From Conexibacter arvalis (GTDB lineage: Bacteria > Actinomycetota > Thermoleophilia > Solirubrobacterales > Solirubrobacteraceae), in NCBI RefSeq assembly GCF_014199525.1, contig NZ_JACHNU010000002.1, forward strand, positions 230,147 to 294,146: a stretch of DNA of 64,000 bases, given 5' to 3'. A program made the translations under genes and the position numbers. Under the pieces are notes generated by a model. It saw only the letters and a program-made list of their open reading frames with translations. It made no database searches and was not told the origin of the DNA. This document shows, piece by piece, positions 1 through 64,000 of this stretch (the first letter of the stretch is position 1; every line of letters starts with the position of its first letter).

Positions 1-543
1 CCGCGCGGCGCCGCCGTCGTGCACGTCGGCGGGGAGCTGGCGGCGCTGAGCGCCGCCGCGCAGGCGGCCAGCCGCGGCGAGGTCCCGGAGCGGCCGGCGC
101 TGGTCGTCGGCCAGCAGACGCTGTTCGACGACACGCGCGCGCCGGCCGGGCGCCACACGCTCTACGTCTACGGCCACGTGCCGGCCGCGCGGCCGGAGGT
201 CTCCGACGAGGAGCTGGCCGGGCGGTTCGAGGCGCAGCTGGAGCGGTTCGCGCCCGGCTTCCGCGACGTCGTGCTGGCGCGGGCGATCCGCTCGACCGAG
301 CAGAGCGAGCGCGAGAACCCCAGCCTCGTCGGCGGCGACCTCGCCGGCGGCTCCTACGAGCTCGACCAGCAGATGATCTTCCGCCCGGCGCTGCGGCTGA
401 TGCGCTACCGGGCGCCGCTGCGCGGCCTCTACGTCGGCGGCGCCTCGACCCATCCTGGCGGCGCCGTCCACGGGATCAGCGGCCGCGCCGCCGCCCGCGC
501 GCTGCTGGCCGATCTGCGCCTGCGGCCGTGGCGGACGCGCTGA
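1..543 (+). CDS. FAD-dependent oxidoreductase, CrtI/phytoene-desaturase-like, C-terminal part
   Basis: The reading frame is open from the first base, so the 5' part lies outside the window; about 180 residues remain. The tail reads GLYVGGASTHPGGAVHGISG followed by an alanine-rich helix, which is the C-terminal FAD-contacting signature of COG1233-type (phytoene desaturase or carotene isomerase-like) flavoproteins, where the GASTHPGGG-type loop contacts the flavin. The preceding segment, with YVYGHVP and an F-x-P-G-F region, also fits that family. The exact substrate cannot be assigned: COG1233 members include carotenoid desaturases and many uncharacterised oxidoreductases. The gene is followed by a tandem repeat and then a gene on the opposite strand, so it ends its transcription unit. 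Confidence 0.8.
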   Translation, partial: PRGAAVVHVGGELAALSAAAQAASRGEVPERPALVVGQQTLFDDTRAPAGRHTLYVYGHVPAARPEVSDEELAGRFEAQLERFAPGFRDVVLARAIRSTEQSERENPSLVGGDLAGGSYELDQQMIFRPALRLMRYRAPLRGLYVGGASTHPGGAVHGISGRAAARALLADLRLRPWRTR

Positions 544-573
544 GGCGCCGCATGCGTCGCCCCCGCCTGCTGC

Positions 574-695
574 GGGCGCCGTTCGCGGCGCGGCGCCGAC
601 CGCCGTGCGCCGGGGCGCCGTTCGCCGCGCGGGGCGGCGCCGACCGCGGTGCGCCGGGGCGCCGTTCGCCGGCGGGGCGGCGCCGACCGCGGCCG
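574..695. repeat. Three-copy GC-rich tandem repeat between convergent genes
   Basis: Three imperfect units of about 38-44 bp start at 574, 612 and 656. Each begins GGGCGCCGTTCGC and continues into GCGGCGCCGACCG. They fill almost all of the gap between the convergent genes ending at 543 and 707. The units contain GGCGCC palindromes, so they can fold, but no T-tract is visible. A role in termination is possible but unproven. Confidence 0.6.
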
Positions 696-706
696 GGTCG
701 CGTCGG

Positions 707-1372
707 CTACCGCGCGAGCGCCTCGTCGAGCCGGACGGCCAGCTCGGCGGCGTCGTCGCAGACGAACGCCGCGCCGGCGTCGCGCAGCTCGTCCGCCGCG
801 AAGCCGCCGCTGAGCAGCCCGATCGCCGGGATGTCGATCCGCGCGGCGGCGTGGCAGTCCCAGACGCTGTCGCCGACCAGCAGCGCGGGGCCGCGGCCGG
901 CTCTCTCCAGCGCGACCTCCAGCAGCTCCGGCGCCGGCTTCGTCTCCTCGACGTCGGCCGAGGTCGTCCAGCCGTCGAGCAGATCGGAGGCGTCGAGCAG
1001 CTCGAGGTAGCGGTCGAGCTCCTCGGCCTTGCCGGAGCTGGCGAGGACGACCGTCAGGTCGCGCCGCTTCAGCGCCTCGATCAGCTCGCGCCCGCCCGGC
1101 AGCACTCTCGCCTCGTCGATCAGCTCGCCGTAGCGTTCGGTGTGGGCGTCGCGGATCGCGTCGCCGCAGGCCGACTCGACCTCCTCGCCGGCGACGTGGG
1201 CGACGTACTTGTCGCCGCCCATCCCGACGGCGCGGTGCAGTCGCGCCGCCGGCAGCTCGAGGCCGGCGGCGGCGCGGAAGGCCCGTTGCCACGCGATCGC
1301 GTGCAGGTAGTTGGTGTCGACGAGCGTGCCGTCGACGTCGAGCAGCACGGCGCGGATCGGGGTGGCGTCCAT
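707..1372 (-). CDS. HAD-superfamily hydrolase, phosphoglycolate-phosphatase/beta-phosphoglucomutase-like
   Basis: 221 residues, the usual size of a subfamily I HAD phosphatase. Motif I is LLDVDGTLVDT near residue 10 (both catalytic Asp present), motif II is VLASSG near residue 110, the motif III lysine is in EETKPAPE, and motif IV is LLVGDSVWDC. The helical cap between motifs I and II is of the C1 type. The ATG at 1372 is chosen because motif I then lies at the expected distance from the N-terminus; a longer open frame exists upstream but crosses the oppositely oriented 1508-1915 gene. Likely a cytoplasmic phosphatase for a small phosphorylated metabolite; the substrate is unknown. Confidence 0.88.
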   Translation of the reverse strand: MDATPIRAVLLDVDGTLVDTNYLHAIAWQRAFRAAAGLELPAARLHRAVGMGGDKYVAHVAGEEVESACGDAIRDAHTERYGELIDEARVLPGGRELIEALKRRDLTVVLASSGKAEELDRYLELLDASDLLDGWTTSADVEETKPAPELLEVALERAGRGPALLVGDSVWDCHAAARIDIPAIGLLSGGFAADELRDAGAAFVCDDAAELAVRLDEALAR

Positions 1373-1507
1373 GCGCTTGGAGCTTCCCCGCGCCCCTTGC
1401 ACCCAACCGCCCGACGCGCTCGCGGGCCGGTCGACCCGTCGCGGCCGGCGTCGCACCGGCCTCCGGCGCGACGGTTGGCGCCGCCGCCGTCCGGGTAGCC
1501 GAGGGCC

Positions 1508-1915
1508 ATGCGACTGCTCGTCCTCGTCGAGGAGGCGATCTCCGCGGAGCTGCTGCGCAGCGTCACGAGCGACCTGGCGCCGGACGCGGAGGTGCTCGTC
1601 GTCGCGCCGGCGACGACGCGATCGCCGCTGCGCTTCTGGGTCTCCGACGTCGACCGCGCGATCGAGCACGCAGAGCGCACCGAGGTCGAGACGGTCGAGC
1701 GGCTGACCGAGGCCGGCATCGACGCCTCCGGCGAGGTCGGAGACAGCGAGCCGCTCGTCGCCGTCCAGGACGCGCTGGCGACCTTCCCGGCCGACCGCAT
1801 CGTGATCGTCGGCCATCCGGAGGGCCGACGCGACTACCGCGAGGACGGCGGCCTCGCCGCCGAGGTGCGCGAGCGCTTCGGCATCCCCGTCGACGTCGGC
1901 ACCGTCGCCGGCTGA
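1508..1915 (+). CDS. Small Usp-like (Rossmann-type) hypothetical protein
   Basis: 135 residues with alternating beta/alpha pattern: RLLVLVEEAIS at the N-terminus, EVLVVAPA, and a C-terminal strand-helix-strand IVIVGHPEGRR. This resembles the universal stress protein fold and annotations of small permease-like or Usp-like proteins in actinobacteria. The canonical G-x2-G-x9-G(S/T) ATP loop is not evident, so ATP binding is doubtful. A GAGGGCC stretch just before the ATG could serve as a ribosome site. It is divergent from the HAD gene, with 135 bp between the start codons. Function unknown; the fold assignment is inference. Confidence 0.65.
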   Translation: MRLLVLVEEAISAELLRSVTSDLAPDAEVLVVAPATTRSPLRFWVSDVDRAIEHAERTEVETVERLTEAGIDASGEVGDSEPLVAVQDALATFPADRIVIVGHPEGRRDYREDGGLAAEVRERFGIPVDVGTVAG

Positions 1916-1971
1916 GCGCCCGGCGCCCATGCCGCCCGCGTCCGGCCCCCTCCCCCTGCTTCACGGTCCTT

Positions 1972-2008
1972 TGTCATCCGGTGCACGCTGAGCCGGCATT
2001 GGATGACA
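1972..2008. promoter_or_regulatory. Inverted repeat TGTCATCC/GGATGACA
   Basis: Perfect 8-bp arms at 1972-1979 (TGTCATCC) and 2001-2008 (GGATGACA) are separated by 21 nt in the leader between 1915 and 2134. The long spacer argues against a simple terminator. It may be a bipartite protein-binding site or a hairpin in the upstream transcript. Confidence 0.35.
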
Positions 2009-2029
2009 CAGGTCCGCTCGCGGACCGAT

Positions 2030-2075
2030 GTGAACCGTGATTCACGCCGGCGCGGTATGGTGAATCCCGGTTCAC
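2030..2075. promoter_or_regulatory. Two palindromic operator copies upstream of the AidB/crotonase/TetR operon
   Basis: Site 1 is GTGAACCGTGATTCAC at 2030-2045; site 2, GTGAATCCCGGTTCAC, is at 2060-2075. Each is an imperfect dyad (GTGAAyC-N2-GrTTCAC) and the second is the reverse complement of the first with one mismatch. Their centres are 30 bp apart, close to three helical turns, so bound dimers would sit on one face of the DNA. A TATGGT sequence at 2056-2061 resembling a -10 element abuts site 2. The obvious candidate ligand is the TetR regulator encoded at the end of the operon (5036-5800). The dyads are seen directly; the regulator assignment is inference. Confidence 0.65.
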
Positions 2076-2133
2076 GCGGGCCCGGCCGCGGGGCCGGACG
2101 GGGCGATCGAGCGATCCGGGACGGAGGAGCGGG

Positions 2134-3900
2134 ATGAGCACGACGACCGAGCCGACCTCGACCGAGCCGACGCGCGACGCCGCGGCCGCTCCCGACCGCG
2201 ACGCGCCGGGCGGCGCCGCGCCGTCCGCAGCCGCGCCCGCCGGCGCCGACGCCGCGCCCGCCGGCGCCGCGCCGTCCGCCGCCGACCGCTCCGCCGCCGC
2301 GCGGCGCGTGCTCAACCAGGCGCCGCCGCTGCACCCGGTCAACTTCTACGACGTCGACCTGCCGCTGAAGGAGGCGCTCCACCGCGAGGGCGGCGCGTGG
2401 GGCGAGGAGCGGGCACAGGAGATCGGCGCCGCCGCCGGGACCGTCGAGGCGCGCGAGCACGGGATGCGCGCCGAGCGCAACGAGCCGGTCCTCACGCCCT
2501 ACGACCGCTGGGGCAACCGCGTCGACACCGTCGAGCTCGACCCCTCCTGGCATTGGCTGCTGCGCGGCGGGATCGAGCGCGGACTGGCCGGCCTGCCGTG
2601 GCGCGAGCCGAGAGCGGGCGGCCACGTCGTCCGCGCCGCGCTCTTCAACCTCTGGACGAACGCCAACGGCGGCGTGATGTGCCCGATCTCGATGACTTAC
2701 GCGGTCGTCCCCGCGCTGCGCGACGGCGCGCCGGCGCTGGCGGCCGAGTGGGAGGAGCGGCTGACGCGCCCCGACTACGACGGCGGCGCGATCGCCGGCA
2801 TGGCGATGACCGAGCGCCAGGGCGGCTCCGACGTCCGCGCCAACATCACGACCGCGACCCCGGTCGGCGGCGGCGACTACGAGCTGTGGGGCCACAAGTG
2901 GTTCTGCTCCTATCCGCCGTGCGACGTCTTCCTCGTGCTGGCGCAGGCGCCGGCCGGCCTCTCCTGCTTCCTCGTCGAGCGCGGCCCGGGGATGGAGTTC
3001 CAGCGCCTGAAGGACAAGCTCGGGACGCGTTCCCTTCCCTCCTCCGAGGTCGAGTTCCGCGGCATCCGCGGCCGGCTCGTCGGCAGCGAGGGCGGCGGCG
3101 TCAAGGCGATCATCCGGATGGTCAACCACACGCGGCTCGACTGCCTGATCGGCTCGACGATCTCGATCCGCCGCGGCACCGTGGAGGCGATCCACCACGC
3201 CCGCCACCGCGCCGCCTTCGGCGCGAAGCTGGTCGACCAGCCGGCGATGCTGAACGTGCTCGCCGACCTGGCGCTCGAGTCGGAGGCCGCCACCGCCGTC
3301 TCGATGCGGGTCGCGCGCGCCTACGACGAGGACGACGCCGCCTTCCGCCGCCTCGCGACCGCCGTGATGAAGTACTACGTCTGCAAGCGCTCCTCGCCGC
3401 ACGCCAACGAGGCGCTCGAGTGCCTCGGCGGCAACGGCTTCGTCGAGGACTCCGGCCTGCCGCTGCTCTACCGCGACGCGCCGCTGATGTCGATCTGGGA
3501 GGGCTCCGGCAACGTCGCCGCGCTCGACGTGCTGCGGGCGCTCGGGAGGGAGCCCAAGGGGCTGCCGGCCTTCCTCGCCGAGTGCGCGCTCGCGAGCGGC
3601 GCCGACGCCCGCTTCGACGCCCACCTCGCCCGCGCCCGCGGCCAGGTGGAGGCGCTGTTCGCGGCGGAGGACGCCAGGTCTGTGGAGGAGCGGCTGTACG
3701 AGAGCCAGTTCCTCGCCCGCCGGATCGTCGAGGACCTCGCGGTCGCGCTGCAGGGCTCGCTGCTGCTGCGCCACGCCCCGCCCGCGGTCGCGGACGCCTT
3801 CTGCGCCGCCCGCCTTGGCGGTGAGGGCGGGCGCGTGTACGGCACGCTGCCGGCGGGCGTCGACGCCCGCGCGATCGTCGACCGGGCGCTCCCGGCGTGA
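2134..3900 (+). CDS. aidB: AidB-like acyl-CoA dehydrogenase family flavoprotein
   Basis: 588 residues. After a Pro/Ala-rich N-terminal extension of about 60 residues, the sequence closely follows the AidB type: LNQAPPLHPVNFYDVDLPLK, then MTERQGGSDVRAN (FAD-contacting loop), GHKWFCSYP, KDKLGTRSLPSSEVEF, and IWEGSGNVAALDVLRAL near the C-terminus. AidB in E. coli is an FAD protein of the alkylation response that binds DNA and has weak isovaleryl-CoA dehydrogenase activity. A strong GGAGGAG precedes the ATG by about six bases. The gene heads an operon with an enoyl-CoA hydratase (one-base overlap) and a TetR gene, which argues for an acyl-CoA catabolic role here rather than DNA repair. Two operator-like dyads lie just upstream. 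Confidence 0.85.
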   Translation: MSTTTEPTSTEPTRDAAAAPDRDAPGGAAPSAAAPAGADAAPAGAAPSAADRSAAARRVLNQAPPLHPVNFYDVDLPLKEALHREGGAWGEERAQEIGAAAGTVEAREHGMRAERNEPVLTPYDRWGNRVDTVELDPSWHWLLRGGIERGLAGLPWREPRAGGHVVRAALFNLWTNANGGVMCPISMTYAVVPALRDGAPALAAEWEERLTRPDYDGGAIAGMAMTERQGGSDVRANITTATPVGGGDYELWGHKWFCSYPPCDVFLVLAQAPAGLSCFLVERGPGMEFQRLKDKLGTRSLPSSEVEFRGIRGRLVGSEGGGVKAIIRMVNHTRLDCLIGSTISIRRGTVEAIHHARHRAAFGAKLVDQPAMLNVLADLALESEAATAVSMRVARAYDEDDAAFRRLATAVMKYYVCKRSSPHANEALECLGGNGFVEDSGLPLLYRDAPLMSIWEGSGNVAALDVLRALGREPKGLPAFLAECALASGADARFDAHLARARGQVEALFAAEDARSVEERLYESQFLARRIVEDLAVALQGSLLLRHAPPAVADAFCAARLGGEGGRVYGTLPAGVDARAIVDRALPA

Positions 3901-5039
3901 TGAGCCGAACGGCCGGAGCCGGCGGCGCGGGCGCGGGCGGCGGGGGCGCGGCCAGCACGGGCGCGGACGGCGCGGGCGTGGGCGGCGGGGGCGCGGCCAG
4001 CACGGGCGCGGACGGCGCGGGCGCGGGCGGCGCGGGCGCGGGCGGCCGCGACGCGGACCGCGCGGACGGCGCGGGCGCGGGCGGCGCGGGCGCGGGCGGC
4101 CGCGACGCGGACCGCGCGGCCGGCGCCACGCTCCGCACCCTCCGCTACACCGTCGCCGACGGGGTCGGGCGGATCGTGCTCGACCGGCCCGAGCGCGGCA
4201 ACGGGATCACGCCGCTGCTCCTGCACGAGCTGGAGCGGACCGTCGAGCACGCCGACCTCGATCCGGCGGTGCGGGTGATCGTGCTGAGCGGCGCCGGCAC
4301 CGGCTTCTGCGGCGGCTACGACCTCGTCGAGGCGGCCGAGGGGGCGGCGGCCGTGTCGGAGGCGGTCGGGGCCCCGCCGCCGGGCGCGCCGACCGAGCCG
4401 GCGGTCATCGCGCGCAACCACGACCCTTCGCGGCCGTGGGACCCGCTCGCCGACCACGCGATGATGAGCCGCAACGTGCGGGCGTTCATGTCGCTCTTCC
4501 ACGCGCAGACGCCGGTCGTCTGCAAGGTCCACGGCTTCTGCGTCGCCGGCGGCACCGACCTCGCGCTCTGCTCCGACCTGCTCGTGATCGCCGCCGACGC
4601 GAAGATCGGCTACCCGCCCGCGCGCGTGTGGGGATCGCCGACGACGGCGCTGTGGGCCGACCGGATCGGCGCCCAGCGGGCGAAGCGGCTGCTGTTCACC
4701 GGCGACTGCCTGTCGGGGAGCGAGGCCGTCGAATGGGGGCTCGCGATCGAGGCGCCGGAGCCGGAGCGGCTCGACGAGCGGGTCGAGGCGCTGGTGCAGC
4801 GGATCGCGCGGATGCCGGCCAGCCAGCTGGCGATGATGAAGCTGCTCGTCAACCAGCAGACGATGGCGCAGGGCCTCCACGCGACCCAGCTGATCGGGAC
4901 CGTCTTCGACGGCATCGCCCGCCACACCGACGTGGGCTACGCCTTCCAGCGGCGGGCGGCCGAGGCCGGCTTCCGCACCGCGGTCCGCGAACGCGACGAG
5001 CCGTTCGGCGACGCCGGACTGTCGACCTTCAAGGGATGA
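3900..5039 (+). CDS. Enoyl-CoA hydratase/isomerase (crotonase) family protein
   Basis: 379 residues from the ATG at 3900, which overlaps the preceding TGA by one base (TGATG); a GTG one codon earlier is an alternative. The first 75 or so residues are a Gly/Ala-rich tandem-repeat extension absent from typical crotonases. The catalytic domain starts at LRYTVADGVGRIVLDRPERG; the oxyanion-hole segments GAGTGFCGGYDL and VHGFCVAGGTDLALCSDL follow, then a GSPTTALWADRIGAQRAKRL region and a C-terminal helix. The usual ADI loop is replaced by GGYDL. Probably hydrates or isomerises an enoyl-CoA made by the upstream dehydrogenase; substrate unknown. Confidence 0.85.
   Translation: MSRTAGAGGAGAGGGGAASTGADGAGVGGGGAASTGADGAGAGGAGAGGRDADRADGAGAGGAGAGGRDADRAAGATLRTLRYTVADGVGRIVLDRPERGNGITPLLLHELERTVEHADLDPAVRVIVLSGAGTGFCGGYDLVEAAEGAAAVSEAVGAPPPGAPTEPAVIARNHDPSRPWDPLADHAMMSRNVRAFMSLFHAQTPVVCKVHGFCVAGGTDLALCSDLLVIAADAKIGYPPARVWGSPTTALWADRIGAQRAKRLLFTGDCLSGSEAVEWGLAIEAPEPERLDERVEALVQRIARMPASQLAMMKLLVNQQTMAQGLHATQLIGTVFDGIARHTDVGYAFQRRAAEAGFRTAVRERDEPFGDAGLSTFKG
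3918..4125 (+). repeat. Tandem repeats encoding the Gly/Ala extension of the crotonase
   Basis: Within the 5' end of the enoyl-CoA hydratase gene, a unit translating to GGGGAASTGADGAG occurs twice, and a unit translating to GAGAGGAGAGGRDADRA occurs twice in tandem. The DNA is almost purely G and C. Such runs expand by slippage or unequal recombination, which probably explains the unusual N-terminal length. Confidence 0.7.
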
Positions 5040-5800
5040 GCACGACGCCCGACACCACCGCCGCCGCGCCCGACACGACCGCCCCGAGCGCGGGCGCAAG
5101 CGGCGCGGCCCCGGGCGCCACGGGTACGGGCGGCGCGGGCGCGGGCGGCGCGCGCACGAGCGGCGCGGGCGCCACGGGGGGCGGCGCGCGCACGAGCGGT
5201 GCGGCCCCGGGCGGCGCCGCCGCGAACGCCTCCCCCACGCGCGAACGGCTCCTCCTCGCCGCCCGCGAGGTCGTCGAGGCGCACGGCTACGGCGGCGCGT
5301 CGGTCGCCGCGATCGCCGCCCGCGCCGGCGTCGCCAACGGGACGCTCTACCGCCACTTCCCGTCGAAGGCGGACCTGTTCGTCGAGGTCATCCGCGACGT
5401 CTGCGACCGCGAGATCGCCGCGGCGACCAAGGCGGCCCTGACGGCCGACGACGCCGTCGGCAAGATCGACGCCGTGCTCGTCAACTTCGCCCGCCGCGCG
5501 CTCGCAAACCCGCTGCTGGCGTGGGCGCTGATCGCCGAGCCGGTCGACCCGGCCGTCGAGCGGGTGCGGCTCGAGTACCGCCGCACCTACACCGGCCACA
5601 TCGCACGGCTGGTGCGCGCCGCGATACGCCAGGGCCAGGCGCCGCCCCAGGATGCCGCGATCGCCGCGGCGGCGCTGGTCGGCGCCGGCAACGAGGTGCT
5701 CGCCGGCCCGCTCTCGCCGTTGGCCGGCGAGGAACACGACCCGTTCGCGGCGATCGAGACGCTGCGGACCCTGTGCCGCCGCGCGCTCGGCGCGGCCTGA
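5036..5800 (+). CDS. TetR/AcrR-family transcriptional regulator
   Basis: 254 residues; the ATG at 5036 overlaps the upstream stop (ATGA). Residues 1-65 are a Gly/Ala/Thr-rich low-complexity leader. The TetR DNA-binding domain follows: RERLLLAAREVVEAHGYGGA, then the HTH AAIAARAGVANGTLYRHFPS and KADLFVEVI. The remainder is the helical ligand-binding domain. As last gene of the operon with AidB-like and crotonase genes, it most likely senses an acyl-CoA or fatty acid and binds the dyads at 2030-2075; this is inference from context. Translation could also start later, which would omit the leader, but the ATGA coupling supports the start given. Confidence 0.88.
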   Translation: MSTTPDTTAAAPDTTAPSAGASGAAPGATGTGGAGAGGARTSGAGATGGGARTSGAAPGGAAANASPTRERLLLAAREVVEAHGYGGASVAAIAARAGVANGTLYRHFPSKADLFVEVIRDVCDREIAAATKAALTADDAVGKIDAVLVNFARRALANPLLAWALIAEPVDPAVERVRLEYRRTYTGHIARLVRAAIRQGQAPPQDAAIAAAALVGAGNEVLAGPLSPLAGEEHDPFAAIETLRTLCRRALGAA

Positions 5801-5886
5801 CCGCCGGCTCGGACCGCCGGCGCGGCGCGACCCGACCGCCAGCGCGAACCGCCCGCGCGGCGCGGCCTGACCGCCGGCTCGGCCGC

Positions 5887-5931
5887 GCATTGGCTTTCTG
5901 CACGTCTTGAGCACGTGCGGAAAGCCAATGC
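5887..5931. terminator. 18-bp stem hairpin between convergent genes
   Basis: Arms at 5887-5904 (GCATTGGCTTTCTGCACG) and 5914-5931 pair at 17 of 18 positions around a 9-nt loop. It lies between the TetR gene and the oppositely oriented 5968-7137 gene, so it can serve both as a terminator, though there is no T-tract. Its arms are clearly less GC-rich than the flanking DNA. The gap 5801-5886 before it holds only repeated GACCGCCGGCTCGG-type segments. Confidence 0.75.
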
Positions 5932-5967
5932 GGAGGCGGGGCGGGCTGCACACCACGCGCCGGCGGC

Positions 5968-7137
5968 TCACCAGCGCAGCCGGGCGAGCATGCCGTCGGC
6001 TCGCGCGAGCGGCGGCGAGTCGGCGACCGCGACGGTCATCACGCCGGCGTCGGAGGCGATCGCGGCCTCGACCGCGCGCTCGCCCGCGAGCTCGGGCGAC
6101 GCGCCGGCGAGGACCGTCTCCGCCACCTCCGGCAGCGGCGACGCCGCCGGCACGTGGAGCGGGTCGAGCACGAGCCGCTCGACCCGCCGCTCGGCCAGCG
6201 CCGCGAGCACGGCCGGCGGCCCCGACGCCGCGTCGGGCCCGGCCGTCTCGAGCTGCTCGGCGAACGCGAGCGCGCGGTGGCGGTGGAGCGCTTCGAGATG
6301 CGGCTCGACCCGCTGGGCGACCTCCGCGGCGGTCAGCGCGAGCAGGTTGAGGTCGAGGTCGAGCTGGACCCGTTCGCGCGCCGGCGGCGGCAGCTCCATG
6401 TGGAAGCGCGGCGCCAGCCCGTCGCCGGCCAGCAGCAGCACTCGCTCCCAGCCGCCCGAGACGATCCGCTCGCCGACGGCGGTCGCGGCGGAGGCGATGA
6501 AGCGGTCGCGCTGCGCCTCCTCGCGCGCCTCGACGTGCGCCTCGTGGGTGACCGTCGGGCGGTTGCGGGCCGGGCCGGCCGAGCCGCGGTACGGCCGCCA
6601 GTCGCTCTGGTCGATCTCCAGCTCGAAGTCGGCCGCCTCGTCGATCCAGCCGTGCGCCCATTCCAGCAGGCGCACGTTCTCGTGGCCGACGAGCACGATC
6701 CCGGCCGGCGCGCCGCGTGCGACGAGGTCGACGAGCGGCGAGACGAACGGGCGCGCGTCGAGCCGCACGAGGTCGCCGGCGAGCGGGAGGCGCGAGGCGA
6801 ACCGCTCCTCCAGCGAGCCGTCGAGCGCGACGAACCACGCGACGCCGCGGCCGAGCTGGGCCGGGTCGAGCCCCTCGGCCTCCGCGAGCAGCCGCTCGTG
6901 CAGGTCGCGGAAGGCGAGGCGGGCGTCGCGGTCGTCGCCGCCCTCGAGCTGCTCGGCGACCTCGCCGAGCCCGCTCGTCAGCGCGGCGCGCCATGCCGGC
7001 GCCGCACGCGTGTTGGCCGGGTCGCGCGGATCGGTCCGCAGGTAGACGCTCACGACGGGCGCGTCGCCGTCGACCGCCGCGAGGCGCTGCAGCGCGGCGA
7101 GGTCGGGGAGCTGCCGGGTCTGGTCCGGGGGCGTCAT
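5968..7137 (-). CDS. baeRF/Vms1-like (VLRF1) family protein
   Basis: 389 residues. The layout matches bacterial and archaeal eRF1-like (baeRF) proteins: an N-terminal domain with PVVSVYLRTDPRD, a middle domain with RGVAWFVALDGSLEE, WRPYRGSAGPARN and RDRFIASAATAVGE, and a C-terminal domain with ERVLLLAGDGLAP and RVERLVLDPLHVPA. The family is related to the release-factor/Vms1 superfamily implicated in ribosome-associated peptidyl-tRNA hydrolysis; activity in bacteria is largely uncharacterised. A strong AGGAGGG lies ten bases before the ATG. It is divergent from the AraC-type gene at 7227. The family call rests on overall pattern rather than a catalytic motif that I can point to. Confidence 0.6.
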   Translation of the reverse strand: MTPPDQTRQLPDLAALQRLAAVDGDAPVVSVYLRTDPRDPANTRAAPAWRAALTSGLGEVAEQLEGGDDRDARLAFRDLHERLLAEAEGLDPAQLGRGVAWFVALDGSLEERFASRLPLAGDLVRLDARPFVSPLVDLVARGAPAGIVLVGHENVRLLEWAHGWIDEAADFELEIDQSDWRPYRGSAGPARNRPTVTHEAHVEAREEAQRDRFIASAATAVGERIVSGGWERVLLLAGDGLAPRFHMELPPPARERVQLDLDLNLLALTAAEVAQRVEPHLEALHRHRALAFAEQLETAGPDAASGPPAVLAALAERRVERLVLDPLHVPAASPLPEVAETVLAGASPELAGERAVEAAIASDAGVMTVAVADSPPLARADGMLARLRW

Positions 7138-7226
7138 CTCGTTCGTCCCTCCTGGTGCGGCGGTCGGGTGCCGGCGTGTCGCATTCGTCGTACCCGTCCG
7201 GCCGCCTCCCGGCTACGCTGCGCCCG

Positions 7227-7640
7227 ATGCGGATCGACGAGCTGGCTCACCTCCGCCGCGCGCGCGACCTGATCGACCGCGACTACGCGCAGCCGCTCGA
7301 CGTGCCGGCGATGGCGCGCGCCGCGCTGATGGCGCCCTCGCATTTCTCGCGCAGCTACCGCGAGGCGTTCGGCGAGACGCCGTGGCAGCACCTGCAGATG
7401 CGCCGGATCGAGCGGGCGCAGGCGCTCCTGCGCGACGGCGAGCTGACCGTCACCGAGGTCTGCCTCGCCGTCGGCTTCACCAGCCTCGGCTCGTTCAGCG
7501 CGCGCTTCCGCGAGCTGACCGGCACGACCCCGAGCGCCTACCGCGCCGGCACCGAGCCGGCGACCGACGTGCCGCCGTGCATGGCGCGGGCGCTCGGCCG
7601 CGGGGTGCGCGTGCCGCCCTCCCGCGCCGCCGCCGGCTGA
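7227..7640 (+). CDS. AraC-family regulator, DNA-binding domain only
   Basis: 137 residues consisting of little more than the two-helix-turn-helix AraC domain: RARDLIDRDYAQPLDVPAMA, SHFSRSYREAFGETPWQHLQ, and the second HTH TVTEVCLAVGFTSLGSFSAR with FRELTGTTPSAYR. There is no room for an N-terminal sensor domain. Stand-alone AraC domains of this length are often encoded next to a VOC-family (glyoxalase-like) gene, and one follows here at 7850 on the same strand. The regulated target and signal are not visible. Confidence 0.9.
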   Translation: MRIDELAHLRRARDLIDRDYAQPLDVPAMARAALMAPSHFSRSYREAFGETPWQHLQMRRIERAQALLRDGELTVTEVCLAVGFTSLGSFSARFRELTGTTPSAYRAGTEPATDVPPCMARALGRGVRVPPSRAAAG

Positions 7641-7849
7641 CCGGCCGCGCCCCGCGCCCCGCGCCCCGCGCCCGCGGCCGCGTCCCGCGCCCCGCGGCCC
7701 CGCGGCCCCGCGCCCCGCGCCCGCGCCCGCGGCCGCGCCCCGCGCCCCGCGCCCGCGGCCCACGGCCCACGGCCCGCGCCCCGCGCCCCCGCTCCGGCCA
7801 AGCAGGATCGGAGAAGCCAGCCGTCCGGGCCGCGCCTAGCATCGCCGCC
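7641..7849. repeat. Low-complexity CCCCGCGCC-rich intergenic tract
   Basis: From about 7650 to 7795 the DNA is a run of CCCCGCGCC and CCCGCGGCC units in irregular tandem, essentially free of A and T. It separates the AraC gene from the VOC gene. No open frame with coding character runs through it. The last 50 bases before 7850 are ordinary sequence and would carry the VOC ribosome site. Confidence 0.6.
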
Positions 7850-8260
7850 ATGGCGATCTCACTCAACCATTCGTTCCTCTTCGTCCACGACCAGGACGAG
7901 GCGCTGGCGTTCTACACCGACCTGCTCGGCCTGGAGCTGCGCAGCGACGCCGACATGGGCCACATGCGCTGGCTGACCGTCGGCGCCCCGGGCCAGGACG
8001 ACGTCCAGCTCGGCCTGCTCGCCGTCGGGCCGCCGTCGCCGCCGGCCGACTGGGACACGCTGCGCGAGCTGGTCGCGAAGGGCTCGATGCCGGCGCTGAT
8101 CTTCCGCGTCGACTCGTGCGCGGAGACCTTCGAGCGGCTGCGCGCCGGCGGCGCCGAGGTGCTGCAGGAGCCGGTCCGGCAGTCCTACGGCGTTGTCGAC
8201 TGCGCATTCCGCGACCCGTCGGGGAACATGGTGCGCTTCAGCGAGTACCTCGACGGCTGA
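7850..8260 (+). CDS. VOC (glyoxalase/bleomycin-resistance) superfamily protein
   Basis: 136 residues with two beta-alpha-beta-beta-beta modules. The N-terminal module has HSFLFVHDQDEALAFYTDLL, the typical VOC opening; the C-terminal module ends RQSYGVVDCAFRDPSGNMVR, where the second metal-binding Glu region (FSEYLDG) closes the fold. VOC proteins bind a divalent metal and act as glyoxalases, dioxygenases or drug-binding resistance proteins; nothing in the sequence decides between these. It follows the stand-alone AraC gene and is probably controlled by it. Confidence 0.88.
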   Translation: MAISLNHSFLFVHDQDEALAFYTDLLGLELRSDADMGHMRWLTVGAPGQDDVQLGLLAVGPPSPPADWDTLRELVAKGSMPALIFRVDSCAETFERLRAGGAEVLQEPVRQSYGVVDCAFRDPSGNMVRFSEYLDG

Positions 8261-8272
8261 GCCGCCGCGAAC

Positions 8273-8302
8273 GTTCGATTGCACCCAGGTGAAGTTCGAT
8301 TG
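8273..8302. promoter_or_regulatory. Direct repeat GTTCGATTG upstream of the DivIVA-like gene
   Basis: GTTCGATTG occurs at 8273-8281 and again at 8294-8302, 21 bp apart, which is two turns of the helix. This is in the 73-bp gap between the VOC gene and the DivIVA-like gene, where a promoter would be expected. A phased direct repeat fits a tandem protein-binding site. No binding protein can be named. Confidence 0.35.
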
Positions 8303-8333
8303 GGGTGTCGCCGCGACGGGGAAATAGCCACAC

Positions 8334-9206
8334 GTGGCACTCGAATTCGACGACAGAGCGAACCGCCCCAAGGACCCTCAGCCGACCGAGGAGATGACGG
8401 CGCCGTTCGCGGAGGTTCCCGAATGGGAGGGCGACCCGGACGCGGGCGCCGCCTCCTCCCCCCGCGCCGAGCCCGCGCCGACAGGCGCGGGCCCCGGCGA
8501 GGAGGCGCAGGCCGGCACGGCGCCCGGGGCGGCCGCCGATCCGGCGCTTCCCGGACCGGAGCCGGAACCCGCGCCCGCGCCTGAGCAGGCGCCCTACGAG
8601 ACCGTCGAGCAGGATGCGCTCGCGGTCCCGCCGGCCTCGACGCCGACGCGCTCCGACGCGGTCGACCCGCAGCTGGACGCGCTGCGCGACGCCACCTTCC
8701 CGGTCGTCTGGCGCGGCTACGACGTGCAGGCTGTCGACGACTACGTCGCGGCGGTCGAGGCGGCGCTGGAGCGGTTCGAGGAGCGCACGACGCCGACGAT
8801 CGCCGTCCAGCGCGCGCTCGATCGCGTCGGCGAGCAGACCGCGGCGATCCTGCGGCAGGCCGAGCAGGCCGCCGACGAGACGACGAGAGCGTCGCGCGCC
8901 CGCGCCGACGACCGGCTCCAGCGCGCCGAGCGCGAGGCGGCCGCGCTGCACGAGGCGGCCGTCGCTCGCGTGCGGGCGCTCGACGACGACGTCGAGCGGC
9001 TGTGGCAGGAGCGGCAGCGGCTGATCGACGCGACGAAGGCGCTGGCCGGCCAGCTGCGGACCGTCGCCGAGGACGCCGAGTCGCGCTTCCCGCCCGCGGC
9101 ACCCGAGGCGCCGGAGGCTCCCGAGGGACCCGAAGGCTCCGACGCGCACGAGGCGCCCGCGACGCCCGCGCCGCCGTCGGCCGAGGAGGACGACCGCGAG
9201 CGATGA
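8334..9206 (+). CDS. DivIVA-domain coiled-coil protein
   Basis: 290 residues from a GTG. Residues 1-105 are acidic and Pro/Ala-rich. Then comes a DivIVA-like core, FPVVWRGYDVQAVDDYVAAV, matching the F-x2-V-x-RGYD-x2-VDDYL motif that binds membranes in DivIVA/Wag31. A long coiled coil follows (about residues 150-245, rich in Ala, Glu and Arg with heptad spacing), and the tail is again Pro/Glu/Ala-rich. In actinobacteria DivIVA-type proteins organise polar growth or other membrane-associated assemblies; this one has its DivIVA motif in the middle rather than at the N-terminus, so it is a paralogue rather than the main Wag31. Confidence 0.75.
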   Translation: MALEFDDRANRPKDPQPTEEMTAPFAEVPEWEGDPDAGAASSPRAEPAPTGAGPGEEAQAGTAPGAAADPALPGPEPEPAPAPEQAPYETVEQDALAVPPASTPTRSDAVDPQLDALRDATFPVVWRGYDVQAVDDYVAAVEAALERFEERTTPTIAVQRALDRVGEQTAAILRQAEQAADETTRASRARADDRLQRAEREAAALHEAAVARVRALDDDVERLWQERQRLIDATKALAGQLRTVAEDAESRFPPAAPEAPEAPEGPEGSDAHEAPATPAPPSAEEDDRER

Positions 9207-9236
9207 GTTCGGCGGCCGCTGCCGGTCTGCACCTGC

Positions 9237-9797
9237 ATGACCACTCAGCAACCTGACCTGCTCGCCGCGAGCACGCCCCCGCGCATCGAGGAGCGGCCGG
9301 CGCAGCCGTACGTCGCGCTCCACGCCGAGGGCGACGTCGACGACTTCCGCGCCACCGTCGACGAGATCTTCCCCGCGCTGTTTGCCTGGCTCGGCGAGCA
9401 CGGCGTCGAGCCGGCGGGCCCGCCGTTCATGAGCTATCCGCTGTACGAGGAGGGCGGTCGCTTCGTCGTCGACGTCGCCGCGCCGCTCGCGACGGGCGCG
9501 CAGGTCGCCGGCGACGGCCGCGCCCGCGTCGACTTCCTCCCCGCCGGCCGCTGGCTCGTCTACGACCATCGCGGCGCCTACCGCGCGACGACGGCCCGGT
9601 GGGAGGGCCGGGACCTCGCCGCCGCTCACGAGCTGGTGATCGCCCACGCGCTCGACAACCGGCTGCGCTTCGCCGGCGAGCAGAGCGACGACGGCTTCCG
9701 CTTCGAGGCGCGCGTCGAGCGCTACCTCGCCGGCCCGCCGCAGATCGACGACCCGGCCGACTGGCGGACGGAGCTCGCCTTCCTGCTGGCCGACTGA
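9237..9797 (+). CDS. GyrI-like (AraC effector-binding) domain protein
   Basis: 186 residues. The pattern IEERPAQPYVALHAEGDVDD, then FAWLGEHGVEPAGPPFMSYP, DVAAPLATGAQ and LPAGRWLVYDHRGAY is that of a stand-alone GyrI-like/SOUL-type effector-binding domain, as in E. coli GyrI and the ligand domain of Rob and BmrR. These proteins bind bulky organic molecules and some hydrolyse or sequester toxins. The gene starts 30 bp after the DivIVA-like gene on the same strand and may be co-transcribed with it. The ligand is unknown. Confidence 0.8.
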   Translation: MTTQQPDLLAASTPPRIEERPAQPYVALHAEGDVDDFRATVDEIFPALFAWLGEHGVEPAGPPFMSYPLYEEGGRFVVDVAAPLATGAQVAGDGRARVDFLPAGRWLVYDHRGAYRATTARWEGRDLAAAHELVIAHALDNRLRFAGEQSDDGFRFEARVERYLAGPPQIDDPADWRTELAFLLAD

Positions 9798-9832
9798 CCG
9801 CTTCGCGGGCTGTCGCTTGCGACACTGCGGCG

Positions 9833-10732
9833 ATGGCCCGCATCGAACAGACCTTCAGCAGCGCCGTCGAGCCGGTGTTCTCATTCGAGTTCTTCCCGCC
9901 GAGATCGCCGAGAGGCGTCGAGAACCTCGAGCGGGCGCTGCGCGACCTGCAGCCGATGGCGCCCGACTACGTCTCGGTCACCTACGGCGCCGGCGGCTCG
10001 ACACGCGAGGGGACGATCGAGTGCGTGCTGAGAATCAAGCACGAGCTGGGCCTGGAGGCGATGGCCCACCTCACCTGCGTCAACGCGACGGTCGACGACC
10101 TGCGCGCCGTGCTCGACCGGATGCGCGACGGCGGCGTCGAGAACGTGCTCGCGCTGCGCGGCGACCCGCCGCGCGGCCAGACGCGCTGGACGAAGACCGA
10201 CGGCGGTCTCGAGTTCTCGCGCGAGCTGGTCGAGCTGATGGTCGGCGAGTACGACTTCTCGATCGGCAGCGCCGCCTTCCCCGAGACGCACATCCACGCG
10301 ACCTCGCCGGAGGACGACCTGCGCCACCTGAAGGCGAAGGTCGACGCCGGCGCGAGGTTCCTGATCACGCAGATGTTCTTCGACAACCGCTTCTACTTCG
10401 ACTTCGTCGAGCGGGCGCGCGCGATCGGGATCGACGTGCCGATCGTGCCGGGCGTGATGCCGATCCTCTCGATCGACGGCGTGCGGCGGATGAGCGAGCT
10501 GTCGGCGGCGCACATGCCGGCGGGTCTGCTGCGCGAGCTGGAAGCCCGCCGCGGCGACGACGAGGCGGTCGCCGAGCTGGGCGTCGCCTACGCGACGCTC
10601 CAATGCTCGGAGCTGCTCGCCCGCGGCGCGCCCGGGATCCACTTCATCACGCTCAACCGCTCCCCGGCGACCCGCGCGATCCTCAGCGCCCTGCGGCTCA
10701 CGCGGCCGTGGGAGCGGCATGCCGGCGGCTGA
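9833..10732 (+). CDS. metF: 5,10-methylenetetrahydrofolate reductase
   Basis: 299 residues, normal MetF length. Diagnostic segments are FSFEFFPPRS (catalytic Glu and FAD site) near residue 18, VSVTYGAGGSTREGT, AHLTCVN, NVLALRGDPP, FPETHIHATS, LITQMFFDN and PIVPGVMPI near residue 205. It reduces 5,10-methylene-THF to 5-methyl-THF with FAD, supplying methyl groups for methionine. Three arginines are encoded by AGA despite the high GC. The neighbours show no link to methionine biosynthesis, so it is probably monocistronic or co-transcribed by chance with the gene downstream. Confidence 0.95.
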   Translation: MARIEQTFSSAVEPVFSFEFFPPRSPRGVENLERALRDLQPMAPDYVSVTYGAGGSTREGTIECVLRIKHELGLEAMAHLTCVNATVDDLRAVLDRMRDGGVENVLALRGDPPRGQTRWTKTDGGLEFSRELVELMVGEYDFSIGSAAFPETHIHATSPEDDLRHLKAKVDAGARFLITQMFFDNRFYFDFVERARAIGIDVPIVPGVMPILSIDGVRRMSELSAAHMPAGLLRELEARRGDDEAVAELGVAYATLQCSELLARGAPGIHFITLNRSPATRAILSALRLTRPWERHAGG

Positions 10733-10792
10733 GACGGTTCCCGTCCCGCCGGCGCTTGTCAACCTCCCCCGCCTGCGGGTATGGGTCAGGGC

Positions 10793-11716
10793 ATGTCCTC
10801 CTCCTTCCCGGCGCTCGCGCCGTACGAGACGTGGAGCGCGACCTGCGACACGCTCCACGCCCACACGCAGGTGCTGGGCAAGCTGGCGGTCGCGCTCGCC
10901 CCGCCCGAGCCGCAGCTGCAGCATGCCGCGCTGCGCCTGACCACTCGCGGCTGGGAGACGCTGCCGCTCCCGGCGCCGAACGGCTCCGGCGCGGTCTCGG
11001 CGACGCTCGACCTGCGGGTCCACGAGGCGGTCGTCGAGCACAGCGACGGGCGCCGCCGCCACTTCCCGCTCGGCCCCGACCGGCCGGTCGGGGCGGTCGC
11101 GCGCCAGCTGCTCGACGCGGTCCGCGAGCTGGCCGGCCCGGTCGCGATCGACCCGACGCCGCAGGAGGTGACGTGGACGGTCCCGCTCGACGAGGACGAG
11201 CAGCACCGCACCTACGACCGCGACGCGGTCGAGGCCTACTTCGCCGCCGCGACGCGGGCTGCGCTGGTGCTGGCCGAGTTCCGCGCCCCATACCGCGGCC
11301 GCTCGACGCCCGTCAACGCCTGGTGGGGGTCGTTCGACCTCGCCGTCAACCTCTTCTCCGGCGAGCCGGCCGACCCGCCCTCCGACGACTTCCTGATGCG
11401 CAACGCGATGGACAGCCAGGAGGTCGCAGTCGGCTGGTGGCCCGGCGACGCGCGCTACGGCCGGCCGGCCTTCTACGCATACGCCCACCCGGCGCCGGCC
11501 CACTACGCCGACGGCGTCCTCTCCCCCGACGCCGCCCGCTGGGACGCCGAGCTGGGCGAGTTCGTGCTCGACTGGGAGGCAGTCGCCGCCAGTCCCGACC
11601 CGCACGCCGCCGCGCTCGACTTCGCCCGCTCGGCCTTCCGCCACTCCTGCCAGGCATGCGACTGGGACCCGTCGCTGCCGGAGAGCGCGATGGGCACCCC
11701 GCCGCCGGTGCGGTGA
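10793..11716 (+). CDS. DUF5996-family protein
   Basis: 307 residues from the ATG at 10793; an ATG four codons earlier is also in frame. The sequence FPALAPYETWSATCDTLHAH, RLTTRGWETLPLP, VNAWWGSFDLAVNLFSG, EVAVGWWPGD and the C-terminal W-D-x-E-L-G-E-F-V-L segment is typical of the conserved family annotated as DUF5996. No catalytic motif is recognised and there is no signal peptide or membrane segment. Function unknown; it stands alone after metF with a 60-bp gap. Confidence 0.7.
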   Translation: MSSSFPALAPYETWSATCDTLHAHTQVLGKLAVALAPPEPQLQHAALRLTTRGWETLPLPAPNGSGAVSATLDLRVHEAVVEHSDGRRRHFPLGPDRPVGAVARQLLDAVRELAGPVAIDPTPQEVTWTVPLDEDEQHRTYDRDAVEAYFAAATRAALVLAEFRAPYRGRSTPVNAWWGSFDLAVNLFSGEPADPPSDDFLMRNAMDSQEVAVGWWPGDARYGRPAFYAYAHPAPAHYADGVLSPDAARWDAELGEFVLDWEAVAASPDPHAAALDFARSAFRHSCQACDWDPSLPESAMGTPPPVR

Positions 11717-11737
11717 GGGTCGCGGCCGACGGGCCGC

Positions 11738-12082
11738 TCAGCGTCTCAGCCGCGTGCGGGCGTGGGCGATGTTGACGACCGCGATGCTGATCCAGACGAC
11801 GATCGTCGCGAGCGTCCCGCCGAGCGCGCCGAGCGGATCTGCCGCGGCGACGAAGACGACGCCGAGGCCGATCGAGCCGAGCGCGATCAGCACCGTGACG
11901 GCGTCCTGGGCGAGCGTCGGGACGCGCCGGTCGAGTTGGTGCTCGATCTGGCGGTCGAGCCGTTCGATCAGCGACGCGGCGAGCGCGTCGTCGTAGTCGC
12001 GGCCGAGCTCGGAGCCGGCCGCCACCGCCGCGCGCACGTCGTCGGGCGCGACCGAGTGAGCCGATGCGGATGAGGTGGACAT
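11738..12082 (-). CDS. Small two-helix membrane protein
   Basis: 114 residues. The first 55 are hydrophilic (SLIERLDRQIEHQLDRRVP), followed by two hydrophobic helices, AVTVLIALGSIGLGVVFVAA and a second one ending IVVWISIAVVNIAHA, with a short basic tail. It is divergent from the TetR gene at 12162, and the TetR-type palindrome at 12100-12125 lies between the two starts, so both may be controlled by it. No family is recognised. Confidence 0.65.
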   Translation of the reverse strand: MSTSSASAHSVAPDDVRAAVAAGSELGRDYDDALAASLIERLDRQIEHQLDRRVPTLAQDAVTVLIALGSIGLGVVFVAAADPLGALGGTLATIVVWISIAVVNIAHARTRLRR

Positions 12083-12099
12083 GCCGAACGAGAATACTA

Positions 12100-12125
12100 G
12101 ACGGAGTCTGGATTTCGACTCCGTC
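12100..12125. promoter_or_regulatory. Perfect 9-bp inverted repeat, probable TetR operator
   Basis: GACGGAGTC at 12100-12108 and GACTCCGTC at 12117-12125 flank an 8-bp spacer. It sits between the divergent starts at 12082 and 12162. The core from AGACGGAGTCT through GATTTCGACT recurs inverted before the MMPL gene at 12848-12869. This is the classic arrangement of a TetR autoregulator that also controls an adjacent exporter. Confidence 0.72.
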
Positions 12126-12161
12126 GTGGCGAACGTCGACCGCCACTACACTCCCCGGGCG

Positions 12162-12773
12162 ATGACCGGACTCCGCGAGCGCAAGCGCAGAAGGACCTTC
12201 ACCGCGATCCACGACGCCGCGATGCGGCTGTTCGCGGAGCGGGGCTACGCCGACGTCACCGTCGCCGAGATCGCCGAGGCGGCCGAGGTCAGCCGCGCGA
12301 CCGTCTTCACCTACTACCCGGCGAAGGAGGACATCGTCCTCGGCGAGGCGCCGGTCGCCCTCGAGGCACTGCAGGCCGCGCTCGCCGACGCCGGAGACCA
12401 GGCGGCCGTCGTCGCCGCGGTGCGCGCCTGGCTGCGGACGCTCGTCGGCTGGGTCGAGCCCGACCTCGTCCTGCAGGTCGACCTCGCCGCGCAGGTGCCG
12501 GCGATCGCCGCGGCCCGCTCGCGGCTCCTGAGCGAGATCGAGACGACGATCGCGACGGCGCTCGCGCGCACGATGGAGGGCGACCGCCCGCTCGCAGCGC
12601 GGCTGGTCGCCGGCTCACTGACCTCCGCGCTCGTCGCCTGCGAGCAGGAGGCGGCGCAGCGGATGAAGCGCACGAGAAGAGCGCTCCCGGCGGCCGAGAT
12701 CGACGCGCTGCTCGACGCCGCGGTCGCCTTCGTCGACGGCGGCCTCGCCAGCCTCGCCGCCGCGTCGCGCTGA
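12162..12773 (+). CDS. TetR/AcrR-family regulator of the adjacent MMPL exporter
   Basis: 203 residues. RERKRRRTFTAIHDAAMRLF leads into the HTH TVAEIAEAAEVSRATVFTYY and PAKEDIVLGE, a clear TetR DNA-binding domain at residues 4-55; the rest is a helical ligand-binding domain with LAARLVAGSLTSALVACE near residue 155. The ATG at 12162 is chosen over upstream in-frame starts because those would translate through the operator palindrome. It faces an MMPL transporter gene 112 bp downstream, and shared operator sequences lie before both genes. Confidence 0.92.
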   Translation: MTGLRERKRRRTFTAIHDAAMRLFAERGYADVTVAEIAEAAEVSRATVFTYYPAKEDIVLGEAPVALEALQAALADAGDQAAVVAAVRAWLRTLVGWVEPDLVLQVDLAAQVPAIAAARSRLLSEIETTIATALARTMEGDRPLAARLVAGSLTSALVACEQEAAQRMKRTRRALPAAEIDALLDAAVAFVDGGLASLAAASR

Positions 12774-12792
12774 GCGCCGCGCCACGGGTGCC

Positions 12793-12833
12793 AGCCCGAC
12801 GGGCTTGCAGCGGATCTCGGGGGATAACCCCCG
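12793..12833 (+). terminator. Two short hairpins between the TetR and MMPL genes
   Basis: AGCCC-GAC-GGGCT lies at 12793-12805 and CGGGGG-ATAA-CCCCCG at 12818-12833. The second has a 6-bp perfect GC stem and a tetraloop. Neither is followed by a T-run. They may end TetR transcription before the separate MMPL promoter region. Confidence 0.4.
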
Positions 12834-12847
12834 GAATTCGGCTACTC

Positions 12848-12869
12848 AGTCGAAATCTAGACTCCGTCT
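12848..12869. promoter_or_regulatory. Second copy of the TetR operator core, upstream of MMPL
   Basis: AGTCGAAATCTAGACTCCGTCT at 12848-12869, read on the other strand, matches the operator at 12100-12125 at 21 of 22 positions (the left arm and spacer plus AGTC of the right arm). It ends 16 bp before the MMPL start codon, where a bound repressor would block initiation. Confidence 0.65.
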
Positions 12870-12885
12870 GCTTATCGTCGCGGCC

Positions 12886-15060
12886 ATGACCTCGATCCTC
12901 CGCACCCTCGCCCGTGCGACGACCCGCAGGCCCCGGCTGTCGGTCGTCGCCCTCCTCACCGCCCTGCTCCTCGGCACCGTCGGCGCATTCGCCGGCGGCG
13001 GCGACCTGATCGACGACTTCACCGTCCCCGGGATCGAGTCGCAGAAGGCGCAGGACCTGATCGCCGAGCGCTTCCCCGACCAGAGAGGCGACTCGGCGAC
13101 CGTCGTCCTCAGCGTCCCCGACGGCACGCTGAGAGCCGGGGAGCGCAGCGTCGAGATCGGCAGGGCGATCGCCGCGATCGAGCGCCAGCCGAACGTGACC
13201 GGCGTCGAGGACCCGCTGTCGGCCGGCCACCTGTCGAGCGACGGCCGCACCGCCTTCGCGACCGTCTCCTACGACGGCACGGCCGACGACCTCGGCGCCG
13301 ATCCGCGCAGACGGCTCGAGCAGGCGACCGCGCCGCTGGAGGCGGCCGGCGTGCAGGTCGCGATGTCGGGCCCCGTCGTCGACGCCGGCAACGACGTGAA
13401 GCTGCCGGTCGGCGAGATCGCCGGCGTCGTGCTCGCGCTCGTGCTGATGCTGGCGGTGCTGCGCTCGCTGCGGGCGACGCTCGCCTCGCTGCTGACGGCG
13501 CTGCTCGGCGTCGCGTTCGGCTTCGGCCTGCTCGGCCTGGCGGCGGCGGGGATCGAGATCCCCAGCCTCGCGCCGACGATGGCCGCGATGCTCGGCCTCG
13601 GCGCCGGCATCGACTACGCGCTGCTGAACGCGGCGCGCCACCAGGAGGAGCTGCGCGCCGGCAGATCGCCCGCCGACGCCGCCGTCACGACCAACGCGAC
13701 CGCCGGCCACTCGGCCGTGACCGCCGCCGGCGTCGTGCTCGTCTCGATCAGCGGCCTGCTCGTGACCGGGATCCCGTTCGTCGGCAAGGTCGGCGTCGCC
13801 GCCGGCGTGATGGTGCTCGTGACGGCGCTCGTCGCGGTGGTCCTGCTGCCGCCGCTGTTCGCCGCCGCCGGCAGCCGCATGCTGCCCCGCCGCACGCGCC
13901 GCGCCGCGTCCGGCGCCACCGGCGCCCCCGCCGACGACGCCACCGCCGCCCCGGCCGCCCCCGCGCCCTCCGCCCCGGCCCGCAGAGGCTTCGCGCTGCG
14001 CCGCCCGCGCATCGCGCTGCTGCTCGGCGTGATCGTCTCGGCCGCGCTCGCGATCCCGGCGCTCGGCCTCGAGCTGGGCCAGCCCGACAACGGCAACCTG
14101 CCGCAGAAGGAGACCCAGCGCCAGGCCTACGACCGCCTCGCCGCCGCCTTCGGCCCCGGCTTCAACGGCCCGCTCGTCGTCACCGTCGACGCCGACAGAG
14201 GCGGCGACGTGCGCGCCGCCGCCGACCGGGTCCGCGACGCGCTCGCCGGCGCCGACGGCGTCGCCTCGGCCGGCGAGCCGGTGCTCGACGAGGCCGGCGA
14301 CGCGGCGCTGATCACCGTCTTCCCGACCACCTCGCCGCAGGACAGCCGCACCTCCGACCTCGTGCGCGAGCTGCGCGACGAGACGATCCCGGCGGCGCTC
14401 GACGGCGACGCGGGGACGCAGGCGCTCGTCGGCGGCTACACGGCGCGGCTGGTCGACGAGGCCGGGCGGATCGCCGACCGCCTGCCGCTCTTCGCACTCG
14501 TCGTCGTCGGGCTGTCGCTCGTGCTGCTGGCCGTCACCTTCCGCTCGCTGAAGATCGCGGTGCTGTCGGCGGTCTTCAACCTCGTCTCGATCGCCGGCGC
14601 CTACGGCGTCGTCCACCTGCTGTTCCAGACCGACGCCGGCACGAGCCTGATCGGCGTCGACGTGCAGCCGGTCGTCCCATACACCCCGCTGTTCATGTTC
14701 GCGATCCTGTTCGGCCTCTCGACCGACTACAACGTCTTCCTGCTGTCGCGCGTGCGGGAGGAGTGGCTGAAGCGCGGCGGCCACGTCGCCGCGGCGGTCG
14801 CGGAGGCGAGCATGCGGACGCGCTGGACGATCACCGCGGCCGGGGCGATCATGATCGTCGTCTTCCTCGGCTTCGCGACCGACCCCGACTCGACCGTGAA
14901 GATGACCGGCATCGGGCTGGCGACCGCGATCCTGATCGACGTCACGCTCGTGCGGCTCGTGCTGGCGCCGGCGTCGCTGACGCTGCTCGGCGACCGGCTG
15001 TGGAGACGGCCGGCGCGGCCGCTCGCCGCCGCCGGCGCGGAGCGGTCCCGGCACGGCTGA
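12886..15060 (+). CDS. MMPL/RND-superfamily membrane transporter
   Basis: 724 residues with the MMPL layout: one N-terminal helix (LSVVALLTALLLGTVGAF), an external porter domain with SQKAQDLIAERFPDQRGDSA, five helices, a loop, and the same arrangement repeated. Signature segments are LGLGAGIDYALLNAARHQEE in the first half and LFGLSTDYNVFLLSRVREEW in the second; the Asp-Tyr pairs in GIDYALL and STDYNVF are the proton-relay positions of MMPL proteins. Family members export lipids or drugs using the proton gradient. The length is typical of YdfJ-like two-repeat exporters. The TetR gene upstream and its operators suggest induction by a toxic compound or lipid. Confidence 0.92.
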   Translation: MTSILRTLARATTRRPRLSVVALLTALLLGTVGAFAGGGDLIDDFTVPGIESQKAQDLIAERFPDQRGDSATVVLSVPDGTLRAGERSVEIGRAIAAIERQPNVTGVEDPLSAGHLSSDGRTAFATVSYDGTADDLGADPRRRLEQATAPLEAAGVQVAMSGPVVDAGNDVKLPVGEIAGVVLALVLMLAVLRSLRATLASLLTALLGVAFGFGLLGLAAAGIEIPSLAPTMAAMLGLGAGIDYALLNAARHQEELRAGRSPADAAVTTNATAGHSAVTAAGVVLVSISGLLVTGIPFVGKVGVAAGVMVLVTALVAVVLLPPLFAAAGSRMLPRRTRRAASGATGAPADDATAAPAAPAPSAPARRGFALRRPRIALLLGVIVSAALAIPALGLELGQPDNGNLPQKETQRQAYDRLAAAFGPGFNGPLVVTVDADRGGDVRAAADRVRDALAGADGVASAGEPVLDEAGDAALITVFPTTSPQDSRTSDLVRELRDETIPAALDGDAGTQALVGGYTARLVDEAGRIADRLPLFALVVVGLSLVLLAVTFRSLKIAVLSAVFNLVSIAGAYGVVHLLFQTDAGTSLIGVDVQPVVPYTPLFMFAILFGLSTDYNVFLLSRVREEWLKRGGHVAAAVAEASMRTRWTITAAGAIMIVVFLGFATDPDSTVKMTGIGLATAILIDVTLVRLVLAPASLTLLGDRLWRRPARPLAAAGAERSRHG

Positions 15061-15087
15061 CGGTCCCGCCGCACCGCCTCGTTGCGA

Positions 15088-16146
15088 TCACCCGGCCGTG
15101 CGCCGACGGAGCGGAGCCGCTCGCGCCGTCGCCGCCGCCCGCTCCTCCGCGCGCCACGCGAGCCACTCGCGCAGCGCGATCTGGAGCGCGGCGGCGGTCG
15201 GGATCGCCAGCAGCACGCCGATCGCGCCGAACAGCGTCCCGCCGCAGAGGACCGCGAACAGCACGACGATCGGCGCGACGTCGACGGCGCGGCGCTGGAT
15301 CAGCGGCTGCAGCACGTTGTTCTCGAGCTGCGGGTAGGCGACCGCCCACAGCGCCCACAGCAGCGTCGTCGCCGGGAAGCCGACGAAGACCGTCACCAGT
15401 CCGATCGTCACGCCCCACAGCAGCGAACCGATCACCGGCAGCAGCGAGCCGAAGGCGATCACGACCGCGAGCGGCTCGCGGAACGGGATCCCGAGCGCCG
15501 TCATCACGACGTAGCCGGAGACCGCGGCGATCAGCGCGATCGACAGCTGGGCGCGGACGTAGGCGAGCGTCGCGCCGCGCACGTCGCGCGCGGTCCGCTC
15601 GGCGCGGGCGCGGTGCTCGTCCGGCACGAGCCGCAGGCCGGCGGCGGCGAGGCGGTCGCCGTGGAGCGTCATCGCGATCGCCAGCACGAGCACGACGACC
15701 GCCGAGACGGCGGCGCTGACGATCCCCGCGACCGCGGTCGAGGCGAGCGAGAGGAGGTCGTCGACGCGCGCGGGCAGGTCGGCGGCCGCCTCCCGCACGC
15801 GGTCGACGACCTGGTACTCGTCGTCGAGCCGGCGGAAGGTCTCGTTCTCGTCGAGCCAGGCGCCGGCCTCGTCGATCCACTCGGGCAGGCGGCGGACGAG
15901 CGCCTGCGCCTGGTCGGCGACGGTCGGCCAGATCAGCAGCGCGAGCCCGACCGGGACGGCGAACAGCGCGACATAGACGCAGGCGACCGCGAGCGGCCGC
16001 GGCAGCCGCCGCTCGAGCAGCTCGACCGGCCCGGAGGCGACGATCGCGAGGAAGGCGGCGATCGCCAGCCACGCGAGCGGCTGGCGCAGCCGCCACAGCA
16101 GCCACAGCGCGACCGCCGTGCCGGCCACGACCAGCACGATCCGCAC
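15088..16146 (-). CDS. AI-2E family (PerM/YdiK-like) transporter
   Basis: 352 residues if started at the GTG at 16146; the next in-frame start upstream (GTG at 16272) would overlap the neighbouring gene by 100 bp. There are about eight hydrophobic segments: the first pair near residues 5-45, then the soluble-helix region with RRLPEWIDEAGAWL, then SAVVVLVLAIAMTLHGDRLA and the C-terminal cluster containing GSLLPVIGSLLWGVTIGLVT and YPQLENNVLQPLIQRRAVDV. That P-x-x-E-N-x-x-x-x-P motif is diagnostic of the family. Members have been linked to autoinducer-2 export or Na+/H+ exchange; the substrate here is unknown. It converges with the MMPL gene, 27 bp apart. Confidence 0.85.
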   Translation of the reverse strand: MRIVLVVAGTAVALWLLWRLRQPLAWLAIAAFLAIVASGPVELLERRLPRPLAVACVYVALFAVPVGLALLIWPTVADQAQALVRRLPEWIDEAGAWLDENETFRRLDDEYQVVDRVREAAADLPARVDDLLSLASTAVAGIVSAAVSAVVVLVLAIAMTLHGDRLAAAGLRLVPDEHRARAERTARDVRGATLAYVRAQLSIALIAAVSGYVVMTALGIPFREPLAVVIAFGSLLPVIGSLLWGVTIGLVTVFVGFPATTLLWALWAVAYPQLENNVLQPLIQRRAVDVAPIVVLFAVLCGGTLFGAIGVLLAIPTAAALQIALREWLAWRAEERAAATARAAPLRRRTAG

Positions 16147-16172
16147 GGCGGCGCGCGTGATGTCGGCGGTGC

Positions 16173-16451
16173 TCAGCGCGAGACGAGCTTGAAGAAGGTC
16201 GAGTCCTCCCCGCTGCTCTTGTGCTCCTGATGGAGGAAGGCGAGGTTGCGGTCGTCGAACGTGTCGAACCACTCCTCCCAGGAGATCGGTCTCAGCTCGT
16301 CCTCGCCGGCGCCGCCGGGGAAGTCGATCCGCAGCACGCCGGCACCGCCCTCGCCCTCCGTGCCGCGCACGCTCGCCGGTCTGCCGTCGTGGGCCTCGAC
16401 CCAGCGGCGGATCTCGTCGTGGTCGGTGGTCGTCTTCGTCTCGGACGCCAT
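16173..16451 (-). CDS. Conserved small acidic hypothetical protein
   Basis: 92 residues. The pattern DEIRRWVEAHDGRPASVRGT, GVLRIDFPG, ISWEEWFDTFD and NLAFLHQEHKSSGE is a recognisable small family found in many bacteria and sometimes mislabelled as a 1,4-alpha-glucan branching enzyme. No enzyme motif is present. A clear CAGGAGGTG sits nine bases before the ATG. It ends just before the AI-2E transporter gene and is probably its operon partner. Confidence 0.75.
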   Translation of the reverse strand: MASETKTTTDHDEIRRWVEAHDGRPASVRGTEGEGGAGVLRIDFPGGAGEDELRPISWEEWFDTFDDRNLAFLHQEHKSSGEDSTFFKLVSR

Positions 16452-16605
16452 GTCGGCACCTCCTGAAGTGGTCGGGCCTTCCCCGCTACCCGGCGAACCG
16501 CGCGCCGATCGCGCGAGCCGAGCCGCAGGTCGCGGCGCGGACCCGGCCGGGGCGGCGCGGGTCGTGCGGTGTTTCGACGCGCGGCGGCGGGGAACCGTCG
16601 CGACG

Positions 16606-18102
16606 ATGAAGCTCGCGCTCCCGCCCGGACCGCGCGACGGACGGCTCGAGCAGACGGTCCGCTTCCACCGCGACCCGCTCGGTTTCCTGCGCGCGGCGCG
16701 GGCCGAATTCGGCGAGGTGTTCACGATCCGCCTGCTGGTGACCGGGCCGACGGTCGTCGTCGCGGCGCCGGAGGCCGTCGCGCCGCTGCTCGCCGCCGAC
16801 CCGCTGCGCGCCCGCGGCGGCGAGGCGCGGCGGCGCGTCCTCGGCTTCGTCTCGCCCCGCTCGGTCCTCGGCGCTGACGGCGGCGAGCACCGCGCTGCGC
16901 GCGCCCGCGTCGAGCCGGCGTTCGCCCCGGCCGCGGTCGCCGCCCGCCGCGCCGCGATCGCCGAGCTGGCCGAGCGGCACGCGCGCTCGTGGCCGCGCGA
17001 CCGCCCGCTGCGGCTGCTGCCGCGCACGCGCGCGCTCGCCGACGACGTGTTCGTGCGACTCGTGCTCGGCATCCGCGACGAGACGCGGGCGCGGCTGCTG
17101 GTTCCGGCGATCCGGCGGATGCTGTGGACGCCGGGCTATCCGCCGCTGCCGCCGCCCGGCGAGGGCGCCGGCTTCCTTGGCGAGCTCGCCGGCCCGCTGT
17201 TCGACCGCCGCGCCGAGCCGGTCCGCCGGCTGCTCGCCGCCGAGCTGGAGGAGCGACGGCGCGACGGAGACGCGGCCGCCGCGCCCGCCGCCGGCGGGGC
17301 CGCGGGCATCGTGGCCGAGAGTGGGTCCGCGCCCGCCGCCGGCACGGCCGCCGGCATCGTGGCCGAGAGCCGCGGCGCGCCCGCCGCCGCGCCCGACCTG
17401 ATCGACTGCATGGTCGGCGGCGTCGCCGCGCCGCCGCTGCCGACCGCCGCGGCCGTCGACCAGCTGATCCCGCTGCTGGCCGCCGGTCAGGAGCCGCCGG
17501 CCTGCGCGCTCGCCTGGCTGCTCGACCGGGTCGCGCGCGAGCCCGAGCTGGCCGCGCCGTTCTTCGACGCGACCGCCGACCCGCCTGCGGACGCCCGTCC
17601 AGATGCCGCCGACGGCGCGCCGATCGCCGCGCGGAGCGGCGCGGGCGTCGGCGCGGCCGCCCCGACCGGCGCGGCGGCCACGTCCGCCGCGCGCGAGCGG
17701 TTCGTGCGCGAGACGCTGCGGCTGCGGCCGCCCGTCCACGCGGTCGTGCGGCGGCTGCGCGAGCCGTTGACGGTCGGCGGCGCGACGCTGCCGGCCGGCG
17801 CCGTCGCGCTGCTGCCGACCGTCCTGCTCCACCGCGACCCGCTCGCCTTCCCGGACCCGGACGCCTTCCGTCCGGAGCGGTGGGCGTCGGCCCCGGACGA
17901 GACGCCGTACCTGCCGTTCGGCGGCGGCGAGCGGCGCTGCCTCGGGGAGCCGCTCGCGCATGCACTGCTCGAGACGGCGCTGCCGCTGCTGGCGCGGGAG
18001 GCGCGACTGCGGCCGATCGGCCGCGAGCCGGAGCGGATGGTCGTCCGCGGCACCGTCACGGCCGCACGGCGCCGCGGCCTCGCGCTCGCGCGGCCACGGT
18101 GA
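16606..18102 (+). CDS. Cytochrome P450
   Basis: 498 residues. The heme-ligand loop PFGGGERRCLGEPLA is near residue 440 with the axial Cys, the K-helix ETLRLRPP (ExxR) is near residue 366, and FRPERW follows. The I-helix reads LLAAGQEPPACALAW: the conserved acid-Thr pair of the A-G-x-(E/D)-T motif has Pro in the Thr position. Two low-complexity insertions (about residues 225-265 and 325-362) lengthen it beyond the usual 450 or so. No ferredoxin or reductase gene lies next to it; the SDR gene 100 bp downstream could be a partner. Substrate unknown. The missing Thr would be unusual for a monooxygenase and fits peroxygenase or isomerase-type P450s, which is inference. Confidence 0.88.
   Translation: MKLALPPGPRDGRLEQTVRFHRDPLGFLRAARAEFGEVFTIRLLVTGPTVVVAAPEAVAPLLAADPLRARGGEARRRVLGFVSPRSVLGADGGEHRAARARVEPAFAPAAVAARRAAIAELAERHARSWPRDRPLRLLPRTRALADDVFVRLVLGIRDETRARLLVPAIRRMLWTPGYPPLPPPGEGAGFLGELAGPLFDRRAEPVRRLLAAELEERRRDGDAAAAPAAGGAAGIVAESGSAPAAGTAAGIVAESRGAPAAAPDLIDCMVGGVAAPPLPTAAAVDQLIPLLAAGQEPPACALAWLLDRVAREPELAAPFFDATADPPADARPDAADGAPIAARSGAGVGAAAPTGAAATSAARERFVRETLRLRPPVHAVVRRLREPLTVGGATLPAGAVALLPTVLLHRDPLAFPDPDAFRPERWASAPDETPYLPFGGGERRCLGEPLAHALLETALPLLAREARLRPIGREPERMVVRGTVTAARRRGLALARPR
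17272..17395 (+). repeat. Duplicated low-complexity segment inside the P450 gene
   Basis: A stretch translating to AAGIVAES with an Ala/Pro-rich flank occurs twice in tandem, about 48 bp apart, in the region before the I-helix. It forms an Ala/Gly-rich linker absent from ordinary P450s. Confidence 0.6.
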
Positions 18103-18201
18103 TCGCCCCGCACGCCGCTGCCGGTTCCGCCCGCCCACCGCCGGCATCGCCCGGCACACGTCCGCCGTTTTCGCCCGCCCCGTGCCGGGCACCTGCGCTG
18201 C

Positions 18202-18996
18202 ATGGGAACGACCACGCGGCCGCTCGCGCTCGTCACCGGCGCCTCCAGCGGCATCGGGCGCGAGCTGGCGAAGGAGTTCGCGCGCCACGACTTCGACCTC
18301 GTGATCGCCGCCGACGACGCGCAGCTCCAGGACGCCAAGCGCGAGCTGGAGGCGCTCGGGGCGAACGTCGACGCCGTCACCGTCGACCTCGCGGGCGACG
18401 CGGGCGTCGACGAGCTGTGGCGGCGGACCGAGGGGCACGGTCGCCCGCTGGCCGCTGCCGCGCTCAACGCCGGCATCGGCGTCGGCGGCGCCTTCGCGAC
18501 CGACACGAGACTCGAGGACGACCTGCGGGTCGTCGACGTCAACGTCCGCTCGACCGTCCACCTCGCCAAGCACGTCGCGCAGGCGATGGAGCGGCGCGGC
18601 GAGGGCCGGATCCTCTTCACCTCCTCGATCGCCGCGGCGCTGCCGGGCACCTACCAGACGGTCTACAACGCCTCGAAGTCGTTCGTGCAGTCGTTCGCGC
18701 TCGCGCTGCGCGAGGAGCTGAAGGGCAGCGGCGTGACGGTCACGTCGCTGATGCCGGGCCCGACCGAAACCGAGTTCTTCGAGCGCGCCGGCATGGACGA
18801 CACGAGGATCGCCGCCGGCGAGAAGGACGACCCCGCTGACGTCGCCCGCGACGGCTTCGAGGCGCTGATGAGAGGCGACGAGCGCGTCGTCTCCGCATCG
18901 CTGAAGACGAAGCTGCAGGCCGCCGGCAGCCGCGTGCTGCCCGACGCGGCGAAGGCGCGCCTGCAGGGGCGCGAGTCGAAGCCCGGCTCGGGCTAG
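18202..18996 (+). CDS. Short-chain dehydrogenase/reductase
   Basis: 264 residues. The cofactor motif VTGASSGIG is at residues 11-19, a variant NAG segment is LNAGIG near residue 90, the catalytic Ser lies in FTSSIAAALPG, and the YxxxK pair is YNASK near residue 154. The C-terminal extension contains a DPADVARDGFEALM segment common in acyl-type SDRs. The position after the loop (ADDAQLQDA) has no clear Arg for NADP preference, so the cofactor is open. It follows the P450 gene on the same strand with a 99-bp gap. Confidence 0.88.
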   Translation: MGTTTRPLALVTGASSGIGRELAKEFARHDFDLVIAADDAQLQDAKRELEALGANVDAVTVDLAGDAGVDELWRRTEGHGRPLAAAALNAGIGVGGAFATDTRLEDDLRVVDVNVRSTVHLAKHVAQAMERRGEGRILFTSSIAAALPGTYQTVYNASKSFVQSFALALREELKGSGVTVTSLMPGPTETEFFERAGMDDTRIAAGEKDDPADVARDGFEALMRGDERVVSASLKTKLQAAGSRVLPDAAKARLQGRESKPGSG

Positions 18997-19302
18997 ACGG
19001 GCTCGGCGAGCCGCTCGGCGCGGGCCTCCGGCCCGACGCTCGACACCGCGCTCGTCCACGCTCCCCACCGCGCCCGCGCCGCGCTCGACGCCTCGTCTTC
19101 ACCCGGACCGCTCACTTTCGACGCCGGCGCCGGTCCTACCCGCATGACCAGTCCGAGCCGGCGAGCAGCGGACAACCCCACGGGCGCGGGTGCGGCTGCC
19201 CCCACCGCGAGAGGCGGGCCATCGGGATTCCGCCGCGGCGCGCGCGCCGCGAGTGTTCTCCCCGCGCCCGCGCAGGGAGCGCAGGACGCAGATCGACCGC
19301 CG
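18997..19302. other. Intergenic region with a short hairpin
   Basis: 306 bp between the SDR and the flippase-like gene. A hairpin with 6-bp arms, CGGGCC-TCC-GGCCCG, lies at 19021-19035 and could end SDR transcription. An in-frame ATG at 19144 would extend the downstream protein by 53 low-complexity residues, which I consider untranslated. Nothing else was recognised. Confidence 0.4.
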
Positions 19303-20412
19303 ATGGACTCCCCGCCCGACACCGCCCATGACCAGCTGCCGCCGAGCGCGCTCGAGCCGCGCCGGCTGCTCGCGGGCGCGGCGCAGGTGGCGGCGCTCCT
19401 GGGAGCGTTGACGCTCGTCGCCCTGCTGGCGCCCGGCCTCGGCGAGGTGCGGGCGCTGCTGGCGGGCGCGAGCGTCGGCTGGATCCTGCTGGCCGTCGCG
19501 CTGCAGCTGCTCTCGTGCCTGTCGTACGTGCTGCTGTTCCGCGCGATCTTCTGCGCGGGCCGGCCGTGGGCGGTCGCGCAGCGGATCGGCTGGTCGGCGC
19601 TCGGGATGGGGTCGATCGTCCCGGCCAGCGGCGCGGCCGGCCTGGCGCTGGGCGGGTGGGCGCTGGTCCAGGACGGGATGGAGCCCGAGCGCGTCGCGCG
19701 CCGCTCGGTCGCGTTCTTCCTGATCAAGGGCTCGGTCAACTTCGTCGCCGTCGCGGTGCTCGGTGCGGCGATGGCGATCGGTCTCGTCGGCCCGCCGGTG
19801 TCGCCGTGGCTGACCGTGCTGCCCGCGGCGCTGTCGGTCGTGGCGATCGTCGCGGTCGTGCTGCTGCCGCGGATCGGCGAGGGCGAGCCGGCGCCGCCCG
19901 GCGCGAGCAGGACCGCACGCGGCCTGGCGACCGCCCGGCGCAGCGTCGTGGCGGGGACGCGCGAGGCGATCGAGATCGTGCGCGGCGGCGATCCGCTGAT
20001 GGTCGCCGGAACGGTCGGCTACTGGATCTTCGACAACGCCGTGCTGTGGGCCGCCTTCCGCGCCTTCGGCGCCGACGTCGACATCTCGGTGATCGTGCTC
20101 GGCTACCTCGTCGGCCAGCTCGGCGGCCTCCTCCCGATCCCCGGCGGGATCGGCGGCGTCGACGGCGGCCTGCTCGGCATGCTGATCGCGTTCGGGGCCC
20201 CGGCCGCGGCGACCGCCGCCGCCGTCCTCGCCTACCGCGTGATCCTCTTCTGGATCCCGCTGATCGGCGGTGCGTTCGGCTTCGTCGCGCTGCGCCGGTC
20301 GCTGCCGTCGTCGCGCCGGCCCGCGCCCGCTCGCCCGACGGCTTCCCGCCCGGTGCCGATCGCCGCCTGCCGCGCTCGCCGCTGCGAGCTGCCCGAGCGC
20401 GCGAGCGCCTGA
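19303..20412 (+). CDS. UPF0104/flippase-like (lysyl-PG synthase TM domain) protein
   Basis: 369 residues from the ATG at 19303, which places the first hydrophobic helix (about residue 25) normally. Around eight transmembrane helices are visible. Family-typical segments are GMGSIVPASGAAGLALGGWA near residue 110, FFLIKGSVNFVAV, and GQLGGLLPIPGGIGGVDGGL near residue 280, the conserved P-x-P-G-G-I-G motif of the MprF/AglD flippase domain. Proteins with this domain move lipids or lipid-linked groups across the membrane. No aminoacyl-transferase domain is attached. The last 20 or so residues are basic and overlap a duplicated DNA segment. Confidence 0.82.
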   Translation: MDSPPDTAHDQLPPSALEPRRLLAGAAQVAALLGALTLVALLAPGLGEVRALLAGASVGWILLAVALQLLSCLSYVLLFRAIFCAGRPWAVAQRIGWSALGMGSIVPASGAAGLALGGWALVQDGMEPERVARRSVAFFLIKGSVNFVAVAVLGAAMAIGLVGPPVSPWLTVLPAALSVVAIVAVVLLPRIGEGEPAPPGASRTARGLATARRSVVAGTREAIEIVRGGDPLMVAGTVGYWIFDNAVLWAAFRAFGADVDISVIVLGYLVGQLGGLLPIPGGIGGVDGGLLGMLIAFGAPAAATAAAVLAYRVILFWIPLIGGAFGFVALRRSLPSSRRPAPARPTASRPVPIAACRARRCELPERASA

Positions 20413-20523
20413 GGCGGTCCGGCTCAGACGATCGCCGCGAGCGTGTCGGCCTCGGCCCGCGCGCGAGCGCCTGAGCCGCCGGCAGGATCAGACGAGGGCC
20501 GCGAGCGCGTCGGCCTCGGCCCG
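20399..20523. repeat. Imperfect 63-bp tandem duplication across two gene ends
   Basis: The segment beginning GCGCGAGCGCCTGAG at 20399 recurs at 20461, and the shared part ending GTCGGCCTCGGCCCGC finishes at 20460 and 20523. The unit includes the end and stop codon of the flippase-like gene and the 3' end of the YqeY gene, so one copy became intergenic. The copies differ at several positions, so the event is not recent. Confidence 0.7.
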
Positions 20524-20868
20524 CAGCCGCGCCGCTTCGTCGGGTCGGCCGAGCCGCTCGTAGTCGGCGGCGACGTCGCGGCGCTCCTCGATCTCGCGCA
20601 CGACGACGGCGCGGATCGCCTCCTCGCCGAGCGCCGCGCGCGCCACCTCCCCGGCTCCCAGCCCGCCGACCGTGCCGGCGAGGTGCTCGTTGTCGACCGC
20701 GCGCAGCCCGGCGGAGGCGGGATCGACCGCCTCCGCGTCGTCGATCGCGGTGAGCGCGGAGCGGATCGCGGTGATCGTCGCCCGGTCGCGCGCCTTCATC
20801 GCGCTCGACAGCGCTGCGCGAAGCCGCGCGCGGATCTCGGTCGGTTCGCTGGTGCCCTGTTCGCTCAT
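20488..20868 (-). CDS. GatB/YqeY-domain protein
   Basis: 126 residues. RARLRAALSSAMKARDRATI, TAIRSALTAIDDAEAV and REIEERRDVAADYERLGRPD match the small helical YqeY family related to the tail domain of the GatB amidotransferase subunit. These proteins are widespread; a role with tRNA has been proposed from the GatB relationship but is not established. The open frame ends where the duplicated segment begins; the second copy of the duplication encodes its last residues. It is divergent from the DUF1810 gene with 66 bp between starts. Confidence 0.82.
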   Translation of the reverse strand: MSEQGTSEPTEIRARLRAALSSAMKARDRATITAIRSALTAIDDAEAVDPASAGLRAVDNEHLAGTVGGLGAGEVARAALGEEAIRAVVVREIEERRDVAADYERLGRPDEAARLRAEADALAALV

Positions 20869-20934
20869 GTGACCGGCGATCGTAGCGGCGCCGCGATCGG
20901 CCGCCGGCGCGCCGCCCGCGCTATCACTGCACCC

Positions 20935-21369
20935 ATGGCGACTGACCCCGACCCCCATCGCCTGCTGCGCTTCGTGCAGGCACAGGACGAGGCCGGCACC
21001 TACGAGCGGGCGCTCACCGAGCTGCGCGCCGGCCGCAAGACCGGCCACTGGATGTGGTTCGTCTTCCCGCAGATGGCCGGCCTCGGCCGCAGCGCGACGG
21101 CGCGCGAGTACGCGATCGAGTCGCTCGACGAGGCGCGCGCCTACCTCGGCCACCCGGTGCTCGGCGCGCGTCTGCGCGAGTGCGCCGCCGCCCTGCTCGA
21201 CGTCCACGACCGCGACGCCCGCGAGATCCTTGGCGCGGTCGACGCGATGAAGCTGCGCTCGTCGATGACGCTGTTCGCCCGCGCTGCGCCCGACGAGCTG
21301 CTGTTCCAGCAGGTGCTCGACCGCTACTTCGACGGCCACCGCGACGCGGCGACCGAGCGACTCGTCTGA
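20935..21369 (+). CDS. DUF1810-family protein
   Basis: 144 residues. LLRFVQAQDEAGTYERALTE, GRKTGHWMWFVFPQMAGLGR, ESLDEARAYLGHPVLGARLR and MKLRSSMTLFARA are the conserved blocks of the DUF1810 family. The family is small, soluble and of unknown activity. The gene ends ten bases before the convergent secreted-protein operon, with no visible terminator. Confidence 0.85.
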   Translation: MATDPDPHRLLRFVQAQDEAGTYERALTELRAGRKTGHWMWFVFPQMAGLGRSATAREYAIESLDEARAYLGHPVLGARLRECAAALLDVHDRDAREILGAVDAMKLRSSMTLFARAAPDELLFQQVLDRYFDGHRDAATERLV

Positions 21370-21379
21370 GGCCGCCGGT

Positions 21380-22072
21380 TCACGCGCGCCAGCGGTCGGT
21401 CGTGAGGCACCGTCTCAGCGGGCGGCGCAGCACTGCGTGGCAGTACTCGTCTATCCAGCGGACGCCGAACGAGTAGCGCGGCCATTCGTCGTCGCCGCCG
21501 ATCGACACCTTTCCCCGGCCGACGACGACCGAGTCGCCGACGAACGCGCTGAACGCGCACGAGAAGCGCGCTTGCCCGGCCCGCCGGCAGCGGGATCGGA
21601 CGCTGCCGGCGTAGGCGGGGTCGAGCAATGCGTCGGCGGTGCTGGTCGTCTGGCGACGTGCCCAACGGAGGTCTGGGACGACGAACGAGACGTTCGCGTC
21701 CAACGCCGCCGTCCAAGGGCCGTCGACCGGCTCACCGGGAAGGAGCGCGCCGAGGCAGCGGGCCGGATCGGCGGCGACGGTGACCGCGAGCGTGCGCCCG
21801 CGGACCTCGACGGCGGTGACGCGCGCGAGGCTGCCGCGCGGGTGGGCGTCGCCCTTCGTCCCGCCGATCCGCGCGCCGACCACCGGGGCGGTCGCGTAGG
21901 CCAGCCGCGCTGCGGCCGGCAGGCGGTACGTCGCGACGGCGACCGACCGGCAGTCGGCGCCCGCGAACGTCAGCGGGACCACGCGCGTCTCCGCCGCGGC
22001 GCTCTGGGCGCCGCCGAGCGCGCAGACGGCGGCGCCGGAGGCGAGCAGGCCGACGATGCGCGCGCGGCTCAT
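21380..22072 (-). CDS. Secreted hypothetical protein
   Basis: 230 residues. A signal peptide is clear: SRARIVGLLASGAAVCALGG followed by AQSAAAE, an AxA-type cleavage site near residue 28. The mature part has several paired cysteines (ADCRS, RCLG, RSRCRR, SCAFS, EYCH, RRCL) suggesting disulfides outside the cytoplasm. No domain is recognised. The ATG at 22072 overlaps the stop of the upstream gene (ATGA), so the two secreted proteins are translationally coupled and may work together. Confidence 0.7.
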   Translation of the reverse strand: MSRARIVGLLASGAAVCALGGAQSAAAETRVVPLTFAGADCRSVAVATYRLPAAARLAYATAPVVGARIGGTKGDAHPRGSLARVTAVEVRGRTLAVTVAADPARCLGALLPGEPVDGPWTAALDANVSFVVPDLRWARRQTTSTADALLDPAYAGSVRSRCRRAGQARFSCAFSAFVGDSVVVGRGKVSIGGDDEWPRYSFGVRWIDEYCHAVLRRPLRRCLTTDRWRA

Positions 22073-22845
22073 TCGGACTCCTCGTAGCTGAAGTCGAACC
22101 GCATCGAGCGCGACCCACCGTCGGTGCAGGTGACCCGTTCGCCGGCGTAGCCGCGATCGACGCTCGCGCAGACGATGCCGCTGGGCAGCGCTCCCCACTC
22201 CTCGGCCTCGTCGACCTCCGCGAGCGCCGCCCGGACCTCGGCGCAGCTCATCGCGGCCGCGAAGACGTTCGCGTAGCGGGTGACGACGCCCGTCGTCGAG
22301 GAGATTGCGCAGCCCGGCGCGTCGCTGCGCTCGAGCGTGAGCCGCCGCTGCACGAAGCCCTCCCGGTTCCCGTAGCCGGGGAAGTTGAGCACCTGCAGCC
22401 GGCCCGGCCGCGGCCGGCCGTACGCGACGAGGTCGCCGCCCTCCGTCAGCTCGGCGCGCTCGACCCGCCAGCCCTTGACGACAACGATGTGGTGGCGCCG
22501 CGGCCCGCCGGTCTGCGGACACCTGGACAGCGCCCTGCGGGTACCTCTGCGCAGCGTCCACAGCCCGCCGAGCTCGCTCTGGTCGTAAGAGATCGACGCC
22601 GACCGGATCCGCAGGATGAACGGGAACTCCAGCGCCGGCAGCGGGTCCGAGCGGTCGGCCGTCGACCAGCGCGGGTTGCGCCCGAGATGGCGCCGCTGCG
22701 CCGCCAGCGACGGCGCCTTCCACGGCACCGACGCGCAGGTGCGGAAGACGGCCGGCACGTCCGCCCGCGCGCCCGCGCCCCGCTCGGCGCCCGCGACGCC
22801 CAACGCGATCGCGATCGCCGATCCGCACAGAAGTCCCCGAAGCAC
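22069..22845 (-). CDS. Secreted hypothetical protein, operon partner of the next gene
   Basis: 258 residues with an N-terminal signal-like segment LLCGSAIAIALGVAGAERGA. The mature part contains scattered Cys and aromatic blocks such as SISYDQSELGGLWTLRRGT and VLNFPGYGNREGFVQRRL. No domain is recognised. Located 58 bp from the large lipoprotein gene upstream on the same strand, it may belong to one transcription unit of exported proteins. Confidence 0.65.
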   Translation of the reverse strand: MLRGLLCGSAIAIALGVAGAERGAGARADVPAVFRTCASVPWKAPSLAAQRRHLGRNPRWSTADRSDPLPALEFPFILRIRSASISYDQSELGGLWTLRRGTRRALSRCPQTGGPRRHHIVVVKGWRVERAELTEGGDLVAYGRPRPGRLQVLNFPGYGNREGFVQRRLTLERSDAPGCAISSTTGVVTRYANVFAAAMSCAEVRAALAEVDEAEEWGALPSGIVCASVDRGYAGERVTCTDGGSRSMRFDFSYEESE

Positions 22846-22903
22846 GCGGCGAAGATAGTCGGATCGGCCGCGCCGTGTGCCAGTTCTCTGGTGCGTCGGA
22901 GAC

Positions 22904-25900
22904 TCAGCGGATCCGCAGCGTGCTGGTCGCCCGCGCCGCGGCGCCGCCGCCGTCGGCCCGCAGCGTCAGCTTCACGGCGCCGCGGCGGGCGCCCGGGAGC
23001 GCGCGCAGCGTCAACGTGACTTCGCGTGCGGCGCCGGGAGCGAGCCGGCCGAGCGACACGACGATCGCGCGTGTCGGCTTCGGACGTCTGCCCTTGACGC
23101 GCGGCGGCTGCCAGCGCAGCGCGCCGGGGAGCCGCATCCGCAGCTTCGTCGCGACGGCGGCGCGGCCGCCGCGGTTGGCGACCGCGATCCGCAGGCGCAC
23201 GGTCCGCCCGCGCCGGACGGTCGCGCGCGCCGGCGCCGTCAGCCGCAGCCGCGCGCTCGCGGCGCGCGGCCGGTCGCCGGGTCCGGGCTCGCCGCCCGGC
23301 CCCGGTCCCGGATCGCTCCCCGGCCCACGGCCGTCGCCGGGCCCGGGTCTCGGGTTCCCCCCGTCCGGGTCGTCTCCGGGCCCCGGTCTCGGGTCGCCGC
23401 CGTCCGGATCGTCGCCGGGCCCCGGTCCCGGATCGCCGCCGTCCGGATCGTCGCCGGGCCCCGGTCCCGGGTCGCCGCCGTCCGGAACGTCCGCCGGCAG
23501 CGCGGTTCCCGTCAGCTCGATCGTCCGCTCGCCGCCCTCGCCGTCGTTGGGGACGCGCAGCCGCGCATCGAGCACGCCGACGGCGGTCGGCGCGAAGCGG
23601 ACGGTCGCGGCGCAGCGCTGGCCGACCGCGAGCGCGCTCCCCGAGCAGGCGTCGGCGACGACCGTCGCCGCTCCCCCGTCGACCGCGATCGAGCCGAGCC
23701 GCAGCGGCGCGTCGCCGCCGTTCTCGAGCGCGACCTCGGCCTCGGCGAAGAAGCCGACGCGGACGTTCCCGAGCGCGACCGACGCGGGCGCCTGCGCGAC
23801 ACCCTGGACGCCGCTGGCCGTCAACGCCACGACGTTCGGGCTCGACGGCGCGTCGCTGACGACGCGCAGCTCGGCGTCGAGCGGGCCGCGCGCGCCCGGC
23901 GCGACCGCGACCTCGACGTCGCAGCCGCCCGCGGCCGGGATCGGCGCGGCGGTGCAGGCGGCGGCGTCGACGGTCACCCGCGCGGCGTCGGGGCCGGCGG
24001 CGGCGATCGAGGCGATCCGCAGCGGCTGGTTGCCGGAGTTGACGATCGCCGCGGTCGCGGACGCGTGCTCGCCGACGGCGATCGGACCGAGCGCGATCGG
24101 CGCCGCGGTCACGCCCGAGGCGATCCCCCGCGCGCTCAGCCCGACGAGCGGCGCGGCGCCGACCGAGTCGCTGACGACGCGCACGGTCGCGCTCGCCGGA
24201 CCGGCGGCGGACGGCGCGTACGAGACGCGCGCCGTGCAGGAGCCGCCGGGCGCGACGAGCGCGGCGCAGCCGTCGCGCGAGACGGTCCAGCCGGGACCGG
24301 CGCCGTCAAGTTCCAAGGCGGAGATCGACAACGGCTCGGTGCCGCCGTTGGCGATCGTCAGCTCCGTCGCGCCCGAGGCGCCGACTGCGACGTCGCCGAG
24401 CGCCAGCGTCGCCGGCGCGGTCGCGAGCGCGCCGGTCGCGGTGCCGGTCAGCCTGACCGAGTGGTGGGGCGCGCCGGCCGCGCGGTAGGCGTCGCTGCGG
24501 ATCACGAGCGTCGCCTGCTTGGCGCCGGGCGTGCGCGGCGCGAAGCGGACCTGCGGCGCGCAGGCGCCCGTGCCGTCGGTGCAGGCGCCGAGGTCGCCGC
24601 GGACGATCTCGAACTCGGCGGCGTCCGGCCCGGTCAGGCTCAGCTGGTTGATGGCGACCTCGGCCGGCTCCTCCGCCTCGCCGGGCTGCCAGTCGACCGC
24701 GTCGAGCTGCACGGTCGCCGCCGCGCCGGCCGTGCCGGCGCGCTGGTCGCCGAGGGCGACCTCCGCCGGCGCGACGAGCCGGCGGCGCAGGGGCACGGCG
24801 ATCAGCGCCTGCGTCGTTCTCACGGCGTTGCAGGTGAAGGCCGCCGCGAACGGCGCGGTCTCCGCCGCCCCGGGCGTGTCGTTGTGGAAGAGCGCCGTTC
24901 TGAAGGGCCCGCAGTTCATGTGCGTCAACAGCTGCTGCCAGCCGCTGGCGGTCTGCGCGAATCCGACCGCGGTGTCGCGTCCGATGCCCATCCAGTTGCC
25001 GCTGCCTGCCGGGTCGATCGCGAGGGCGCCCAGTCTGGCGCCGTCGATGCCGATGCTGCCGGCGACGATCGGCGGGTCGAAGCTCATGCCGCCGCGGCCG
25101 CGCCAGCCGTAGGCGTACATGCCGCCGAAGCCGGCGACGACGTCGGCTCTGCCGTCGACCGGCCAGTCGCCGTAGGAGGGCTTGTCTCCCCGCGCGGGCG
25201 GCGTCCGCGCGTCGCCGACCGCGAGCGCGGTGATCGGACCGCTCTGCCCCGGCTGGCTGAGCGTCGTCGGGGTCGTTGCGAAGTCGCCGTCGCTGCCGCC
25301 GAGGCCTCTGTAGATCTGGATCGTGCCGATCGCGGTCCCGATCACGAGGTCGAGCCGCCCGTCGCCGTCGACGTCGTGCAGCCGCAGCTCGCGCGCGTCG
25401 CCGGGGATGACGTCGAACCGCTGGAACATGTTGGTGGCGGACAGCCCCGTTCTCGTCGCCTCGTAGGTGACGACGCTGCGCGGTCGGACGGCGGCGTACG
25501 GGTCGTCGGTCTCGAAGGCTGCGGCGACGAGCCGCTTGCCGCTCGGCGCCGTCGCGCTCGCCAGCGCGGTGAGGCGCGTGGTGCCGGGCGGCGACGCGGG
25601 GGCGATCTCCTTGGTCGACTCCGTGAAGGTGCCGTTGCCGCTGTTGCGCAGCAGCGTGAGCCTGTCGGCGCCCCGCTGGGCGGCGACGACGTCAGGCGTC
25701 TGGTCGCCGTCGAAGTCGGTCACCGCCATCAGCTCGGAGCCGAGCAGGAACGTGCTCAGCTCTCGCTTGGCCCAGAAGCCGTAGTCGTCCTGGGTCACGA
25801 GCGTGATCCCGGCGAAGTCGCTGGCGGAGTAGCCGAACAGCGCGTCCTCCTGCCCGTTGCCGTCGAAGTCGGCGGTGACGACCGAGACCGGCCGCGCCGG

Positions 25901-26038
25901 CATCGAGCTGTAGTAGTCGTCTGCGGTCTGGAGCATGCAGCCGGAGGCCGCGGCGGCCGCGACGACCGTCCCGGCGAGGGCGAGCAGACGAGCGCGCGTC
26001 GTCGCGCGCGCACGGGGAAGCGATCGGCGCGTCGGCAT
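22904..26038 (-). CDS. Large lipoprotein with FG-GAP and ASH-type repeats
   Basis: 1044 residues from the ATG at 26038 (another ATG lies four codons upstream). The N-terminus has RARLLALAGTVVAAAAASGC, a lipoprotein signal ending at a lipobox Cys. Residues 45-400 carry FG-GAP/VCBS-like beta-propeller repeats with calcium-type motifs DFDGNGQEDALFG, DFDGDQTPDVV and DVDGDGRLDLVIG. Next come four choice-of-anchor-D/ASH-like domains, each opening L-G-x-x-x-V-G and containing NGGTEPLSI, NSGNQPLRI or NGGDAPLRL. A Gly/Pro/Asp tandem-repeat linker then leads to a C-terminal CARDB/DUF11-like domain. It is probably a surface adhesion or scaffold protein; the target is unknown. Confidence 0.82.
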   Translation of the reverse strand: MPTRRSLPRARATTRARLLALAGTVVAAAAASGCMLQTADDYYSSMPARPVSVVTADFDGNGQEDALFGYSASDFAGITLVTQDDYGFWAKRELSTFLLGSELMAVTDFDGDQTPDVVAAQRGADRLTLLRNSGNGTFTESTKEIAPASPPGTTRLTALASATAPSGKRLVAAAFETDDPYAAVRPRSVVTYEATRTGLSATNMFQRFDVIPGDARELRLHDVDGDGRLDLVIGTAIGTIQIYRGLGGSDGDFATTPTTLSQPGQSGPITALAVGDARTPPARGDKPSYGDWPVDGRADVVAGFGGMYAYGWRGRGGMSFDPPIVAGSIGIDGARLGALAIDPAGSGNWMGIGRDTAVGFAQTASGWQQLLTHMNCGPFRTALFHNDTPGAAETAPFAAAFTCNAVRTTQALIAVPLRRRLVAPAEVALGDQRAGTAGAAATVQLDAVDWQPGEAEEPAEVAINQLSLTGPDAAEFEIVRGDLGACTDGTGACAPQVRFAPRTPGAKQATLVIRSDAYRAAGAPHHSVRLTGTATGALATAPATLALGDVAVGASGATELTIANGGTEPLSISALELDGAGPGWTVSRDGCAALVAPGGSCTARVSYAPSAAGPASATVRVVSDSVGAAPLVGLSARGIASGVTAAPIALGPIAVGEHASATAAIVNSGNQPLRIASIAAAGPDAARVTVDAAACTAAPIPAAGGCDVEVAVAPGARGPLDAELRVVSDAPSSPNVVALTASGVQGVAQAPASVALGNVRVGFFAEAEVALENGGDAPLRLGSIAVDGGAATVVADACSGSALAVGQRCAATVRFAPTAVGVLDARLRVPNDGEGGERTIELTGTALPADVPDGGDPGPGPGDDPDGGDPGPGPGDDPDGGDPRPGPGDDPDGGNPRPGPGDGRGPGSDPGPGPGGEPGPGDRPRAASARLRLTAPARATVRRGRTVRLRIAVANRGGRAAVATKLRMRLPGALRWQPPRVKGRRPKPTRAIVVSLGRLAPGAAREVTLTLRALPGARRGAVKLTLRADGGGAAARATSTLRIR
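23339..23494 (-). repeat. Four 39-bp tandem repeats coding a Gly/Pro/Asp linker
   Basis: Units start at 23339, 23378, 23417 and 23456, exactly 39 bp apart, each beginning GGGCCC on the plus strand. Translated on the minus strand they give DPDGGDPGPGPGD, 13 residues per unit. The unit keeps frame, so copy number changes only the linker length between the ASH domains and the C-terminal domain. Confidence 0.85.
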
Positions 26039-26187
26039 CACACCGGTCATCGGCACGACCGGCTCCCGGCGCAGCGCCGCCGGGGCGGTTGGACGAACAT
26101 CCGAGCGCCAGGTCGGCGTCCGCGCGCGAAGCCGCCGGCGGGCTCCCGTCGACGGCCGCGCGACCGCGGTCGATCCGACGCGGCGGC

Positions 26188-27903
26188 TCAGATCTTCTCG
26201 ACCAGCCGCCGCGACGGCGGTGCGGGATGGCGCACCGCGGACCGCCGGCCCGGGAGCAGGCCGTGGACGAGCTGGACCGCGATCGACCCCTCGCCGACGG
26301 CAGACGCCACGCGCTTGACGGAGCCGTGTCGGACGTCCCCTGCCGCGAGCACGCCGGGCATGCTCGTCTCGAGCGCGAGCGGCCGGCGCTCGAGCGGCCA
26401 TCCGGACCGGTCGGGAACGGACGCGCCGGTCCAGAGGAAGCCGTCGTCGTCGCGCGCGATCTCGCCCGGCAGCCAGTCGGTGTGCGGGCGGGCGCCGATC
26501 AGCGCGAACAGCGCGTCGGCGGCGACGGTCTCCTCCCTGCCCGTGGCCATGTCGCGCAGCACCAGCTCCTGCAGCCGCCCGTCGCCTCCCCCGCCGACGA
26601 CCGTGGTCGCGGTGCGCACCTCGATGGTCGGCGTCGCGCGGATCTCCCGGACGAGATAGTGCGACATCCCGGCCTCCAGCGACTCTCTGCGCACGACGAG
26701 CGTGACGCGGCGCGCGTAGCGCGCGAGGTGGAGGACCGCCTGGCCCGCCGAGTTGCCGCCGCCGGCGACGAAGGCGTCCATGCCGGCGAGCGCGTACGCC
26801 TCGGTGGCCGGGCCGCCGTAGTGGACGCCGGCGCCGGTCAGCGCCTCGAGCGACGGCACGCCGAGGCGGCGGTAGCTGGCCCCGGTCGCGAGGATCACGA
26901 CCGGGGCGCCGACGCGCCGCTCGTCGGCGAGCGTGAGGCTGATCCCGGCCCCTGCGCGTTCGAGCGCGGTCACGCGGTGCATGAAGACGAAGCTCGCCCC
27001 GAAGACGGCGGCCTGCTCGTAGGCCTGCTCGGCCAGCCGCCGACCGCTGACGCCTCTCGGGAAGCCGAGGTAGTTGCGGATCAGCGAGCTGGAACGGGCC
27101 TGGCCGCCGATGCCGCCCTCGTCGACGACGAGCGTCCGCAGCCCCTCCGAGGCGCCGTAGACGGCCGCCGACAGGCCCGCCGGCCCGGCGCCGACGATCA
27201 CGACGTCGAAGTCGCGCTCGGCGAGGTCGCGCGGCGCGCCGGCGGCGTCCGCGATCTCGGCGTTGGACGGGTTGCTGAGCGCCCGCCCGTCCGGGAGCAC
27301 CATCAGCGGGAGCTCGGCGCCGGGTCCGGCCCCCGCGATCAGCTCGCGCCCCCGCTCGGAGTCGGCGAGGAAGAAGTCGTGCGGCACGGCGCAGCGCTCG
27401 AACGTCTCCCGCAGCTCGTGGGCCCGCCCGGTCCACGCGGCGCCGATGATGTGGACGGTGTGCGGGACCCTCAGCTGCTCGGTCGCCCACTCCAGCAGGA
27501 AGGTGGAGATCGTGTTGTGGAAGTCCTCGTCCGGCCCCTCGCCCGGCACCCGGACGTAGTAGTCGACGCGGCCCGTGGCGATCGCGTCCAGGAGCGCCCC
27601 GGCGGTCGACGGGTCTGCCAGCGCTCCCCGCGCGACCAGCAGCCCGCGCTTGGCGTGCGGATGCAGCTGCCGGGTCCGCTGCAGCAGCCCGCCGTCGCTC
27701 GTCGCCGGCAGCGACATCGGGGCCAGCACCAGCGCGAGGTCGTCGCCGGCAGCGGCCAGCTCGCACAGCCGCTCCAGCGCGCCCGCGACATCGACCGCGC
27801 GCTCGACGCGGTAGTCGTGCCCGTAGCGCCCCGCGAGCTGGCTCGAGACGTGGCGCAGGCCGTCCTGTCCGCATTCGATGACGAGGAGGACCGGGAGCCG
27901 CAT
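26188..27903 (-). CDS. FAD-dependent thioredoxin-reductase-like protein with pseudo-receiver domain
   Basis: 571 residues. Residues 1-135 look like a response-regulator receiver (VLLVIECGQD, a LALVLAPMSLP strand, a LLDAIATGRVDYYVRVP end) but the acidic pocket and phospho-acceptor Asp are replaced. A thioredoxin-like linker (VHIIGAAWTGRAHELRETFE) follows. From about residue 230 comes the pyridine-nucleotide reductase: FDVVIVGAGPAGLSAAVYGA (FAD), GGIGGQARSSSLIRNYLGFP, FVAGGGNSAGQAVLHLARYA (NAD(P)) and MPGVLAAGDVRHGSVKRVAS. The redox CxxC of thioredoxin reductase is absent (VHYGGPATEA in its place). It belongs to a family of fused flavoproteins of unknown partner. The ATG at 27903 follows an in-frame TTG two codons upstream. 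Confidence 0.82.
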   Translation of the reverse strand: MRLPVLLVIECGQDGLRHVSSQLAGRYGHDYRVERAVDVAGALERLCELAAAGDDLALVLAPMSLPATSDGGLLQRTRQLHPHAKRGLLVARGALADPSTAGALLDAIATGRVDYYVRVPGEGPDEDFHNTISTFLLEWATEQLRVPHTVHIIGAAWTGRAHELRETFERCAVPHDFFLADSERGRELIAGAGPGAELPLMVLPDGRALSNPSNAEIADAAGAPRDLAERDFDVVIVGAGPAGLSAAVYGASEGLRTLVVDEGGIGGQARSSSLIRNYLGFPRGVSGRRLAEQAYEQAAVFGASFVFMHRVTALERAGAGISLTLADERRVGAPVVILATGASYRRLGVPSLEALTGAGVHYGGPATEAYALAGMDAFVAGGGNSAGQAVLHLARYARRVTLVVRRESLEAGMSHYLVREIRATPTIEVRTATTVVGGGGDGRLQELVLRDMATGREETVAADALFALIGARPHTDWLPGEIARDDDGFLWTGASVPDRSGWPLERRPLALETSMPGVLAAGDVRHGSVKRVASAVGEGSIAVQLVHGLLPGRRSAVRHPAPPSRRLVEKI

Positions 27904-27987
27904 GACCAATCGTCTCGACAGTAACGGCCGATCCGCCAGATGTGAACAGCTTTCCAGACTGATGGCGCTCGACGCCTCTCTCCCGGA

Positions 27988-28932
27988 TCACGGCTCGAGC
28001 CGACGCCAGCGCGCGTCGACGCGCCTGGCGACCGGACCCAGCGCCGGTTCGAGCGCGGCGACCGCGAGCGCCAGGCCGCCGCCGGCGAGCAGGTCGACGA
28101 CGTAGTGCTCGCCGAGGTAGACGAGCGCCACGCCGAGCACGAGGGCGTACGAGAGGCCGGCGGCTCCCGCGGCCGGGTGGAGCTCGGCGAGCGCGAGCGC
28201 GGCCGCCAGCGCGGCCGCGAAGTGGTCGGAGGGCATCGAGCCCCACGGGTTCGCGCCGACCACGTCGTCCTGCTCGAGCGGCTTGCCGCGGAGGTCGCGC
28301 AGCACCCGCATCACGACGCGCTGGACGTCGCCGTGCAGCACGCCGGCGCGCTCCGCCGCCCACCACGGCGGCGCGGTCGGCAGCAGCCAGTAGCCGGCCA
28401 GCGTGAGGTCGAAGGTGGCGGCCTGCCGCGTCGCGAGCGCGCCGAAGCGGTCGGGTCGGAGCAGCAGGACGGCGCCCATCGCGAGGTGCGGCTCGGCCTC
28501 CCAGAAGGCGTAGACGGCCGTGAGGGCGCGGTCGAGCCAGCTCACGCGAGCGGGGTCGCGCAGCGCGCCCTGGAGCCGCTCGGTCGGCGTCGTCCCGCCC
28601 GCGAGCGCGCGATCGGCTCGCACCGGCTCGACCACCCGCAGCCTGCTCGCGATCCGCTCCGGGCGGTCGTACGGGATCTCGAACGCCGCCGTGTAGGCCC
28701 ACATCTGTGCTGCCCACAGCAGCACGTGCCGCGAGCGGCTGCGCGGCAGCGCGCCGGCGACGGCGAGCGGGACCGAGACGGCGAGCGCGGTGCTCAGCGA
28801 GCGCGGCAGCCCGAGCGCGCGCCGTCGCCGCACGAGCAGCACCGTCGGCGGCACGGCGGCGAGCAGGAGCCAGCGCACCCGCGAGATCGCCGGGGGTGCG
28901 TGGGAGCCGATTCCCAGCGCGAAACGCCGCAT
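27988..28932 (-). CDS. PAP2-family membrane phosphatase (Aur1/Ipt1-like)
   Basis: 314 residues with about six transmembrane helices. The PAP2 active-site pieces are visible: GSMPSDHFAAALAAA near residue 230 (motif 2, with His) and YLGEHYVVDLLAGGGLALAV near residue 270 (motif 3, His and Asp). The first motif is degenerate. The layout and spacing resemble the inositolphosphotransferase-type PAP2 domain found in actinobacteria. It likely acts on a lipid phosphate at the outer face of the membrane. It is divergent from the Crp/Fnr-type gene at 29037 and 84 bp upstream of the FAD reductase on the same strand. Confidence 0.82.
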   Translation of the reverse strand: MRRFALGIGSHAPPAISRVRWLLLAAVPPTVLLVRRRRALGLPRSLSTALAVSVPLAVAGALPRSRSRHVLLWAAQMWAYTAAFEIPYDRPERIASRLRVVEPVRADRALAGGTTPTERLQGALRDPARVSWLDRALTAVYAFWEAEPHLAMGAVLLLRPDRFGALATRQAATFDLTLAGYWLLPTAPPWWAAERAGVLHGDVQRVVMRVLRDLRGKPLEQDDVVGANPWGSMPSDHFAAALAAALALAELHPAAGAAGLSYALVLGVALVYLGEHYVVDLLAGGGLALAVAALEPALGPVARRVDARWRRLEP

Positions 28933-29036
28933 CACGTTGTGCTGCCCGCCACGGGCGTCGCGAAGCGGGTGCCGCAACGCACGCGTGCCAGGTCCTCTTT
29001 GACCGCCGCCGGGCGGCGGGTAGATGGAACAGCGGC

Positions 29037-29828
29037 GTGAGCGTTCCACCACCGGACCCATTCGACGCGATCGGGCTCCGTGCGACGACCGCCGTCGAGC
29101 TGTTCCCGCTCGACCCAAGGCTCGCGGAGCAGCTGCCGGCATCCGAGATGCGGCGGGCCGGGGAGCGAGCGTGGGCCCGCGTCGTCGCGCTTCCGGCCGG
29201 AATCGCCGCGCTGCCCGCCGACGCCGGCTCGTTTCCCGGCTGGTTCGGGCTGCTCGTGCTCGACGGCCTCCTGCTGCGCCGGGTCGAGGTCGGCCGGGCC
29301 TCGTGGCCGGAGCTGCTCGGCGACGGCGACCTGATGCGGCCGTGGACGACGGCCGGCGACGCGCTGTCGTCGATCCCGTCGCATGCGCGGTTCGAGGTCC
29401 TCGCGCCCGCGCGCGTCGCGCTGCTCGACCGCGCCTTCGCGCAGCGCGTCGCCCCGTGGCCGGAGATCGCCGCCGCACTGCTCGAGCGCGCGGTCGAGCG
29501 GTCGCACTGGCTGGCGTCGCATCTGGCGGCAGGGCAGCCGGCGCTGATCGACGAGCGGGTGTGGATGGTCCTGTGGCATCTCGCCGACCGCTGGGGCACG
29601 ACCAGCGCCGCGGGCGTCGAGCTGGAGCTGCCCAGCCTGAGCCATCGCGTGCTCGCGGAGATGCTCGGCGCCCGGCGGCCGACCGTCTCGCTCGCCGTCA
29701 GACGGCTCGCGGCGGCAGGGTTCCTGACCCACGTGCCGCGGCAGGGCTGGACGCTGCACGCCCGCCCCGAGGCGTTCCCCGCGAGCGCCGGGCGGCGCGA
29801 GCGGGCACGCGCCGGCCCGCCGGCCTGA
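29037..29828 (+). CDS. Crp/Fnr-family transcriptional regulator
   Basis: 263 residues from a GTG. Although the N-terminal half is poorly conserved, the pattern LLVLDGLLLRRVEVGRASWP followed by LLGDGDLMRPW is a cyclic-nucleotide-type beta-barrel, and the C-terminal part has a winged helix: LSHRVLAEMLGARRPTVSLA, RRLAAAGFLTHVPRQGW. No FNR-type cysteine cluster is present, so it is not an iron-sulfur oxygen sensor. The gene is divergent from PAP2 across 104 bp, a likely shared control region. Confidence 0.8.
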   Translation: MSVPPPDPFDAIGLRATTAVELFPLDPRLAEQLPASEMRRAGERAWARVVALPAGIAALPADAGSFPGWFGLLVLDGLLLRRVEVGRASWPELLGDGDLMRPWTTAGDALSSIPSHARFEVLAPARVALLDRAFAQRVAPWPEIAAALLERAVERSHWLASHLAAGQPALIDERVWMVLWHLADRWGTTSAAGVELELPSLSHRVLAEMLGARRPTVSLAVRRLAAAGFLTHVPRQGWTLHARPEAFPASAGRRERARAGPPA

Positions 29829-29894
29829 CGCGCACGTCACCGATCAAACCGCGGCGCCCGCTTGCCCCGATCGCATCCGGGTAGCGGGAGGGTC

Positions 29895-30902
29895 ATGCGC
29901 AGCCAGGACCGGACGATCGTCGTCACCGGCGCCTCGGCCGGCGTCGGCCGCGCGATCGCGCGTCGCTTCGCCCGCGACCCCGGCGCGCGCGTCGCGCTGC
30001 TGGCCCGCGGCCGGGACGGCCTCGAGGCGGCCCGGCGCGAGGTCGAGGCGGCGGGCGCGCAGGCGCTGCCGCTGGTCGTCGACGTCGCCGACGCCGACGC
30101 GGTCGACGCGGCGGCGGAGACGGTGGAGCAGCGGCTCGGGCCGATCGACGTGTGGGTCAACGACGCGATGACGACGGTCTTCGCGTGGTTCGAGGAGGTC
30201 ACCCCCGACGAGTACCGGCGCGCGACCGAGGTGACCTACCTCGGCACGGTCTGGGGCACGCGCGCGGCGCTGGCGCGCATGCTCCCGCGCGACCGCGGCA
30301 CGATCGTCCAGGTCGGCTCCGCGCTCGCGTATCGCGGCATCCCGCTGCAGGCGCCGTACTGCGGCGCCAAGCACGCGATCAAGGGCTTCCAGGAGTCGCT
30401 GCGGTGCGAGCTGCGCAGCAGAGGCAGCCGCGTCCACCTCACGATGGTCCAGCTGCCCGGCGTCAACACGCCGCAGTTCGAGCACTGCCGCGACAAGCTG
30501 CCGGAGTCCTCGCGGCCGGTGCCGCCGGTCTTCCAGCCCGAGGTCGCCGCCGACGCGGTCCACTGGGCGGCCGGCCACCGCCGCCGCGAGCTGTGGGTCG
30601 GGCTGCCGACCGTCCGCACGGTCCTCGGCAACCGCCTGTCGCCGGCGTTCACCGAGCGCTACCTCGCCCGCACCGCCGTCAGGTCGCAGCAGACCGGCGA
30701 GCGGACCGCGCCCGGCCGGCCCGACAACCTCTTCTCCCCCGTCCCCGGAGACGCCGGCGCGCACGGGCCCTTCGACGCCGAGGCCCGCCGCCGCAGCCCG
30801 CAGCTGTCGGCCGCGACCCATCGCCACCTGCTCGGCGCGGGCGTCGCCTCCGCCGCGGCGGCCGCCGCGCTCGCGCTGCGGCGCGCCGCCCACTCCAGCT
30901 GA
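29895..30902 (+). CDS. Short-chain dehydrogenase/reductase with long C-terminal extension
   Basis: 335 residues, about 80 longer than a classical SDR. TIVVTGASAGVGRAIARRFA binds the cofactor, WVNDAM stands at the usual NAG position, QVGSALAYRGIPLQAPYCGA carries the catalytic Ser and Tyr, and KHAIKGFQESLRCEL follows. The extra tail ends in an Ala-rich hydrophobic stretch (GVASAAAAAALAL) that could touch the membrane. It begins the operon that continues with the TPP enzyme 19 bp downstream. Confidence 0.85.
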   Translation: MRSQDRTIVVTGASAGVGRAIARRFARDPGARVALLARGRDGLEAARREVEAAGAQALPLVVDVADADAVDAAAETVEQRLGPIDVWVNDAMTTVFAWFEEVTPDEYRRATEVTYLGTVWGTRAALARMLPRDRGTIVQVGSALAYRGIPLQAPYCGAKHAIKGFQESLRCELRSRGSRVHLTMVQLPGVNTPQFEHCRDKLPESSRPVPPVFQPEVAADAVHWAAGHRRRELWVGLPTVRTVLGNRLSPAFTERYLARTAVRSQQTGERTAPGRPDNLFSPVPGDAGAHGPFDAEARRRSPQLSAATHRHLLGAGVASAAAAAALALRRAAHSS

Positions 30903-30921
30903 CCCCGACCAGGAGCCACCG

Positions 30922-32697
30922 ATGCCAGACACCGCCCATTTCATCCTCGACCGCCTCGCCGACTGGGGCGTCGAGCGGATCTACGGCTATCCCGGCGACG
31001 GCATCAACGGCCTGATGGGCGCCTTCCACCAGGCGCAGGAGCGGATCGAGTTCGTGCAGACCCGCCACGAGGAGATCGCGGCGTTCGCGGCGACCGCGCA
31101 CGCGAAGCTGACCGGCGAGGTCGGCGTCTGCATGGCGACCTCCGGGCCGGGCGCGATCCACCTCCTCAACGGCCTCTACGACGCGAAGCTCGACCACCAG
31201 CCGGTCGTCGCGATCGTCGGCCAGCAGAAGCGGATGTCGGTCGGCGGCAGCTACCAGCAGGAGGTCGACCTGCAGGTCCTGTTCAAGGACGTCGCCTCCG
31301 AGTTCGTCCACACCTGCATGGAGCCCGAGCAGGCCCGCCACCTGATCGACCGCGCCGTGCGGATCGCGAAGGCGACCCGCTCGGTCACGTGCGTGATCGT
31401 GCCCAACGACGTGCAGGAGGCGCCGTACGAGCCGCCGCCGCGCGCCCATGGCGCGGTGATGTCGTCGATCGGCTTCGGCAGGCCGCTCGTCCGCCCGCGC
31501 GACGAGGACCTGCGCCGCGCCGCCGAGGTGCTCAACGCCGGCGAGCGGGTCGCGATCCTCGCCGGCCAGGGCGCGCTCGGCGCCGCGCGCGAGCTGGTCG
31601 AGGTCGCCGACGTGCTCGGCGCCGGCGTCGCGAAGGCGCTCAACGGACGGGCCGTCCTGCCCGACGACCTGCCGTTCGTGACCGGCTCGATCGGCCTGCT
31701 CGGGACGAAGCCGACCTACGAGATGGTCGAGGGCTGCGACACGCTGCTGATGGTCGGCTCCAGCTTCCCCTACTCGGAGTGGCTGCCGCCCGAGGGCCAG
31801 GCGCGCGGCGTGCAGATCGACATCGACGGCCGCATGCTCAACCTCCGCTACCCGATGGAGGTCGGCCTCACCGGCGACAGCGCCGAGACGCTGCGCGCGC
31901 TGCTCCCGCTCTTGCACCCCAAGCGGGACCGCGCCTGGCGCGAGCAGATCGAGCAGGAGGTCGCGCGCTGGTGGGAGATCCTCGACGCGCGCGCCCACGA
32001 CGGCGCCGACCCGCTCAACCCGCAGCTGCTCTTCCACGAGCTGTCGCCGCGGCTGCCCGACCGCGCGATCGTCACCGCCGACTCCGGCTCGGCGACCAAC
32101 TGGTGGGCGCGCCACCTCAGACTGCGCGCCGGCATGGACGCGATCCTCTCCGGCACGCTCGCGACGATGTGCCCGGCGGTCCCCTACGCGCTCGCCGCCA
32201 AGCTCGCGCACCCCGACCGGCCCGTGATCGCCTGCCTCGGCGACGGCGCGATGCAGATGCTCGGCATCAACGCGCTGATCGACCTCGCCCGCTACCGCGA
32301 CCGCTGGGCCGATCAGCGGCTGGTCGTGCTCGTCCTCCACAACGACGACCTCAACCAGGTGACGTGGGAGCAGCGCGTCCTCTCCGGCGACCCGAAGCTC
32401 GACGTCTCCCAGCAGCTGCCCGACTTCCCCTACGCGCGCTACGCCGAGCTGATCGGCCTGAAGGGCATCCGCGTCGACCGGCCCGACCAGGTCGCGCCGG
32501 CGTGGGACGAGGCGCTGTCGGCCGACCGGCCGGTCGTGCTGGAGGCGATCACCGACCCCGAGGTGCCGCCGCTCCCGCCGCACATCAGACTCGAGCAGGC
32601 GAGAAAGCTGCTCGGCGCGCTGCCCGGCGACGCCGCCCGCGGCGAGATCGTCAAGCAGGCGGTCAAGGGCAAGGTGCAGGAGTTCGTCAACCGCTGA
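30922..32697 (+). CDS. Thiamine-pyrophosphate-dependent enzyme (pyruvate oxidase/acetolactate synthase family)
   Basis: 591 residues with the three-domain TPP layout. The N-terminal Pyr domain has YGYPGDGINGLMGAF and TRHEEIAAFAATAHAKLTGE (catalytic Glu), then MATSGPGAIHLLNGLYDAK. The C-terminal PP domain has CLGDGAMQMLGINALIDLAR with the downstream Asn (HNDDLNQVTWEQ), the GDG-x-N metal site. The overall pattern is closer to pyruvate oxidase-like thiamine-requiring proteins than to true acetolactate synthase, and the E. coli PoxB membrane tail is not evident. AGGAG lies seven bases before the ATG. It lies in an operon with an enolase-superfamily enzyme and a 2-hydroxyacid oxidase, so a keto-acid or aldehyde-transferring role is likely. 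Confidence 0.85.
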   Translation: MPDTAHFILDRLADWGVERIYGYPGDGINGLMGAFHQAQERIEFVQTRHEEIAAFAATAHAKLTGEVGVCMATSGPGAIHLLNGLYDAKLDHQPVVAIVGQQKRMSVGGSYQQEVDLQVLFKDVASEFVHTCMEPEQARHLIDRAVRIAKATRSVTCVIVPNDVQEAPYEPPPRAHGAVMSSIGFGRPLVRPRDEDLRRAAEVLNAGERVAILAGQGALGAARELVEVADVLGAGVAKALNGRAVLPDDLPFVTGSIGLLGTKPTYEMVEGCDTLLMVGSSFPYSEWLPPEGQARGVQIDIDGRMLNLRYPMEVGLTGDSAETLRALLPLLHPKRDRAWREQIEQEVARWWEILDARAHDGADPLNPQLLFHELSPRLPDRAIVTADSGSATNWWARHLRLRAGMDAILSGTLATMCPAVPYALAAKLAHPDRPVIACLGDGAMQMLGINALIDLARYRDRWADQRLVVLVLHNDDLNQVTWEQRVLSGDPKLDVSQQLPDFPYARYAELIGLKGIRVDRPDQVAPAWDEALSADRPVVLEAITDPEVPPLPPHIRLEQARKLLGALPGDAARGEIVKQAVKGKVQEFVNR

Positions 32698-32707
32698 GGC
32701 CGGCTCG

Positions 32708-33826
32708 ATGCGCCCGGAGGCGACCGTAGAGAGCGTGCGCGTCAGCGCCTACGAGGTCCCGACCGCGACCGACGCCGAGTCGGACGGCACCCGCACCTGG
32801 CGCGCGACGACGCTGGTGCTGGTCGAGGCACGCGGCGGGGGCGAGCACGGCCTCGGCTACACCTACGCCCATCCCGCCGCCGGCGCGATCGCGGCCGACG
32901 TGCTCGGCCCGTCGGTGAGCGGCGCCGACGCGCTGGCGCCGGGGATCGCCTACGAGCGGATGCACGTCGCGATCCGCCAGCTCGGCCACGCCGGAGTCGC
33001 CGCGATGGCGCTGTCGGCGATCGACGTCGCGCTGTGGGACCTGCGCGCGCGGCTGCTGGGGCTGCCGCTCGCCGACGCGATCGGCCGCGTCCGCGACCGC
33101 GTGCCGGCGTACGGCAGCGGCGGCTTCACCGACTACGACGAGCGCCAGCTGCGCGAGCAGGCGCGCGGCTGGATGGCGCAGGGCTTCCCGCGGGTGAAGG
33201 TGAAGGTCGGCCGCGACAAGCGCGCCGACCCCGCGCGGCTCGACGTCGTGCGCGACGAGATCGGCGACGCGGTCGAGCTGCTCGTCGACGGCAACGGCGC
33301 CTACCTGCCGCACGAGGCGGTCGGCTGGGCGCGGCGGTTCGCCGCCGAGCACGGCGTCCGCTGGTTCGAGGAGCCGGTCAGCTCGCAGGACCGCGCGGGG
33401 CTGCGCCACGTGCGCGCCCACGCGCCCGACGGGATGGCGATCGCCGCCGGCGAGTACGCGTGGGACCTGCCCGACCTCGTCGCGCTGCGCGACGCCGGCG
33501 CGGTCGACGTGATGCAGGCCGACGTCAGCCGCTGCGGCGGCGTCACCGGGATGCTGCGCGCCGACGGGCTCTGCCGCGCCGCCGAGCTGCCGTTCTCCGC
33601 CCACTGCGTGCCGGCGGTGATGGCGCACGTCGGCTGTGGCATGGCGTCGCTGCTGCACACCGAGCACTTCTTCGACCACGCGCGCGTCGAGCGCCTGCTG
33701 TTCGACGGCGCGCCCGTCCCGCGCGACGGCGATCTCGTCCCCGACCCGGCGCGTCCCGGGCTCGGCCTCGAGCTGCGGCGCGCGGACGCCGACCGCTATG
33801 CGCTGAGCGCGAAGGAGGCCGCATGA
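32708..33826 (+). CDS. Enolase-superfamily (mandelate racemase/muconate lactonizing type) enzyme
   Basis: 372 residues. The capping domain is residues 1-130. The barrel carries VKVKVGRDK (K-x-K base), VELLVDGNGAY (first metal Asp), WFEEPVSS (Glu), AIAAGEYAWD (Glu), then DVMQADVSRCGGVTG and SAHCVPAVMAH, giving the Asp-His dyad of the mandelate racemase subgroup. Such enzymes abstract the alpha-proton of a carboxylate, commonly dehydrating acid sugars to 2-keto-3-deoxy acids. The substrate is not predictable by eye. It overlaps the next gene by four bases (ATGA), and a good AAGGAGG within its 3' end serves that gene. Confidence 0.88.
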   Translation: MRPEATVESVRVSAYEVPTATDAESDGTRTWRATTLVLVEARGGGEHGLGYTYAHPAAGAIAADVLGPSVSGADALAPGIAYERMHVAIRQLGHAGVAAMALSAIDVALWDLRARLLGLPLADAIGRVRDRVPAYGSGGFTDYDERQLREQARGWMAQGFPRVKVKVGRDKRADPARLDVVRDEIGDAVELLVDGNGAYLPHEAVGWARRFAAEHGVRWFEEPVSSQDRAGLRHVRAHAPDGMAIAAGEYAWDLPDLVALRDAGAVDVMQADVSRCGGVTGMLRADGLCRAAELPFSAHCVPAVMAHVGCGMASLLHTEHFFDHARVERLLFDGAPVPRDGDLVPDPARPGLGLELRRADADRYALSAKEAA

Positions 33827-36768
33827 CCGCGACCGCGCTGACGGCGATCGACCTCGCCGGCCTCAGACGCCGGCTGACCGAGACGGTCTCCGGCGACGTC
33901 CGCTTCGACGCGCAGGCGAAGGGGATGTACGCGACCGACGCGTCGAACTTCCGGCAGGTGCCGATCGCCGTCGTGATCCCCCGCACGCTCGACGACGTCG
34001 TCGCCGTCCACGTCGCCTGCCGCGACGTCGGCGCGCCGCTGCTGCCGCGCGGCTGCGGGACGAGCCTCTCCGGCGAGACCGTCAACCGCGCGGTCGTGAT
34101 CGACGTCTCCAGACACCTGACCGCGATCGGCGAGGTCGACGTCGCGGCACGCACGGTCACCGTCGAGCCCGGCGCGATCAACGAGCAGGTCAACCGCGCG
34201 ACCGGGCCGCACGGCCTGATCTTCGGCCCCGACCCCTCGACCCACTCGCGCTGCACGATCGGCGGCAACGTCGGCAACAACTCCTGCGGCATCCACTCGC
34301 TGCAGTCGCAGCTCTACGGCCCCGGGCCGCGCACCTCCGACAACGTCGCCGCGCTCGACGTCGTGACCGCCGACGGCGCCCGCTTCGAGGTCGGCGTCGG
34401 CGAGGAGGAGCAGCTCGACGCGATCGTCGCCGCAGGCGGGCGCAAGGGCGAGATCTACGCCGCGCTGCGCCAGCTGCGCGACCGCCACGCCGACGCGATC
34501 CGAGCCGGCTACCCGTCGGTCGAGCGGCTCCCGCGGCGCGTCTCGGGCTACAACCTCGACGAGCTGCTGCCCGAGCGCGGCTTCAACGTCGCGCGGGCGC
34601 TCGTCGGCACCGAGGGCACGTGCGCCACCGTGCTGCGCGCGACGCTCCTGCTGACCCCGGCGATGCTCCACCGCACGCTCGTCGTCGTCGAGTACGACGA
34701 CCTCGCCGACGCCTGCACGCACATCGCCGAGATCGTCGCCTTCGGCCCGATCGGCCTGGAGGGGCTCGACCGGCGGCTGATCGAGAACCAGACGATCCAG
34801 CGCAGCAACCTCGCGGCGCTGCGCGAGCTGCCGGAGCGTCCCAAGGGCGACGCCTGGCTGCTCGTGCAGTTCGGCGACGAGACCGCCGACGGCTGCGCCG
34901 AGCGGGTCGAGCGCTTCCGCGCGTGGCTGGGCGACAACGGCTACGCCGACGATCGAATCGCGCTGTTCGGCAGCGACGAGGACGGCGGCCACAGCAGCGA
35001 CATCTGGAGGATCCGCGAGGGCGGGCTCGGCTCGACCGCCTTCCCGCCCGACGGCCGCGACCACTGGCCCGGCTGGGAGGACTCCGCGGTCCCGCCCGAG
35101 CGGCTCGGCGAGTACATCCCGCGGCTGCAGGCGCTGTACGCCCGCCACGGCCTGCGCGGCGCGATGTACGGCCACTTCGGTCAGGGCTGCATCCACTCGC
35201 GGATCGACTTCGACCTGCGCAGCGCCGCCGGCGTCCGCCGCTATCGCGCCTTCCTCGAGGATGCCGCCGAGCTGGTCGCCTCGTTCGGCGGCTCGCTGTC
35301 GGGCGAGCATGGCGACGGCCAGCAGCGGGCCGAGCTGCTCGACCGCCAGTACGGCCCCGAGCTGCTGGAGGCGATGCGCGAGTTCAAGCGGATCTGGGAC
35401 CCCGAGGGACGGATGAACCCCGGCAAGGTCGTCGACCCGCGCCGCCTCGACGACGACCTGCGCCTCGGCCCGGGCTCCAACCCGGCCCGTCCGCCGGTCC
35501 GCTTCGACTACCCCGACGACGGCGGCGACTTCGCCCACGCGGCGCTGCGCTGCGTCGGCGTCGGCGAATGCCGCGTCCCGGATCCCGCCACCGTCATGTG
35601 CCCGAGCTTCCAGGCGACCGGCGACGAGCAGCATTCGACGCGCGGCCGCGCGCGGCTGCTCTACGAGATGCTCGACGGGCGCGTGATCGACGACGGCTGG
35701 CGCAGCGCGGAGGTCTTCGACGCGCTCGACCTCTGCCTCGCGTGCAAGGGCTGCACGAGCGACTGCCCCGTCCACGTCGACATGCCGACGCTCAAGGCCG
35801 AGTTCCTCCACCACCACTATCGGCGCAGACGCCGGCCGCGCCACGCCTACGCGTTCGGCTTCGTCGACCAGGCGGCGCGGCTCGCGTCGCTGGCGCCGGC
35901 GCTCGTCAACGCCGCGACGCGGACCGAGCCGCTCGCCGGCGCCGCCAAGCGGGCGGCCGGCGTCGACCCGCAGCGGTCGATCCCGCGCTTCGCGCGCGTG
36001 CCGCTGCGCCGCTGGTTCCGCCGCCGCGGCGGCGGCCGCAACCCCGGCGGGCCGCGGGTCGTGCTGTGGCCCGACACCTTCAACGACTACTTCCACGCCG
36101 ACGTCGGGGTCGCCTGCGTCGAGGCGCTCGAGGCCGGCGGCTGGCATGTCGTGATGCCGACCGGGCACGTCTGCTGCGGGCGGCCGCTGTACGACTACGG
36201 CCTGCTCGACGCCGTCGAGCGCTACCTGCGCAGAACGCTCGCGGTGCTGCGGGAGGAGGTCCGCGCCGGCACCCCGGTCGTCGGCATCGAGCCGAGCTGC
36301 CTCGCCGTCTTCGCCGAGGAGCTGCCGAAGCTGCTGCCGCACGACGACGACGCCGCGCGCCTGCGCGACTGCGCCGTCCACTTCGACGAATTCGTCGAGC
36401 GCGAGCGGCTGCCGCTGCCGCGGCTGCGCGGACGCGCGCTGCTGTGGGGCCACTGCCACCACAAGGCGACGGGCGGGATGGTGCCGTCGCTGGCGGCGCT
36501 GCGGCGGATGGGGCTGGAGGCGAGCGAGATCCGCGGCGGCTGCTGCGGCCTCGCCGGCTCGTGGGGCTTCGAGGACGGCAAGCACGACATCTCGCTGCGC
36601 TGCGGCGAGCAGGCGCTGCTGCCGGCCGTGCGCGACGCCGATCCCGACACGCTGATCGTCGCCGACGGCTTCTCCTGCAAGACGCAGATCGAGCAGGCCG
36701 GCACCGGGCGCCGCGCGCTCCACCTCGGCGAGCTGATCGCGCGCGGCCGGCGCGCCGGCATGCCGTGA
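33823..36768 (+). CDS. FAD- and Fe-S-containing 2-hydroxyacid dehydrogenase (GlcD/GlcF fusion, D-lactate dehydrogenase type)
   Basis: 981 residues. The N-terminal FAD-PCMH domain has PRGCGTSLSGETVN, GPDPSTHSRCTIGGNVGNNS and ALVGTEGTCATVLRATL; the FAD-oxidase C-terminal part has YGHFGQGCIHSRIDFDL and SLSGEHGDGQQRAELLDRQY with IWDPEGRMNPGKVVD. Then follow Fe-S ligands: CVGVGECR, VMCPSF and CLACKGCTSDCP, and two CCG-type domains (GHVCCGRPLYDYG; GGCCGLAGSWGFED). This is the fused glycolate oxidase GlcD plus GlcF arrangement, as in Dld2-like and D-2-hydroxyglutarate-type dehydrogenases that feed electrons to quinone. One 4Fe-4S motif is complete; the other has an altered spacing. Confidence 0.9.
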   Translation: MTATALTAIDLAGLRRRLTETVSGDVRFDAQAKGMYATDASNFRQVPIAVVIPRTLDDVVAVHVACRDVGAPLLPRGCGTSLSGETVNRAVVIDVSRHLTAIGEVDVAARTVTVEPGAINEQVNRATGPHGLIFGPDPSTHSRCTIGGNVGNNSCGIHSLQSQLYGPGPRTSDNVAALDVVTADGARFEVGVGEEEQLDAIVAAGGRKGEIYAALRQLRDRHADAIRAGYPSVERLPRRVSGYNLDELLPERGFNVARALVGTEGTCATVLRATLLLTPAMLHRTLVVVEYDDLADACTHIAEIVAFGPIGLEGLDRRLIENQTIQRSNLAALRELPERPKGDAWLLVQFGDETADGCAERVERFRAWLGDNGYADDRIALFGSDEDGGHSSDIWRIREGGLGSTAFPPDGRDHWPGWEDSAVPPERLGEYIPRLQALYARHGLRGAMYGHFGQGCIHSRIDFDLRSAAGVRRYRAFLEDAAELVASFGGSLSGEHGDGQQRAELLDRQYGPELLEAMREFKRIWDPEGRMNPGKVVDPRRLDDDLRLGPGSNPARPPVRFDYPDDGGDFAHAALRCVGVGECRVPDPATVMCPSFQATGDEQHSTRGRARLLYEMLDGRVIDDGWRSAEVFDALDLCLACKGCTSDCPVHVDMPTLKAEFLHHHYRRRRRPRHAYAFGFVDQAARLASLAPALVNAATRTEPLAGAAKRAAGVDPQRSIPRFARVPLRRWFRRRGGGRNPGGPRVVLWPDTFNDYFHADVGVACVEALEAGGWHVVMPTGHVCCGRPLYDYGLLDAVERYLRRTLAVLREEVRAGTPVVGIEPSCLAVFAEELPKLLPHDDDAARLRDCAVHFDEFVERERLPLPRLRGRALLWGHCHHKATGGMVPSLAALRRMGLEASEIRGGCCGLAGSWGFEDGKHDISLRCGEQALLPAVRDADPDTLIVADGFSCKTQIEQAGTGRRALHLGELIARGRRAGMP

Positions 36769-36772
36769 CCGT

Positions 36773-36814
36773 CGCGCGGCCGGTCGGACGCCCGGGCGAC
36801 CGACCGCCGGCGCG
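36773..36814. terminator. Imperfect hairpin between convergent genes
   Basis: Arms at 36773-36786 (CGCGCGGCCGGTCG) and 36801-36814 pair at about 11 of 14 positions across a 14-nt loop. It fills the gap between the FAD/Fe-S dehydrogenase and the convergent GH15 gene. No T-tract is visible. Confidence 0.5.
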
Positions 36815-36816
36815 GC

Positions 36817-38607
36817 TCAGCCGGCGTCGTGGAGCGCGAGCCGGGCGCCGATCTGGGCGAGGTGGGTCAGCGCCTGCGGGTAGTTGCCCAGCGGCGCGCC
36901 GGCGGCCGGGTCGTGCTGCTCGCTCCACAGCCCGGTCGGGCTGGCGGTCGCGAGCGCGCGCTCGTAGCGGCGCCACGCCGCGTCGAGCCGCCCCTGGCGC
37001 GCGAGCGCCTCGCTGAGCCAGAAGGAGCAGGCGAGGAAGGCGCCCTCGCGGCCGGGCAGGCCGTCGTCGCCGTCGTAGCGGCGGACGAGGCCGTCGTCGT
37101 CGAGCGCGTCGGCGATCGCGTCGGCCGTCCCGACCATGCGCGCGTCGTCCCACTCGACGAAGCCGGTGACCGGCAGCAGCAGCGCCGCCGCGTCGAGCTC
37201 GCGTGCGCCGAACGCCTGCACGAAGGCGCCGCGCCGCTCGTCCCACCCGTCGCGGGCGATCGCGTCGGCGACCGCGTCGCGCTCGCGCCGCCAGCGCGCG
37301 GTCGGCGCGTCGCCGTCGCCGAGCGCCTCGGCCAGCCGCGCGCCGCGGTCGAGCGCGGCCCAGCAGGCGGCCTTGGAGTGGACTAACTGCCGTCTCGGCC
37401 CGCGCCACTCCCAGATGCCGCGATCGGGCGCGCGCCACCGCGCCGCCGCGGCGTCGGCGACCGAGCGCAGGAACCGCCATTCGTCGCCGTCGGGGGTGCG
37501 GCCGCGCTGATGGCGCTCCCAGGCGAGGTTGACCAGCTCTCCGAGCGTGTCGAGCTGGGCCTGCTCGGCGGCGCCGTTGCCGACGCGCACCGGCCGCGCG
37601 CCGCCGTAGCCGCAGAGCGACAGCTCGCGCTCCTCGATCCGCCGCTCGCCGCCGATGCCGAACAGCACCTGCAGCTCGTCGGCGTGCCCGGCGGCGCTGC
37701 GCAGCGCGAACCGCTCGAAGCGATCGGCCGCCTGCTCGTTCCCGACCCGCGCCAGCGTCCGCCCCGCGAAGACCGAGTCGCGGATCCAGCTGTAGCGGTA
37801 GTCCCAGTTGCGGCTGCCGCCCTCGGCCTCCGGCAGCGACGTCGTCGGCGCGGCGACGATCGCCCCCGACGGCGCGTAGACGAGCGCGAGCAGGATCAGC
37901 GCCGACCGTCTCGTCGTCGCGTCCGGGCAGCGGTCGAGCGTCGCCGCCAGCCGCCGCCACGCCGCGGCGGTCGCCTCCAGGCGGCGCTCCAGCTCGGCGG
38001 CGTCCGCCGGCGGCGGCCGCCGCTCCGCCTCCGCCGCCGCGTGCATCCCCAGGCTCAGCCAGCTGCGCTCGCCGGCGTCGAGTCCCAGCTCGACGACGAG
38101 CTCGTGATCGCCGATCCGCTCGACGCCGGCCTCCGCCCACACGTCGAGCGCGTCGTCGCCGCCGATCGCCCAGGCGCGGCGCGGGTCGTCGCACCGCAGC
38201 CACGGACGGACCTCGCCGTAGTCGAAGCGCGGCGCGATCCGCAGCTCCAGCTCGGCGCGCCCCGCGAGGCAGTCGACGCGGCGCGCGAGCTGGTGGGGCG
38301 CGCTCGCGCCGTCCTCGCCGAGCAGGAGCGCGTCGTGGAAGCGCACCGTCGCGCCGCGGCAGTCGACCGTCGTCTCCAGCACCATCGTGTCGTCGCGGTA
38401 GCGCTGCGAGCCGTTCAGCCGGTCCCCGTCCGGCGCGCGCACCACCAGCGCGCCGCCGCGCTCGCCGTCGAGCAGCCGCGCGAAGCAGCTGCCGTGGTCG
38501 AAGCGCGGCAGGCAGCACCAGTCGAGCGCGCCGTCGTCGGCGACCAACGCGCTGCCGTGGCGATCCGACAGCAGCGCGTAGTCGCTCAGACGGCGCGCCC
38601 GGCTCAC
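36817..38607 (-). CDS. Glycoside hydrolase family 15 (glucoamylase/trehalase-like)
   Basis: 596 residues. The N-terminal beta-sandwich domain opens with LSDYALLSDRHGSALVADDG and ALDWCCLPRFDHGSCFARLL. The catalytic (alpha/alpha)6 barrel has GSRNWDYRYSWIRDSVFAG near residue 270, GIWEWRGPRRQLVHSKAACW near residue 400 (catalytic acid Glu), and a GLWSEQHDP segment near residue 565 (catalytic base). GH15 members hydrolyse terminal alpha-glucosidic bonds or trehalose; no signal peptide is seen, so the enzyme is cytoplasmic and may act on trehalose or glycogen fragments. The GTG start overlaps the stop of the SatP gene (GTGA), so translation is coupled. Confidence 0.9.
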   Translation of the reverse strand: MSRARRLSDYALLSDRHGSALVADDGALDWCCLPRFDHGSCFARLLDGERGGALVVRAPDGDRLNGSQRYRDDTMVLETTVDCRGATVRFHDALLLGEDGASAPHQLARRVDCLAGRAELELRIAPRFDYGEVRPWLRCDDPRRAWAIGGDDALDVWAEAGVERIGDHELVVELGLDAGERSWLSLGMHAAAEAERRPPPADAAELERRLEATAAAWRRLAATLDRCPDATTRRSALILLALVYAPSGAIVAAPTTSLPEAEGGSRNWDYRYSWIRDSVFAGRTLARVGNEQAADRFERFALRSAAGHADELQVLFGIGGERRIEERELSLCGYGGARPVRVGNGAAEQAQLDTLGELVNLAWERHQRGRTPDGDEWRFLRSVADAAAARWRAPDRGIWEWRGPRRQLVHSKAACWAALDRGARLAEALGDGDAPTARWRRERDAVADAIARDGWDERRGAFVQAFGARELDAAALLLPVTGFVEWDDARMVGTADAIADALDDDGLVRRYDGDDGLPGREGAFLACSFWLSEALARQGRLDAAWRRYERALATASPTGLWSEQHDPAAGAPLGNYPQALTHLAQIGARLALHDAG

Positions 38608-39350
38608 TGCCCGTGGCGGACGCCCGGCTCGCCGAGCTCGAACTCGATCGTCTGGTGGGCGATGTGGCCGGGCACGTTGGCCTCTCTCTTGCGCGCGCCC
38701 AGCGGCAGCACGACCCGCCCGAAGGTGCTCTCGAGCATCATCGCGCTCGCCGTGTACCAGGCCAGCGCGGCGGAGGCGATCAGGACCCAGCCGCCGACCT
38801 GCAGCCAGGTCGAGGCGCCGGTCAGGTAGCCGACGGCGAGCAGGCCGGCGCCGACCCACAGGGTCGTCAGCACGCCCGTGAGCGACAGGTTGACCGCCAT
38901 CGCCGCGATCGACCCGGAGAAGGTGATCGCCGCGAGCGCGAGGAACCAGAACCCGAGCTCGGTGAAGGTGCCGGTGGGAATCGTCAGCGTGCCGGTGGCG
39001 CCGAGCAGGAACAACAGCCCGAAGGCCATCCAGAACGCGCCCCACATCCCGTGCATCGCCGTCGCGAGCCCGTCGCGAGCGCGGTAGGCCCACATGCCCG
39101 CGGCGAACTGGGCGAGGCCGCCGAAGAAGGCGGCGAACGGGAACAGGAACTCCGGCGAGGTGGTCGTCCCATACCATCTCGCCAGGTGCGCCGCGACGAT
39201 GAACGTCGCCCCCGCGAAGCCGAACAAGCCGAGGATCGACGGGGCCGCGATCGGCTGCAGGAAGACGCGGGTGTTGTCACGCCAGCCTTCGATCGTGCGA
39301 TGGCCGTCGTGTCGCTGGATGCCGGTCTGATCCGGCGTGATGGCAGACAT
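38604..39350 (-). CDS. satP: Acetate uptake transporter, SatP/YaaH (GPR1/FUN34) family
   Basis: 248 residues with six transmembrane helices. The signature near the N-terminus is APSILGLFGFAGATFI, the N-P-x-x-x-G-type motif of AceTr proteins with Ala in place of Asn. Further family features are GLAQFAAGMWAYRARDGLAT and the AFWMAFGLLFLLGATG helix. The family imports acetate and succinate with protons. It is the first gene of a two-gene unit with the GH15 enzyme, an unusual pairing. The ATG at 39350 leaves a hydrophilic N-terminus of about 35 residues. Confidence 0.9.
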   Translation of the reverse strand: MSAITPDQTGIQRHDGHRTIEGWRDNTRVFLQPIAAPSILGLFGFAGATFIVAAHLARWYGTTTSPEFLFPFAAFFGGLAQFAAGMWAYRARDGLATAMHGMWGAFWMAFGLLFLLGATGTLTIPTGTFTELGFWFLALAAITFSGSIAAMAVNLSLTGVLTTLWVGAGLLAVGYLTGASTWLQVGGWVLIASAALAWYTASAMMLESTFGRVVLPLGARKREANVPGHIAHQTIEFELGEPGVRHGQ

Positions 39351-39654
39351 GCTGCACCTCGATGAGACGGAGGATCTCCTACACCTGCCAGGTGCCCGCT
39401 CTCCCGCCCGGCTAGCGGCCGGCAGCGTCATCGATGTGACGGTCCGGGGCACGGTCGCGCCCCCCTTCCGCGCCCGCGCCCGCGAACGGCGGCCGGCTCC
39501 GCCGACCGCGTCGTTCGCGCCCGAACGGGTACCGACCGCTTCATGACCGCGCCGCAGAGGGAGGTGATCGACGTGCGCATGCGCTGAGCGGCAGGCCGAC
39601 GGCCGCGCCGTGCGCGCGGCGGAGCGATCACCTTCGATGCGAAAGGCGGACTCG
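39351..39654. promoter_or_regulatory. Divergent intergenic region with palindrome CACCTGCCAGGTG
   Basis: 304 bp between the SatP gene and the acyl-CoA dehydrogenase gene. A 13-bp palindrome lies at 39382-39394, about 30 bp upstream of the SatP start, and GGAGGATCTCC (4-bp arms) precedes it. It is placed where a repressor of SatP would bind. The region from 39395 to 39636 contains no convincing gene; a 69-codon open frame there (39337-39546) lacks coding character. Confidence 0.45.
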
Positions 39655-40779
39655 ATGACAGCGTTGGACGAGCGCGCGGCGGCGGCCGTGCGCGACCGGA
39701 TCGCGGCGACGGCGGCGGCCGTCGACCGTGAGCGGAGCTTCCCCGCCGCCTCGCTCGCTGCGCTCGGCGAGCAGGGCCTGCTCGGGCTGACCGTGCCGGC
39801 CGAGCACGGCGGCGCCGGCGGCGGGCTGAGCGCGCTCGCCGAGGCGGGCGAGACGGTCGGCGGCGCATGCGCCTCGACCGGGATGACCTTCCTGATGCAC
39901 GCCGTGACGGCGGCGACCGTCGCCGGCGGCGGCGGGCCGCGCGCGGCAGCGCTGCTGCGCGAGCTGGCCGACGGCGAGCGGATCGGCACGCTCGCCTTCA
40001 GCGAGCGCGGCACCGGAGCCCACTTCCACGCGCCCGAGCTGCGCGTCGAGCGCGACGGCGACGGGCGGCTGCGGATCTCCGGCCGCAAGTCGTTCGTCAC
40101 CTCCGGCGGCCACGCCGGCCTCTACCTGGTGCTCGTGCAGAGCGACGACGGCGGCGGCCTCGACTGCTACGCGGTCGACGGCGGCGCCGACGGGATCGCC
40201 TTCGAGGGCTCCTGGGAGGGGATCGGGATGGCCGGCAACTCGTCGGTCGCGATGGTGCTCGACGGCGTCGCCGTCTCCGAGGAGGACCGGATCGGCGTGC
40301 ACGGCGCCGGCGGCGCGCTCGTCTTCGACGTCGTCGCGCCGTTCTTCCTCGTCGGGCTGGCGGCGGTCAACGTCGGGATCGCCGCGGCGGCGCAGGCGGC
40401 GGCGACCGAGCACGCGAAGCGCCGCTCCTACGCGGACGGCTCGACGCTCGCCGAGGTCCAGTCGATCCAGCACGCGCTCGCCGACATCGACCTGACCGTC
40501 CGCCAGGCGCGCCTGCTCGTGCGCGACGCCGCCGCGCTCGGCGACGCCGGCGACCCCGGCGCGCTGGTCGCGATCATGGCGGCGAAGGTCGCCGCGACCG
40601 AGGCGGCGCGCGACGTCACCCAGCAGGCGCTGGAGATCTGCGGCGGCCAGGGCTGCACGCCGGCGCTGCCGATCGAGCGCCACCTGCGCGACGCGCGCGC
40701 CGGCGCGGTGATGGCGCCGACCAACGGCGTGCTGCGCAGCTGGATCGGCAAGGCGCTCGCGGGGCTCCCGGTCCCATGA
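39655..40779 (+). CDS. Acyl-CoA dehydrogenase-family flavoprotein
   Basis: 374 residues from the ATG at 39655, preceded by AAAGGCGG; an ATG at 39637 is also in frame. SerGly-rich FAD contacts are seen in IGTLAFSERGTGAHF and ISGRKSFVTSGGHAGLYLVL; the C-terminal helical domain has AEVQSIQHALADIDLTVRQA and ALEICGGQGCTPALPIERHL, with RDARAGAVMAPTNGVL at the end. The Glu catalytic residue of medium-chain dehydrogenases is not obvious. Such proteins include DszC/SfnB/DnmZ-like flavin monooxygenases as well as true dehydrogenases. It overlaps the PhnD-like gene (ATGA) and then the TusA/ferritin gene, suggesting a dedicated three-protein pathway. Confidence 0.85.
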   Translation: MTALDERAAAAVRDRIAATAAAVDRERSFPAASLAALGEQGLLGLTVPAEHGGAGGGLSALAEAGETVGGACASTGMTFLMHAVTAATVAGGGGPRAAALLRELADGERIGTLAFSERGTGAHFHAPELRVERDGDGRLRISGRKSFVTSGGHAGLYLVLVQSDDGGGLDCYAVDGGADGIAFEGSWEGIGMAGNSSVAMVLDGVAVSEEDRIGVHGAGGALVFDVVAPFFLVGLAAVNVGIAAAAQAAATEHAKRRSYADGSTLAEVQSIQHALADIDLTVRQARLLVRDAAALGDAGDPGALVAIMAAKVAATEAARDVTQQALEICGGQGCTPALPIERHLRDARAGAVMAPTNGVLRSWIGKALAGLPVP

Positions 40780-41606
40780 GCGCGCGCAGCGACGCGATCA
40801 CCGTCGGCGCGGTCGCCTACCACCCGCGGATCGTGACGATCTGGGAGCGGTTCCGGACCTATTTCGCGGAGGCCGGCGTGCCGACCGACTACCTCCTCTA
40901 CTCCAACTACGAGCGCCTCGTCGACGCGGTGCTGTCCGGCGAGGTCGAGATCGGCTGGAACACCAACACCGCGTTCGTCGCGCTCGAGCGGCGGCTCGGG
41001 CGCGAGGCGCGGATCCTTGGCATGCGCGACGTCGACGCCGCCTACGCGACCGTGCTCGTCACCCGCCGCGGCGAGGCGTTCGACGACCCGCGCGCGCTGG
41101 CCGGCCGCACGCTCGCGTTGGGCAGCCGCGACTCCGGCCACGCGGCGATCCTGCCGCTCCACTACCTGCGCCGACACGGGCTCGACGCAGCCGGCGTCTG
41201 CGAGCTGGTCCGGTTCGACAGCGACCTCGGCAAGCACGGCGACACCGGCGACTCGGAGCTGCGCGTCGTCCAGGCGGTCGCCGCGGGCGAGGCCGACGCC
41301 GGCGCGCTCGGCGACGCGACCTGGGCCGCCTTCCGCGCCGCCGGCCTGCCGGCGACGCACGGGCTGGAGGTCGCGTGGCGATCGCCGATCTACAGCCACT
41401 GCAACTTCACCGCGCTGCCGGGCTTCGACCCGGCGCTGGCCGAGCGGTGGACGGCGGCGCTGTTGGCGATGGATCGCGACGACCCGACCCTGCGCGAGGC
41501 GATGGACCTCGAAGGGGTCAGACGCTGGCTGCCGGGCGACCGGGCCGGCTACGCCGACCTGTTCGAGGCGGTCGAAGCGCAGGAGCGCGCGGAGGCGGCG
41601 ACGTGA
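40776..41606 (+). CDS. PhnD/SsuA-type substrate-binding protein without signal peptide
   Basis: 276 residues. AITVGAVAYHPRIVTIWERF, DYLLYSNYERLVDAVLSGEV, VEIGWNTNTAFVALERR, RTLALGSRDSGHAAILPLHY and a LGDATWAAFRA segment follow the fold of periplasmic phosphonate/sulfonate/nitrate-binding proteins. No signal peptide, lipobox or Tat motif precedes the domain, and no permease or ATPase gene is near. It may be a cytoplasmic ligand-binding or small-molecule-converting protein, such as those used in menaquinone and thiamine precursor synthesis (MqnA/Thi5-like relatives). It is coupled by ATGA at both ends. Confidence 0.75.
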   Translation: MSARSDAITVGAVAYHPRIVTIWERFRTYFAEAGVPTDYLLYSNYERLVDAVLSGEVEIGWNTNTAFVALERRLGREARILGMRDVDAAYATVLVTRRGEAFDDPRALAGRTLALGSRDSGHAAILPLHYLRRHGLDAAGVCELVRFDSDLGKHGDTGDSELRVVQAVAAGEADAGALGDATWAAFRAAGLPATHGLEVAWRSPIYSHCNFTALPGFDPALAERWTAALLAMDRDDPTLREAMDLEGVRRWLPGDRAGYADLFEAVEAQERAEAAT

Positions 41607-43177
41607 GCGGGAGCGACGGCGCCCGCCCCGGCGCGGCGCGGGGCGGCGGGCGCGGCGGCGGGAGCGACGGGCACGGCGGGAGCGAGAGCGGCGGCCGGGC
41701 GCGCCAGCTCGACGCCGAGCGCCTCGAGCTCGGCGGCGGCCTGGAGGTGCTGCTCCAGGCCGCGCTCGCCGGCATGGCGCCGGGCGAGCAGGTCGAGGTC
41801 GTCACCCGCTCGCGCGCCGTCGCGCTCGAGCTGCCCGGCTGGGCCCGCCTGGAGGGCCACGCCGCCGCCGAGCCGCGCCGCGTCGAGCGGCGCGGCGCCG
41901 GCGGCGCGACAGCCGCGGCGACGGGCGGCCGCGAGCCGTCGGCCGCCGCGCCGCCCGAGCGCGACCGCGGCCGCTGGGCCGTCCGCCTGCGCCGCGGCCC
42001 CGGCAGCCGCGTCGCGGTCGCGACGGACCCGCACGCGACGCGCCCCGGCGCCGCGCCGCACGCCCACGCCGGCGACCGGCGCGCCGCCGCACCAGGCACC
42101 GCCACACCAGGCACCGCCACACCAGGCACCGCCACACCAGGCACCGCCGCACCAGGCACCGCCGCACCAGGCGCCGCCGCGCCCGGCGGTCCCCCGCCCC
42201 CGCCGCTGCGCGACGGCGGCCGCTTCCACACCGCCGACGTGCGCGGCGGCGGCGCGGCGCCGCCGGTCCCGGATGCCGCCGCGCGCGCCGCCGGGCTGGC
42301 GCCGCTCGGCGCCCTCCCCGAGCCCGGCGCCCCGGCCTTCGACTGGCCGCTGCACCGCCGCGACCAGCTCTGGGCCGACGACGTCGCGGAGCTGGCCGAA
42401 CAGGCGACCGCGGAGCAGTGGGACGCGACCGCCGACGTGCCGTGGGCGGAGGCCGGCCGCCTCGCCGAGCCGCTCGACCGCGCGGTCGGCCAGGTGATGA
42501 CGTTCATCGCGCAGAACGAGTACGCCGCCCTCTACGTCCCCGCGGCCTTCCTCCCCCAGGTCCACCCGGCCTACCCCGAGGCGCTCCAATGGCTGGCCGG
42601 CCACGTCCACGACGAAGCCCGCCACGTCGAGGTCTTCACCAAGCGCGCCCTGCTCTGCCGCGAGCCCGGCCACGCGCTCGCCGCGACCGAGCTGTCGCTC
42701 AGGACCCTGCTCGACGAGCACGACTTCACCAACGCCGCGCTGCTGCTCAACGTGCTCGGCGAGGGGACGTTCCTCGACCTGCTGCGGTTCGTCGAGCGCC
42801 ACGCGCCCGACCCCGCCACCGCCGCGGCCGCCCGCCTCGCCCACCGCGACGAGCGCCGCCACGTCCACTTCGGCATCTCCCACGTCCGCCACGCGCTCGC
42901 CGGCGATCCCGAGCGCCGCGCCGCGCTCGTCTCCGCCGCCGAGCAGCGGGCAGCGAAGCTGACCGAGCTGACCGGCCTCAGCCCGCTGCTGACCGAGGGC
43001 CTCACGATCATCGCCGCCGGCTCGCTGCGCCCAGCCGCGCTCTCCGACGGCGCCGCCGCCGTCCGCGGCCTGCTCGCGACGATGGAGGAGAACCGGATCC
43101 GCCGCCTGCGCGCGGCCGGCTTCGACGCCGCGACCGCCACGCGGCTCTCCGAGCTGCACACCCCGAACCTGATGTGA
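41603..43177 (+). CDS. Fusion of a TusA-like domain and a ferritin-like diiron domain
   Basis: 524 residues from a GTG that overlaps the previous stop. Residues 35-90 (ARQLDAERLELGGGLEVLLQ, GMAPGEQVEVVTRSRAVALE, LPGWARLEGH) resemble the TusA/SirA sulfurtransferase fold but lack its catalytic Cys-Pro-x-Pro. A Gly/Ala/Pro linker with 15-bp repeats follows. From about residue 250 is a four-helix ferritin-like domain with two carboxylate/His sets: QNEYAALYV with HDEARHVEVF, and GEGTFLDLL with RDERRHVHFG. All Glu and ExxH ligands for a diiron centre are present. Function unknown; diiron oxygenase, N-oxygenase or oxidase are options. The gene ends one base before the convergent cytochrome b gene. 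Confidence 0.65.
   Translation: MSGSDGARPGAARGGGRGGGSDGHGGSESGGRARQLDAERLELGGGLEVLLQAALAGMAPGEQVEVVTRSRAVALELPGWARLEGHAAAEPRRVERRGAGGATAAATGGREPSAAAPPERDRGRWAVRLRRGPGSRVAVATDPHATRPGAAPHAHAGDRRAAAPGTATPGTATPGTATPGTAAPGTAAPGAAAPGGPPPPPLRDGGRFHTADVRGGGAAPPVPDAAARAAGLAPLGALPEPGAPAFDWPLHRRDQLWADDVAELAEQATAEQWDATADVPWAEAGRLAEPLDRAVGQVMTFIAQNEYAALYVPAAFLPQVHPAYPEALQWLAGHVHDEARHVEVFTKRALLCREPGHALAATELSLRTLLDEHDFTNAALLLNVLGEGTFLDLLRFVERHAPDPATAAAARLAHRDERRHVHFGISHVRHALAGDPERRAALVSAAEQRAAKLTELTGLSPLLTEGLTIIAAGSLRPAALSDGAAAVRGLLATMEENRIRRLRAAGFDAATATRLSELHTPNLM
42091..42180 (+). repeat. Six 15-bp tandem repeats in the linker of the TusA/ferritin fusion
   Basis: ACCAGGCACCGCCAC and close variants repeat six times with no gap. 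In frame they encode the PGTAT/PGTAA linker pentapeptide, so copy changes preserve the reading frame. Confidence 0.85.
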
Positions 43178-43178
43178 G

Positions 43179-44621
43179 CTACCGCGGCGGGGCGGCCTCG
43201 CCGGCCGCCTCGTCGGTCGGCGCCTCCTCCGGCTGCGCGGCCCAGCCGCCGTCGTCGCGAGCGCGCACGACCTCGCCGCTCCAGCCGCGCAGCGGATGGC
43301 GCTCGCGGGCGCGCAGCTCCTCGCACAGCCGCCGCGTCACGAGGTAGGCGACGACCGGCCCGGCGATCGCCGCGCCGCGCAGGAACCAGATCTGCGCCTC
43401 GTAGGAGATCAGCGTGCGGAAGGCGAAGCGGTCGACCGAGCCGGCGAAGAGGATCACGAAGACCCAGGTCGCGAGCGCGGCGAAGCTGGCGGTGCGGCGC
43501 GGGTTGTCGCGCGGCCGGTCGAGCGTCTCGTGTCTGGCCCGGTCGCCCCACCGGCGCTTGTCGATCCACGGCCAGAGGTAGAGGATCCCGAAGACGACGA
43601 GCGGGTAGAGCGCGCCGCCCCAGAAGGGGTTCGGCACGGCCACGTAGTCGCCGAAGCGCACCTCCAGCGGCGGCATCAGCCGCAGCGCGCCGATCAGCCA
43701 GCCAAGGTACCAGTCGGGCTGCGCGCCGTTGGTCGACAGCGCCGTCTCGTACGGGCCCCACAGCCAGATCGGGTTGATCTGCACCAGCCCGCCGAGCAGC
43801 AACAGGAGGCCGGCGACGATCAGGAAGAGGCCGATCGAGCGCAGCGCGTAGGCGGCCCACAGCGGCGTGCCGACGACGGCGCGCTCGCCGCGCGGACCGC
43901 CCGGGAACTGCGTGTGGTGCTGGCGGATCACCTGCACGAGGTGGACCGTCAGCAGCCCGCCGATCGCGACCGGGATCAGCAGCACGTGGAGGATCTCCAT
44001 CCGCGGCCAGATCGCGCTCGACCCCGGGTACTCGCCGCCCCAGAAGAGGATCGCGAGGTCGCCGCCGACGAACGGGATCGAGCCGGCGACCGAGTAGGCG
44101 ATCGCGAGCCCCATCCCGGACAGCAGGTCGTCTATCAGCGAGTAGCCGAGGAAGCCCTCCACGAGCGCGAGCGCGAGCATCGTGACGCCGACGAGGTAGT
44201 TGAGCTCGCGCGGTCTGCGGAAGGCGCCCGTCAGGCAGATGCGGGCGAGGTGGAGCGCGATCGCGACGACGAAGACGTTCGCCGCCCAGTGGTGGGTCTG
44301 GCGCAGCAGGTTGCCGGCCGGCAGGTCGAAGACGATCCGCAGCACCGACTCGTACTGGGCCCCCATCGTCCGCCCCTGCAGCGGCGCGTAGCTGCCGGTG
44401 TACGTGACCGTCTCGTCGCTGGGCACGTAGTTGAGCGACAGGAAGACGCCGGTCGCGACGAGCATCACGAAGGCGTAGAGCGCGATCTCGCCCAGCATGA
44501 ACGACCAGTGGTCGGGGAAGACGTAGCGCAGCGTCGAGCGCAGCAGCGAGCCGGCGCCGAGCCGCTGGTCGACGAAGCGGACCGGATCGCGCACCGGGTC
44601 CGGCCGCGGGACGAGCCTCAC
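43179..44621 (-). CDS. qcrB: Cytochrome bc complex, cytochrome b subunit
   Basis: 480 residues, the fused b6-plus-subunit-IV length. Heme ligands are in LRQTHHWAANVFVVAIALHL and ILHVLLIPVAIGGLLTVHLV, with VIRQHHTQFPGGPRGERA after. The quinol-site motif is QPDWYLGW, the PDWY variant that in published comparisons is associated with menaquinone-using complexes. NPIWLWGPYE and GGALYPLVVFG belong to the subunit-IV part. It takes electrons from quinol and passes them to the Rieske and cytochrome c subunits. The GTG overlaps the Rieske stop (GTGA). It is the last gene of the respiratory operon; no terminator separates it from the convergent gene. Confidence 0.94.
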   Translation of the reverse strand: MRLVPRPDPVRDPVRFVDQRLGAGSLLRSTLRYVFPDHWSFMLGEIALYAFVMLVATGVFLSLNYVPSDETVTYTGSYAPLQGRTMGAQYESVLRIVFDLPAGNLLRQTHHWAANVFVVAIALHLARICLTGAFRRPRELNYLVGVTMLALALVEGFLGYSLIDDLLSGMGLAIAYSVAGSIPFVGGDLAILFWGGEYPGSSAIWPRMEILHVLLIPVAIGGLLTVHLVQVIRQHHTQFPGGPRGERAVVGTPLWAAYALRSIGLFLIVAGLLLLLGGLVQINPIWLWGPYETALSTNGAQPDWYLGWLIGALRLMPPLEVRFGDYVAVPNPFWGGALYPLVVFGILYLWPWIDKRRWGDRARHETLDRPRDNPRRTASFAALATWVFVILFAGSVDRFAFRTLISYEAQIWFLRGAAIAGPVVAYLVTRRLCEELRARERHPLRGWSGEVVRARDDGGWAAQPEEAPTDEAAGEAAPPR

Positions 44622-45628
44622 GCCTCCGTCTCCCGCTCGCCGGCGTAGGAGGGCCCGACCTGCCCGATGAAGCCGCCGGCGGCGACCAGCTCGCCGGCTG
44701 CGTTGACCTGCAGCGGCAGCTGCGGCAGCGGACGGCCGGCCGGCCCGAACAGGACCGCCCCGCCGCGGCGCGGGTCGAACGTCGAGAAGTGGCAGGGGCA
44801 GACGAGCGCCGGCTCCGGCGCGGTCGCCGGATGGAGCGGATGGCGGTACATCGAGACCGCGCAGGAGGCGTGGGTGCAGATCCGCGAGTAGGCGATCACG
44901 CCGCCGGGCGCGGCCGCTCTGCGCGCGGCGCTCATCTCCAGCTCCTCGGGCGCGAAGCGCAGCAGCATCACCGGGGCGTCGAGCGTGTTGCGATCGGCCG
45001 CCTCCGGGAAGGCGAGCACGACCGTCCCCTCCGTGATCTGCTCCGGTCTCAGCGGTCTCCCCTCGCTGTCGACCAGGCGCCGGCCGCGGCGCCACGGGGT
45101 CGCCGTGATCCGGTCGCCGACGGCCGGGCCCAGCGACGCGACCGGGACGACCGCCGCCGCGCCGATCGTCGCGCCGGCCAGCCCGGCGGCGGCGGCGAGC
45201 ATGCCGCGGCGGGAGACGCCCTCGCCGGCCTCGCGGACGATCGCGCCGACGTCGTCGACCTTGCGCTCGTCGGCCAGCTGCTCGTAGGGCTCGCTCGCGG
45301 TCTCCTGCGGGACGACGCGCTTGCCGGCGAAGGCGGCGGCGATCCCGCAGATCACCAGCGCCCCGCCGAGGCAGAGGCCGAGCAGCTGCGTGTCGGGCCG
45401 CACGACGTAGAGGACGACGAAGGCCGCGGCCGCGAGCGCGCCGACGAGCAGCAGCGCGGCGACCAGCAGCTCGGCGCGCGGCGTCGAGGGCGTCTCGCGC
45501 GCGAGCGCGTCCGGCGGCTCGGCGCGACGGGGCGCGGGCGGCTCCTGCGCGCGCCGGCGCGGGCGCAGACGCCGCAGCAGCCGCAGGCCGATCCACGCCA
45601 GCGCGATCCGCAGCCGCGACTCACTCAT
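44618..45628 (-). CDS. qcrA: Rieske iron-sulfur subunit of the bc complex
   Basis: 336 residues. Three hydrophobic helices (AELLVAALLLVGALAAAAFV; LGLCLGGALVICGIAAAFAG; a RRGMLAAAAGLAGATIGAAA segment with a twin-arginine-like RRG start) precede the Rieske domain, the actinobacterial three-helix form. The 2Fe-2S ligands are CTHASC and CPCHFS, in the standard CxHxxC and CPCHxS motifs, near residues 265 and 295. It is the mobile electron carrier from quinol to cytochrome c. Start and stop both overlap the neighbouring genes. Confidence 0.94.
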   Translation of the reverse strand: MSESRLRIALAWIGLRLLRRLRPRRRAQEPPAPRRAEPPDALARETPSTPRAELLVAALLLVGALAAAAFVVLYVVRPDTQLLGLCLGGALVICGIAAAFAGKRVVPQETASEPYEQLADERKVDDVGAIVREAGEGVSRRGMLAAAAGLAGATIGAAAVVPVASLGPAVGDRITATPWRRGRRLVDSEGRPLRPEQITEGTVVLAFPEAADRNTLDAPVMLLRFAPEELEMSAARRAAAPGGVIAYSRICTHASCAVSMYRHPLHPATAPEPALVCPCHFSTFDPRRGGAVLFGPAGRPLPQLPLQVNAAGELVAAGGFIGQVGPSYAGERETEA

Positions 45629-46611
45629 CTCGTCGTCCGCTCCCCGATCAGCCGGATCGTCAGCAGCAGCGCCGCGCCGGCCAGCAGCCACGCGACCATC
45701 CCCTCGGGCACCGGGCCGATGTGGCCGATGCCCCAGCCGCCGACGTCGTCGGGCTGCCGCGTCCACGTGACGTAGCGGGCGAGCGAGTCGACCTGCTCCT
45801 GCGTCAGCTGGTCGCCGAAGGCCGGCATCACGTACGGGCCGATCTCGATCGCCTCCGCGACGTCGAGCGGGCTCGCCTCCTGCAGGCCAGGCACCCACGC
45901 GCCGGTCGTGATGCCGCCGCGCCCGACGATCTGGTGGCAGCCGGCGCACAGCTCGCCGAACACTCTGAAGCCGACGGAGAGGTCGCCGGCGGCCGGGTCG
46001 ACGGACGGGATCGGCGGGCCGCCGAAGCTGCCGACGTAGGCGACGAGCGCCGCGATCTGCCGCTCGTCGTAGAACGGCTCCTTGCGCTGCGGCTCGTCCT
46101 GCGGGTCCTCCATCGGCATCCGCCCGGTCCGCAGGTAGAAGTCGGCCGACGCCGCCCCGACGCCGCGCAGCGACGGCGCGACGTCCTCGATCCCGCGCGC
46201 GTCCTCGCCGTGGCAGCTGGCGCAGCCCGAGAGGAACAGCCGCCGCCCCTCCGCGAGCTGCCCGGGCGTGGCGGACGCGGGGTCGCTCCCGCTCGCGGCG
46301 GCCGGCGCGGGCTCGCTCCCGGTCACGGTCGGCGGGGCTGCTCCGATCGCCGCGGGCGGCGCCGGGCCCGTCGCGGTTCCGGACGCGGCGGGCGATGTCG
46401 GCGTGTTCCCGGTCGCGGCGGGCGGCTCGTCCCCGGCCTGGGCACCGACCGACGGCGCCTGCGAGGCGAGCGCGCCGAGCCCGATCGCGGCGGCGAGCGA
46501 CGCGCAGCCGATCGCCGCCGCGACGCGCACGGGCCGCGGCAGCAGCGGTCGCCGTCGCGCGACCGCGCGCGCCAGACGGCGCGCACGCGACAGATGCCGG
46601 TGTCCGCTCAC
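45625..46611 (-). CDS. qcrC: Diheme cytochrome c subunit of the bc complex
   Basis: 328 residues from a GTG. A basic N-terminus and a hydrophobic helix (RVAAAIGCASLAAAIGLGAL) target it to the membrane; a Pro/Ala/Thr-rich linker of about 65 residues follows. Two heme-binding motifs are present: CASCH near residue 130 and CAGCH near residue 222, with Met ligands possible in RMPMEDP and VMPAFGDQL. A C-terminal helix (VAWLLAGAALLLTIRLI) anchors it, as in actinobacterial QcrC, which shuttles electrons directly to the oxidase. The linker length is unusual and built from simple repeats. Confidence 0.92.
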   Translation of the reverse strand: MSGHRHLSRARRLARAVARRRPLLPRPVRVAAAIGCASLAAAIGLGALASQAPSVGAQAGDEPPAATGNTPTSPAASGTATGPAPPAAIGAAPPTVTGSEPAPAAASGSDPASATPGQLAEGRRLFLSGCASCHGEDARGIEDVAPSLRGVGAASADFYLRTGRMPMEDPQDEPQRKEPFYDERQIAALVAYVGSFGGPPIPSVDPAAGDLSVGFRVFGELCAGCHQIVGRGGITTGAWVPGLQEASPLDVAEAIEIGPYVMPAFGDQLTQEQVDSLARYVTWTRQPDDVGGWGIGHIGPVPEGMVAWLLAGAALLLTIRLIGERTTR

Positions 46612-47663
46612 GCCGAGCCTCCAGTTCGCGGCGTCGAGCCGGCCGGCGGCTGCTCACGCGAGCGCGATCCGTCCGCCCCCGCGCCCGCCCCGCCGGCGCG
46701 CTCGCGCACGAGCTGCCGCGCCTCCACCCCGGCGCCCCCTTCTCGCACGTCGGCCCCCGCGCCCGCCCCGCCGGCGCGTTCACGCACGACCTGCCGCGCC
46801 TCCGCGCCCGCGCCCCGTTCACGCACGACCACCCCCGCGCTCGCCCCGCCGGCGCGCTCGCGCACGAGCTGCCGCTGCTCCTCCGCGAGCACGGCGCGCC
46901 AGCCGATCGCGACGGCGAGCAGCGCCATCAGCGCCGACCCGCCGATCCACATGATCGTCCCGGCGAGGCGCTGGTCGGCGAGCGCGTCGGTCCCGTACCG
47001 CGCCGCGCCGTCGGCGTACGGCGCGTAGACGACGGTCGAGGCGGTCGCGAGCGCGACGCCGACCGCCGTCATCGCCGGCATCGAGGCGAGCACGAGCAGG
47101 ACGCGCACGAGCGGCGAGCGCGCCCGCGGCTGCGGCGGCAGCGCCAGGACCGGGATCCAGAACAGCAGCGCCGCGGTCAGGTAGAGGACGTGCTCGGCGT
47201 CGTGCAGCAGCGGCGAGCGCACGGCCGCGTCGTAGAACGCCGGCAGATGGGTCGCGACGAGCACGACGCTCAGCAGGGCGAGCACGACGATCGGATCGGT
47301 CGCGACGCGCGCCGTGCGTCCGCCGAGCAGCCGCGCCAGCGCCCGCCGCGATGCCGGCGGCAGCGCCCGCAGCGCCAGCGCCTGCGGCCGACCGGCGATC
47401 AGCAGCGGCGGGACCGCGACGAGCAGGACGAGGTGCTGGACCATGTGGACGGAGAGCAGCCGCTCGCCGACGGCGTGCAACCCCGATTCGAGCGCGACCC
47501 CGAGCAGCGCGAGCCCCGCGAGGAAGGCCGCGGTCGACGTCGCCGGCCAGCGGCGCACCCGCCGCACGCCGGCGAGGTAGGCGCCCGCGCAGGCCGCGAG
47601 CGCGAGCATGAGGCCGGGGTCGAACCGCCACTCGCTCAGCAGGTCGCGCGCAAGCGGACTCAC
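46608..47663 (-). CDS. ctaG: Cytochrome oxidase assembly protein CtaG (caa3 type)
   Basis: 351 residues from a GTG. Seven or so transmembrane helices cover residues 15-260: GLMLALAACAGAYLAGVRRV, HMVQHLVLLVAVPPLLIAGR, PLLHDAEHVLYLTAALLFWI and ADQRLAGTIMWIGGSALMAL, with the conserved His-rich motifs HMVQH and HDAEH of the copper-handling CtaG family (Caa3_CtaG). The final 90 residues are a repetitive tail (RERAGGAGAG and VEARQLV) coded by 78-bp tandem repeats and not part of the family. It delivers copper to the oxidase subunits. It overlaps genes at both ends. Confidence 0.9.
   Translation of the reverse strand: MSPLARDLLSEWRFDPGLMLALAACAGAYLAGVRRVRRWPATSTAAFLAGLALLGVALESGLHAVGERLLSVHMVQHLVLLVAVPPLLIAGRPQALALRALPPASRRALARLLGGRTARVATDPIVVLALLSVVLVATHLPAFYDAAVRSPLLHDAEHVLYLTAALLFWIPVLALPPQPRARSPLVRVLLVLASMPAMTAVGVALATASTVVYAPYADGAARYGTDALADQRLAGTIMWIGGSALMALLAVAIGWRAVLAEEQRQLVRERAGGASAGVVVRERGAGAEARQVVRERAGGAGAGADVREGGAGVEARQLVRERAGGAGAGADGSRSREQPPAGSTPRTGGSA
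46655..46874 (-). repeat. Three 78-bp tandem repeats in the tail of ctaG
   Basis: On the minus strand, units start at 46874, 46796 and 46718, exactly 78 bp apart; each encodes 26 residues beginning RQ(L/V)VRERAGGA; the last copy is shorter. The tail adds charged Arg/Glu and Gly/Ala segments in the cytoplasm. It is an internal expansion rather than a mobile element. Confidence 0.85.
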
Positions 47664-48130
47664 CGCGCCTCCTCCCGCCGGCCGCCGGACCCGAACTCCG
47701 GTCGTTCGTACCCCTCTGCGGGGTGCAGACGACCGGAGTTCCCCTCCCGACCGGCCCGCGCGCCGGCCCGCGCCCGCGCCAGCGCCCGCCGCTGCGCCCG
47801 GCCCTCGCGCACGAGCCCGCCGATCGCGAGCAGCGCGAGGCCGCCGCCGATCAGCGCCAGCCACAGCCCCAGCTCGGCGCCGAGCGCTGCCAGCACGATC
47901 GCGACGCCGAGCAGGACCGTCGGCGGGCTGAGATCCGGCAGCGCCCGCACTCCGCCGTGGAGCGCCCGGCCCCAACCGGCCAGCGCGAGCACGACGGCGA
48001 TCGCCGCCATCACCGCGACCGTGCCGCCGAACAGCGCGAGGCTGTCGGCGTCGTCGAGCCCGACGAACAGCAGGCCGACGAGCATGATCGCCGCCATCAG
48101 CGCGCCCCAGCCGAGGAAGACGCGGGTCAC
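47660..48130 (-). CDS. Small membrane subunit, cytochrome-oxidase-subunit-IV-like
   Basis: 156 residues from a GTG overlapping the ctaD stop. Four hydrophobic helices are visible: FLGWGALMAAIMLVGLLFVG, FGGTVAVMAAIAVVLALAGW, VLLGVAIVLAALGAELGLWL and ALIGGGLALLAIGGLV. The position directly after subunit I and before CtaG matches that of the CtaF/subunit IV gene in actinobacteria, but sequence alone does not prove it. The hydrophilic tail (about residues 112-156) has an inverted repeat at DNA level (47693-47741). Confidence 0.6.
   Translation of the reverse strand: MTRVFLGWGALMAAIMLVGLLFVGLDDADSLALFGGTVAVMAAIAVVLALAGWGRALHGGVRALPDLSPPTVLLGVAIVLAALGAELGLWLALIGGGLALLAIGGLVREGRAQRRALARARAGARAGREGNSGRLHPAEGYERPEFGSGGRREEAR
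47693..47741. repeat. Long hairpin inside the 3' end of the subunit-IV-like gene
   Basis: Outer arms GAACTCCGGTCGT at 47693-47705 and its complement at 47729-47741 are perfect over 13 bp; inner arms ACCCC/GGGGT at 47710-47714 and 47720-47724 flank a 5-nt loop, with a symmetric 4-nt internal bulge between. The sequence is translated as part of the protein tail. It could cause partial termination or act as an RNA-processing site between the oxidase and bc-complex halves of the operon. Confidence 0.75.
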
Positions 48131-49806
48131 GGCGCCGGCTCCTCGCGCGCGGCCGGCGCGCGGCGGGCGTCGGCACCGCCGGCCGCCTCCCCCAGCTCCC
48201 GCTCCGCCCGCGACCGCTCCTCGCGCAGGTCGAGCAGCGGCGCGTACGAGCGGACCGGCGGAAGGCGATCGAAGTTGTGGCGCGGCGGCGGCGAGGCGGT
48301 CGCCCACTCGAGCGTCTGCCCGCCCCACGGGTCGGGGCCGGCCGGCTCGCCGATCCGCCGCGAGCGCAGCACGTTGACGACGAACAGCAGGAAGGCGACG
48401 AGCAGCATGTACGCGCCGATCGTCGACAGCAGGTTGAGCCCGTCCCAGTCGCGGAAGGCGGGGTAGTCGGCGACCTGCCGCGGCATCCCGTCGAAGCCGA
48501 GCACGAACATCGGCACGAACGTCAGCAGCGCGCCGACGAACATCAGCGCGCACTGCCAGATCCCGAGCGCCTCCGACAGCCGCCGCCCCGTGACCTTCGG
48601 GAACCAGTGGAAGATCGCGGCGAAGAGGCCGAAGACGGTGCCGCCGAAGAGCGTGTAGTGGAAGTGCGCGACGACGACGTAGGAGTCGTGCGCGTGGTAG
48701 TCGAGCGGCGGCGAGGCGACGAAGACCCCCGACAGCCCGCCGATCAGGAACAGCAGCACGAAGCCGAGCGCGAACAGCATCGGCGTCCGCAGCACGATCC
48801 GCCCGCGCCACATCGTCCCGAGGAAGGCGAAGTACTCGATCCCCGCCGGTATCGCGATCATCGTCGAGGTCAGCGAGAAGAACCTGTTGTTCACGCCCTG
48901 CGTCGTGAACATGTGGTGGGCCCACACGCTCGTCGACAGCGCCGCGAACAGCAGCAGCGACAGGACCGTCACTCTGTAGCCGAAGAAGCGCCGCCGCGAG
49001 AAGGTCGCGATCACCTCCCCGACCGCCCCGACGAGCGGGAAGAAGATCACGTAGACGAGCGGGTGGGCGAAGAACCAGAAGAGGTTCTGGTAGGTGATGC
49101 TGCCGCCGCCGACGGTGAAGACGTCGGTCACGTTGCGGTCGATGAACAGCAGCGCCATCGTCGCCAGCACGACCGGCCAGGCGACGAGCACCATCAGCAG
49201 CGTCGCGACCATCGACCAGCAGAACAGCGGCATCCGCAGCAACGTCATCCCCGGCGCGCGCCGCCGCACGATCGTCGCCATGACCGAGCAGCCGAGCAGC
49301 AGCACCCCGAGTTGCGAGAGCGCGACGCCGAGCACCCACAGGTCGCCGCCGGTCCCCGGCGAGCTGGCGGAGTCCGACAGCGGCAGGAACGCGAACCACG
49401 CCCATCTCGCGGCCCCGCCCTCGGTCAGGAAGCCGCTCCAGACCGTCAGCGCGCCGCCGAGGTAGAGCCAGTAGCCGAGCAGCGCCAGGCGCGGCCAGAC
49501 GATCTCGGCGGCGCCGAGCTGCAGCGGCACGAAGTAGGTCGCGACCCCCATCACGACCGGCGGCGCGAACAGCAGGATCATCGTCGTGCCGTGCATCGTG
49601 AACAGCTGGTTGTAGGCGTCGTGGTCGAGGAACTGCATCCCCGAGTGCGCCAGCTCGGTGCGCATCAGCAACGCGAGGACCCCGCCGGCGAAGAAGAAGC
49701 CGAGCGCCGTCACCGTCGTCGCCAACCCGATCCGCTTGTGGTCGGTCGCCGACAGCAGCTCGACGAGCGTTGGGCGTCGCAGCGACACGCTCGGCGCGGC
49801 GCTCAT
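48127..49806 (-). CDS. ctaD: Heme-copper oxidase subunit I with altered proton channels
   Basis: 559 residues, about 12 helices. Cofactor ligands are all present: low-spin heme His72 (FTMHGTTM), CuB His248 with Tyr252 (FFAHPLVYV), His297/His298 (WAHHMFTT), and the heme pair in VVAHFHYTLFGG. The classical proton-channel residues differ from Rhodobacter numbering: Asp132 is Glu101 (GAAEIVWPRLAL, with Asn139 replaced by Ala108), Glu286 is Leu250, Thr359 is Ala321 and Lys362 is Glu324 (AIPAGIEYF). The rest of the sequence is A-type in character. It reduces O2 to water with electrons from cytochrome c via CuA. A tail of about 60 residues is hydrophilic. Start and stop overlap the neighbours. Confidence 0.93.
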   Translation of the reverse strand: MSAAPSVSLRRPTLVELLSATDHKRIGLATTVTALGFFFAGGVLALLMRTELAHSGMQFLDHDAYNQLFTMHGTTMILLFAPPVVMGVATYFVPLQLGAAEIVWPRLALLGYWLYLGGALTVWSGFLTEGGAARWAWFAFLPLSDSASSPGTGGDLWVLGVALSQLGVLLLGCSVMATIVRRRAPGMTLLRMPLFCWSMVATLLMVLVAWPVVLATMALLFIDRNVTDVFTVGGGSITYQNLFWFFAHPLVYVIFFPLVGAVGEVIATFSRRRFFGYRVTVLSLLLFAALSTSVWAHHMFTTQGVNNRFFSLTSTMIAIPAGIEYFAFLGTMWRGRIVLRTPMLFALGFVLLFLIGGLSGVFVASPPLDYHAHDSYVVVAHFHYTLFGGTVFGLFAAIFHWFPKVTGRRLSEALGIWQCALMFVGALLTFVPMFVLGFDGMPRQVADYPAFRDWDGLNLLSTIGAYMLLVAFLLFVVNVLRSRRIGEPAGPDPWGGQTLEWATASPPPRHNFDRLPPVRSYAPLLDLREERSRAERELGEAAGGADARRAPAAREEPAP

Positions 49807-50483
49807 CTCCCCCGCTCCCGCGTCCAGGCGTCGTAGTCGGCCTGCGACAGCACACGGATGTCGAAGTCCATCTCGGCGTGTCTCAGCCCGCAGAACTGGT
49901 TGCACTGGCCGCCGCTGCGCCAGAAGCCCTGGTCGGGGAAGACGACCGTCATCGTCGTCGTGCGACCGGGGAAGACGTCCTGCTTGAAGCGTCGCTCGGG
50001 AATCCAGATCGCGTGGATCACGTCGAGCGAGGTCATCCGCAGCGTGACCGGCCGGTCCTCGGGCAGCGTCAGCGTCGGCACCCGCAGGTCGGTCCCGATC
50101 TCGCTGATCCCGTGCCGCGGGTAGTCGAAGCGCCAGTTCCAGCGCGCGCCGGTCACGTCGACGAGCTCGGCGTCGGCGGGCGGCTCGCCGCGGTCGAGGC
50201 CCTGCGCGGTCACGCGATAGCCGGGGTCGTCCATCGTGCTGAAGGTCAGCCAGACGAGCACGGCGACGATGCAGGCGACGATCCCGGCGTAGGTCAGCTC
50301 CAGCGGGGTGTTGCCGCTGCGCCCGGGCGCCGGGGCGGCGTCGTCGTCGCCGCGCGCCCGGTAGCGGACGACGAAGACGACGACGAGCACGGCGATCAGC
50401 AGCCAGATCGCGACCCCGATCGCCCAGTAGACGTCGAACAGGTCGGTGAACTCGCGCCGGATGTCGCCGACGCCGTCGCTCAC
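49803..50483 (-). CDS. ctaC: Cytochrome c oxidase subunit II
   Basis: 226 residues from a GTG overlapping the stop of the upstream gene. Two transmembrane helices: DVYWAIGVAIWLLIAVLVVV and ELTYAGIVACIVAVLVWLTF. The CuA domain has VIHAIWIPE (His ligand) and GGQCNQFCGLRHAEMDFD, carrying the C-x3-C-x3-H-x2-M CuA motif near residue 200. No fused cytochrome c domain or lipoprotein signal is present. The protein takes electrons from the bc complex. Adjacent to subunit I as usual. Confidence 0.94.
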   Translation of the reverse strand: MSDGVGDIRREFTDLFDVYWAIGVAIWLLIAVLVVVFVVRYRARGDDDAAPAPGRSGNTPLELTYAGIVACIVAVLVWLTFSTMDDPGYRVTAQGLDRGEPPADAELVDVTGARWNWRFDYPRHGISEIGTDLRVPTLTLPEDRPVTLRMTSLDVIHAIWIPERRFKQDVFPGRTTTMTVVFPDQGFWRSGGQCNQFCGLRHAEMDFDIRVLSQADYDAWTRERGR

Positions 50484-51100
50484 CGCGCCGCCCCCGCGGC
50501 ATGTGCCTCGACGGCCGCCGCGCGCGCGTCGGCGCGGCGTTCCGCCAGTCGCGCGCTCGCCAGCCCGAGCACGAGGCCGTAGAGCGCGAAGGCGGCCCAC
50601 CAGCCCCACGTCGGCAGCGAACGCGACAGCAGGTCGTCGTCCTGCAGCCCGTTCGCGAGCACGTTGACGAGCACCAGCTGGAGCGCGAGGCCGTAGGCGA
50701 CGCCGATCGCGCTCGCGAGCCCCCGCGCGGGGCGGGCGCCGAGGCAGAGGACGACCAGCGCCGCGCCCGGTACGCCGAGCAGCGCGCCGCCGAGCAGCAG
50801 CAGCGCGAGGCCGGCGGCGATCGCGCCGAGGTGGAAGTCGCCGTGGAAGGCGTCGGGCCCGAAGACGAGCGCGGCCGGTGCGGTGATCGCCGTCCAGGTG
50901 CTCGAGCGGATGCCGGTGACCGCGGTGCGCGAGGCGGCGGTCTCGCCGATCGCGGCGAGCAGCACCGTCGCGGCGAGCGCGGCCCGCAGCCCGGCACGCG
51001 ATCCGACGGCCGCGGTCGCCGCGGCCGGCAGCTCCAGCAGCGGCTGCCGGCGGGCCGGCGCCGGAGCGGGGCGCTCAGGTGGACGGTCGACCGCTGCCAT
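50480..51100 (-). CDS. Unknown multi-spanning membrane protein of the oxidase operon
   Basis: 206 residues. After a Pro/Ala-rich N-terminus there are about five hydrophobic helices, including LRAALAATVLLAAIGETAAS, AIAAGLALLLLGGALLGVPG and GWWAAFALYGLVLGLASARL. It stands where a third subunit might be expected before subunit II, but conserved features of oxidase subunit III (such as the W-x-F-H region and seven-helix length) are not seen. It overlaps the gene upstream by 26 bases and the downstream gene by four. It may be an accessory or assembly factor of this oxidase; function unknown. Confidence 0.6.
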   Translation of the reverse strand: MAAVDRPPERPAPAPARRQPLLELPAAATAAVGSRAGLRAALAATVLLAAIGETAASRTAVTGIRSSTWTAITAPAALVFGPDAFHGDFHLGAIAAGLALLLLGGALLGVPGAALVVLCLGARPARGLASAIGVAYGLALQLVLVNVLANGLQDDDLLSRSLPTWGWWAAFALYGLVLGLASARLAERRADARAAAVEAHAAGAAR

Positions 51101-52046
51101 CGCCGCCGCCGATACCCGCAGCCGGCCGGTTCGACACGGCGGCTCCGCCTCCGCTCGCCTCCCAGTTGGCGGCGAGCCGCGCCGCCATCGCGCGCTCGTC
51201 GGCGGCGATCGCGTCGGCGAGCGCGGCGGTGCGCTCGTCGCCGCTCTCGCGCGACAGCCGCTCGACCTGCTCCCACGCCTCCGCCTGGCGACGCTCGTGG
51301 GCGAGCAGCGCCGCGGCGTCGTGCGCCTCGGGATGGCGCCGCAGCCGCGGCGGCTGCGCGGCGAGGTGGGCGGCGGCTCTGGCGGCGGCGTCGCGCCGCC
51401 ATGACGGCCGCCCGCCGAGCTGCGCCAGCCGCGTCCGGATCATCGCCGCGTGACGGTTGGTCTCCTTGTGGTGGAGCGCGAGATCGTGGACCAGCTCCTC
51501 GTCCCGTGCCCGCCAGCGCATCGCGGCCAGCTCTCTCAGCTCCGCCTGCTCGCGCGCGTGCAAGGACTGCAGCGCGTCGATCAGCGCCCTGCGCCGCTCG
51601 GGCGCGAGCTCCGTGCGGTGCCTCCCCTCGCGCGGCGGCGACTCGACCGCCTCGATCCGCCTTGCGCCGCCGGGGCCGATCCCGTAGCGGGCGCGAGCGG
51701 CCGCGCGGTCGGCCGGCGCGAGCCGTTCGCCGACCCGCAGCCGCGGCGCCTGCGCGAGCAGCGGCGCGGTCGCCGCCACGCGGTTCCGCGCCCCGGTCGG
51801 CTCGGCGTCGCGCACGGGCGCGAGCGCGCCCTCGGCCGGCTCGCCGGCGGCCGTCGAATCTTCCGCGCCGCGAACTGCCGCGCTGGCCCCACCGGCCGTC
51901 GCGGCCTGCTCCGGCGCGATCACCAGCCATTCCGGCGCGCCGCTCTCGACGTCGGGGACGACGGCGACGATCGTGCCCAGCGGCGCGTCCCACGGATCCT
52001 GCGCCGCGCGCCCGACCCAGCTCAGCGCCTCGCTCATCGTCTCCAT
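51075..52046 (-). CDS. PRC-barrel-like plus ferritin-like helical protein
   Basis: 323 residues. The ATG at 52046 has AGGAG eight bases before it; an ATG three codons on is less well placed. Residues 15-50 and 90-115 (PWDAPLGTIVAVVPDVESGA, PEWLVIAP, LRVGERLAPADR) look like a PRC-barrel beta domain interrupted by an Ala/Gly insert. Residues 145-305 are a helical bundle with LHAREQAELRELAAMRWRA, LALHHKETNRHAAMIRTRLA, HERRQAEAWEQVERL and IAADERAMAARLAA, resembling a ferritin-like four-helix protein with scattered Glu and His. It lies between the formate dehydrogenase genes and the oxidase genes, cotranscribed with them. A sensor or metal-binding role is speculation. Confidence 0.5.
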   Translation of the reverse strand: METMSEALSWVGRAAQDPWDAPLGTIVAVVPDVESGAPEWLVIAPEQAATAGGASAAVRGAEDSTAAGEPAEGALAPVRDAEPTGARNRVAATAPLLAQAPRLRVGERLAPADRAAARARYGIGPGGARRIEAVESPPREGRHRTELAPERRRALIDALQSLHAREQAELRELAAMRWRARDEELVHDLALHHKETNRHAAMIRTRLAQLGGRPSWRRDAAARAAAHLAAQPPRLRRHPEAHDAAALLAHERRQAEAWEQVERLSRESGDERTAALADAIAADERAMAARLAANWEASGGGAAVSNRPAAGIGGGDGSGRPST

Positions 52047-52083
52047 CGCCCGCTCCTCTCCGCGCGCCCGGCGCGCTCGCGCT

Positions 52084-52185
52084 TCAGCCGTCCTCCCGCG
52101 CTCCGCGGTCGCGCGCCGCCGGCGGCGGCGCGCCGCTCCAGCCGCCCGCGCGGGCGCCTCGGACCGCGACGCCGAACGCCGTCAT
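52084..52185 (-). CDS. Candidate 33-codon small ORF coupled to nrfD
   Basis: A frame of 33 codons starts with ATG at 52185, overlapping the nrfD stop in ATGA style, and ends at 52084. The product (MTAFGVAVRGARAGGWSG at the start) is Arg/Ala/Gly-rich with no hydrophobic helix. Only its stop/start overlap supports it; 37 bp separate it from the next gene. It may be untranslated. Confidence 0.3.
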   Translation of the reverse strand: MTAFGVAVRGARAGGWSGAPPPAARDRGAREDG

Positions 52186-53144
52186 CGCGCCCCCTCCGCC
52201 ACCCGTCCGTCGAGCGCTCGCCGGCTGGCGCCGTGGCCGCGGCCGCCGTCGACCCGCTCGCGCTGCGGCCCGACGACGTACTTCGGGTCCCGCGCCGACT
52301 GCAGCCCGGCCTTGAAGACGCTCCAGCGCTCGCAGACCGCGCCGGCCAGCACCATCCCGCCGCCGACCGCCGCGGCGACGCGGCTGCGGGCGCCGGCGGC
52401 GCCGATCAGCAGCGCGCCGCCGACGGTCAGGGCGCGCGCGGCGCGCGCGTAGGTGCCGGCCTGCTCGACGTGGTACGGCTCCCCGACCGCGCCGAGCCAC
52501 TGCTCCATCGCCTGCACCGACAGCAGCTCCGCCGCGGCGCCGGCGAGCGCGACTCGCCGCGCCGGCGCCGCGTGCCGCACCGGCGTGGCGATCGTCGCGG
52601 CCGCGCCGGCGCTCGCGGCGGCGCCGGCGGCGAAGATCGCCGGCAGCTCGCGGCGCGCCCCGTGCCAGGCCGGCACGGCCGTCTGCGCGATCAGCGCCGC
52701 CGTGTACGTCGAGATCGGCAGCCCGACCAGCGCCGCCGCCGGCTTGGCGAGGCGCGCGGGACCGGCCAGCCGGCCCGTCAGGGCGTTCGTCGCCGCCACC
52801 GTCGTCGTCGCGCCGCCCGCGACGAGCAGCCACGAGCCGACGCTCATCGGCGAGGTGACCTTGAACATCCGCAGCATGTTGAGGAAGCGGTGCGGGACGC
52901 CGAGGTCGCTGATCAGCAGCAGCGGGCTGACGCCGATCCCGCCGAGCGCGATCGGCCAGGCGCGGCGCGCGAGCTGCTCGTGGCCGCCCAGCTCGGCGAG
53001 GTAGGCGAGCGCCGCCGATCCGCCGCCGAGGCCGCCGGTGAAGAAGTACCAGGGGATCTCGGGCTTCCAGATCGGCTCCTTGATGACGGGGTTGCCGTGG
53101 TAGGAGCGCTGGGGCGGCCGCGTCGCGCCGGTCGTCGCGCTCAT
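52182..53144 (-). CDS. nrfD: NrfD/PsrC-family membrane anchor of formate dehydrogenase
   Basis: 320 residues with about eight transmembrane helices. The start SYHGNPVIKEPIWKPEIPWY leads to FFTGGLGGGSAALAYLAELG, the typical NrfD N-terminal block, then LISDLGVPHRFLNMLRMFKV with its conserved Asp/Pro/His-Arg quinone-site features. NrfD anchors dicluster-Fe-S complexes to the membrane and passes electrons to quinone. It follows the four-cluster Fe-S subunit with four-base overlap and replaces the cytochrome b FdhI subunit of classic FDH-N. Confidence 0.88.
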   Translation of the reverse strand: MSATTGATRPPQRSYHGNPVIKEPIWKPEIPWYFFTGGLGGGSAALAYLAELGGHEQLARRAWPIALGGIGVSPLLLISDLGVPHRFLNMLRMFKVTSPMSVGSWLLVAGGATTTVAATNALTGRLAGPARLAKPAAALVGLPISTYTAALIAQTAVPAWHGARRELPAIFAAGAAASAGAAATIATPVRHAAPARRVALAGAAAELLSVQAMEQWLGAVGEPYHVEQAGTYARAARALTVGGALLIGAAGARSRVAAAVGGGMVLAGAVCERWSVFKAGLQSARDPKYVVGPQRERVDGGRGHGASRRALDGRVAEGAR

Positions 53145-54046
53145 CGCCGGCCTCCCAGCACCACGGCCGCGAGCGCGGCGCCGAGCGCGGCGGCGGCGAC
53201 GCCGGCGGCCGCCCAGGTCGAGCCGAGGTCGCGCGTCGCGTCGACCGGGTCGGGCGGCAGCCCGTAGACCTCGGGGTCGTCGAGCAGCAGGAAGAAGGCG
53301 CCGGCGCCGCCGATCCCGTCGTCGTCGCCGGCGAGGTAGAGCTGCGCCCGCTCGGCGCCGGCCTCCGCCAGCGCCTCGACCCGCGCCCGGGCCCGCTCGC
53401 GCAGGTCGTCCAGCTCGCCGAACTGGATCGAGTCGGTCGGACAGGCCTGGGCGCAGGCCGGCTCCTGGTCGTCCTTGAGGCGGTCGTAGCAGAGCGTGCA
53501 CTTCCACACGCGGCCGTCGCCCTCGCGCTGGTCGAGCACGCCGAAGGGGCAGGCGGGAACGCAGTAGCCGCAGCCGTTGCAGACGTCCTCCTGCACGACG
53601 ACGGTGCCGAACTCGGTGCGGAAGAGCGCGCCGGTCGGGCAGACCTCCAGGCAGGCGGCCTCGGTGCAGTGCTTGCAGACGTCGGAGGCCATCAGCCAGC
53701 GCAGGCCGTCGCCCTCCTGGTAGGTCTGCAGGCCGGTCTCGGCGACGAGCTGGTCGAGGTTCGCCGCCTCGGCCAGCGAGCGCTCGGCGGCGTCGATCCC
53801 GAGCGGCTTGCGCTGCTCGACGAAGGCGACGTGGCGCCAGCTGTTCGCGCCGAGGTCGACGGTGTTGTCGTAGGAGTCGCCGGTGAAGCCCTGTGGCGAC
53901 TCCGGCACGCGGTTCCACTCCTTGCAGGCGACCTCGCAGGCCTTGCAGCCGATGCAGATCGAGGTGTCGGTGAAGAACCCCATCCGCGGCTTCGCCTCGC
54001 CGTCGTAGGTGCCGGGCCAGGCGTGCGTGCGCAGCCGCTCGCTCAT
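53141..54046 (-). CDS. fdhB: Formate dehydrogenase Fe-S subunit (four 4Fe-4S clusters)
   Basis: 301 residues. Four cysteine groups are visible: CIGCKACEVACKEWN at residue 31, CKHCTEAACLEVCPTGALF, CNGCGYCVPACPFGVL, and CTLCYDRLKDDQEPACAQAC with P after. That is the FdnH/HybA four-cluster ferredoxin layout. A C-terminal hydrophobic helix (WAAAGVAAAALGAALAAVVL) anchors it to the membrane as in FdnH. It carries electrons from the catalytic subunit to NrfD. Its ATG overlaps the fdhA stop. Confidence 0.93.
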   Translation of the reverse strand: MSERLRTHAWPGTYDGEAKPRMGFFTDTSICIGCKACEVACKEWNRVPESPQGFTGDSYDNTVDLGANSWRHVAFVEQRKPLGIDAAERSLAEAANLDQLVAETGLQTYQEGDGLRWLMASDVCKHCTEAACLEVCPTGALFRTEFGTVVVQEDVCNGCGYCVPACPFGVLDQREGDGRVWKCTLCYDRLKDDQEPACAQACPTDSIQFGELDDLRERARARVEALAEAGAERAQLYLAGDDDGIGGAGAFFLLLDDPEVYGLPPDPVDATRDLGSTWAAAGVAAAALGAALAAVVLGGRR

Positions 54047-57000
54047 CGGCCCACCCCCGCTCTGCGGCGGTAGTCGGAGAGCAGCGCCGCCAGCGCCGGG
54101 CCGCGCGGACGGCGGCCGGGGCGGATGTCGCATGTGGCGACCTTGTACTCGGAGATGTGGACGTTGCGATCGAGCGCGAGCCCCAGCAGTTCGTTGGCCG
54201 CGTCGCCCTTCACGAGGCCCTTGCGCCCCCAGTGGTACGGCAGGCCGACGGTGTGCAACGTGCGCCCCTGGACGCGCAGCGGCTTGACGCGCTCGGTCAC
54301 CATCACGCGCGCCTCGATCGCGGCGCGCGTCGTCGCGATCGTCGCCCAGCCGCCGTGCTCCAGGCCGCGCAGCGCGGCGAGCTGCGGGCTGACCTCGCAG
54401 AACAGCTCCGGCTGCAGCTCGGCGAGGTACGGGACGGTGCGCGACATGCCGCCGGCGGTGTGGTGCTCGGTCAGCCGGTAGGTGCCGAGCACGAACGGGA
54501 AGACGTCGGCGCCGGGCTGCGCGTCGGCGGGGTTGTAGGGGTTGCCCGGCCGCTCGAAGCGCTGCCGCGTCGGGCTGGCGCGGACGGCGTAGAGACGGTT
54601 GGGGACCGGCGACTCCTCGGGCTCGTAGTGGGTCGGCAGCGGGCCGTCGACGAGGCCCTGCGGCGCGTACAGCCAGCCGAGGCCGTCCGGGTGGAGGATG
54701 AACGGCGCGTCGCCGCGGATCGCGCTCGTGCCGGTCGCGCCGTCGGGCGGCGTGTAGTCGGGCGGGGTGGTCGGCTCGAAGTCGGGCACGTCGCCGAGCG
54801 ACTGCCAGCTGCCCTCGTCCGCGTCCCACCAGACGTAGCGCTTGCGCTCCGACCACGGTCTCCCCTGCGGGTCGGCGGAGGCGCGGTTGTAGAGGATGTG
54901 GCGGTTGCCGGGCCACGCCCAGCCCCACTCGGGCGCGATCCAGTTCTGCTCGCGGCCGGGCTTCTTGCGGGCGGTCTGGTTGACGCCGTCGGCGTAGATG
55001 CCGGCGTGGATCCACGAGCCGCAGCTCGTCGAGCCGTCGGCTCTCAGCTCCTGGTATCTGGAGACGAATCTGCCGTCGGCGTGGCGGCCGTTGATCTCCT
55101 GCATGACCGCGTCGGCGTCCGGCTCCTGCTTGGGGCCTTGGAGCGGGTAGTCCCAGGTGAGGTCGAGCAGCGGCCGGTCGCGCTGCAGCGGCGAGCCGGC
55201 CAGCCGCGCGCGGATGCGCTGGCCGAGCTGGTAGGCGAACCACAGGTCCGAGCGGCAGTCGCCCGGCGGCTCGACGGCCTTGTGGTGCCATTGCAGGAGG
55301 CGCTGCGTGTTCGTGAAGGTGCCGTCCTTCTCGGTGTGGGCGGCGGCCGGGAGGAAGAAGACCTCGGTGGCGATCTCCTCCGGCCGCGTCTCGCCGGCCT
55401 CGATCTCGGGCGAGTCGTGCCAGAAGGCGGCGGTCTCGATCTCGCTCATGTCGCGCACGACCAGCCATTCGAGGTTCGCGAGCGCTCTGCGCATGAGGCC
55501 GGAGTTGGCCGAGCCGACGGCCGGGTTCTGGCCGATCACGACGAACCCTCTCGTGCGGCCGTCGAGCATCCGCAGCATCATCGGGTAGTGCGAGTGGTCG
55601 CCGTCGATCCGCGGCAGGTAGGAGTAGGCGAACTGGTTGTCGGCGGTCGCCGCCTCGCCCCACCACGCCTTCAGCAGGCTGGTGACGTAGGCGTCGAGCG
55701 ATCCCCAGGCGCCGGTGTCGGGACCGTTCAGCTCGACGAATCTGGCGAGGTCGTCGCGCGAGGTCGGGTGCGGCATCGGGATGTAGCCCGGCAGGATGTC
55801 GTAGAGCGTCGGGATGTCGGTCGAGCCCTGGATGTTCGCGTGGCCGCGGAGGGCCAGCACCCCGCCGCCGGGGCGGCCGACGTTGCCGAGCAGCAGCTGG
55901 ATGATCGAGGCGGCGCGGATCATCTGGACGCCGACGGTGTGCTGGGTCCAGCCGACCGCGTAGCAGATCGCCCCGGTCCGCTCGGGGCCGGAGTTGCGGC
56001 AGAGGGTCTCGGCGATCTGCAGGAAGCGCTCGCGCGGGACGCCGCAGACCTCCTCGACCATCTCGGGCGTGTAGCGGGCGTAGTGGCGGCGGAGGATCTG
56101 GAAGACGCAGCGCGGATGCTGGAGGGTCCAGTCCTCCTCCGGCGGCTCACCGTGCTCGAGCTTCATGCCGTGGGCGCCGTGGGCCTGGTCGCCGGAGACG
56201 TCGCCGGTCTGCTCCCGCTTGCCGGCGGTCAGCTCACCGCTGGTGCCGGCGTAGCCCCAGCTGTCGACGCGATAGAGGCCGTCTTCCTGCTCGAAGCCGG
56301 AGAAGTAGCCGTCGAGCTCGTCGGTGTCGCGGAAGCTCTCCTTGATGATCACGCGCGCGTTGGTGTAGTGGCGCACGTACTCGGTGAACTCCCGACGGCC
56401 GCTCATGATGTGGTTGATGACCGCGCCGAGGAAGACGATGTCGGTGCCCGGCCGCAGCGGCGCGTGCAGGTCGGCCATCGCGCTCGTGCGGGTGAAGCGC
56501 GGGTCGACGTGCATCACGGTCGCGCCCCGCTCCTTGGCCTCGATCACCCATTGGAAGCCGACCGGGTGCTGCTCGGCCATGTTCGAGCCCATGATCAGGA
56601 TCGAGTCGGCGTTGGCGAGGTCCTGCTGGAAGGTCGTCGCGCCGCCGCGCCCGAACGAGGTCCCCAGACCGGGGACCGTGGAGGAGTGTCATATGCGCGC
56701 CTGGTTCTCGATCGAGACCGCCCCGAGGGCCGTGAACAGCTTCTTGAGCAGGTAGTTCTCCTCGCTGTCGAGCGTCGCCCCGCCGAGCGCCGCGATCCCG
56801 AGCGTCCGCCGCAGCGGCTCGCCCCTGGAGTTCTGGTCCTCCCACGTCTCGGCGCGGGTTCTGAGGACCCGGTCGGCGATCATCTCCATCGCCGTGTCGA
56901 GGTCGAGCGACTCCCACTCGGTGCCGTGGGGCCGCCGGTATCTGACCTGGTACTCGCGCAGCGGGCTGTTGACGTACGCCTCGGAGGCGGCGCCCTTCGG

Positions 57001-57249
57001 ACAGAGCCGCCCGCGCGAGATCGGCGAGTCGGGATCGCCCTCGATCTGCACGACCTTCTCGTCCTTGACGTAGACCCGCTGCCCGCAGCCGACCGCGCAG
57101 TACGGGCAGATCGACTGCACGACGCGGTCGGCGGTGCGCGTCCGCGGCGCGAGCCGCTCCGACCGCCGCGAGCGGGCCGAGCGGCCCAGCCCGAGCGGGT
57201 CGGTTCCGAGCTGTCTGACGAAGCCGGGCAGCGGGACGCGCGGGGCCAT
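54043..57249 (-). CDS. fdhA: Formate dehydrogenase catalytic subunit, selenocysteine-containing
   Basis: 1068 residues when the in-frame TGA at 56689-56691 is read as selenocysteine 187. Before it: SICPYCAVGCGQRV, GRLCPKGA (4Fe-4S), and ENQARI; after it: HSSTVPGLGTSFGRGG and LIMGSNMAEQHPVGFQW, exactly where catalytic Sec/Cys-His sits in formate dehydrogenases (Sec followed by His). The remainder follows the long FdnG/FdoG-type molybdopterin subunit: WTQHTVGVQMIRA, GNVGRPGGGVLALRGHANIQ and a GLPYHWGRKGLVKGDAANEL end. The molybdenum or tungsten cofactor oxidises formate to CO2. No Tat signal is visible, so the active site probably faces the cytoplasm. An ordinary gene caller would split it into two frames. 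A SECIS-like hairpin follows the TGA. Confidence 0.93.
56659..56691 (-). promoter_or_regulatory. bSECIS element and UGA selenocysteine codon of fdhA
   Basis: On the minus strand, TGA (56691-56689) is followed after 11 nt by GGTCCCC-GGTCT-GGGGACC: a perfect 7-bp stem (56677-56671 with 56665-56659) capped by the 5-nt loop GGUCU. Eighteen nucleotides separate the UGA from the loop. The E. coli fdhF SECIS has the same GGUCU loop recognised by SelB at nearly the same distance. SelA, SelB, SelD and tRNA-Sec must be encoded elsewhere in the genome. Confidence 0.92.
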
Positions 57250-57262
57250 GCGACGATGGATA

Positions 57263-57277
57263 CCCCTGCGCGAGGGG
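57263..57277 (-). promoter_or_regulatory. Small hairpin in the fdhA leader
   Basis: CCCCT-GCGCG-AGGGG, 5-bp perfect arms, ends 13 bp before the fdhA start. The 123-bp leader from 57250 to 57372 holds this and no obvious promoter box. It may only be a weak structure near the ribosome site. Confidence 0.3.
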
Positions 57278-57372
57278 CGGAAACTGCGCGGGCGGGCGGC
57301 CGGCGGGCGAGGCCGGCTCGTCGAGCGCCCCGCGCCGCCACCGGCCGCCTCATCCGCGAGCGCCGCGTCAGC

Positions 57373-58197
57373 TCACCAGACCGACCAGCCGCCGTCGACG
57401 ACGACGTTCTGGCCGGTGACGAAGCCCGATTCGCGCGACGCCAGGAACAGCAGCGCCGACCGCATGTCGTCCTCGACGCCGACGCGCCCGACCGGCGCGC
57501 CCGCGGCGAGCGCGGCGACGACCTCGGGCGACATCGGCGGATCCTGCGTTCCGGGCAGCATGCCGGGCGAGAGGGCGTTGACCGTCACGCCCGCCGGGCC
57601 TCCGACGACGGCGAGATGGCGGGTGAGGCCGAGGACCGCGTGCTTGCTCGCGACGTAGGAGGCGATGTCGATGCCGCGGCCCGGGTAGCGCGCGGGATCG
57701 CCGGCCAGCGTGGCGTAGAGCGACGCGACGTTCACCACGCGCCCCCAGCCGCGCCGCATCATGGCGGGCATCAACAGCTGGCACAGGCGCATCGGGCCTT
57801 CGACGTTGACGCTCATGACGTCCCGCCACTGCTCCAGCGTCACGTCGTCCCACGCCTCCGGGCGCGCGTAGCCCGCGTTGTTGACGAGGATGTCGACCGC
57901 GCCGACGGCCGCGACCAGCCGCTGGACGTCCGCTTCGCTGGTGACGTCGCACCTCACGGCCCGGATCTCGCCGCGCTCGCCGAGCGCGGCGACGGCATCC
58001 TCGAGCGGATCGGCGCGCCGGCCGCAGATCGTCACGTTCGCGCCGGCGTCGAGGAGCGCGCTCGCGAGCGCACGCCCGATGCCGGTGCCGCCGCCGGTGA
58101 CCAGCGCCTGGCACCCCGTGAGGTCGAAGAGGGCGGCCGCGCCGGCCGCGCGGTCGCGCGCTCCGTCCCGGTCGGGGGGCGGCGAATCGCGACGCAT
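57373..58197 (-). CDS. Short-chain dehydrogenase/reductase of the sugar-acid locus
   Basis: 274 residues. Cofactor motif VTGGGTGIGRALA near residue 35, NNAGYA near residue 112, catalytic Ser in VNVASLYATLAG, YVASK near residue 183, and the C-terminal GQNVVVDGGWSVW typical of sugar- and polyol-oxidising SDRs. The ATG at 58197 overlaps the RraA stop. The context (RraA-like lyase, SMP-30 lactonase, alcohol dehydrogenase, ribose-type ABC importer) suggests it oxidises an imported sugar or sugar acid. Confidence 0.88.
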   Translation of the reverse strand: MRRDSPPPDRDGARDRAAGAAALFDLTGCQALVTGGGTGIGRALASALLDAGANVTICGRRADPLEDAVAALGERGEIRAVRCDVTSEADVQRLVAAVGAVDILVNNAGYARPEAWDDVTLEQWRDVMSVNVEGPMRLCQLLMPAMMRRGWGRVVNVASLYATLAGDPARYPGRGIDIASYVASKHAVLGLTRHLAVVGGPAGVTVNALSPGMLPGTQDPPMSPEVVAALAAGAPVGRVGVEDDMRSALLFLASRESGFVTGQNVVVDGGWSVW

Positions 58198-58877
58198 CAC
58201 AGCACCTTGAACTTCGCGAACGCCGCCTCCATCGAGAGGCCGGTGCTCAGCTCGCCGCGCATCGTCGACTCCGTCGCGCGCTTCTCCTCCGCGAGCGCGA
58301 GGACCTCGGCGACGCGTTCGGCGGGAACGACGACCACGCCGTCGATGTCGGCCACGACGCAGTCGCCCGGGCGGACCGTCACGCCGCCGCAGTCGACCGG
58401 CACCGCGATCTCCTCGACGTCGACCCGACCGTAGCTGTCGCGCGGGTCGAGGCCGCGCACGAACGAGGGGAACCCCATGTCGATGAGCGCGTTCGCGTCG
58501 CGCGCGCACGAGTCGGCGACCACGCCGGCCGCACCGCGGAAGCGCGAGGCCGATGCCAGCAGCTCGCCCCAGAACGCCGCGCCGTCGCTCTCGGAGACGA
58601 CCATCACGTCCCCTGGCTGAAGCGCGTCGACCGCGGCGATCTCCATCTTGTACGCATCGCTGAAGTCCGCGGGCGGCGCGTCGACCGCGACGACCTTCAC
58701 CGTCGCGGCGTAGCCCGCCACGCGAAAGCCCGGCGTCAGAGGACGGATGCGCGCGTCCATCACCATGTCGGTGACGCCCAGCCGGTCGAGGCAGTCCGAT
58801 GCCAGCGCCGCACCGAGCTCGGCCAGCCGGTTCACCGCCTCGAGGTCGCGTCCGTCCGTCCGCTGTCGTGCACTCAC
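58197..58877 (-). CDS. RraA-family protein (HMG/CHA aldolase-like)
   Basis: 226 residues from a GTG, with AAGGAG ten bases before it. The family pattern is seen in LAELGAALASDCLDRLGVTD (substrate-binding Asp), LQPGDVMVVSESDGAAFWGE, GAAGVVADSCARDANALIDM (the usual DG-x-x-RD motif reads DSCARD) and VRPGDCVVADIDGVVVVPAE. RraA-fold enzymes of this size are usually class II aldolases for 4-hydroxy-4-methyl-2-oxoglutarate-like substrates rather than RNase E inhibitors. It begins a two-gene unit with the SDR. Confidence 0.85.
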   Translation of the reverse strand: MSARQRTDGRDLEAVNRLAELGAALASDCLDRLGVTDMVMDARIRPLTPGFRVAGYAATVKVVAVDAPPADFSDAYKMEIAAVDALQPGDVMVVSESDGAAFWGELLASASRFRGAAGVVADSCARDANALIDMGFPSFVRGLDPRDSYGRVDVEEIAVPVDCGGVTVRPGDCVVADIDGVVVVPAERVAEVLALAEEKRATESTMRGELSTGLSMEAAFAKFKVL

Positions 58878-58993
58878 GCTTCGTCGTCTCCTTGATCGCC
58901 GTCCCAGACCCTTGCGAGTCCCCTGTCGCGCGTCGCTCTCGCCGACGCGGTGCGTCGCCAGCATACATCGACTATCCTCACTAGACAAGACAG
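58878..58993. promoter_or_regulatory. Divergent promoter region between the RraA and SMP-30 genes
   Basis: On the minus strand, TTGTCT (58988-58983) and TATGCT (58965-58960) are separated by exactly 17 bp, a good sigma-70-type promoter for the RraA/SDR unit. The stretch 58960-59010 is much less GC-rich than its surroundings. AGATG-GTTT-CATCT forms a small palindrome over the SMP-30 start codon and may be an operator. The plus-strand promoter is unclear; TATCCT at 58973-58978 could be its -10. Confidence 0.55.
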
Positions 58994-59914
58994 ATGGTTT
59001 CATCTAACGAGACTTCTCCGACAACCGAAGCCTCCCTCTTCTCCCACGCCGAGGCGCTCGTCGGCGAGGCTCCGCTGTGGGACCCGCGCGCCGGGTGCCT
59101 GTGGTGGACCGATCTCGCGCGCGGTCGGCTGCACGTGAGCGACGCGCGCGGCCACGCGATCGCGACGCGAACGCTCGGCACGTGGATCGGCGGCATCGCG
59201 CTCGACGGCGCGGGCGGGATCGTCGCCGCGGTCGACGACGGCGTCTGGAGCGTCCGCGGGGAGCGGGTCGAGCAGCGCGCCGCGCTCGAGCTCGACGCGC
59301 GGGCGGAGCGGGTCAACGACGCCGCGTGCGACCCGTACGGGCGCCTCTGGGTCAGCGTCGTCGGCACCGAGCCGCGGCGGGAGCCCGGCTCGCTCCACGT
59401 CGTGGAGCGCGGTGAGGCGCGTCGCGTGCTCGAGGGGCTCGCCTTCCCGAACGGCGTCGACTGGAGCCCGGACGGGTCGGCGATGTACGTCGCCGAGAGC
59501 GACGCCCGCCGGATCAGCCGCTTCGAGGTCGACCGCGTGCGGGGCCGCCTGGGGGCGCGCTCCACGTTCGTCCGGCTGCCCGACGACGACGGCCTGCCCG
59601 ACGGGCTCGCGGTCGACGCGACGGGAGCGCTGTGGGTGGCGGTGTGGGGCGCCGGCGAGGTCCGCCGCTATTCGCCCGCCGGCCGTCAGATCGCCGTCGT
59701 CTCCTGCCCGGCGCCGCAGGTCAGCAGCTGCGCGCTCGGCGGACCGGCAGGTCGCACGCTGTACGTGACGAGCGCGACGCAGGGCATGACCGCCGGCGAG
59801 CGCTCGGCCCACCCCTTGGCCGGCTCGGTGTTCGCGGCGCGAGCACCGGCCGCCGGCCTCGTTCCACGCCCCTACCGCGATCCGAAAGGAAGCGCCGATG
59901 CCCAACTGCGGTGA
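58994..59914 (+). CDS. SMP-30/gluconolactonase-family lactonase
   Basis: 306 residues forming a six-bladed propeller. Metal ligands are recognisable: Glu in ALVGEAPLWDPRAGCLWWTD, Asn in ERVNDAACDPYGRLWVS, Asn in LAFPNGVDWSPDGSAMYVAE, and Asp in GLPDGLAVDATGALWVAVWG. The family hydrolyses aldonolactones using Ca2+ or Zn2+. The start codon lies within the AT-richer promoter segment, so the mRNA may have a very short leader. It is followed 27 bp later by the alcohol dehydrogenase gene; together they could oxidise a sugar to its lactone and open it. Confidence 0.9.
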   Translation: MVSSNETSPTTEASLFSHAEALVGEAPLWDPRAGCLWWTDLARGRLHVSDARGHAIATRTLGTWIGGIALDGAGGIVAAVDDGVWSVRGERVEQRAALELDARAERVNDAACDPYGRLWVSVVGTEPRREPGSLHVVERGEARRVLEGLAFPNGVDWSPDGSAMYVAESDARRISRFEVDRVRGRLGARSTFVRLPDDDGLPDGLAVDATGALWVAVWGAGEVRRYSPAGRQIAVVSCPAPQVSSCALGGPAGRTLYVTSATQGMTAGERSAHPLAGSVFAARAPAAGLVPRPYRDPKGSADAQLR

Positions 59915-59941
59915 TCGTCCCTCTCGACCGTCGTCGATGCG

Positions 59942-60973
59942 ATGAAGGCGGTCGTCCTCGCGGCTCCCGGCCAGATCGAGGTGCGAACGCTGCCCGATCC
60001 GGCGCCCGCGCGCGACCAAGTGGTCGTCCGCGTCCACGCGTGCGGCATCTGCGGCAGCGATCTGCAGCTCGTCGACGGAACCCTTGCCGGCGCAGCCTAC
60101 CCCTTCGTCCCCGGGCACGAGCTCGCCGGCGAGGTGGTGGCCGTCGGCGCCGACGTCGCCGACCTGCGCGTCGGCGACCGCGTCGCGGCCGATCCGTCGC
60201 TGCCGTGCGGCACCTGCGCGCCGTGCCGCCGCGGGGCCGTCAACCTCTGCCGGCGCTTCGGCGTGATCGGCGCCAGCGTCGACGGCGGCTTCGCCGAGTA
60301 CGTCGCGCTGCCGGCCCGCAACGCCTACGTCCTGCCCGAGCAGGTCTCCTACGCCGCCGGTGCGCTGCTGGAGCCGTTCGCGTGCGTCGTGCACGGCTTC
60401 CAGCGGCTCGCGCCGCCGGCCGGCAGCGCCTTCCTCGTCGTCGGGGCGGGAGCGATCGGCCTGATGCTGCTCGAGCTCGCGCTGCGAACGGCGCCCGCGG
60501 AGGTCGTGGCGGTCGAACGCCACGCCGAGCGGCGAGCGGTCGCGGAGCGGCTCGGGGCGCGCGCTCACGCGACCGTCGCGGAGGCGCTCGCGACGCGGCC
60601 GGAGGGCTTCGACTGCGTCGTCGACGCGACGGGCGTCCCTGCCGCCGTCGAGGAGGCGTTCGACACCGTCGCGCCCGGCGGCCGGCTGCTGCTGTTCGGG
60701 GTCGCGCGCGCGAGCGACCGGGTGCGCCTGGCGCCGTACCGCATCTATCGCGACGAGATCACGGTGCTCGGCTCGATGTCGGTCGGCCATGCGTTCGCGC
60801 CGGCGCTCGAGCTCGTGGCCGGCGGCGCGTTCGAGCTCGAGCGGCTCGTCACGCACACGGTCGGGCTGGAAGGCTTCGCGGAGGCGGTCGAGCTCCTGCG
60901 CCGTGGCGAGGCGCTCAAGACGCACGTCATCCCGTCGCTCGTCGACGGCAGCGGCGCCGCATCGGCGCGCTGA
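59942..60973 (+). CDS. Zinc-dependent alcohol/sorbitol-type dehydrogenase
   Basis: 343 residues of the medium-chain dehydrogenase family. Catalytic zinc ligands: Cys in ACGICGSDLQ and His-Glu in FVPGHELAGEV. Structural zinc: CGTCAPCRRGAVNLC, the four-Cys lobe. The Rossmann motif is LVVGAGAIGLMLLELALR, and a GARAHATVAEAL segment follows; a Glu after the second strand (VAVERH) points toward NAD. It closely resembles polyol and sugar dehydrogenases (sorbitol or threonine dehydrogenase-like). A strong terminator follows at 60991. Confidence 0.9.
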   Translation: MKAVVLAAPGQIEVRTLPDPAPARDQVVVRVHACGICGSDLQLVDGTLAGAAYPFVPGHELAGEVVAVGADVADLRVGDRVAADPSLPCGTCAPCRRGAVNLCRRFGVIGASVDGGFAEYVALPARNAYVLPEQVSYAAGALLEPFACVVHGFQRLAPPAGSAFLVVGAGAIGLMLLELALRTAPAEVVAVERHAERRAVAERLGARAHATVAEALATRPEGFDCVVDATGVPAAVEEAFDTVAPGGRLLLFGVARASDRVRLAPYRIYRDEITVLGSMSVGHAFAPALELVAGGAFELERLVTHTVGLEGFAEAVELLRRGEALKTHVIPSLVDGSGAASAR

Positions 60974-60990
60974 CGGCAACCGTTCGAGCG

Positions 60991-61026
60991 CGACGGGGGC
61001 GGGGCCGTCCGGCCCCGCCCCCGTCG
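60991..61026. terminator. Bidirectional terminator, perfect 16-bp GC stem
   Basis: Arms at 60991-61006 and 61011-61026 are complementary at all 16 positions around the tetraloop GTCC; the left arm begins CGACGGGGGCGGGGCC. It lies between the convergent alcohol dehydrogenase gene and the sugar-binding protein gene. A following T-run is absent, as is usual in this genome. Confidence 0.88.
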
Positions 61027-61073
61027 TCTCGCGGCAGCTCATCCGCCCGGCGTCTGCCCGGCGGCCGGCCCCC

Positions 61074-62105
61074 TCAGCACTTGTCGACGTAGAGGTATCT
61101 GGCGACCTCGGGATCGTCGACGTTCTCTCTCGTCGCGATCACCGGCGGCACGAGCACGTCTCTCTCCAACTCGGCTCTGTCGAGCTCGCCGCGGAGCACG
61201 CCGACGAGGTTCTTGATCCCGTCGTAGCCGAGCTGGTAGGGCTTCTGCACGACGAGCGCGGCGTAGGTGCCGTCCTTGAGCCCGCGCACCTGCTGCGGTC
61301 CCGCGTCGTAGGAGATCAGCTGCACCTCTCCCCTCTTGCCGGTCGACAGCAGGGCGCTGGCCGCGCCGACGCCGCTCGCCTCGTTCGTCGTGTAGATGCC
61401 GCGCAGGTCGGGGTTGGCGCGGACGGCGGCCGCCACCTGCGAGGCGGCTCTGTTCTGATCGGCCGTCTGGTTGTACTGGACCTCGAGCAGCTCGATCTCG
61501 GGGTGGTTGGCCTCGATCTCCTGCTGGAAGCCCTCGACGCGCTGCTGGTTGCCGGTCACCGCGGGGTTGAGCCCGATGATCTGGACCTTGCCCCCTCTCG
61601 GGCCGATCGCTCTGGCCATCGCTCTCGCCGCCAGTCTGCCGGCGGTGATGTTGTCGGTGATGATCGTCTGCGGCGTGATCGGGGGCTCCAGCGTCGCGTC
61701 CACCGCGATGACCTCGACGTCGCGGTTCATCGCGGTGCGGATCGGCTGGCCCATCGCGCGTGGATCGGTCGGCACGACGACCATGCCGTCGATGCCGCGC
61801 TGGACCGCCCCCTGGACGAGCGGCGTCTGCGCGGACGGGTTGAACTGCGGCGGGTCCTGCACCGACAGCTCGACGCCGCCCAGCTCCCTTGCCGCGTCCT
61901 CGGCGCCGCAGCGCATCGACGTGTAGAAGGCGAGCCCACGCAGGCCCGTGATCAGCGCGACCCTGACCTCCTCGCCTCCGCCGGGGCCGCCCGCGCTCGT
62001 CGCGCCGCCGTCGCCGTCAGAGCCGCATGCCGCCAGCGGCACGCCGAGGGCCGCGATCGCGAGCACGCCGGCGCAGCGGGTGCGCCACCCACCGTTGAGA
62101 TACAT
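61074..62105 (-). CDS. Sugar ABC transporter substrate-binding lipoprotein
   Basis: 343 residues. Signal peptide with lipobox: AGVLAIAALGVPLAACGS, Cys near residue 27, then a Gly-rich linker. The mature part has the periplasmic-binding type I fold (ribose/galactose type): VRVALITGLRGLAFYTSMRC, VQGAVQRGIDGMVVVPTDPR, VIAVDATLEPP and GIYTTNEASGVGAASALLST, with YDAGPQQVRGLKDGTYAALV and QKPYQLGYDGIKNLV near the end. It captures a sugar for the permease and ATPase encoded upstream on the same strand; a 72-bp gap separates it from the permease gene. AGA codons are unusually common in this gene. Confidence 0.92.
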   Translation of the reverse strand: MYLNGGWRTRCAGVLAIAALGVPLAACGSDGDGGATSAGGPGGGEEVRVALITGLRGLAFYTSMRCGAEDAARELGGVELSVQDPPQFNPSAQTPLVQGAVQRGIDGMVVVPTDPRAMGQPIRTAMNRDVEVIAVDATLEPPITPQTIITDNITAGRLAARAMARAIGPRGGKVQIIGLNPAVTGNQQRVEGFQQEIEANHPEIELLEVQYNQTADQNRAASQVAAAVRANPDLRGIYTTNEASGVGAASALLSTGKRGEVQLISYDAGPQQVRGLKDGTYAALVVQKPYQLGYDGIKNLVGVLRGELDRAELERDVLVPPVIATRENVDDPEVARYLYVDKC

Positions 62106-62177
62106 CCTGACCTCCGGTTTGATTGACCGTCGGCGGCCGCCCGGAAGGGGCGCGGCCGCCGACGCGATCTGGTTGCG

Positions 62178-63242
62178 TCAGTTGAAGCGGGATCGGCGAA
62201 GCTGATCGAGCCAGACGGCCAGGATCAGGATCACTCCGACGACCACCAGCTGGTAGAAGGAGACGACGTCGAGGATCACGAGCCCGGTCGCGAGCACGAC
62301 CGGGATCAGCGCGCCGAGCACCGCGCCGCCGACCGAGGCGCGGCCGCCGAAGAGGCTGGTCCCGCCGATGACGGTCGCGGCGAACGCGGCCAGCGCGTCG
62401 GTCTGGTGCCCTTCGAGGTTGGTCGTCCCGAAGCGCGCGAGATCGACGATGCCGGCGATCCCGGCGAGCACGCCCATCAACACGAACAGCGAGACGATGT
62501 GGCGGTCGACCGGCACGTTCGCGCGCCGAGCCGCCTCCTCGGAGGAGCCGATCGCGAGCGTGCGCATGCCGAAGCGGGTCTTGGTCAGCACGAACCACAT
62601 CGCCGCCGCGACGATCGCGGCGAGGAAGACCGGCAGCGGGATCCCGGCCAGCTTGCTGCCGGCGAAGTCGGTCTGCAGCTGCTGCGGCACGTTCGGGACG
62701 TTGACGCCGTTGGTCACGATCAGCGCGATCCCGTTGAAGATCCCCATCGTCGCGAGCGTGACGATGAAGGAGTTCAGCTTCAGGCGCGTGACGATCAGGC
62801 CGTTGACCGCGCCGAGCAGCGCACCGCAGGCGATGCCGGCGGCGACGCCGCCCGCGATCCCCAGCGCGAGGTTCGGGTACACGCCCGCGGCGACCTCCTC
62901 CGCGCTGCCCGCCAGGGCCGTCGTGACCTTCGCCGACACGATCGAGCAGAGCAGCAGGCTCGAGCCGATCGACAGGTCGAGGAGGCCCGCGCCGAGGATG
63001 AACGTCGCGCCGACCGCGAGGATCACGGCGATCACCGAGTTGACCGCCATGTCGCTGATGTTGTCGGCGCGCAGGAAGACGCCGTCCGACAGCGCGCCGA
63101 ACAGCAGGATGATCGCGAGCAGCGCGACCGCCACCCACAGCGTCGTCGAGCGCACCGTGCGGCCCAGCGCCGTCTGCTGCGCGGCGGCGGCGACCCGCGG
63201 GTCGACGTCGCCGAGGGCCGCCAGCTCTCTCACTGAATTCAC
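62178..63242 (-). CDS. Ribose-type ABC transporter permease
   Basis: 354 residues from a GTG that overlaps the ATPase stop. About ten hydrophobic helices; characteristic pieces are GATFILGAGLLDLSIGSSLL (the D-L-S-V-G-type motif of the RbsC family), LGAVNGLIVTRLKLNSFIVT, LATMGIFNGIALIVTNG, RTLAIGSSEEAARRANVPVD (EAA-like loop) and FAATVIGGTSLFGGRASVGG. This is a monosaccharide permease of the RbsC/XylH type. The substrate is not determined; the neighbouring oxidative enzymes suggest a sugar or polyol. Confidence 0.93.
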   Translation of the reverse strand: MNSVRELAALGDVDPRVAAAAQQTALGRTVRSTTLWVAVALLAIILLFGALSDGVFLRADNISDMAVNSVIAVILAVGATFILGAGLLDLSIGSSLLLCSIVSAKVTTALAGSAEEVAAGVYPNLALGIAGGVAAGIACGALLGAVNGLIVTRLKLNSFIVTLATMGIFNGIALIVTNGVNVPNVPQQLQTDFAGSKLAGIPLPVFLAAIVAAAMWFVLTKTRFGMRTLAIGSSEEAARRANVPVDRHIVSLFVLMGVLAGIAGIVDLARFGTTNLEGHQTDALAAFAATVIGGTSLFGGRASVGGAVLGALIPVVLATGLVILDVVSFYQLVVVGVILILAVWLDQLRRSRFN

Positions 63243-64000
63243 TGTGTCACCTCCGCGCCCAGCATCAGGCGCAAGACCTCGTCGACGTTCGTCTTCTCGC
63301 TCTCGAGCGTCACCAGCACGCGGCCGTGGCGCATGATCGCGATGCGATCCGCGAGCGAGACGATGTTCGGGATGTCGTGCGAGACGACCACCACGGCGAG
63401 CCCGCGCGCAGCCGTCGCCTTGATCGTGTCGTAGACGATCGCGGTCTGACGGGCGCCGAGCGCCGCCGTCGGCTCGTCCATGACGACCGCCGTCGTCGCC
63501 CACATCACCGCTCGCGCGATCGCGACCGCCTGCCGCTGTCCGCCGGACAGATCCCGGACCGGCCGCGAGACCGACGGGATCGTGACGCCGAGGTCGTCGA
63601 GCGCCTGCTCGGCGCGACGTCTCATCTCCCCGCGCGCGAGCAGCCCGATGCGGCGCCCGATGCCGCCAAGGAGCTGCTCCCGTCCGAGGAAGACGTTCTC
63701 CAGCGCCGACAGGTCGGGCGCCTGCGCGAGATCCTGGTAGACGGTGAAGATGCCGCGCCGCTGCGCGTCGGCGACCGACGCGATCTCCGCGCTGGCGCCG
63801 TCGATGACGATCTCGCCCGACGTCGGCACGACGTTGCCGGAGAGCGCCTTCATGAGCGTCGACTTGCCGGCGCCGTTGTCGCCGACGACCGCCAGCACCT
63901 CGCCAGCGCGGATCTGCAGCGTGGCGCCGCGCAGGGCCTGGATGTGCCCGAAGCTCTTGGTGATGTCTCGCAGCTCGATCGCGTGCGCACGCGCGGTGGA
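63239..64000 (-). CDS. Sugar ABC transporter ATPase, 5' end outside window
   Basis: The frame is open to the last base, so the start lies beyond 64000; 253 residues are visible, beginning with the ELRDITKSFGHIQAL strand. Walker A is VVGDNGAGKSTLMKAL, the Q-loop lies in FTVYQDLAQAPDLSALENVF, the signature is DLSGGQRQAVAIARAV, Walker B is AVVMDEPTAALG and the H-loop His is in VVVVSHD. The protein ends after one ABC domain (RLMLGAEVTQ), so it is the single-domain FrcA-type rather than the duplicated RbsA type. It energises the importer below. Confidence 0.93.
   Translation of the reverse strand, partial: STARAHAIELRDITKSFGHIQALRGATLQIRAGEVLAVVGDNGAGKSTLMKALSGNVVPTSGEIVIDGASAEIASVADAQRRGIFTVYQDLAQAPDLSALENVFLGREQLLGGIGRRIGLLARGEMRRRAEQALDDLGVTIPSVSRPVRDLSGGQRQAVAIARAVMWATTAVVMDEPTAALGARQTAIVYDTIKATAARGLAVVVVSHDIPNIVSLADRIAIMRHGRVLVTLESEKTNVDEVLRLMLGAEVTQ

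What the first reader, a model, noticed from the sequence alone, without database searches (positions are those of the whole stretch)
48127..49806. Oxidase subunit I keeps all cofactor ligands but has lost canonical D- and K-channel residues
Aligning by eye to the A-type Rhodobacter enzyme: Asp132 to Glu101, Asn139 to Ala108, Glu286 to Leu250 (HPLVY instead of HPEVY), Thr359 to Ala321, Lys362 to Glu324. Flanking segments align well, so this is not misalignment. It is neither A1 (Glu286), A2 (Tyr-Ser) nor evidently B type. The enzyme may pump few protons, or use a different route. Combined with FDH in the same operon, it may be an uncoupled or low-yield electron sink.
Basis: partly seen in the sequence, partly recalled or inferred. 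Interest (0 to 1): 0.85.

Follow-up and report, generated by a model that had tools for sequence, protein, structure and literature searches.

The report
Respiratory oxidase with rewired proton channels
A group of actinobacteria carries an oxygen-consuming respiratory enzyme, often encoded with a formate-oxidising enzyme, that keeps its whole catalytic centre but has lost one of its two standard proton channels and turned the key lysine of the other into a glutamate, so it probably conserves less energy than its relatives or does so by a different route.

Summary
Thirty related proteins form one clade (SH-aLRT 100) inside actinobacterial A1 oxidases. All 30 keep the haem and CuB histidines, Trp280 and the cross-linking tyrosine. 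All eight published D-channel positions are altered. Lys362 is Glu in 30/30, Thr359 is Ala in 30/30, and position 365 is Asp/Glu in 27/30. The 127 other oxidases aligned keep these channels almost without exception. So the K-channel is rebuilt with an acid, not simply lost. The gene sits in a conserved CoxII-CoxI-CtaG-bcc operon. Formate dehydrogenase heads it here and co-occurs in 22/29 carriers versus 69/370 other genomes of the class. Best reading: a working accessory O2 reductase that takes protons through one remodelled K-like path, with absent or reduced pumping. Pumping, electrogenicity and O2 reduction were not measured. D-channel-free oxidases (B, C types) and K-channel loss in archaeal family A are known, so this is a new variant of a known kind.

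The parts
48127..49806 (-). Oxidase subunit I (CoxI/CtaD-like), 559 aa, channel-remodelled clade
   Evidence: Pfam COX1 443.9 bits; residue tables; tree
49717..49719 (-). T30, D-channel Tyr33 (E. coli Y61) lost
   Evidence: Tyr in 126/127 canonical rows, 0/30 in clade
49537..49539 (-). T90, D-channel Asn121 lost
   Evidence: Asn 127/127 canonical, 0/30 clade
49504..49506 (-). E101, D-channel entrance Asp132; freely variable in the clade (E,R,G,S,D,Q,A,N,T)
49483..49485 (-). A108, D-channel Asn139 lost
   Evidence: Asn 2/30 in clade, 127/127 canonical
49285..49287 (-). S174, D-channel Asn207 lost (C/S/T in clade)
49051..49065 (-). H248-P-L250-V-Y252: CuB His and cross-link Tyr kept, Glu286 replaced by Leu (Val in 29/30)
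49018..49020 (-). G263, K-channel Ser299 lost (A/G/L in 29/30)
48826..48846 (-). A321-G-I-E324-Y-F-A327: K-channel Thr359 to Ala and Lys362 to Glu (30/30 each); position 365 Asp/Glu in 27/30, Ala here
49803..50483 (-). Subunit II with CuA ligands (DVIHA, CNQFCGLRHAEM) and the K-path entry Glu (NTPLELTY)
   Evidence: Pfam COX2; clade alignment; PDB alignment
47660..48130 (-). Small membrane protein, 156 aa, overlaps the CoxI stop by 4 nt; the L159 counterpart is a sub-threshold match to actinobacterial subunit IV (PF12270)
46608..47663 (-). CtaG-type assembly factor with a repetitive C-terminal tail
   Evidence: Pfam PF09678 217 bits; repeats
45625..46611 (-). QcrC-like dihaem cytochrome cc, two CxxCH
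   Evidence: Pfam, PDB match to mycobacterial bc1 cytochrome c, NCBIfam 187.7 against cut-off 200
44618..45628 (-). QcrA-like Rieske protein
   Evidence: Pfam QcrA_N and Rieske
43179..44582 (-). QcrB-like cytochrome b, 467 aa
   Evidence: NCBIfam bc1_QcrB_actin 506.6 bits, cut-off 500; PDB
50480..51100 (-). Membrane protein of unknown family; counterparts in L145 and L150
51075..52046 (-). Ferritin-like/DUF892 protein in the gene series
52182..53144 (-). NrfD-like membrane subunit (probable quinone-reducing FDH subunit)
   Evidence: Pfam NrfD 33 bits
53141..54046 (-). FDH Fe-S subunit
   Evidence: Pfam Fer4_11, TIGR01582 FDH-beta, below cut-off
54043..57249 (-). Formate dehydrogenase catalytic subunit, probable selenoprotein (in-frame TGA at 56689-56691)
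   Evidence: NCBIfam NF041513 above cut-off

Best explanation
This is a working accessory cytochrome aa3-type O2 reductase descended from the A1 subfamily. In this genome it is probably fed formate electrons in the order FDH, menaquinone, the operon's own bcc complex, CuA, low-spin haem, binuclear centre. The D-channel has been abandoned and its residues drift. The K-channel has been converted from Lys/Thr/Ser to an acidic path: subunit II Glu, then Asp/Glu-365 where present, then invariant Glu-362, then Tyr-288. This path supplies the substrate protons from the cytoplasm. By analogy with B- and C-type oxidases, which also have only a K-like path, pumping should be below 1 H+/e- and may be zero, while charge separation by substrate-proton uptake is kept. 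Shown here: the residue pattern, its fixation, the intact cofactor sites, the operon and the FDH association. Inferred: O2 as substrate, cytoplasmic proton uptake through Glu-362, and reduced pumping.
For: All metal ligands, Trp280, Tyr288 and Arg481 are invariant in 30/30 clade members. CuA ligands and, in most members, the K-entry Glu of subunit II are kept. All eight published D-channel positions (list in PMC3084760 Table 2) are altered, and Asp132 takes nine different residues. K362E and T359A are fixed in 30/30, with Asp/Glu at 365 in 27/30. dN/dS is 0.14-0.5 in close pairs, so the protein is under constraint. The CoxII-CoxI-CtaG-bcc order recurs in the clade loci long enough to show it (CtaG not detected in L160). 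FDH occurs in 22/29 carriers against 69/370 others (p 3e-10). Published mechanism: in family A all pumped protons use the D-channel; B and C types have one K-like channel and lower stoichiometry (PMC8079940). The AF2 model (pLDDT 90) matches mycobacterial aa3 subunit I (TM 0.92) and R. sphaeroides 1m56 (rmsd 1.6).
Against: No biochemical data. I found no report that a buried Glu in place of Lys362 conducts protons. Ser299 and Thr359, which also line the K-path, are lost, so the path could be blocked. In this window position 365 is Ala, so the second acid is missing here. The subunit II entry Glu is missing in two clade members (L152, L163).
Confidence: 0.6

Rival explanations
1. The enzyme reduces O2 but takes its protons from the periplasmic side, as cytochrome c NO reductases do, and is non-electrogenic. 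Clade-specific polar residues on the periplasmic half of helix VIII (Thr315; Tyr at position 309 in most members) would be part of that rearrangement.
For: D-channel gone and K-path Ser and Thr lost. Thr at 315 (26/30) and Tyr at 309 (27/30; Phe in the window) are clade-specific.
Against: Glu is fixed at the K-path lysine position and the subunit II entry Glu is kept in most members, which points to a maintained cytoplasmic entry. The cross-link Tyr and CuA are kept, unlike NO reductases.
Confidence: 0.12
2. Full proton pumping (about 1 H+/e-) is retained through an unrecognised replacement path.
For: The region near the haem propionates (Arg481, Asp407) is kept.
Against: Known family A pumping goes through the D-channel with Glu286 or the Tyr-Ser pair; neither is present. 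Mostly hydrophobic residues fill the Asn121, Asn139 and Glu286 sites.
Confidence: 0.1
3. It is not an O2 reductase in vivo but a NO, peroxide or other small-molecule reductase, or a redox sensor.
For: Nearly always an extra oxidase: 28 of 29 carrier genomes also show another oxidase subunit I. A ferritin-like protein shares the gene series.
Against: Histidine-tyrosine pair, Trp280 and CuA are all kept. The NOR signature (H-X-Arom-X-E, PMC3084760) is absent. It has its own bcc complex.
Confidence: 0.08
4. A decaying, low-value paralogue whose channels are lost by relaxed selection.
For: The Asp132 position looks unconstrained; an accessory copy only.
Against: E324 and A321 are fixed in 30/30, cofactor sites are invariant, dN/dS is below 1, and the operon is conserved across several families and orders.
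Confidence: 0.07
5. Alignment artefact or sequencing error; an ordinary A1 oxidase.
For: None found.
Against: Gapless alignment with 7rh5/6adq in the channel helices; 30 different sequences.
Confidence: 0.01

Closest known systems
Actinobacterial aa3 oxidase (CtaD/CtaC) of the bcc-aa3 III2IV2 supercomplex, M. smegmatis/M. tuberculosis
   Same: Fold (TM 0.92, about 48-49% identity), CuA, haem and CuB ligands, cross-link Tyr, dihaem QcrC, QcrA and QcrB partners
   Different: D-channel absent, Glu286 to Val/Leu, Lys362 to Glu, Thr359 to Ala; subunits I and II below NCBIfam cut-offs; no subunit III gene beside it; bcc and oxidase genes in one operon headed by FDH here
A2-type (caa3-like) oxidases, e.g. 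the second oxidase of this genome (L002)
   Same: No Glu286
   Different: A2 keeps Asp132, Asn121, Asn139 and Lys362 and has the Tyr-Ser pair before the CuB His; the clade has Gly/Ala in place of the Ser and lacks the rest
B-type (ba3) and C-type (cbb3) oxidases
   Same: No D-channel; expected to rely on one K-like path
   Different: Only a distant sequence match (ba3 E about 1e-5 against 1e-167 for A1); K-path residues there are Thr/Ser/Tyr, here Glu and Asp
Archaeal family A oxidases with K-channel variants (PMC8239418)
   Same: Precedent for K-channel change inside family A
   Different: That paper counts seven implied K-channel losses under one of its hypotheses for archaeal COX1; the clade here is bacterial and combines fixed Lys-to-Glu with loss of the D-channel. 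Its supplementary residue lists were not available to me

Membership tests
Haem-copper oxidase superfamily, family A | Six His ligands, cross-linkable His-Tyr pair in HPxVY, COX1 fold | tested here: met
A1 subtype | XGHPEVY with Glu286 | tested here: not met
   HPVVY in 29/30, HPLVY in window
A1 subtype | D-channel residues Asp132, Asn121, Asn139, Asn207, Tyr33, Ser142, Ser201 | tested here: not met
   none kept in the window (Asp132 is Glu)
A1 subtype | K-channel Lys362, Thr359, Ser299, Tyr288 | tested here: not met
   Only Tyr288 kept
A1 subtype | Phylogenetic descent from A1 | tested here: met
   Nested among actinobacterial and Chloroflexota A1 rows (midpoint root, quick tree); clade support also 100 with channel columns masked
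A2 subtype | YSHPxVY (Tyr-Ser pair) with D-channel | tested here: not met
   F/Y then G/A before His
B type | B-type subunit I sequence family and Thr/Ser/Tyr K-path | tested here: not met
   (SoxB model 70.6 against cut-off 700)
NO reductase | H-X-Arom-X-E motif in place of HPxVY | tested here: not met
Proton-pumping oxidase | Measured net H+ pumping | not testable with these tools
   needs purified enzyme or cells
bcc-aa3 supercomplex system | Dihaem QcrC, QcrA and QcrB genes with the oxidase genes | tested here: met
   (QcrC just below its NCBIfam cut-off)
bcc-aa3 supercomplex system | Physical III2IV2 complex | not testable with these tools
   needs purification or cryo-EM

The most novel reading that the evidence does not exclude
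An A-family oxidase lineage has convergently become a single-channel enzyme: an invariant glutamate (with a second acid in most members) in the former K-channel carries all substrate protons and, as in B and C types, a reduced number of pumped protons, giving a natural test of whether the D-channel is needed for pumping in a family A framework.
Probability: 0.3. Interest if true: 0.8.

Novelty: new variant of a known kind. Interest (0 to 1): 0.62.

Why it matters
Mutants of the D- and K-channels are a main source of evidence for how these enzymes pump protons, and many are impaired enzymes. Here evolution has removed the whole D-channel and swapped the K-channel lysine for an acid in a lineage that stays under selection. 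Measuring H+/e- in one member would ask directly whether a family A oxidase can pump, or stay electrogenic, with one acidic path. It also suggests a dedicated formate-to-oxygen chain in a class of actinobacteria.

Tried and rejected
Misalignment or frameshift: rejected. B-type or NOR identity: rejected. Subunit III loss as supporting evidence: no COX3 lies beside the clade gene in 19 genomes, but in the own genome the only COX3 sits beside the A2 oxidase, and some carrier genomes have no COX3 hit at all, so this is not clade-specific and I do not use it. Members outside the class: none among 396 genomes sampled across the phylum, none in 350 genomes of the phylum of the Chloroflexota locus; this is sampling, not proof. 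Other dehydrogenases replacing FDH beside the operon in FDH-free loci: the neighbours scanned were unrelated, such as aconitase, trehalase-like hydrolases and a sugar transporter. Literature on HPVVY, K362E/K354E or channel-less bacterial A oxidases: nothing relevant found in the held library. Promoter and terminator scan uninformative in this high-GC DNA.

Full report
WHAT IS THERE. The gene at 48127-49806 (minus) encodes a 559-aa oxidase subunit I. It lies in a tight minus-strand gene series. FdhA-FdhB-NrfD overlap by 4 nt each; so do the membrane protein, CoxII, CoxI, small protein, CtaG, QcrC and QcrA genes in turn (coordinates derived, start codons partly my choice). QcrB follows after about 35 nt. 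Between the two blocks lies a ferritin-like gene after a gap of about 135 nt. This looks like one operon running from formate dehydrogenase to a bcc-oxidase pair.

CHECK OF THE OBSERVATION. The best solved relatives are the mycobacterial aa3 subunits I (E 1.5e-167) and the alignment has no gaps in the relevant helices. Testing every D- and K-channel residue listed in PMC3084760 shows more: all eight D-channel positions and three of four K-channel positions are changed; only the cross-link tyrosine is kept. The haem and CuB ligands, Trp280, Asp407 and Arg481 are intact. Arg482 is Gln in this window but Arg in the other 29 clade members.

A CLADE, NOT A SINGLE ODDITY. The same genome has two canonical oxidases, one A1 (L001) and one A2 (L002). 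Searching relatives and then 399 genomes of the class with a profile of the clade gave 29 genomes that carry the altered form, about 7% (a 30th hit, L144, is a canonical A2 enzyme). Thirty clade sequences were compared with 127 others. The trait is all-or-nothing: Glu at 362, Ala at 359 and Val/Leu at 286 in 30/30, against Lys 126/127, Thr 127/127, and Glu or the A2-type Ala in 127/127. The 30 form one clade with SH-aLRT 100, also after masking 28 informative columns. It is nested inside actinobacterial and Chloroflexota A1 enzymes in a quick, midpoint-rooted tree. No members were found in 396 genomes sampled across the phylum or 350 genomes of the phylum of the Chloroflexota locus.

LOSS VERSUS CONVERSION. 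The D-channel side looks abandoned: nine different residues at Asp132, and mostly hydrophobics at Asn121 and Tyr33. One member (L143) keeps Asp132 and Asn139 and another (L010) keeps Asn139, so these losses are not uniform. The K-channel side looks converted: Glu is fixed where Lys was, Tyr follows it in 30/30, and position 365 is Asp or Glu in 27/30 (Ala in this window). The subunit II glutamate at the K-path entrance is kept in most members. Losses among conserved columns are concentrated on channel residues (7 of 8 against 6 of 88, p 1e-6; single-descent caveat). Close pairs show dN/dS 0.14-0.5 (NG86, high-GC caveat).

PARTNERS. CoxII, CoxI, CtaG, cytochrome cc, Rieske and cytochrome b recur in the clade loci; CtaG was not detected in L160 and short contigs cut some loci. 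QcrB passes the NCBIfam cut-off for actinobacterial bc1; QcrC matches the mycobacterial dihaem subunit. Carrier genomes show at least one other oxidase subunit I in 28 of 29 cases. FDH of the NF041513 type occurs in 22 of 29 carriers and 69 of 370 others (p 3e-10, not corrected for phylogeny), and lies near the oxidase operon in about ten carriers from three families.

MECHANISM. In family A all pumped protons are reported to use the D-channel, and B/C types with a single K-like channel pump less (PMC8079940). Glu286 is the branching point in A1 and a Tyr-Ser pair replaces it in A2 (PMC8361435). Neither is present. I therefore infer a working O2 reductase with one remodelled K-like path and reduced or no pumping. 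Because electrons come through a bcc complex, the formate-to-O2 chain should still conserve energy.

KNOWN OR NEW. D-channel-free oxidases (B, C) and K-channel variants in archaeal family A (PMC8239418) are precedents. I found no report in the held literature of a bacterial A1-derived clade with the D-channel gone and Lys replaced by Glu; subscription papers are largely outside that library. The protein falls below the NCBIfam cut-offs for CtaD and actinobacterial aa3 (583 against 671; 605 against 880), so those curated models do not name it. Rating: new variant of a known kind.

Noticed in passing
window 56689-56691 (-), in FdhA 54043-57249: In-frame TGA at the selenocysteine site of formate dehydrogenase, followed by a GGTCCCC-GGTCT-GGGGACC hairpin with a GGUCU loop as in known bacterial SECIS elements (loop resemblance from memory; fold not better than shuffles). 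The genome has a tRNA-Sec match of 67 bits on another contig near a second FDH.
   Followed up: partly
window 46670-46875: 78-nt tandem repeat (2.6 copies) encoding a repetitive charged C-terminal tail on CtaG.
   Followed up: no
L180 (G494): An otherwise canonical A1 oxidase with Lys362 replaced by Leu and position 365 by Val while the D-channel is intact: an independent K-channel change.
   Followed up: no
window 51075-52046: Ferritin-like/DUF892 protein inside the FDH-oxidase gene series, with a counterpart in L149.
   Followed up: no
window 50480-51100: Membrane protein of no known family between the ferritin-like gene and CoxII, with counterparts in L145 and L150.
   Followed up: partly
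window 42084-42180: 15-nt tandem repeat, 6.5 copies at 96% match, inside a plus-strand ORF.
   Followed up: no
window 48475-48477 (CoxI residue 444) and the CuA motif of CoxII (49803-50483): Window-specific oddities: Arg482 to Gln in subunit I (29/30 clade members keep Arg) and Gln in place of Glu in the CuA CxExC motif (most members keep Glu).
   Followed up: no
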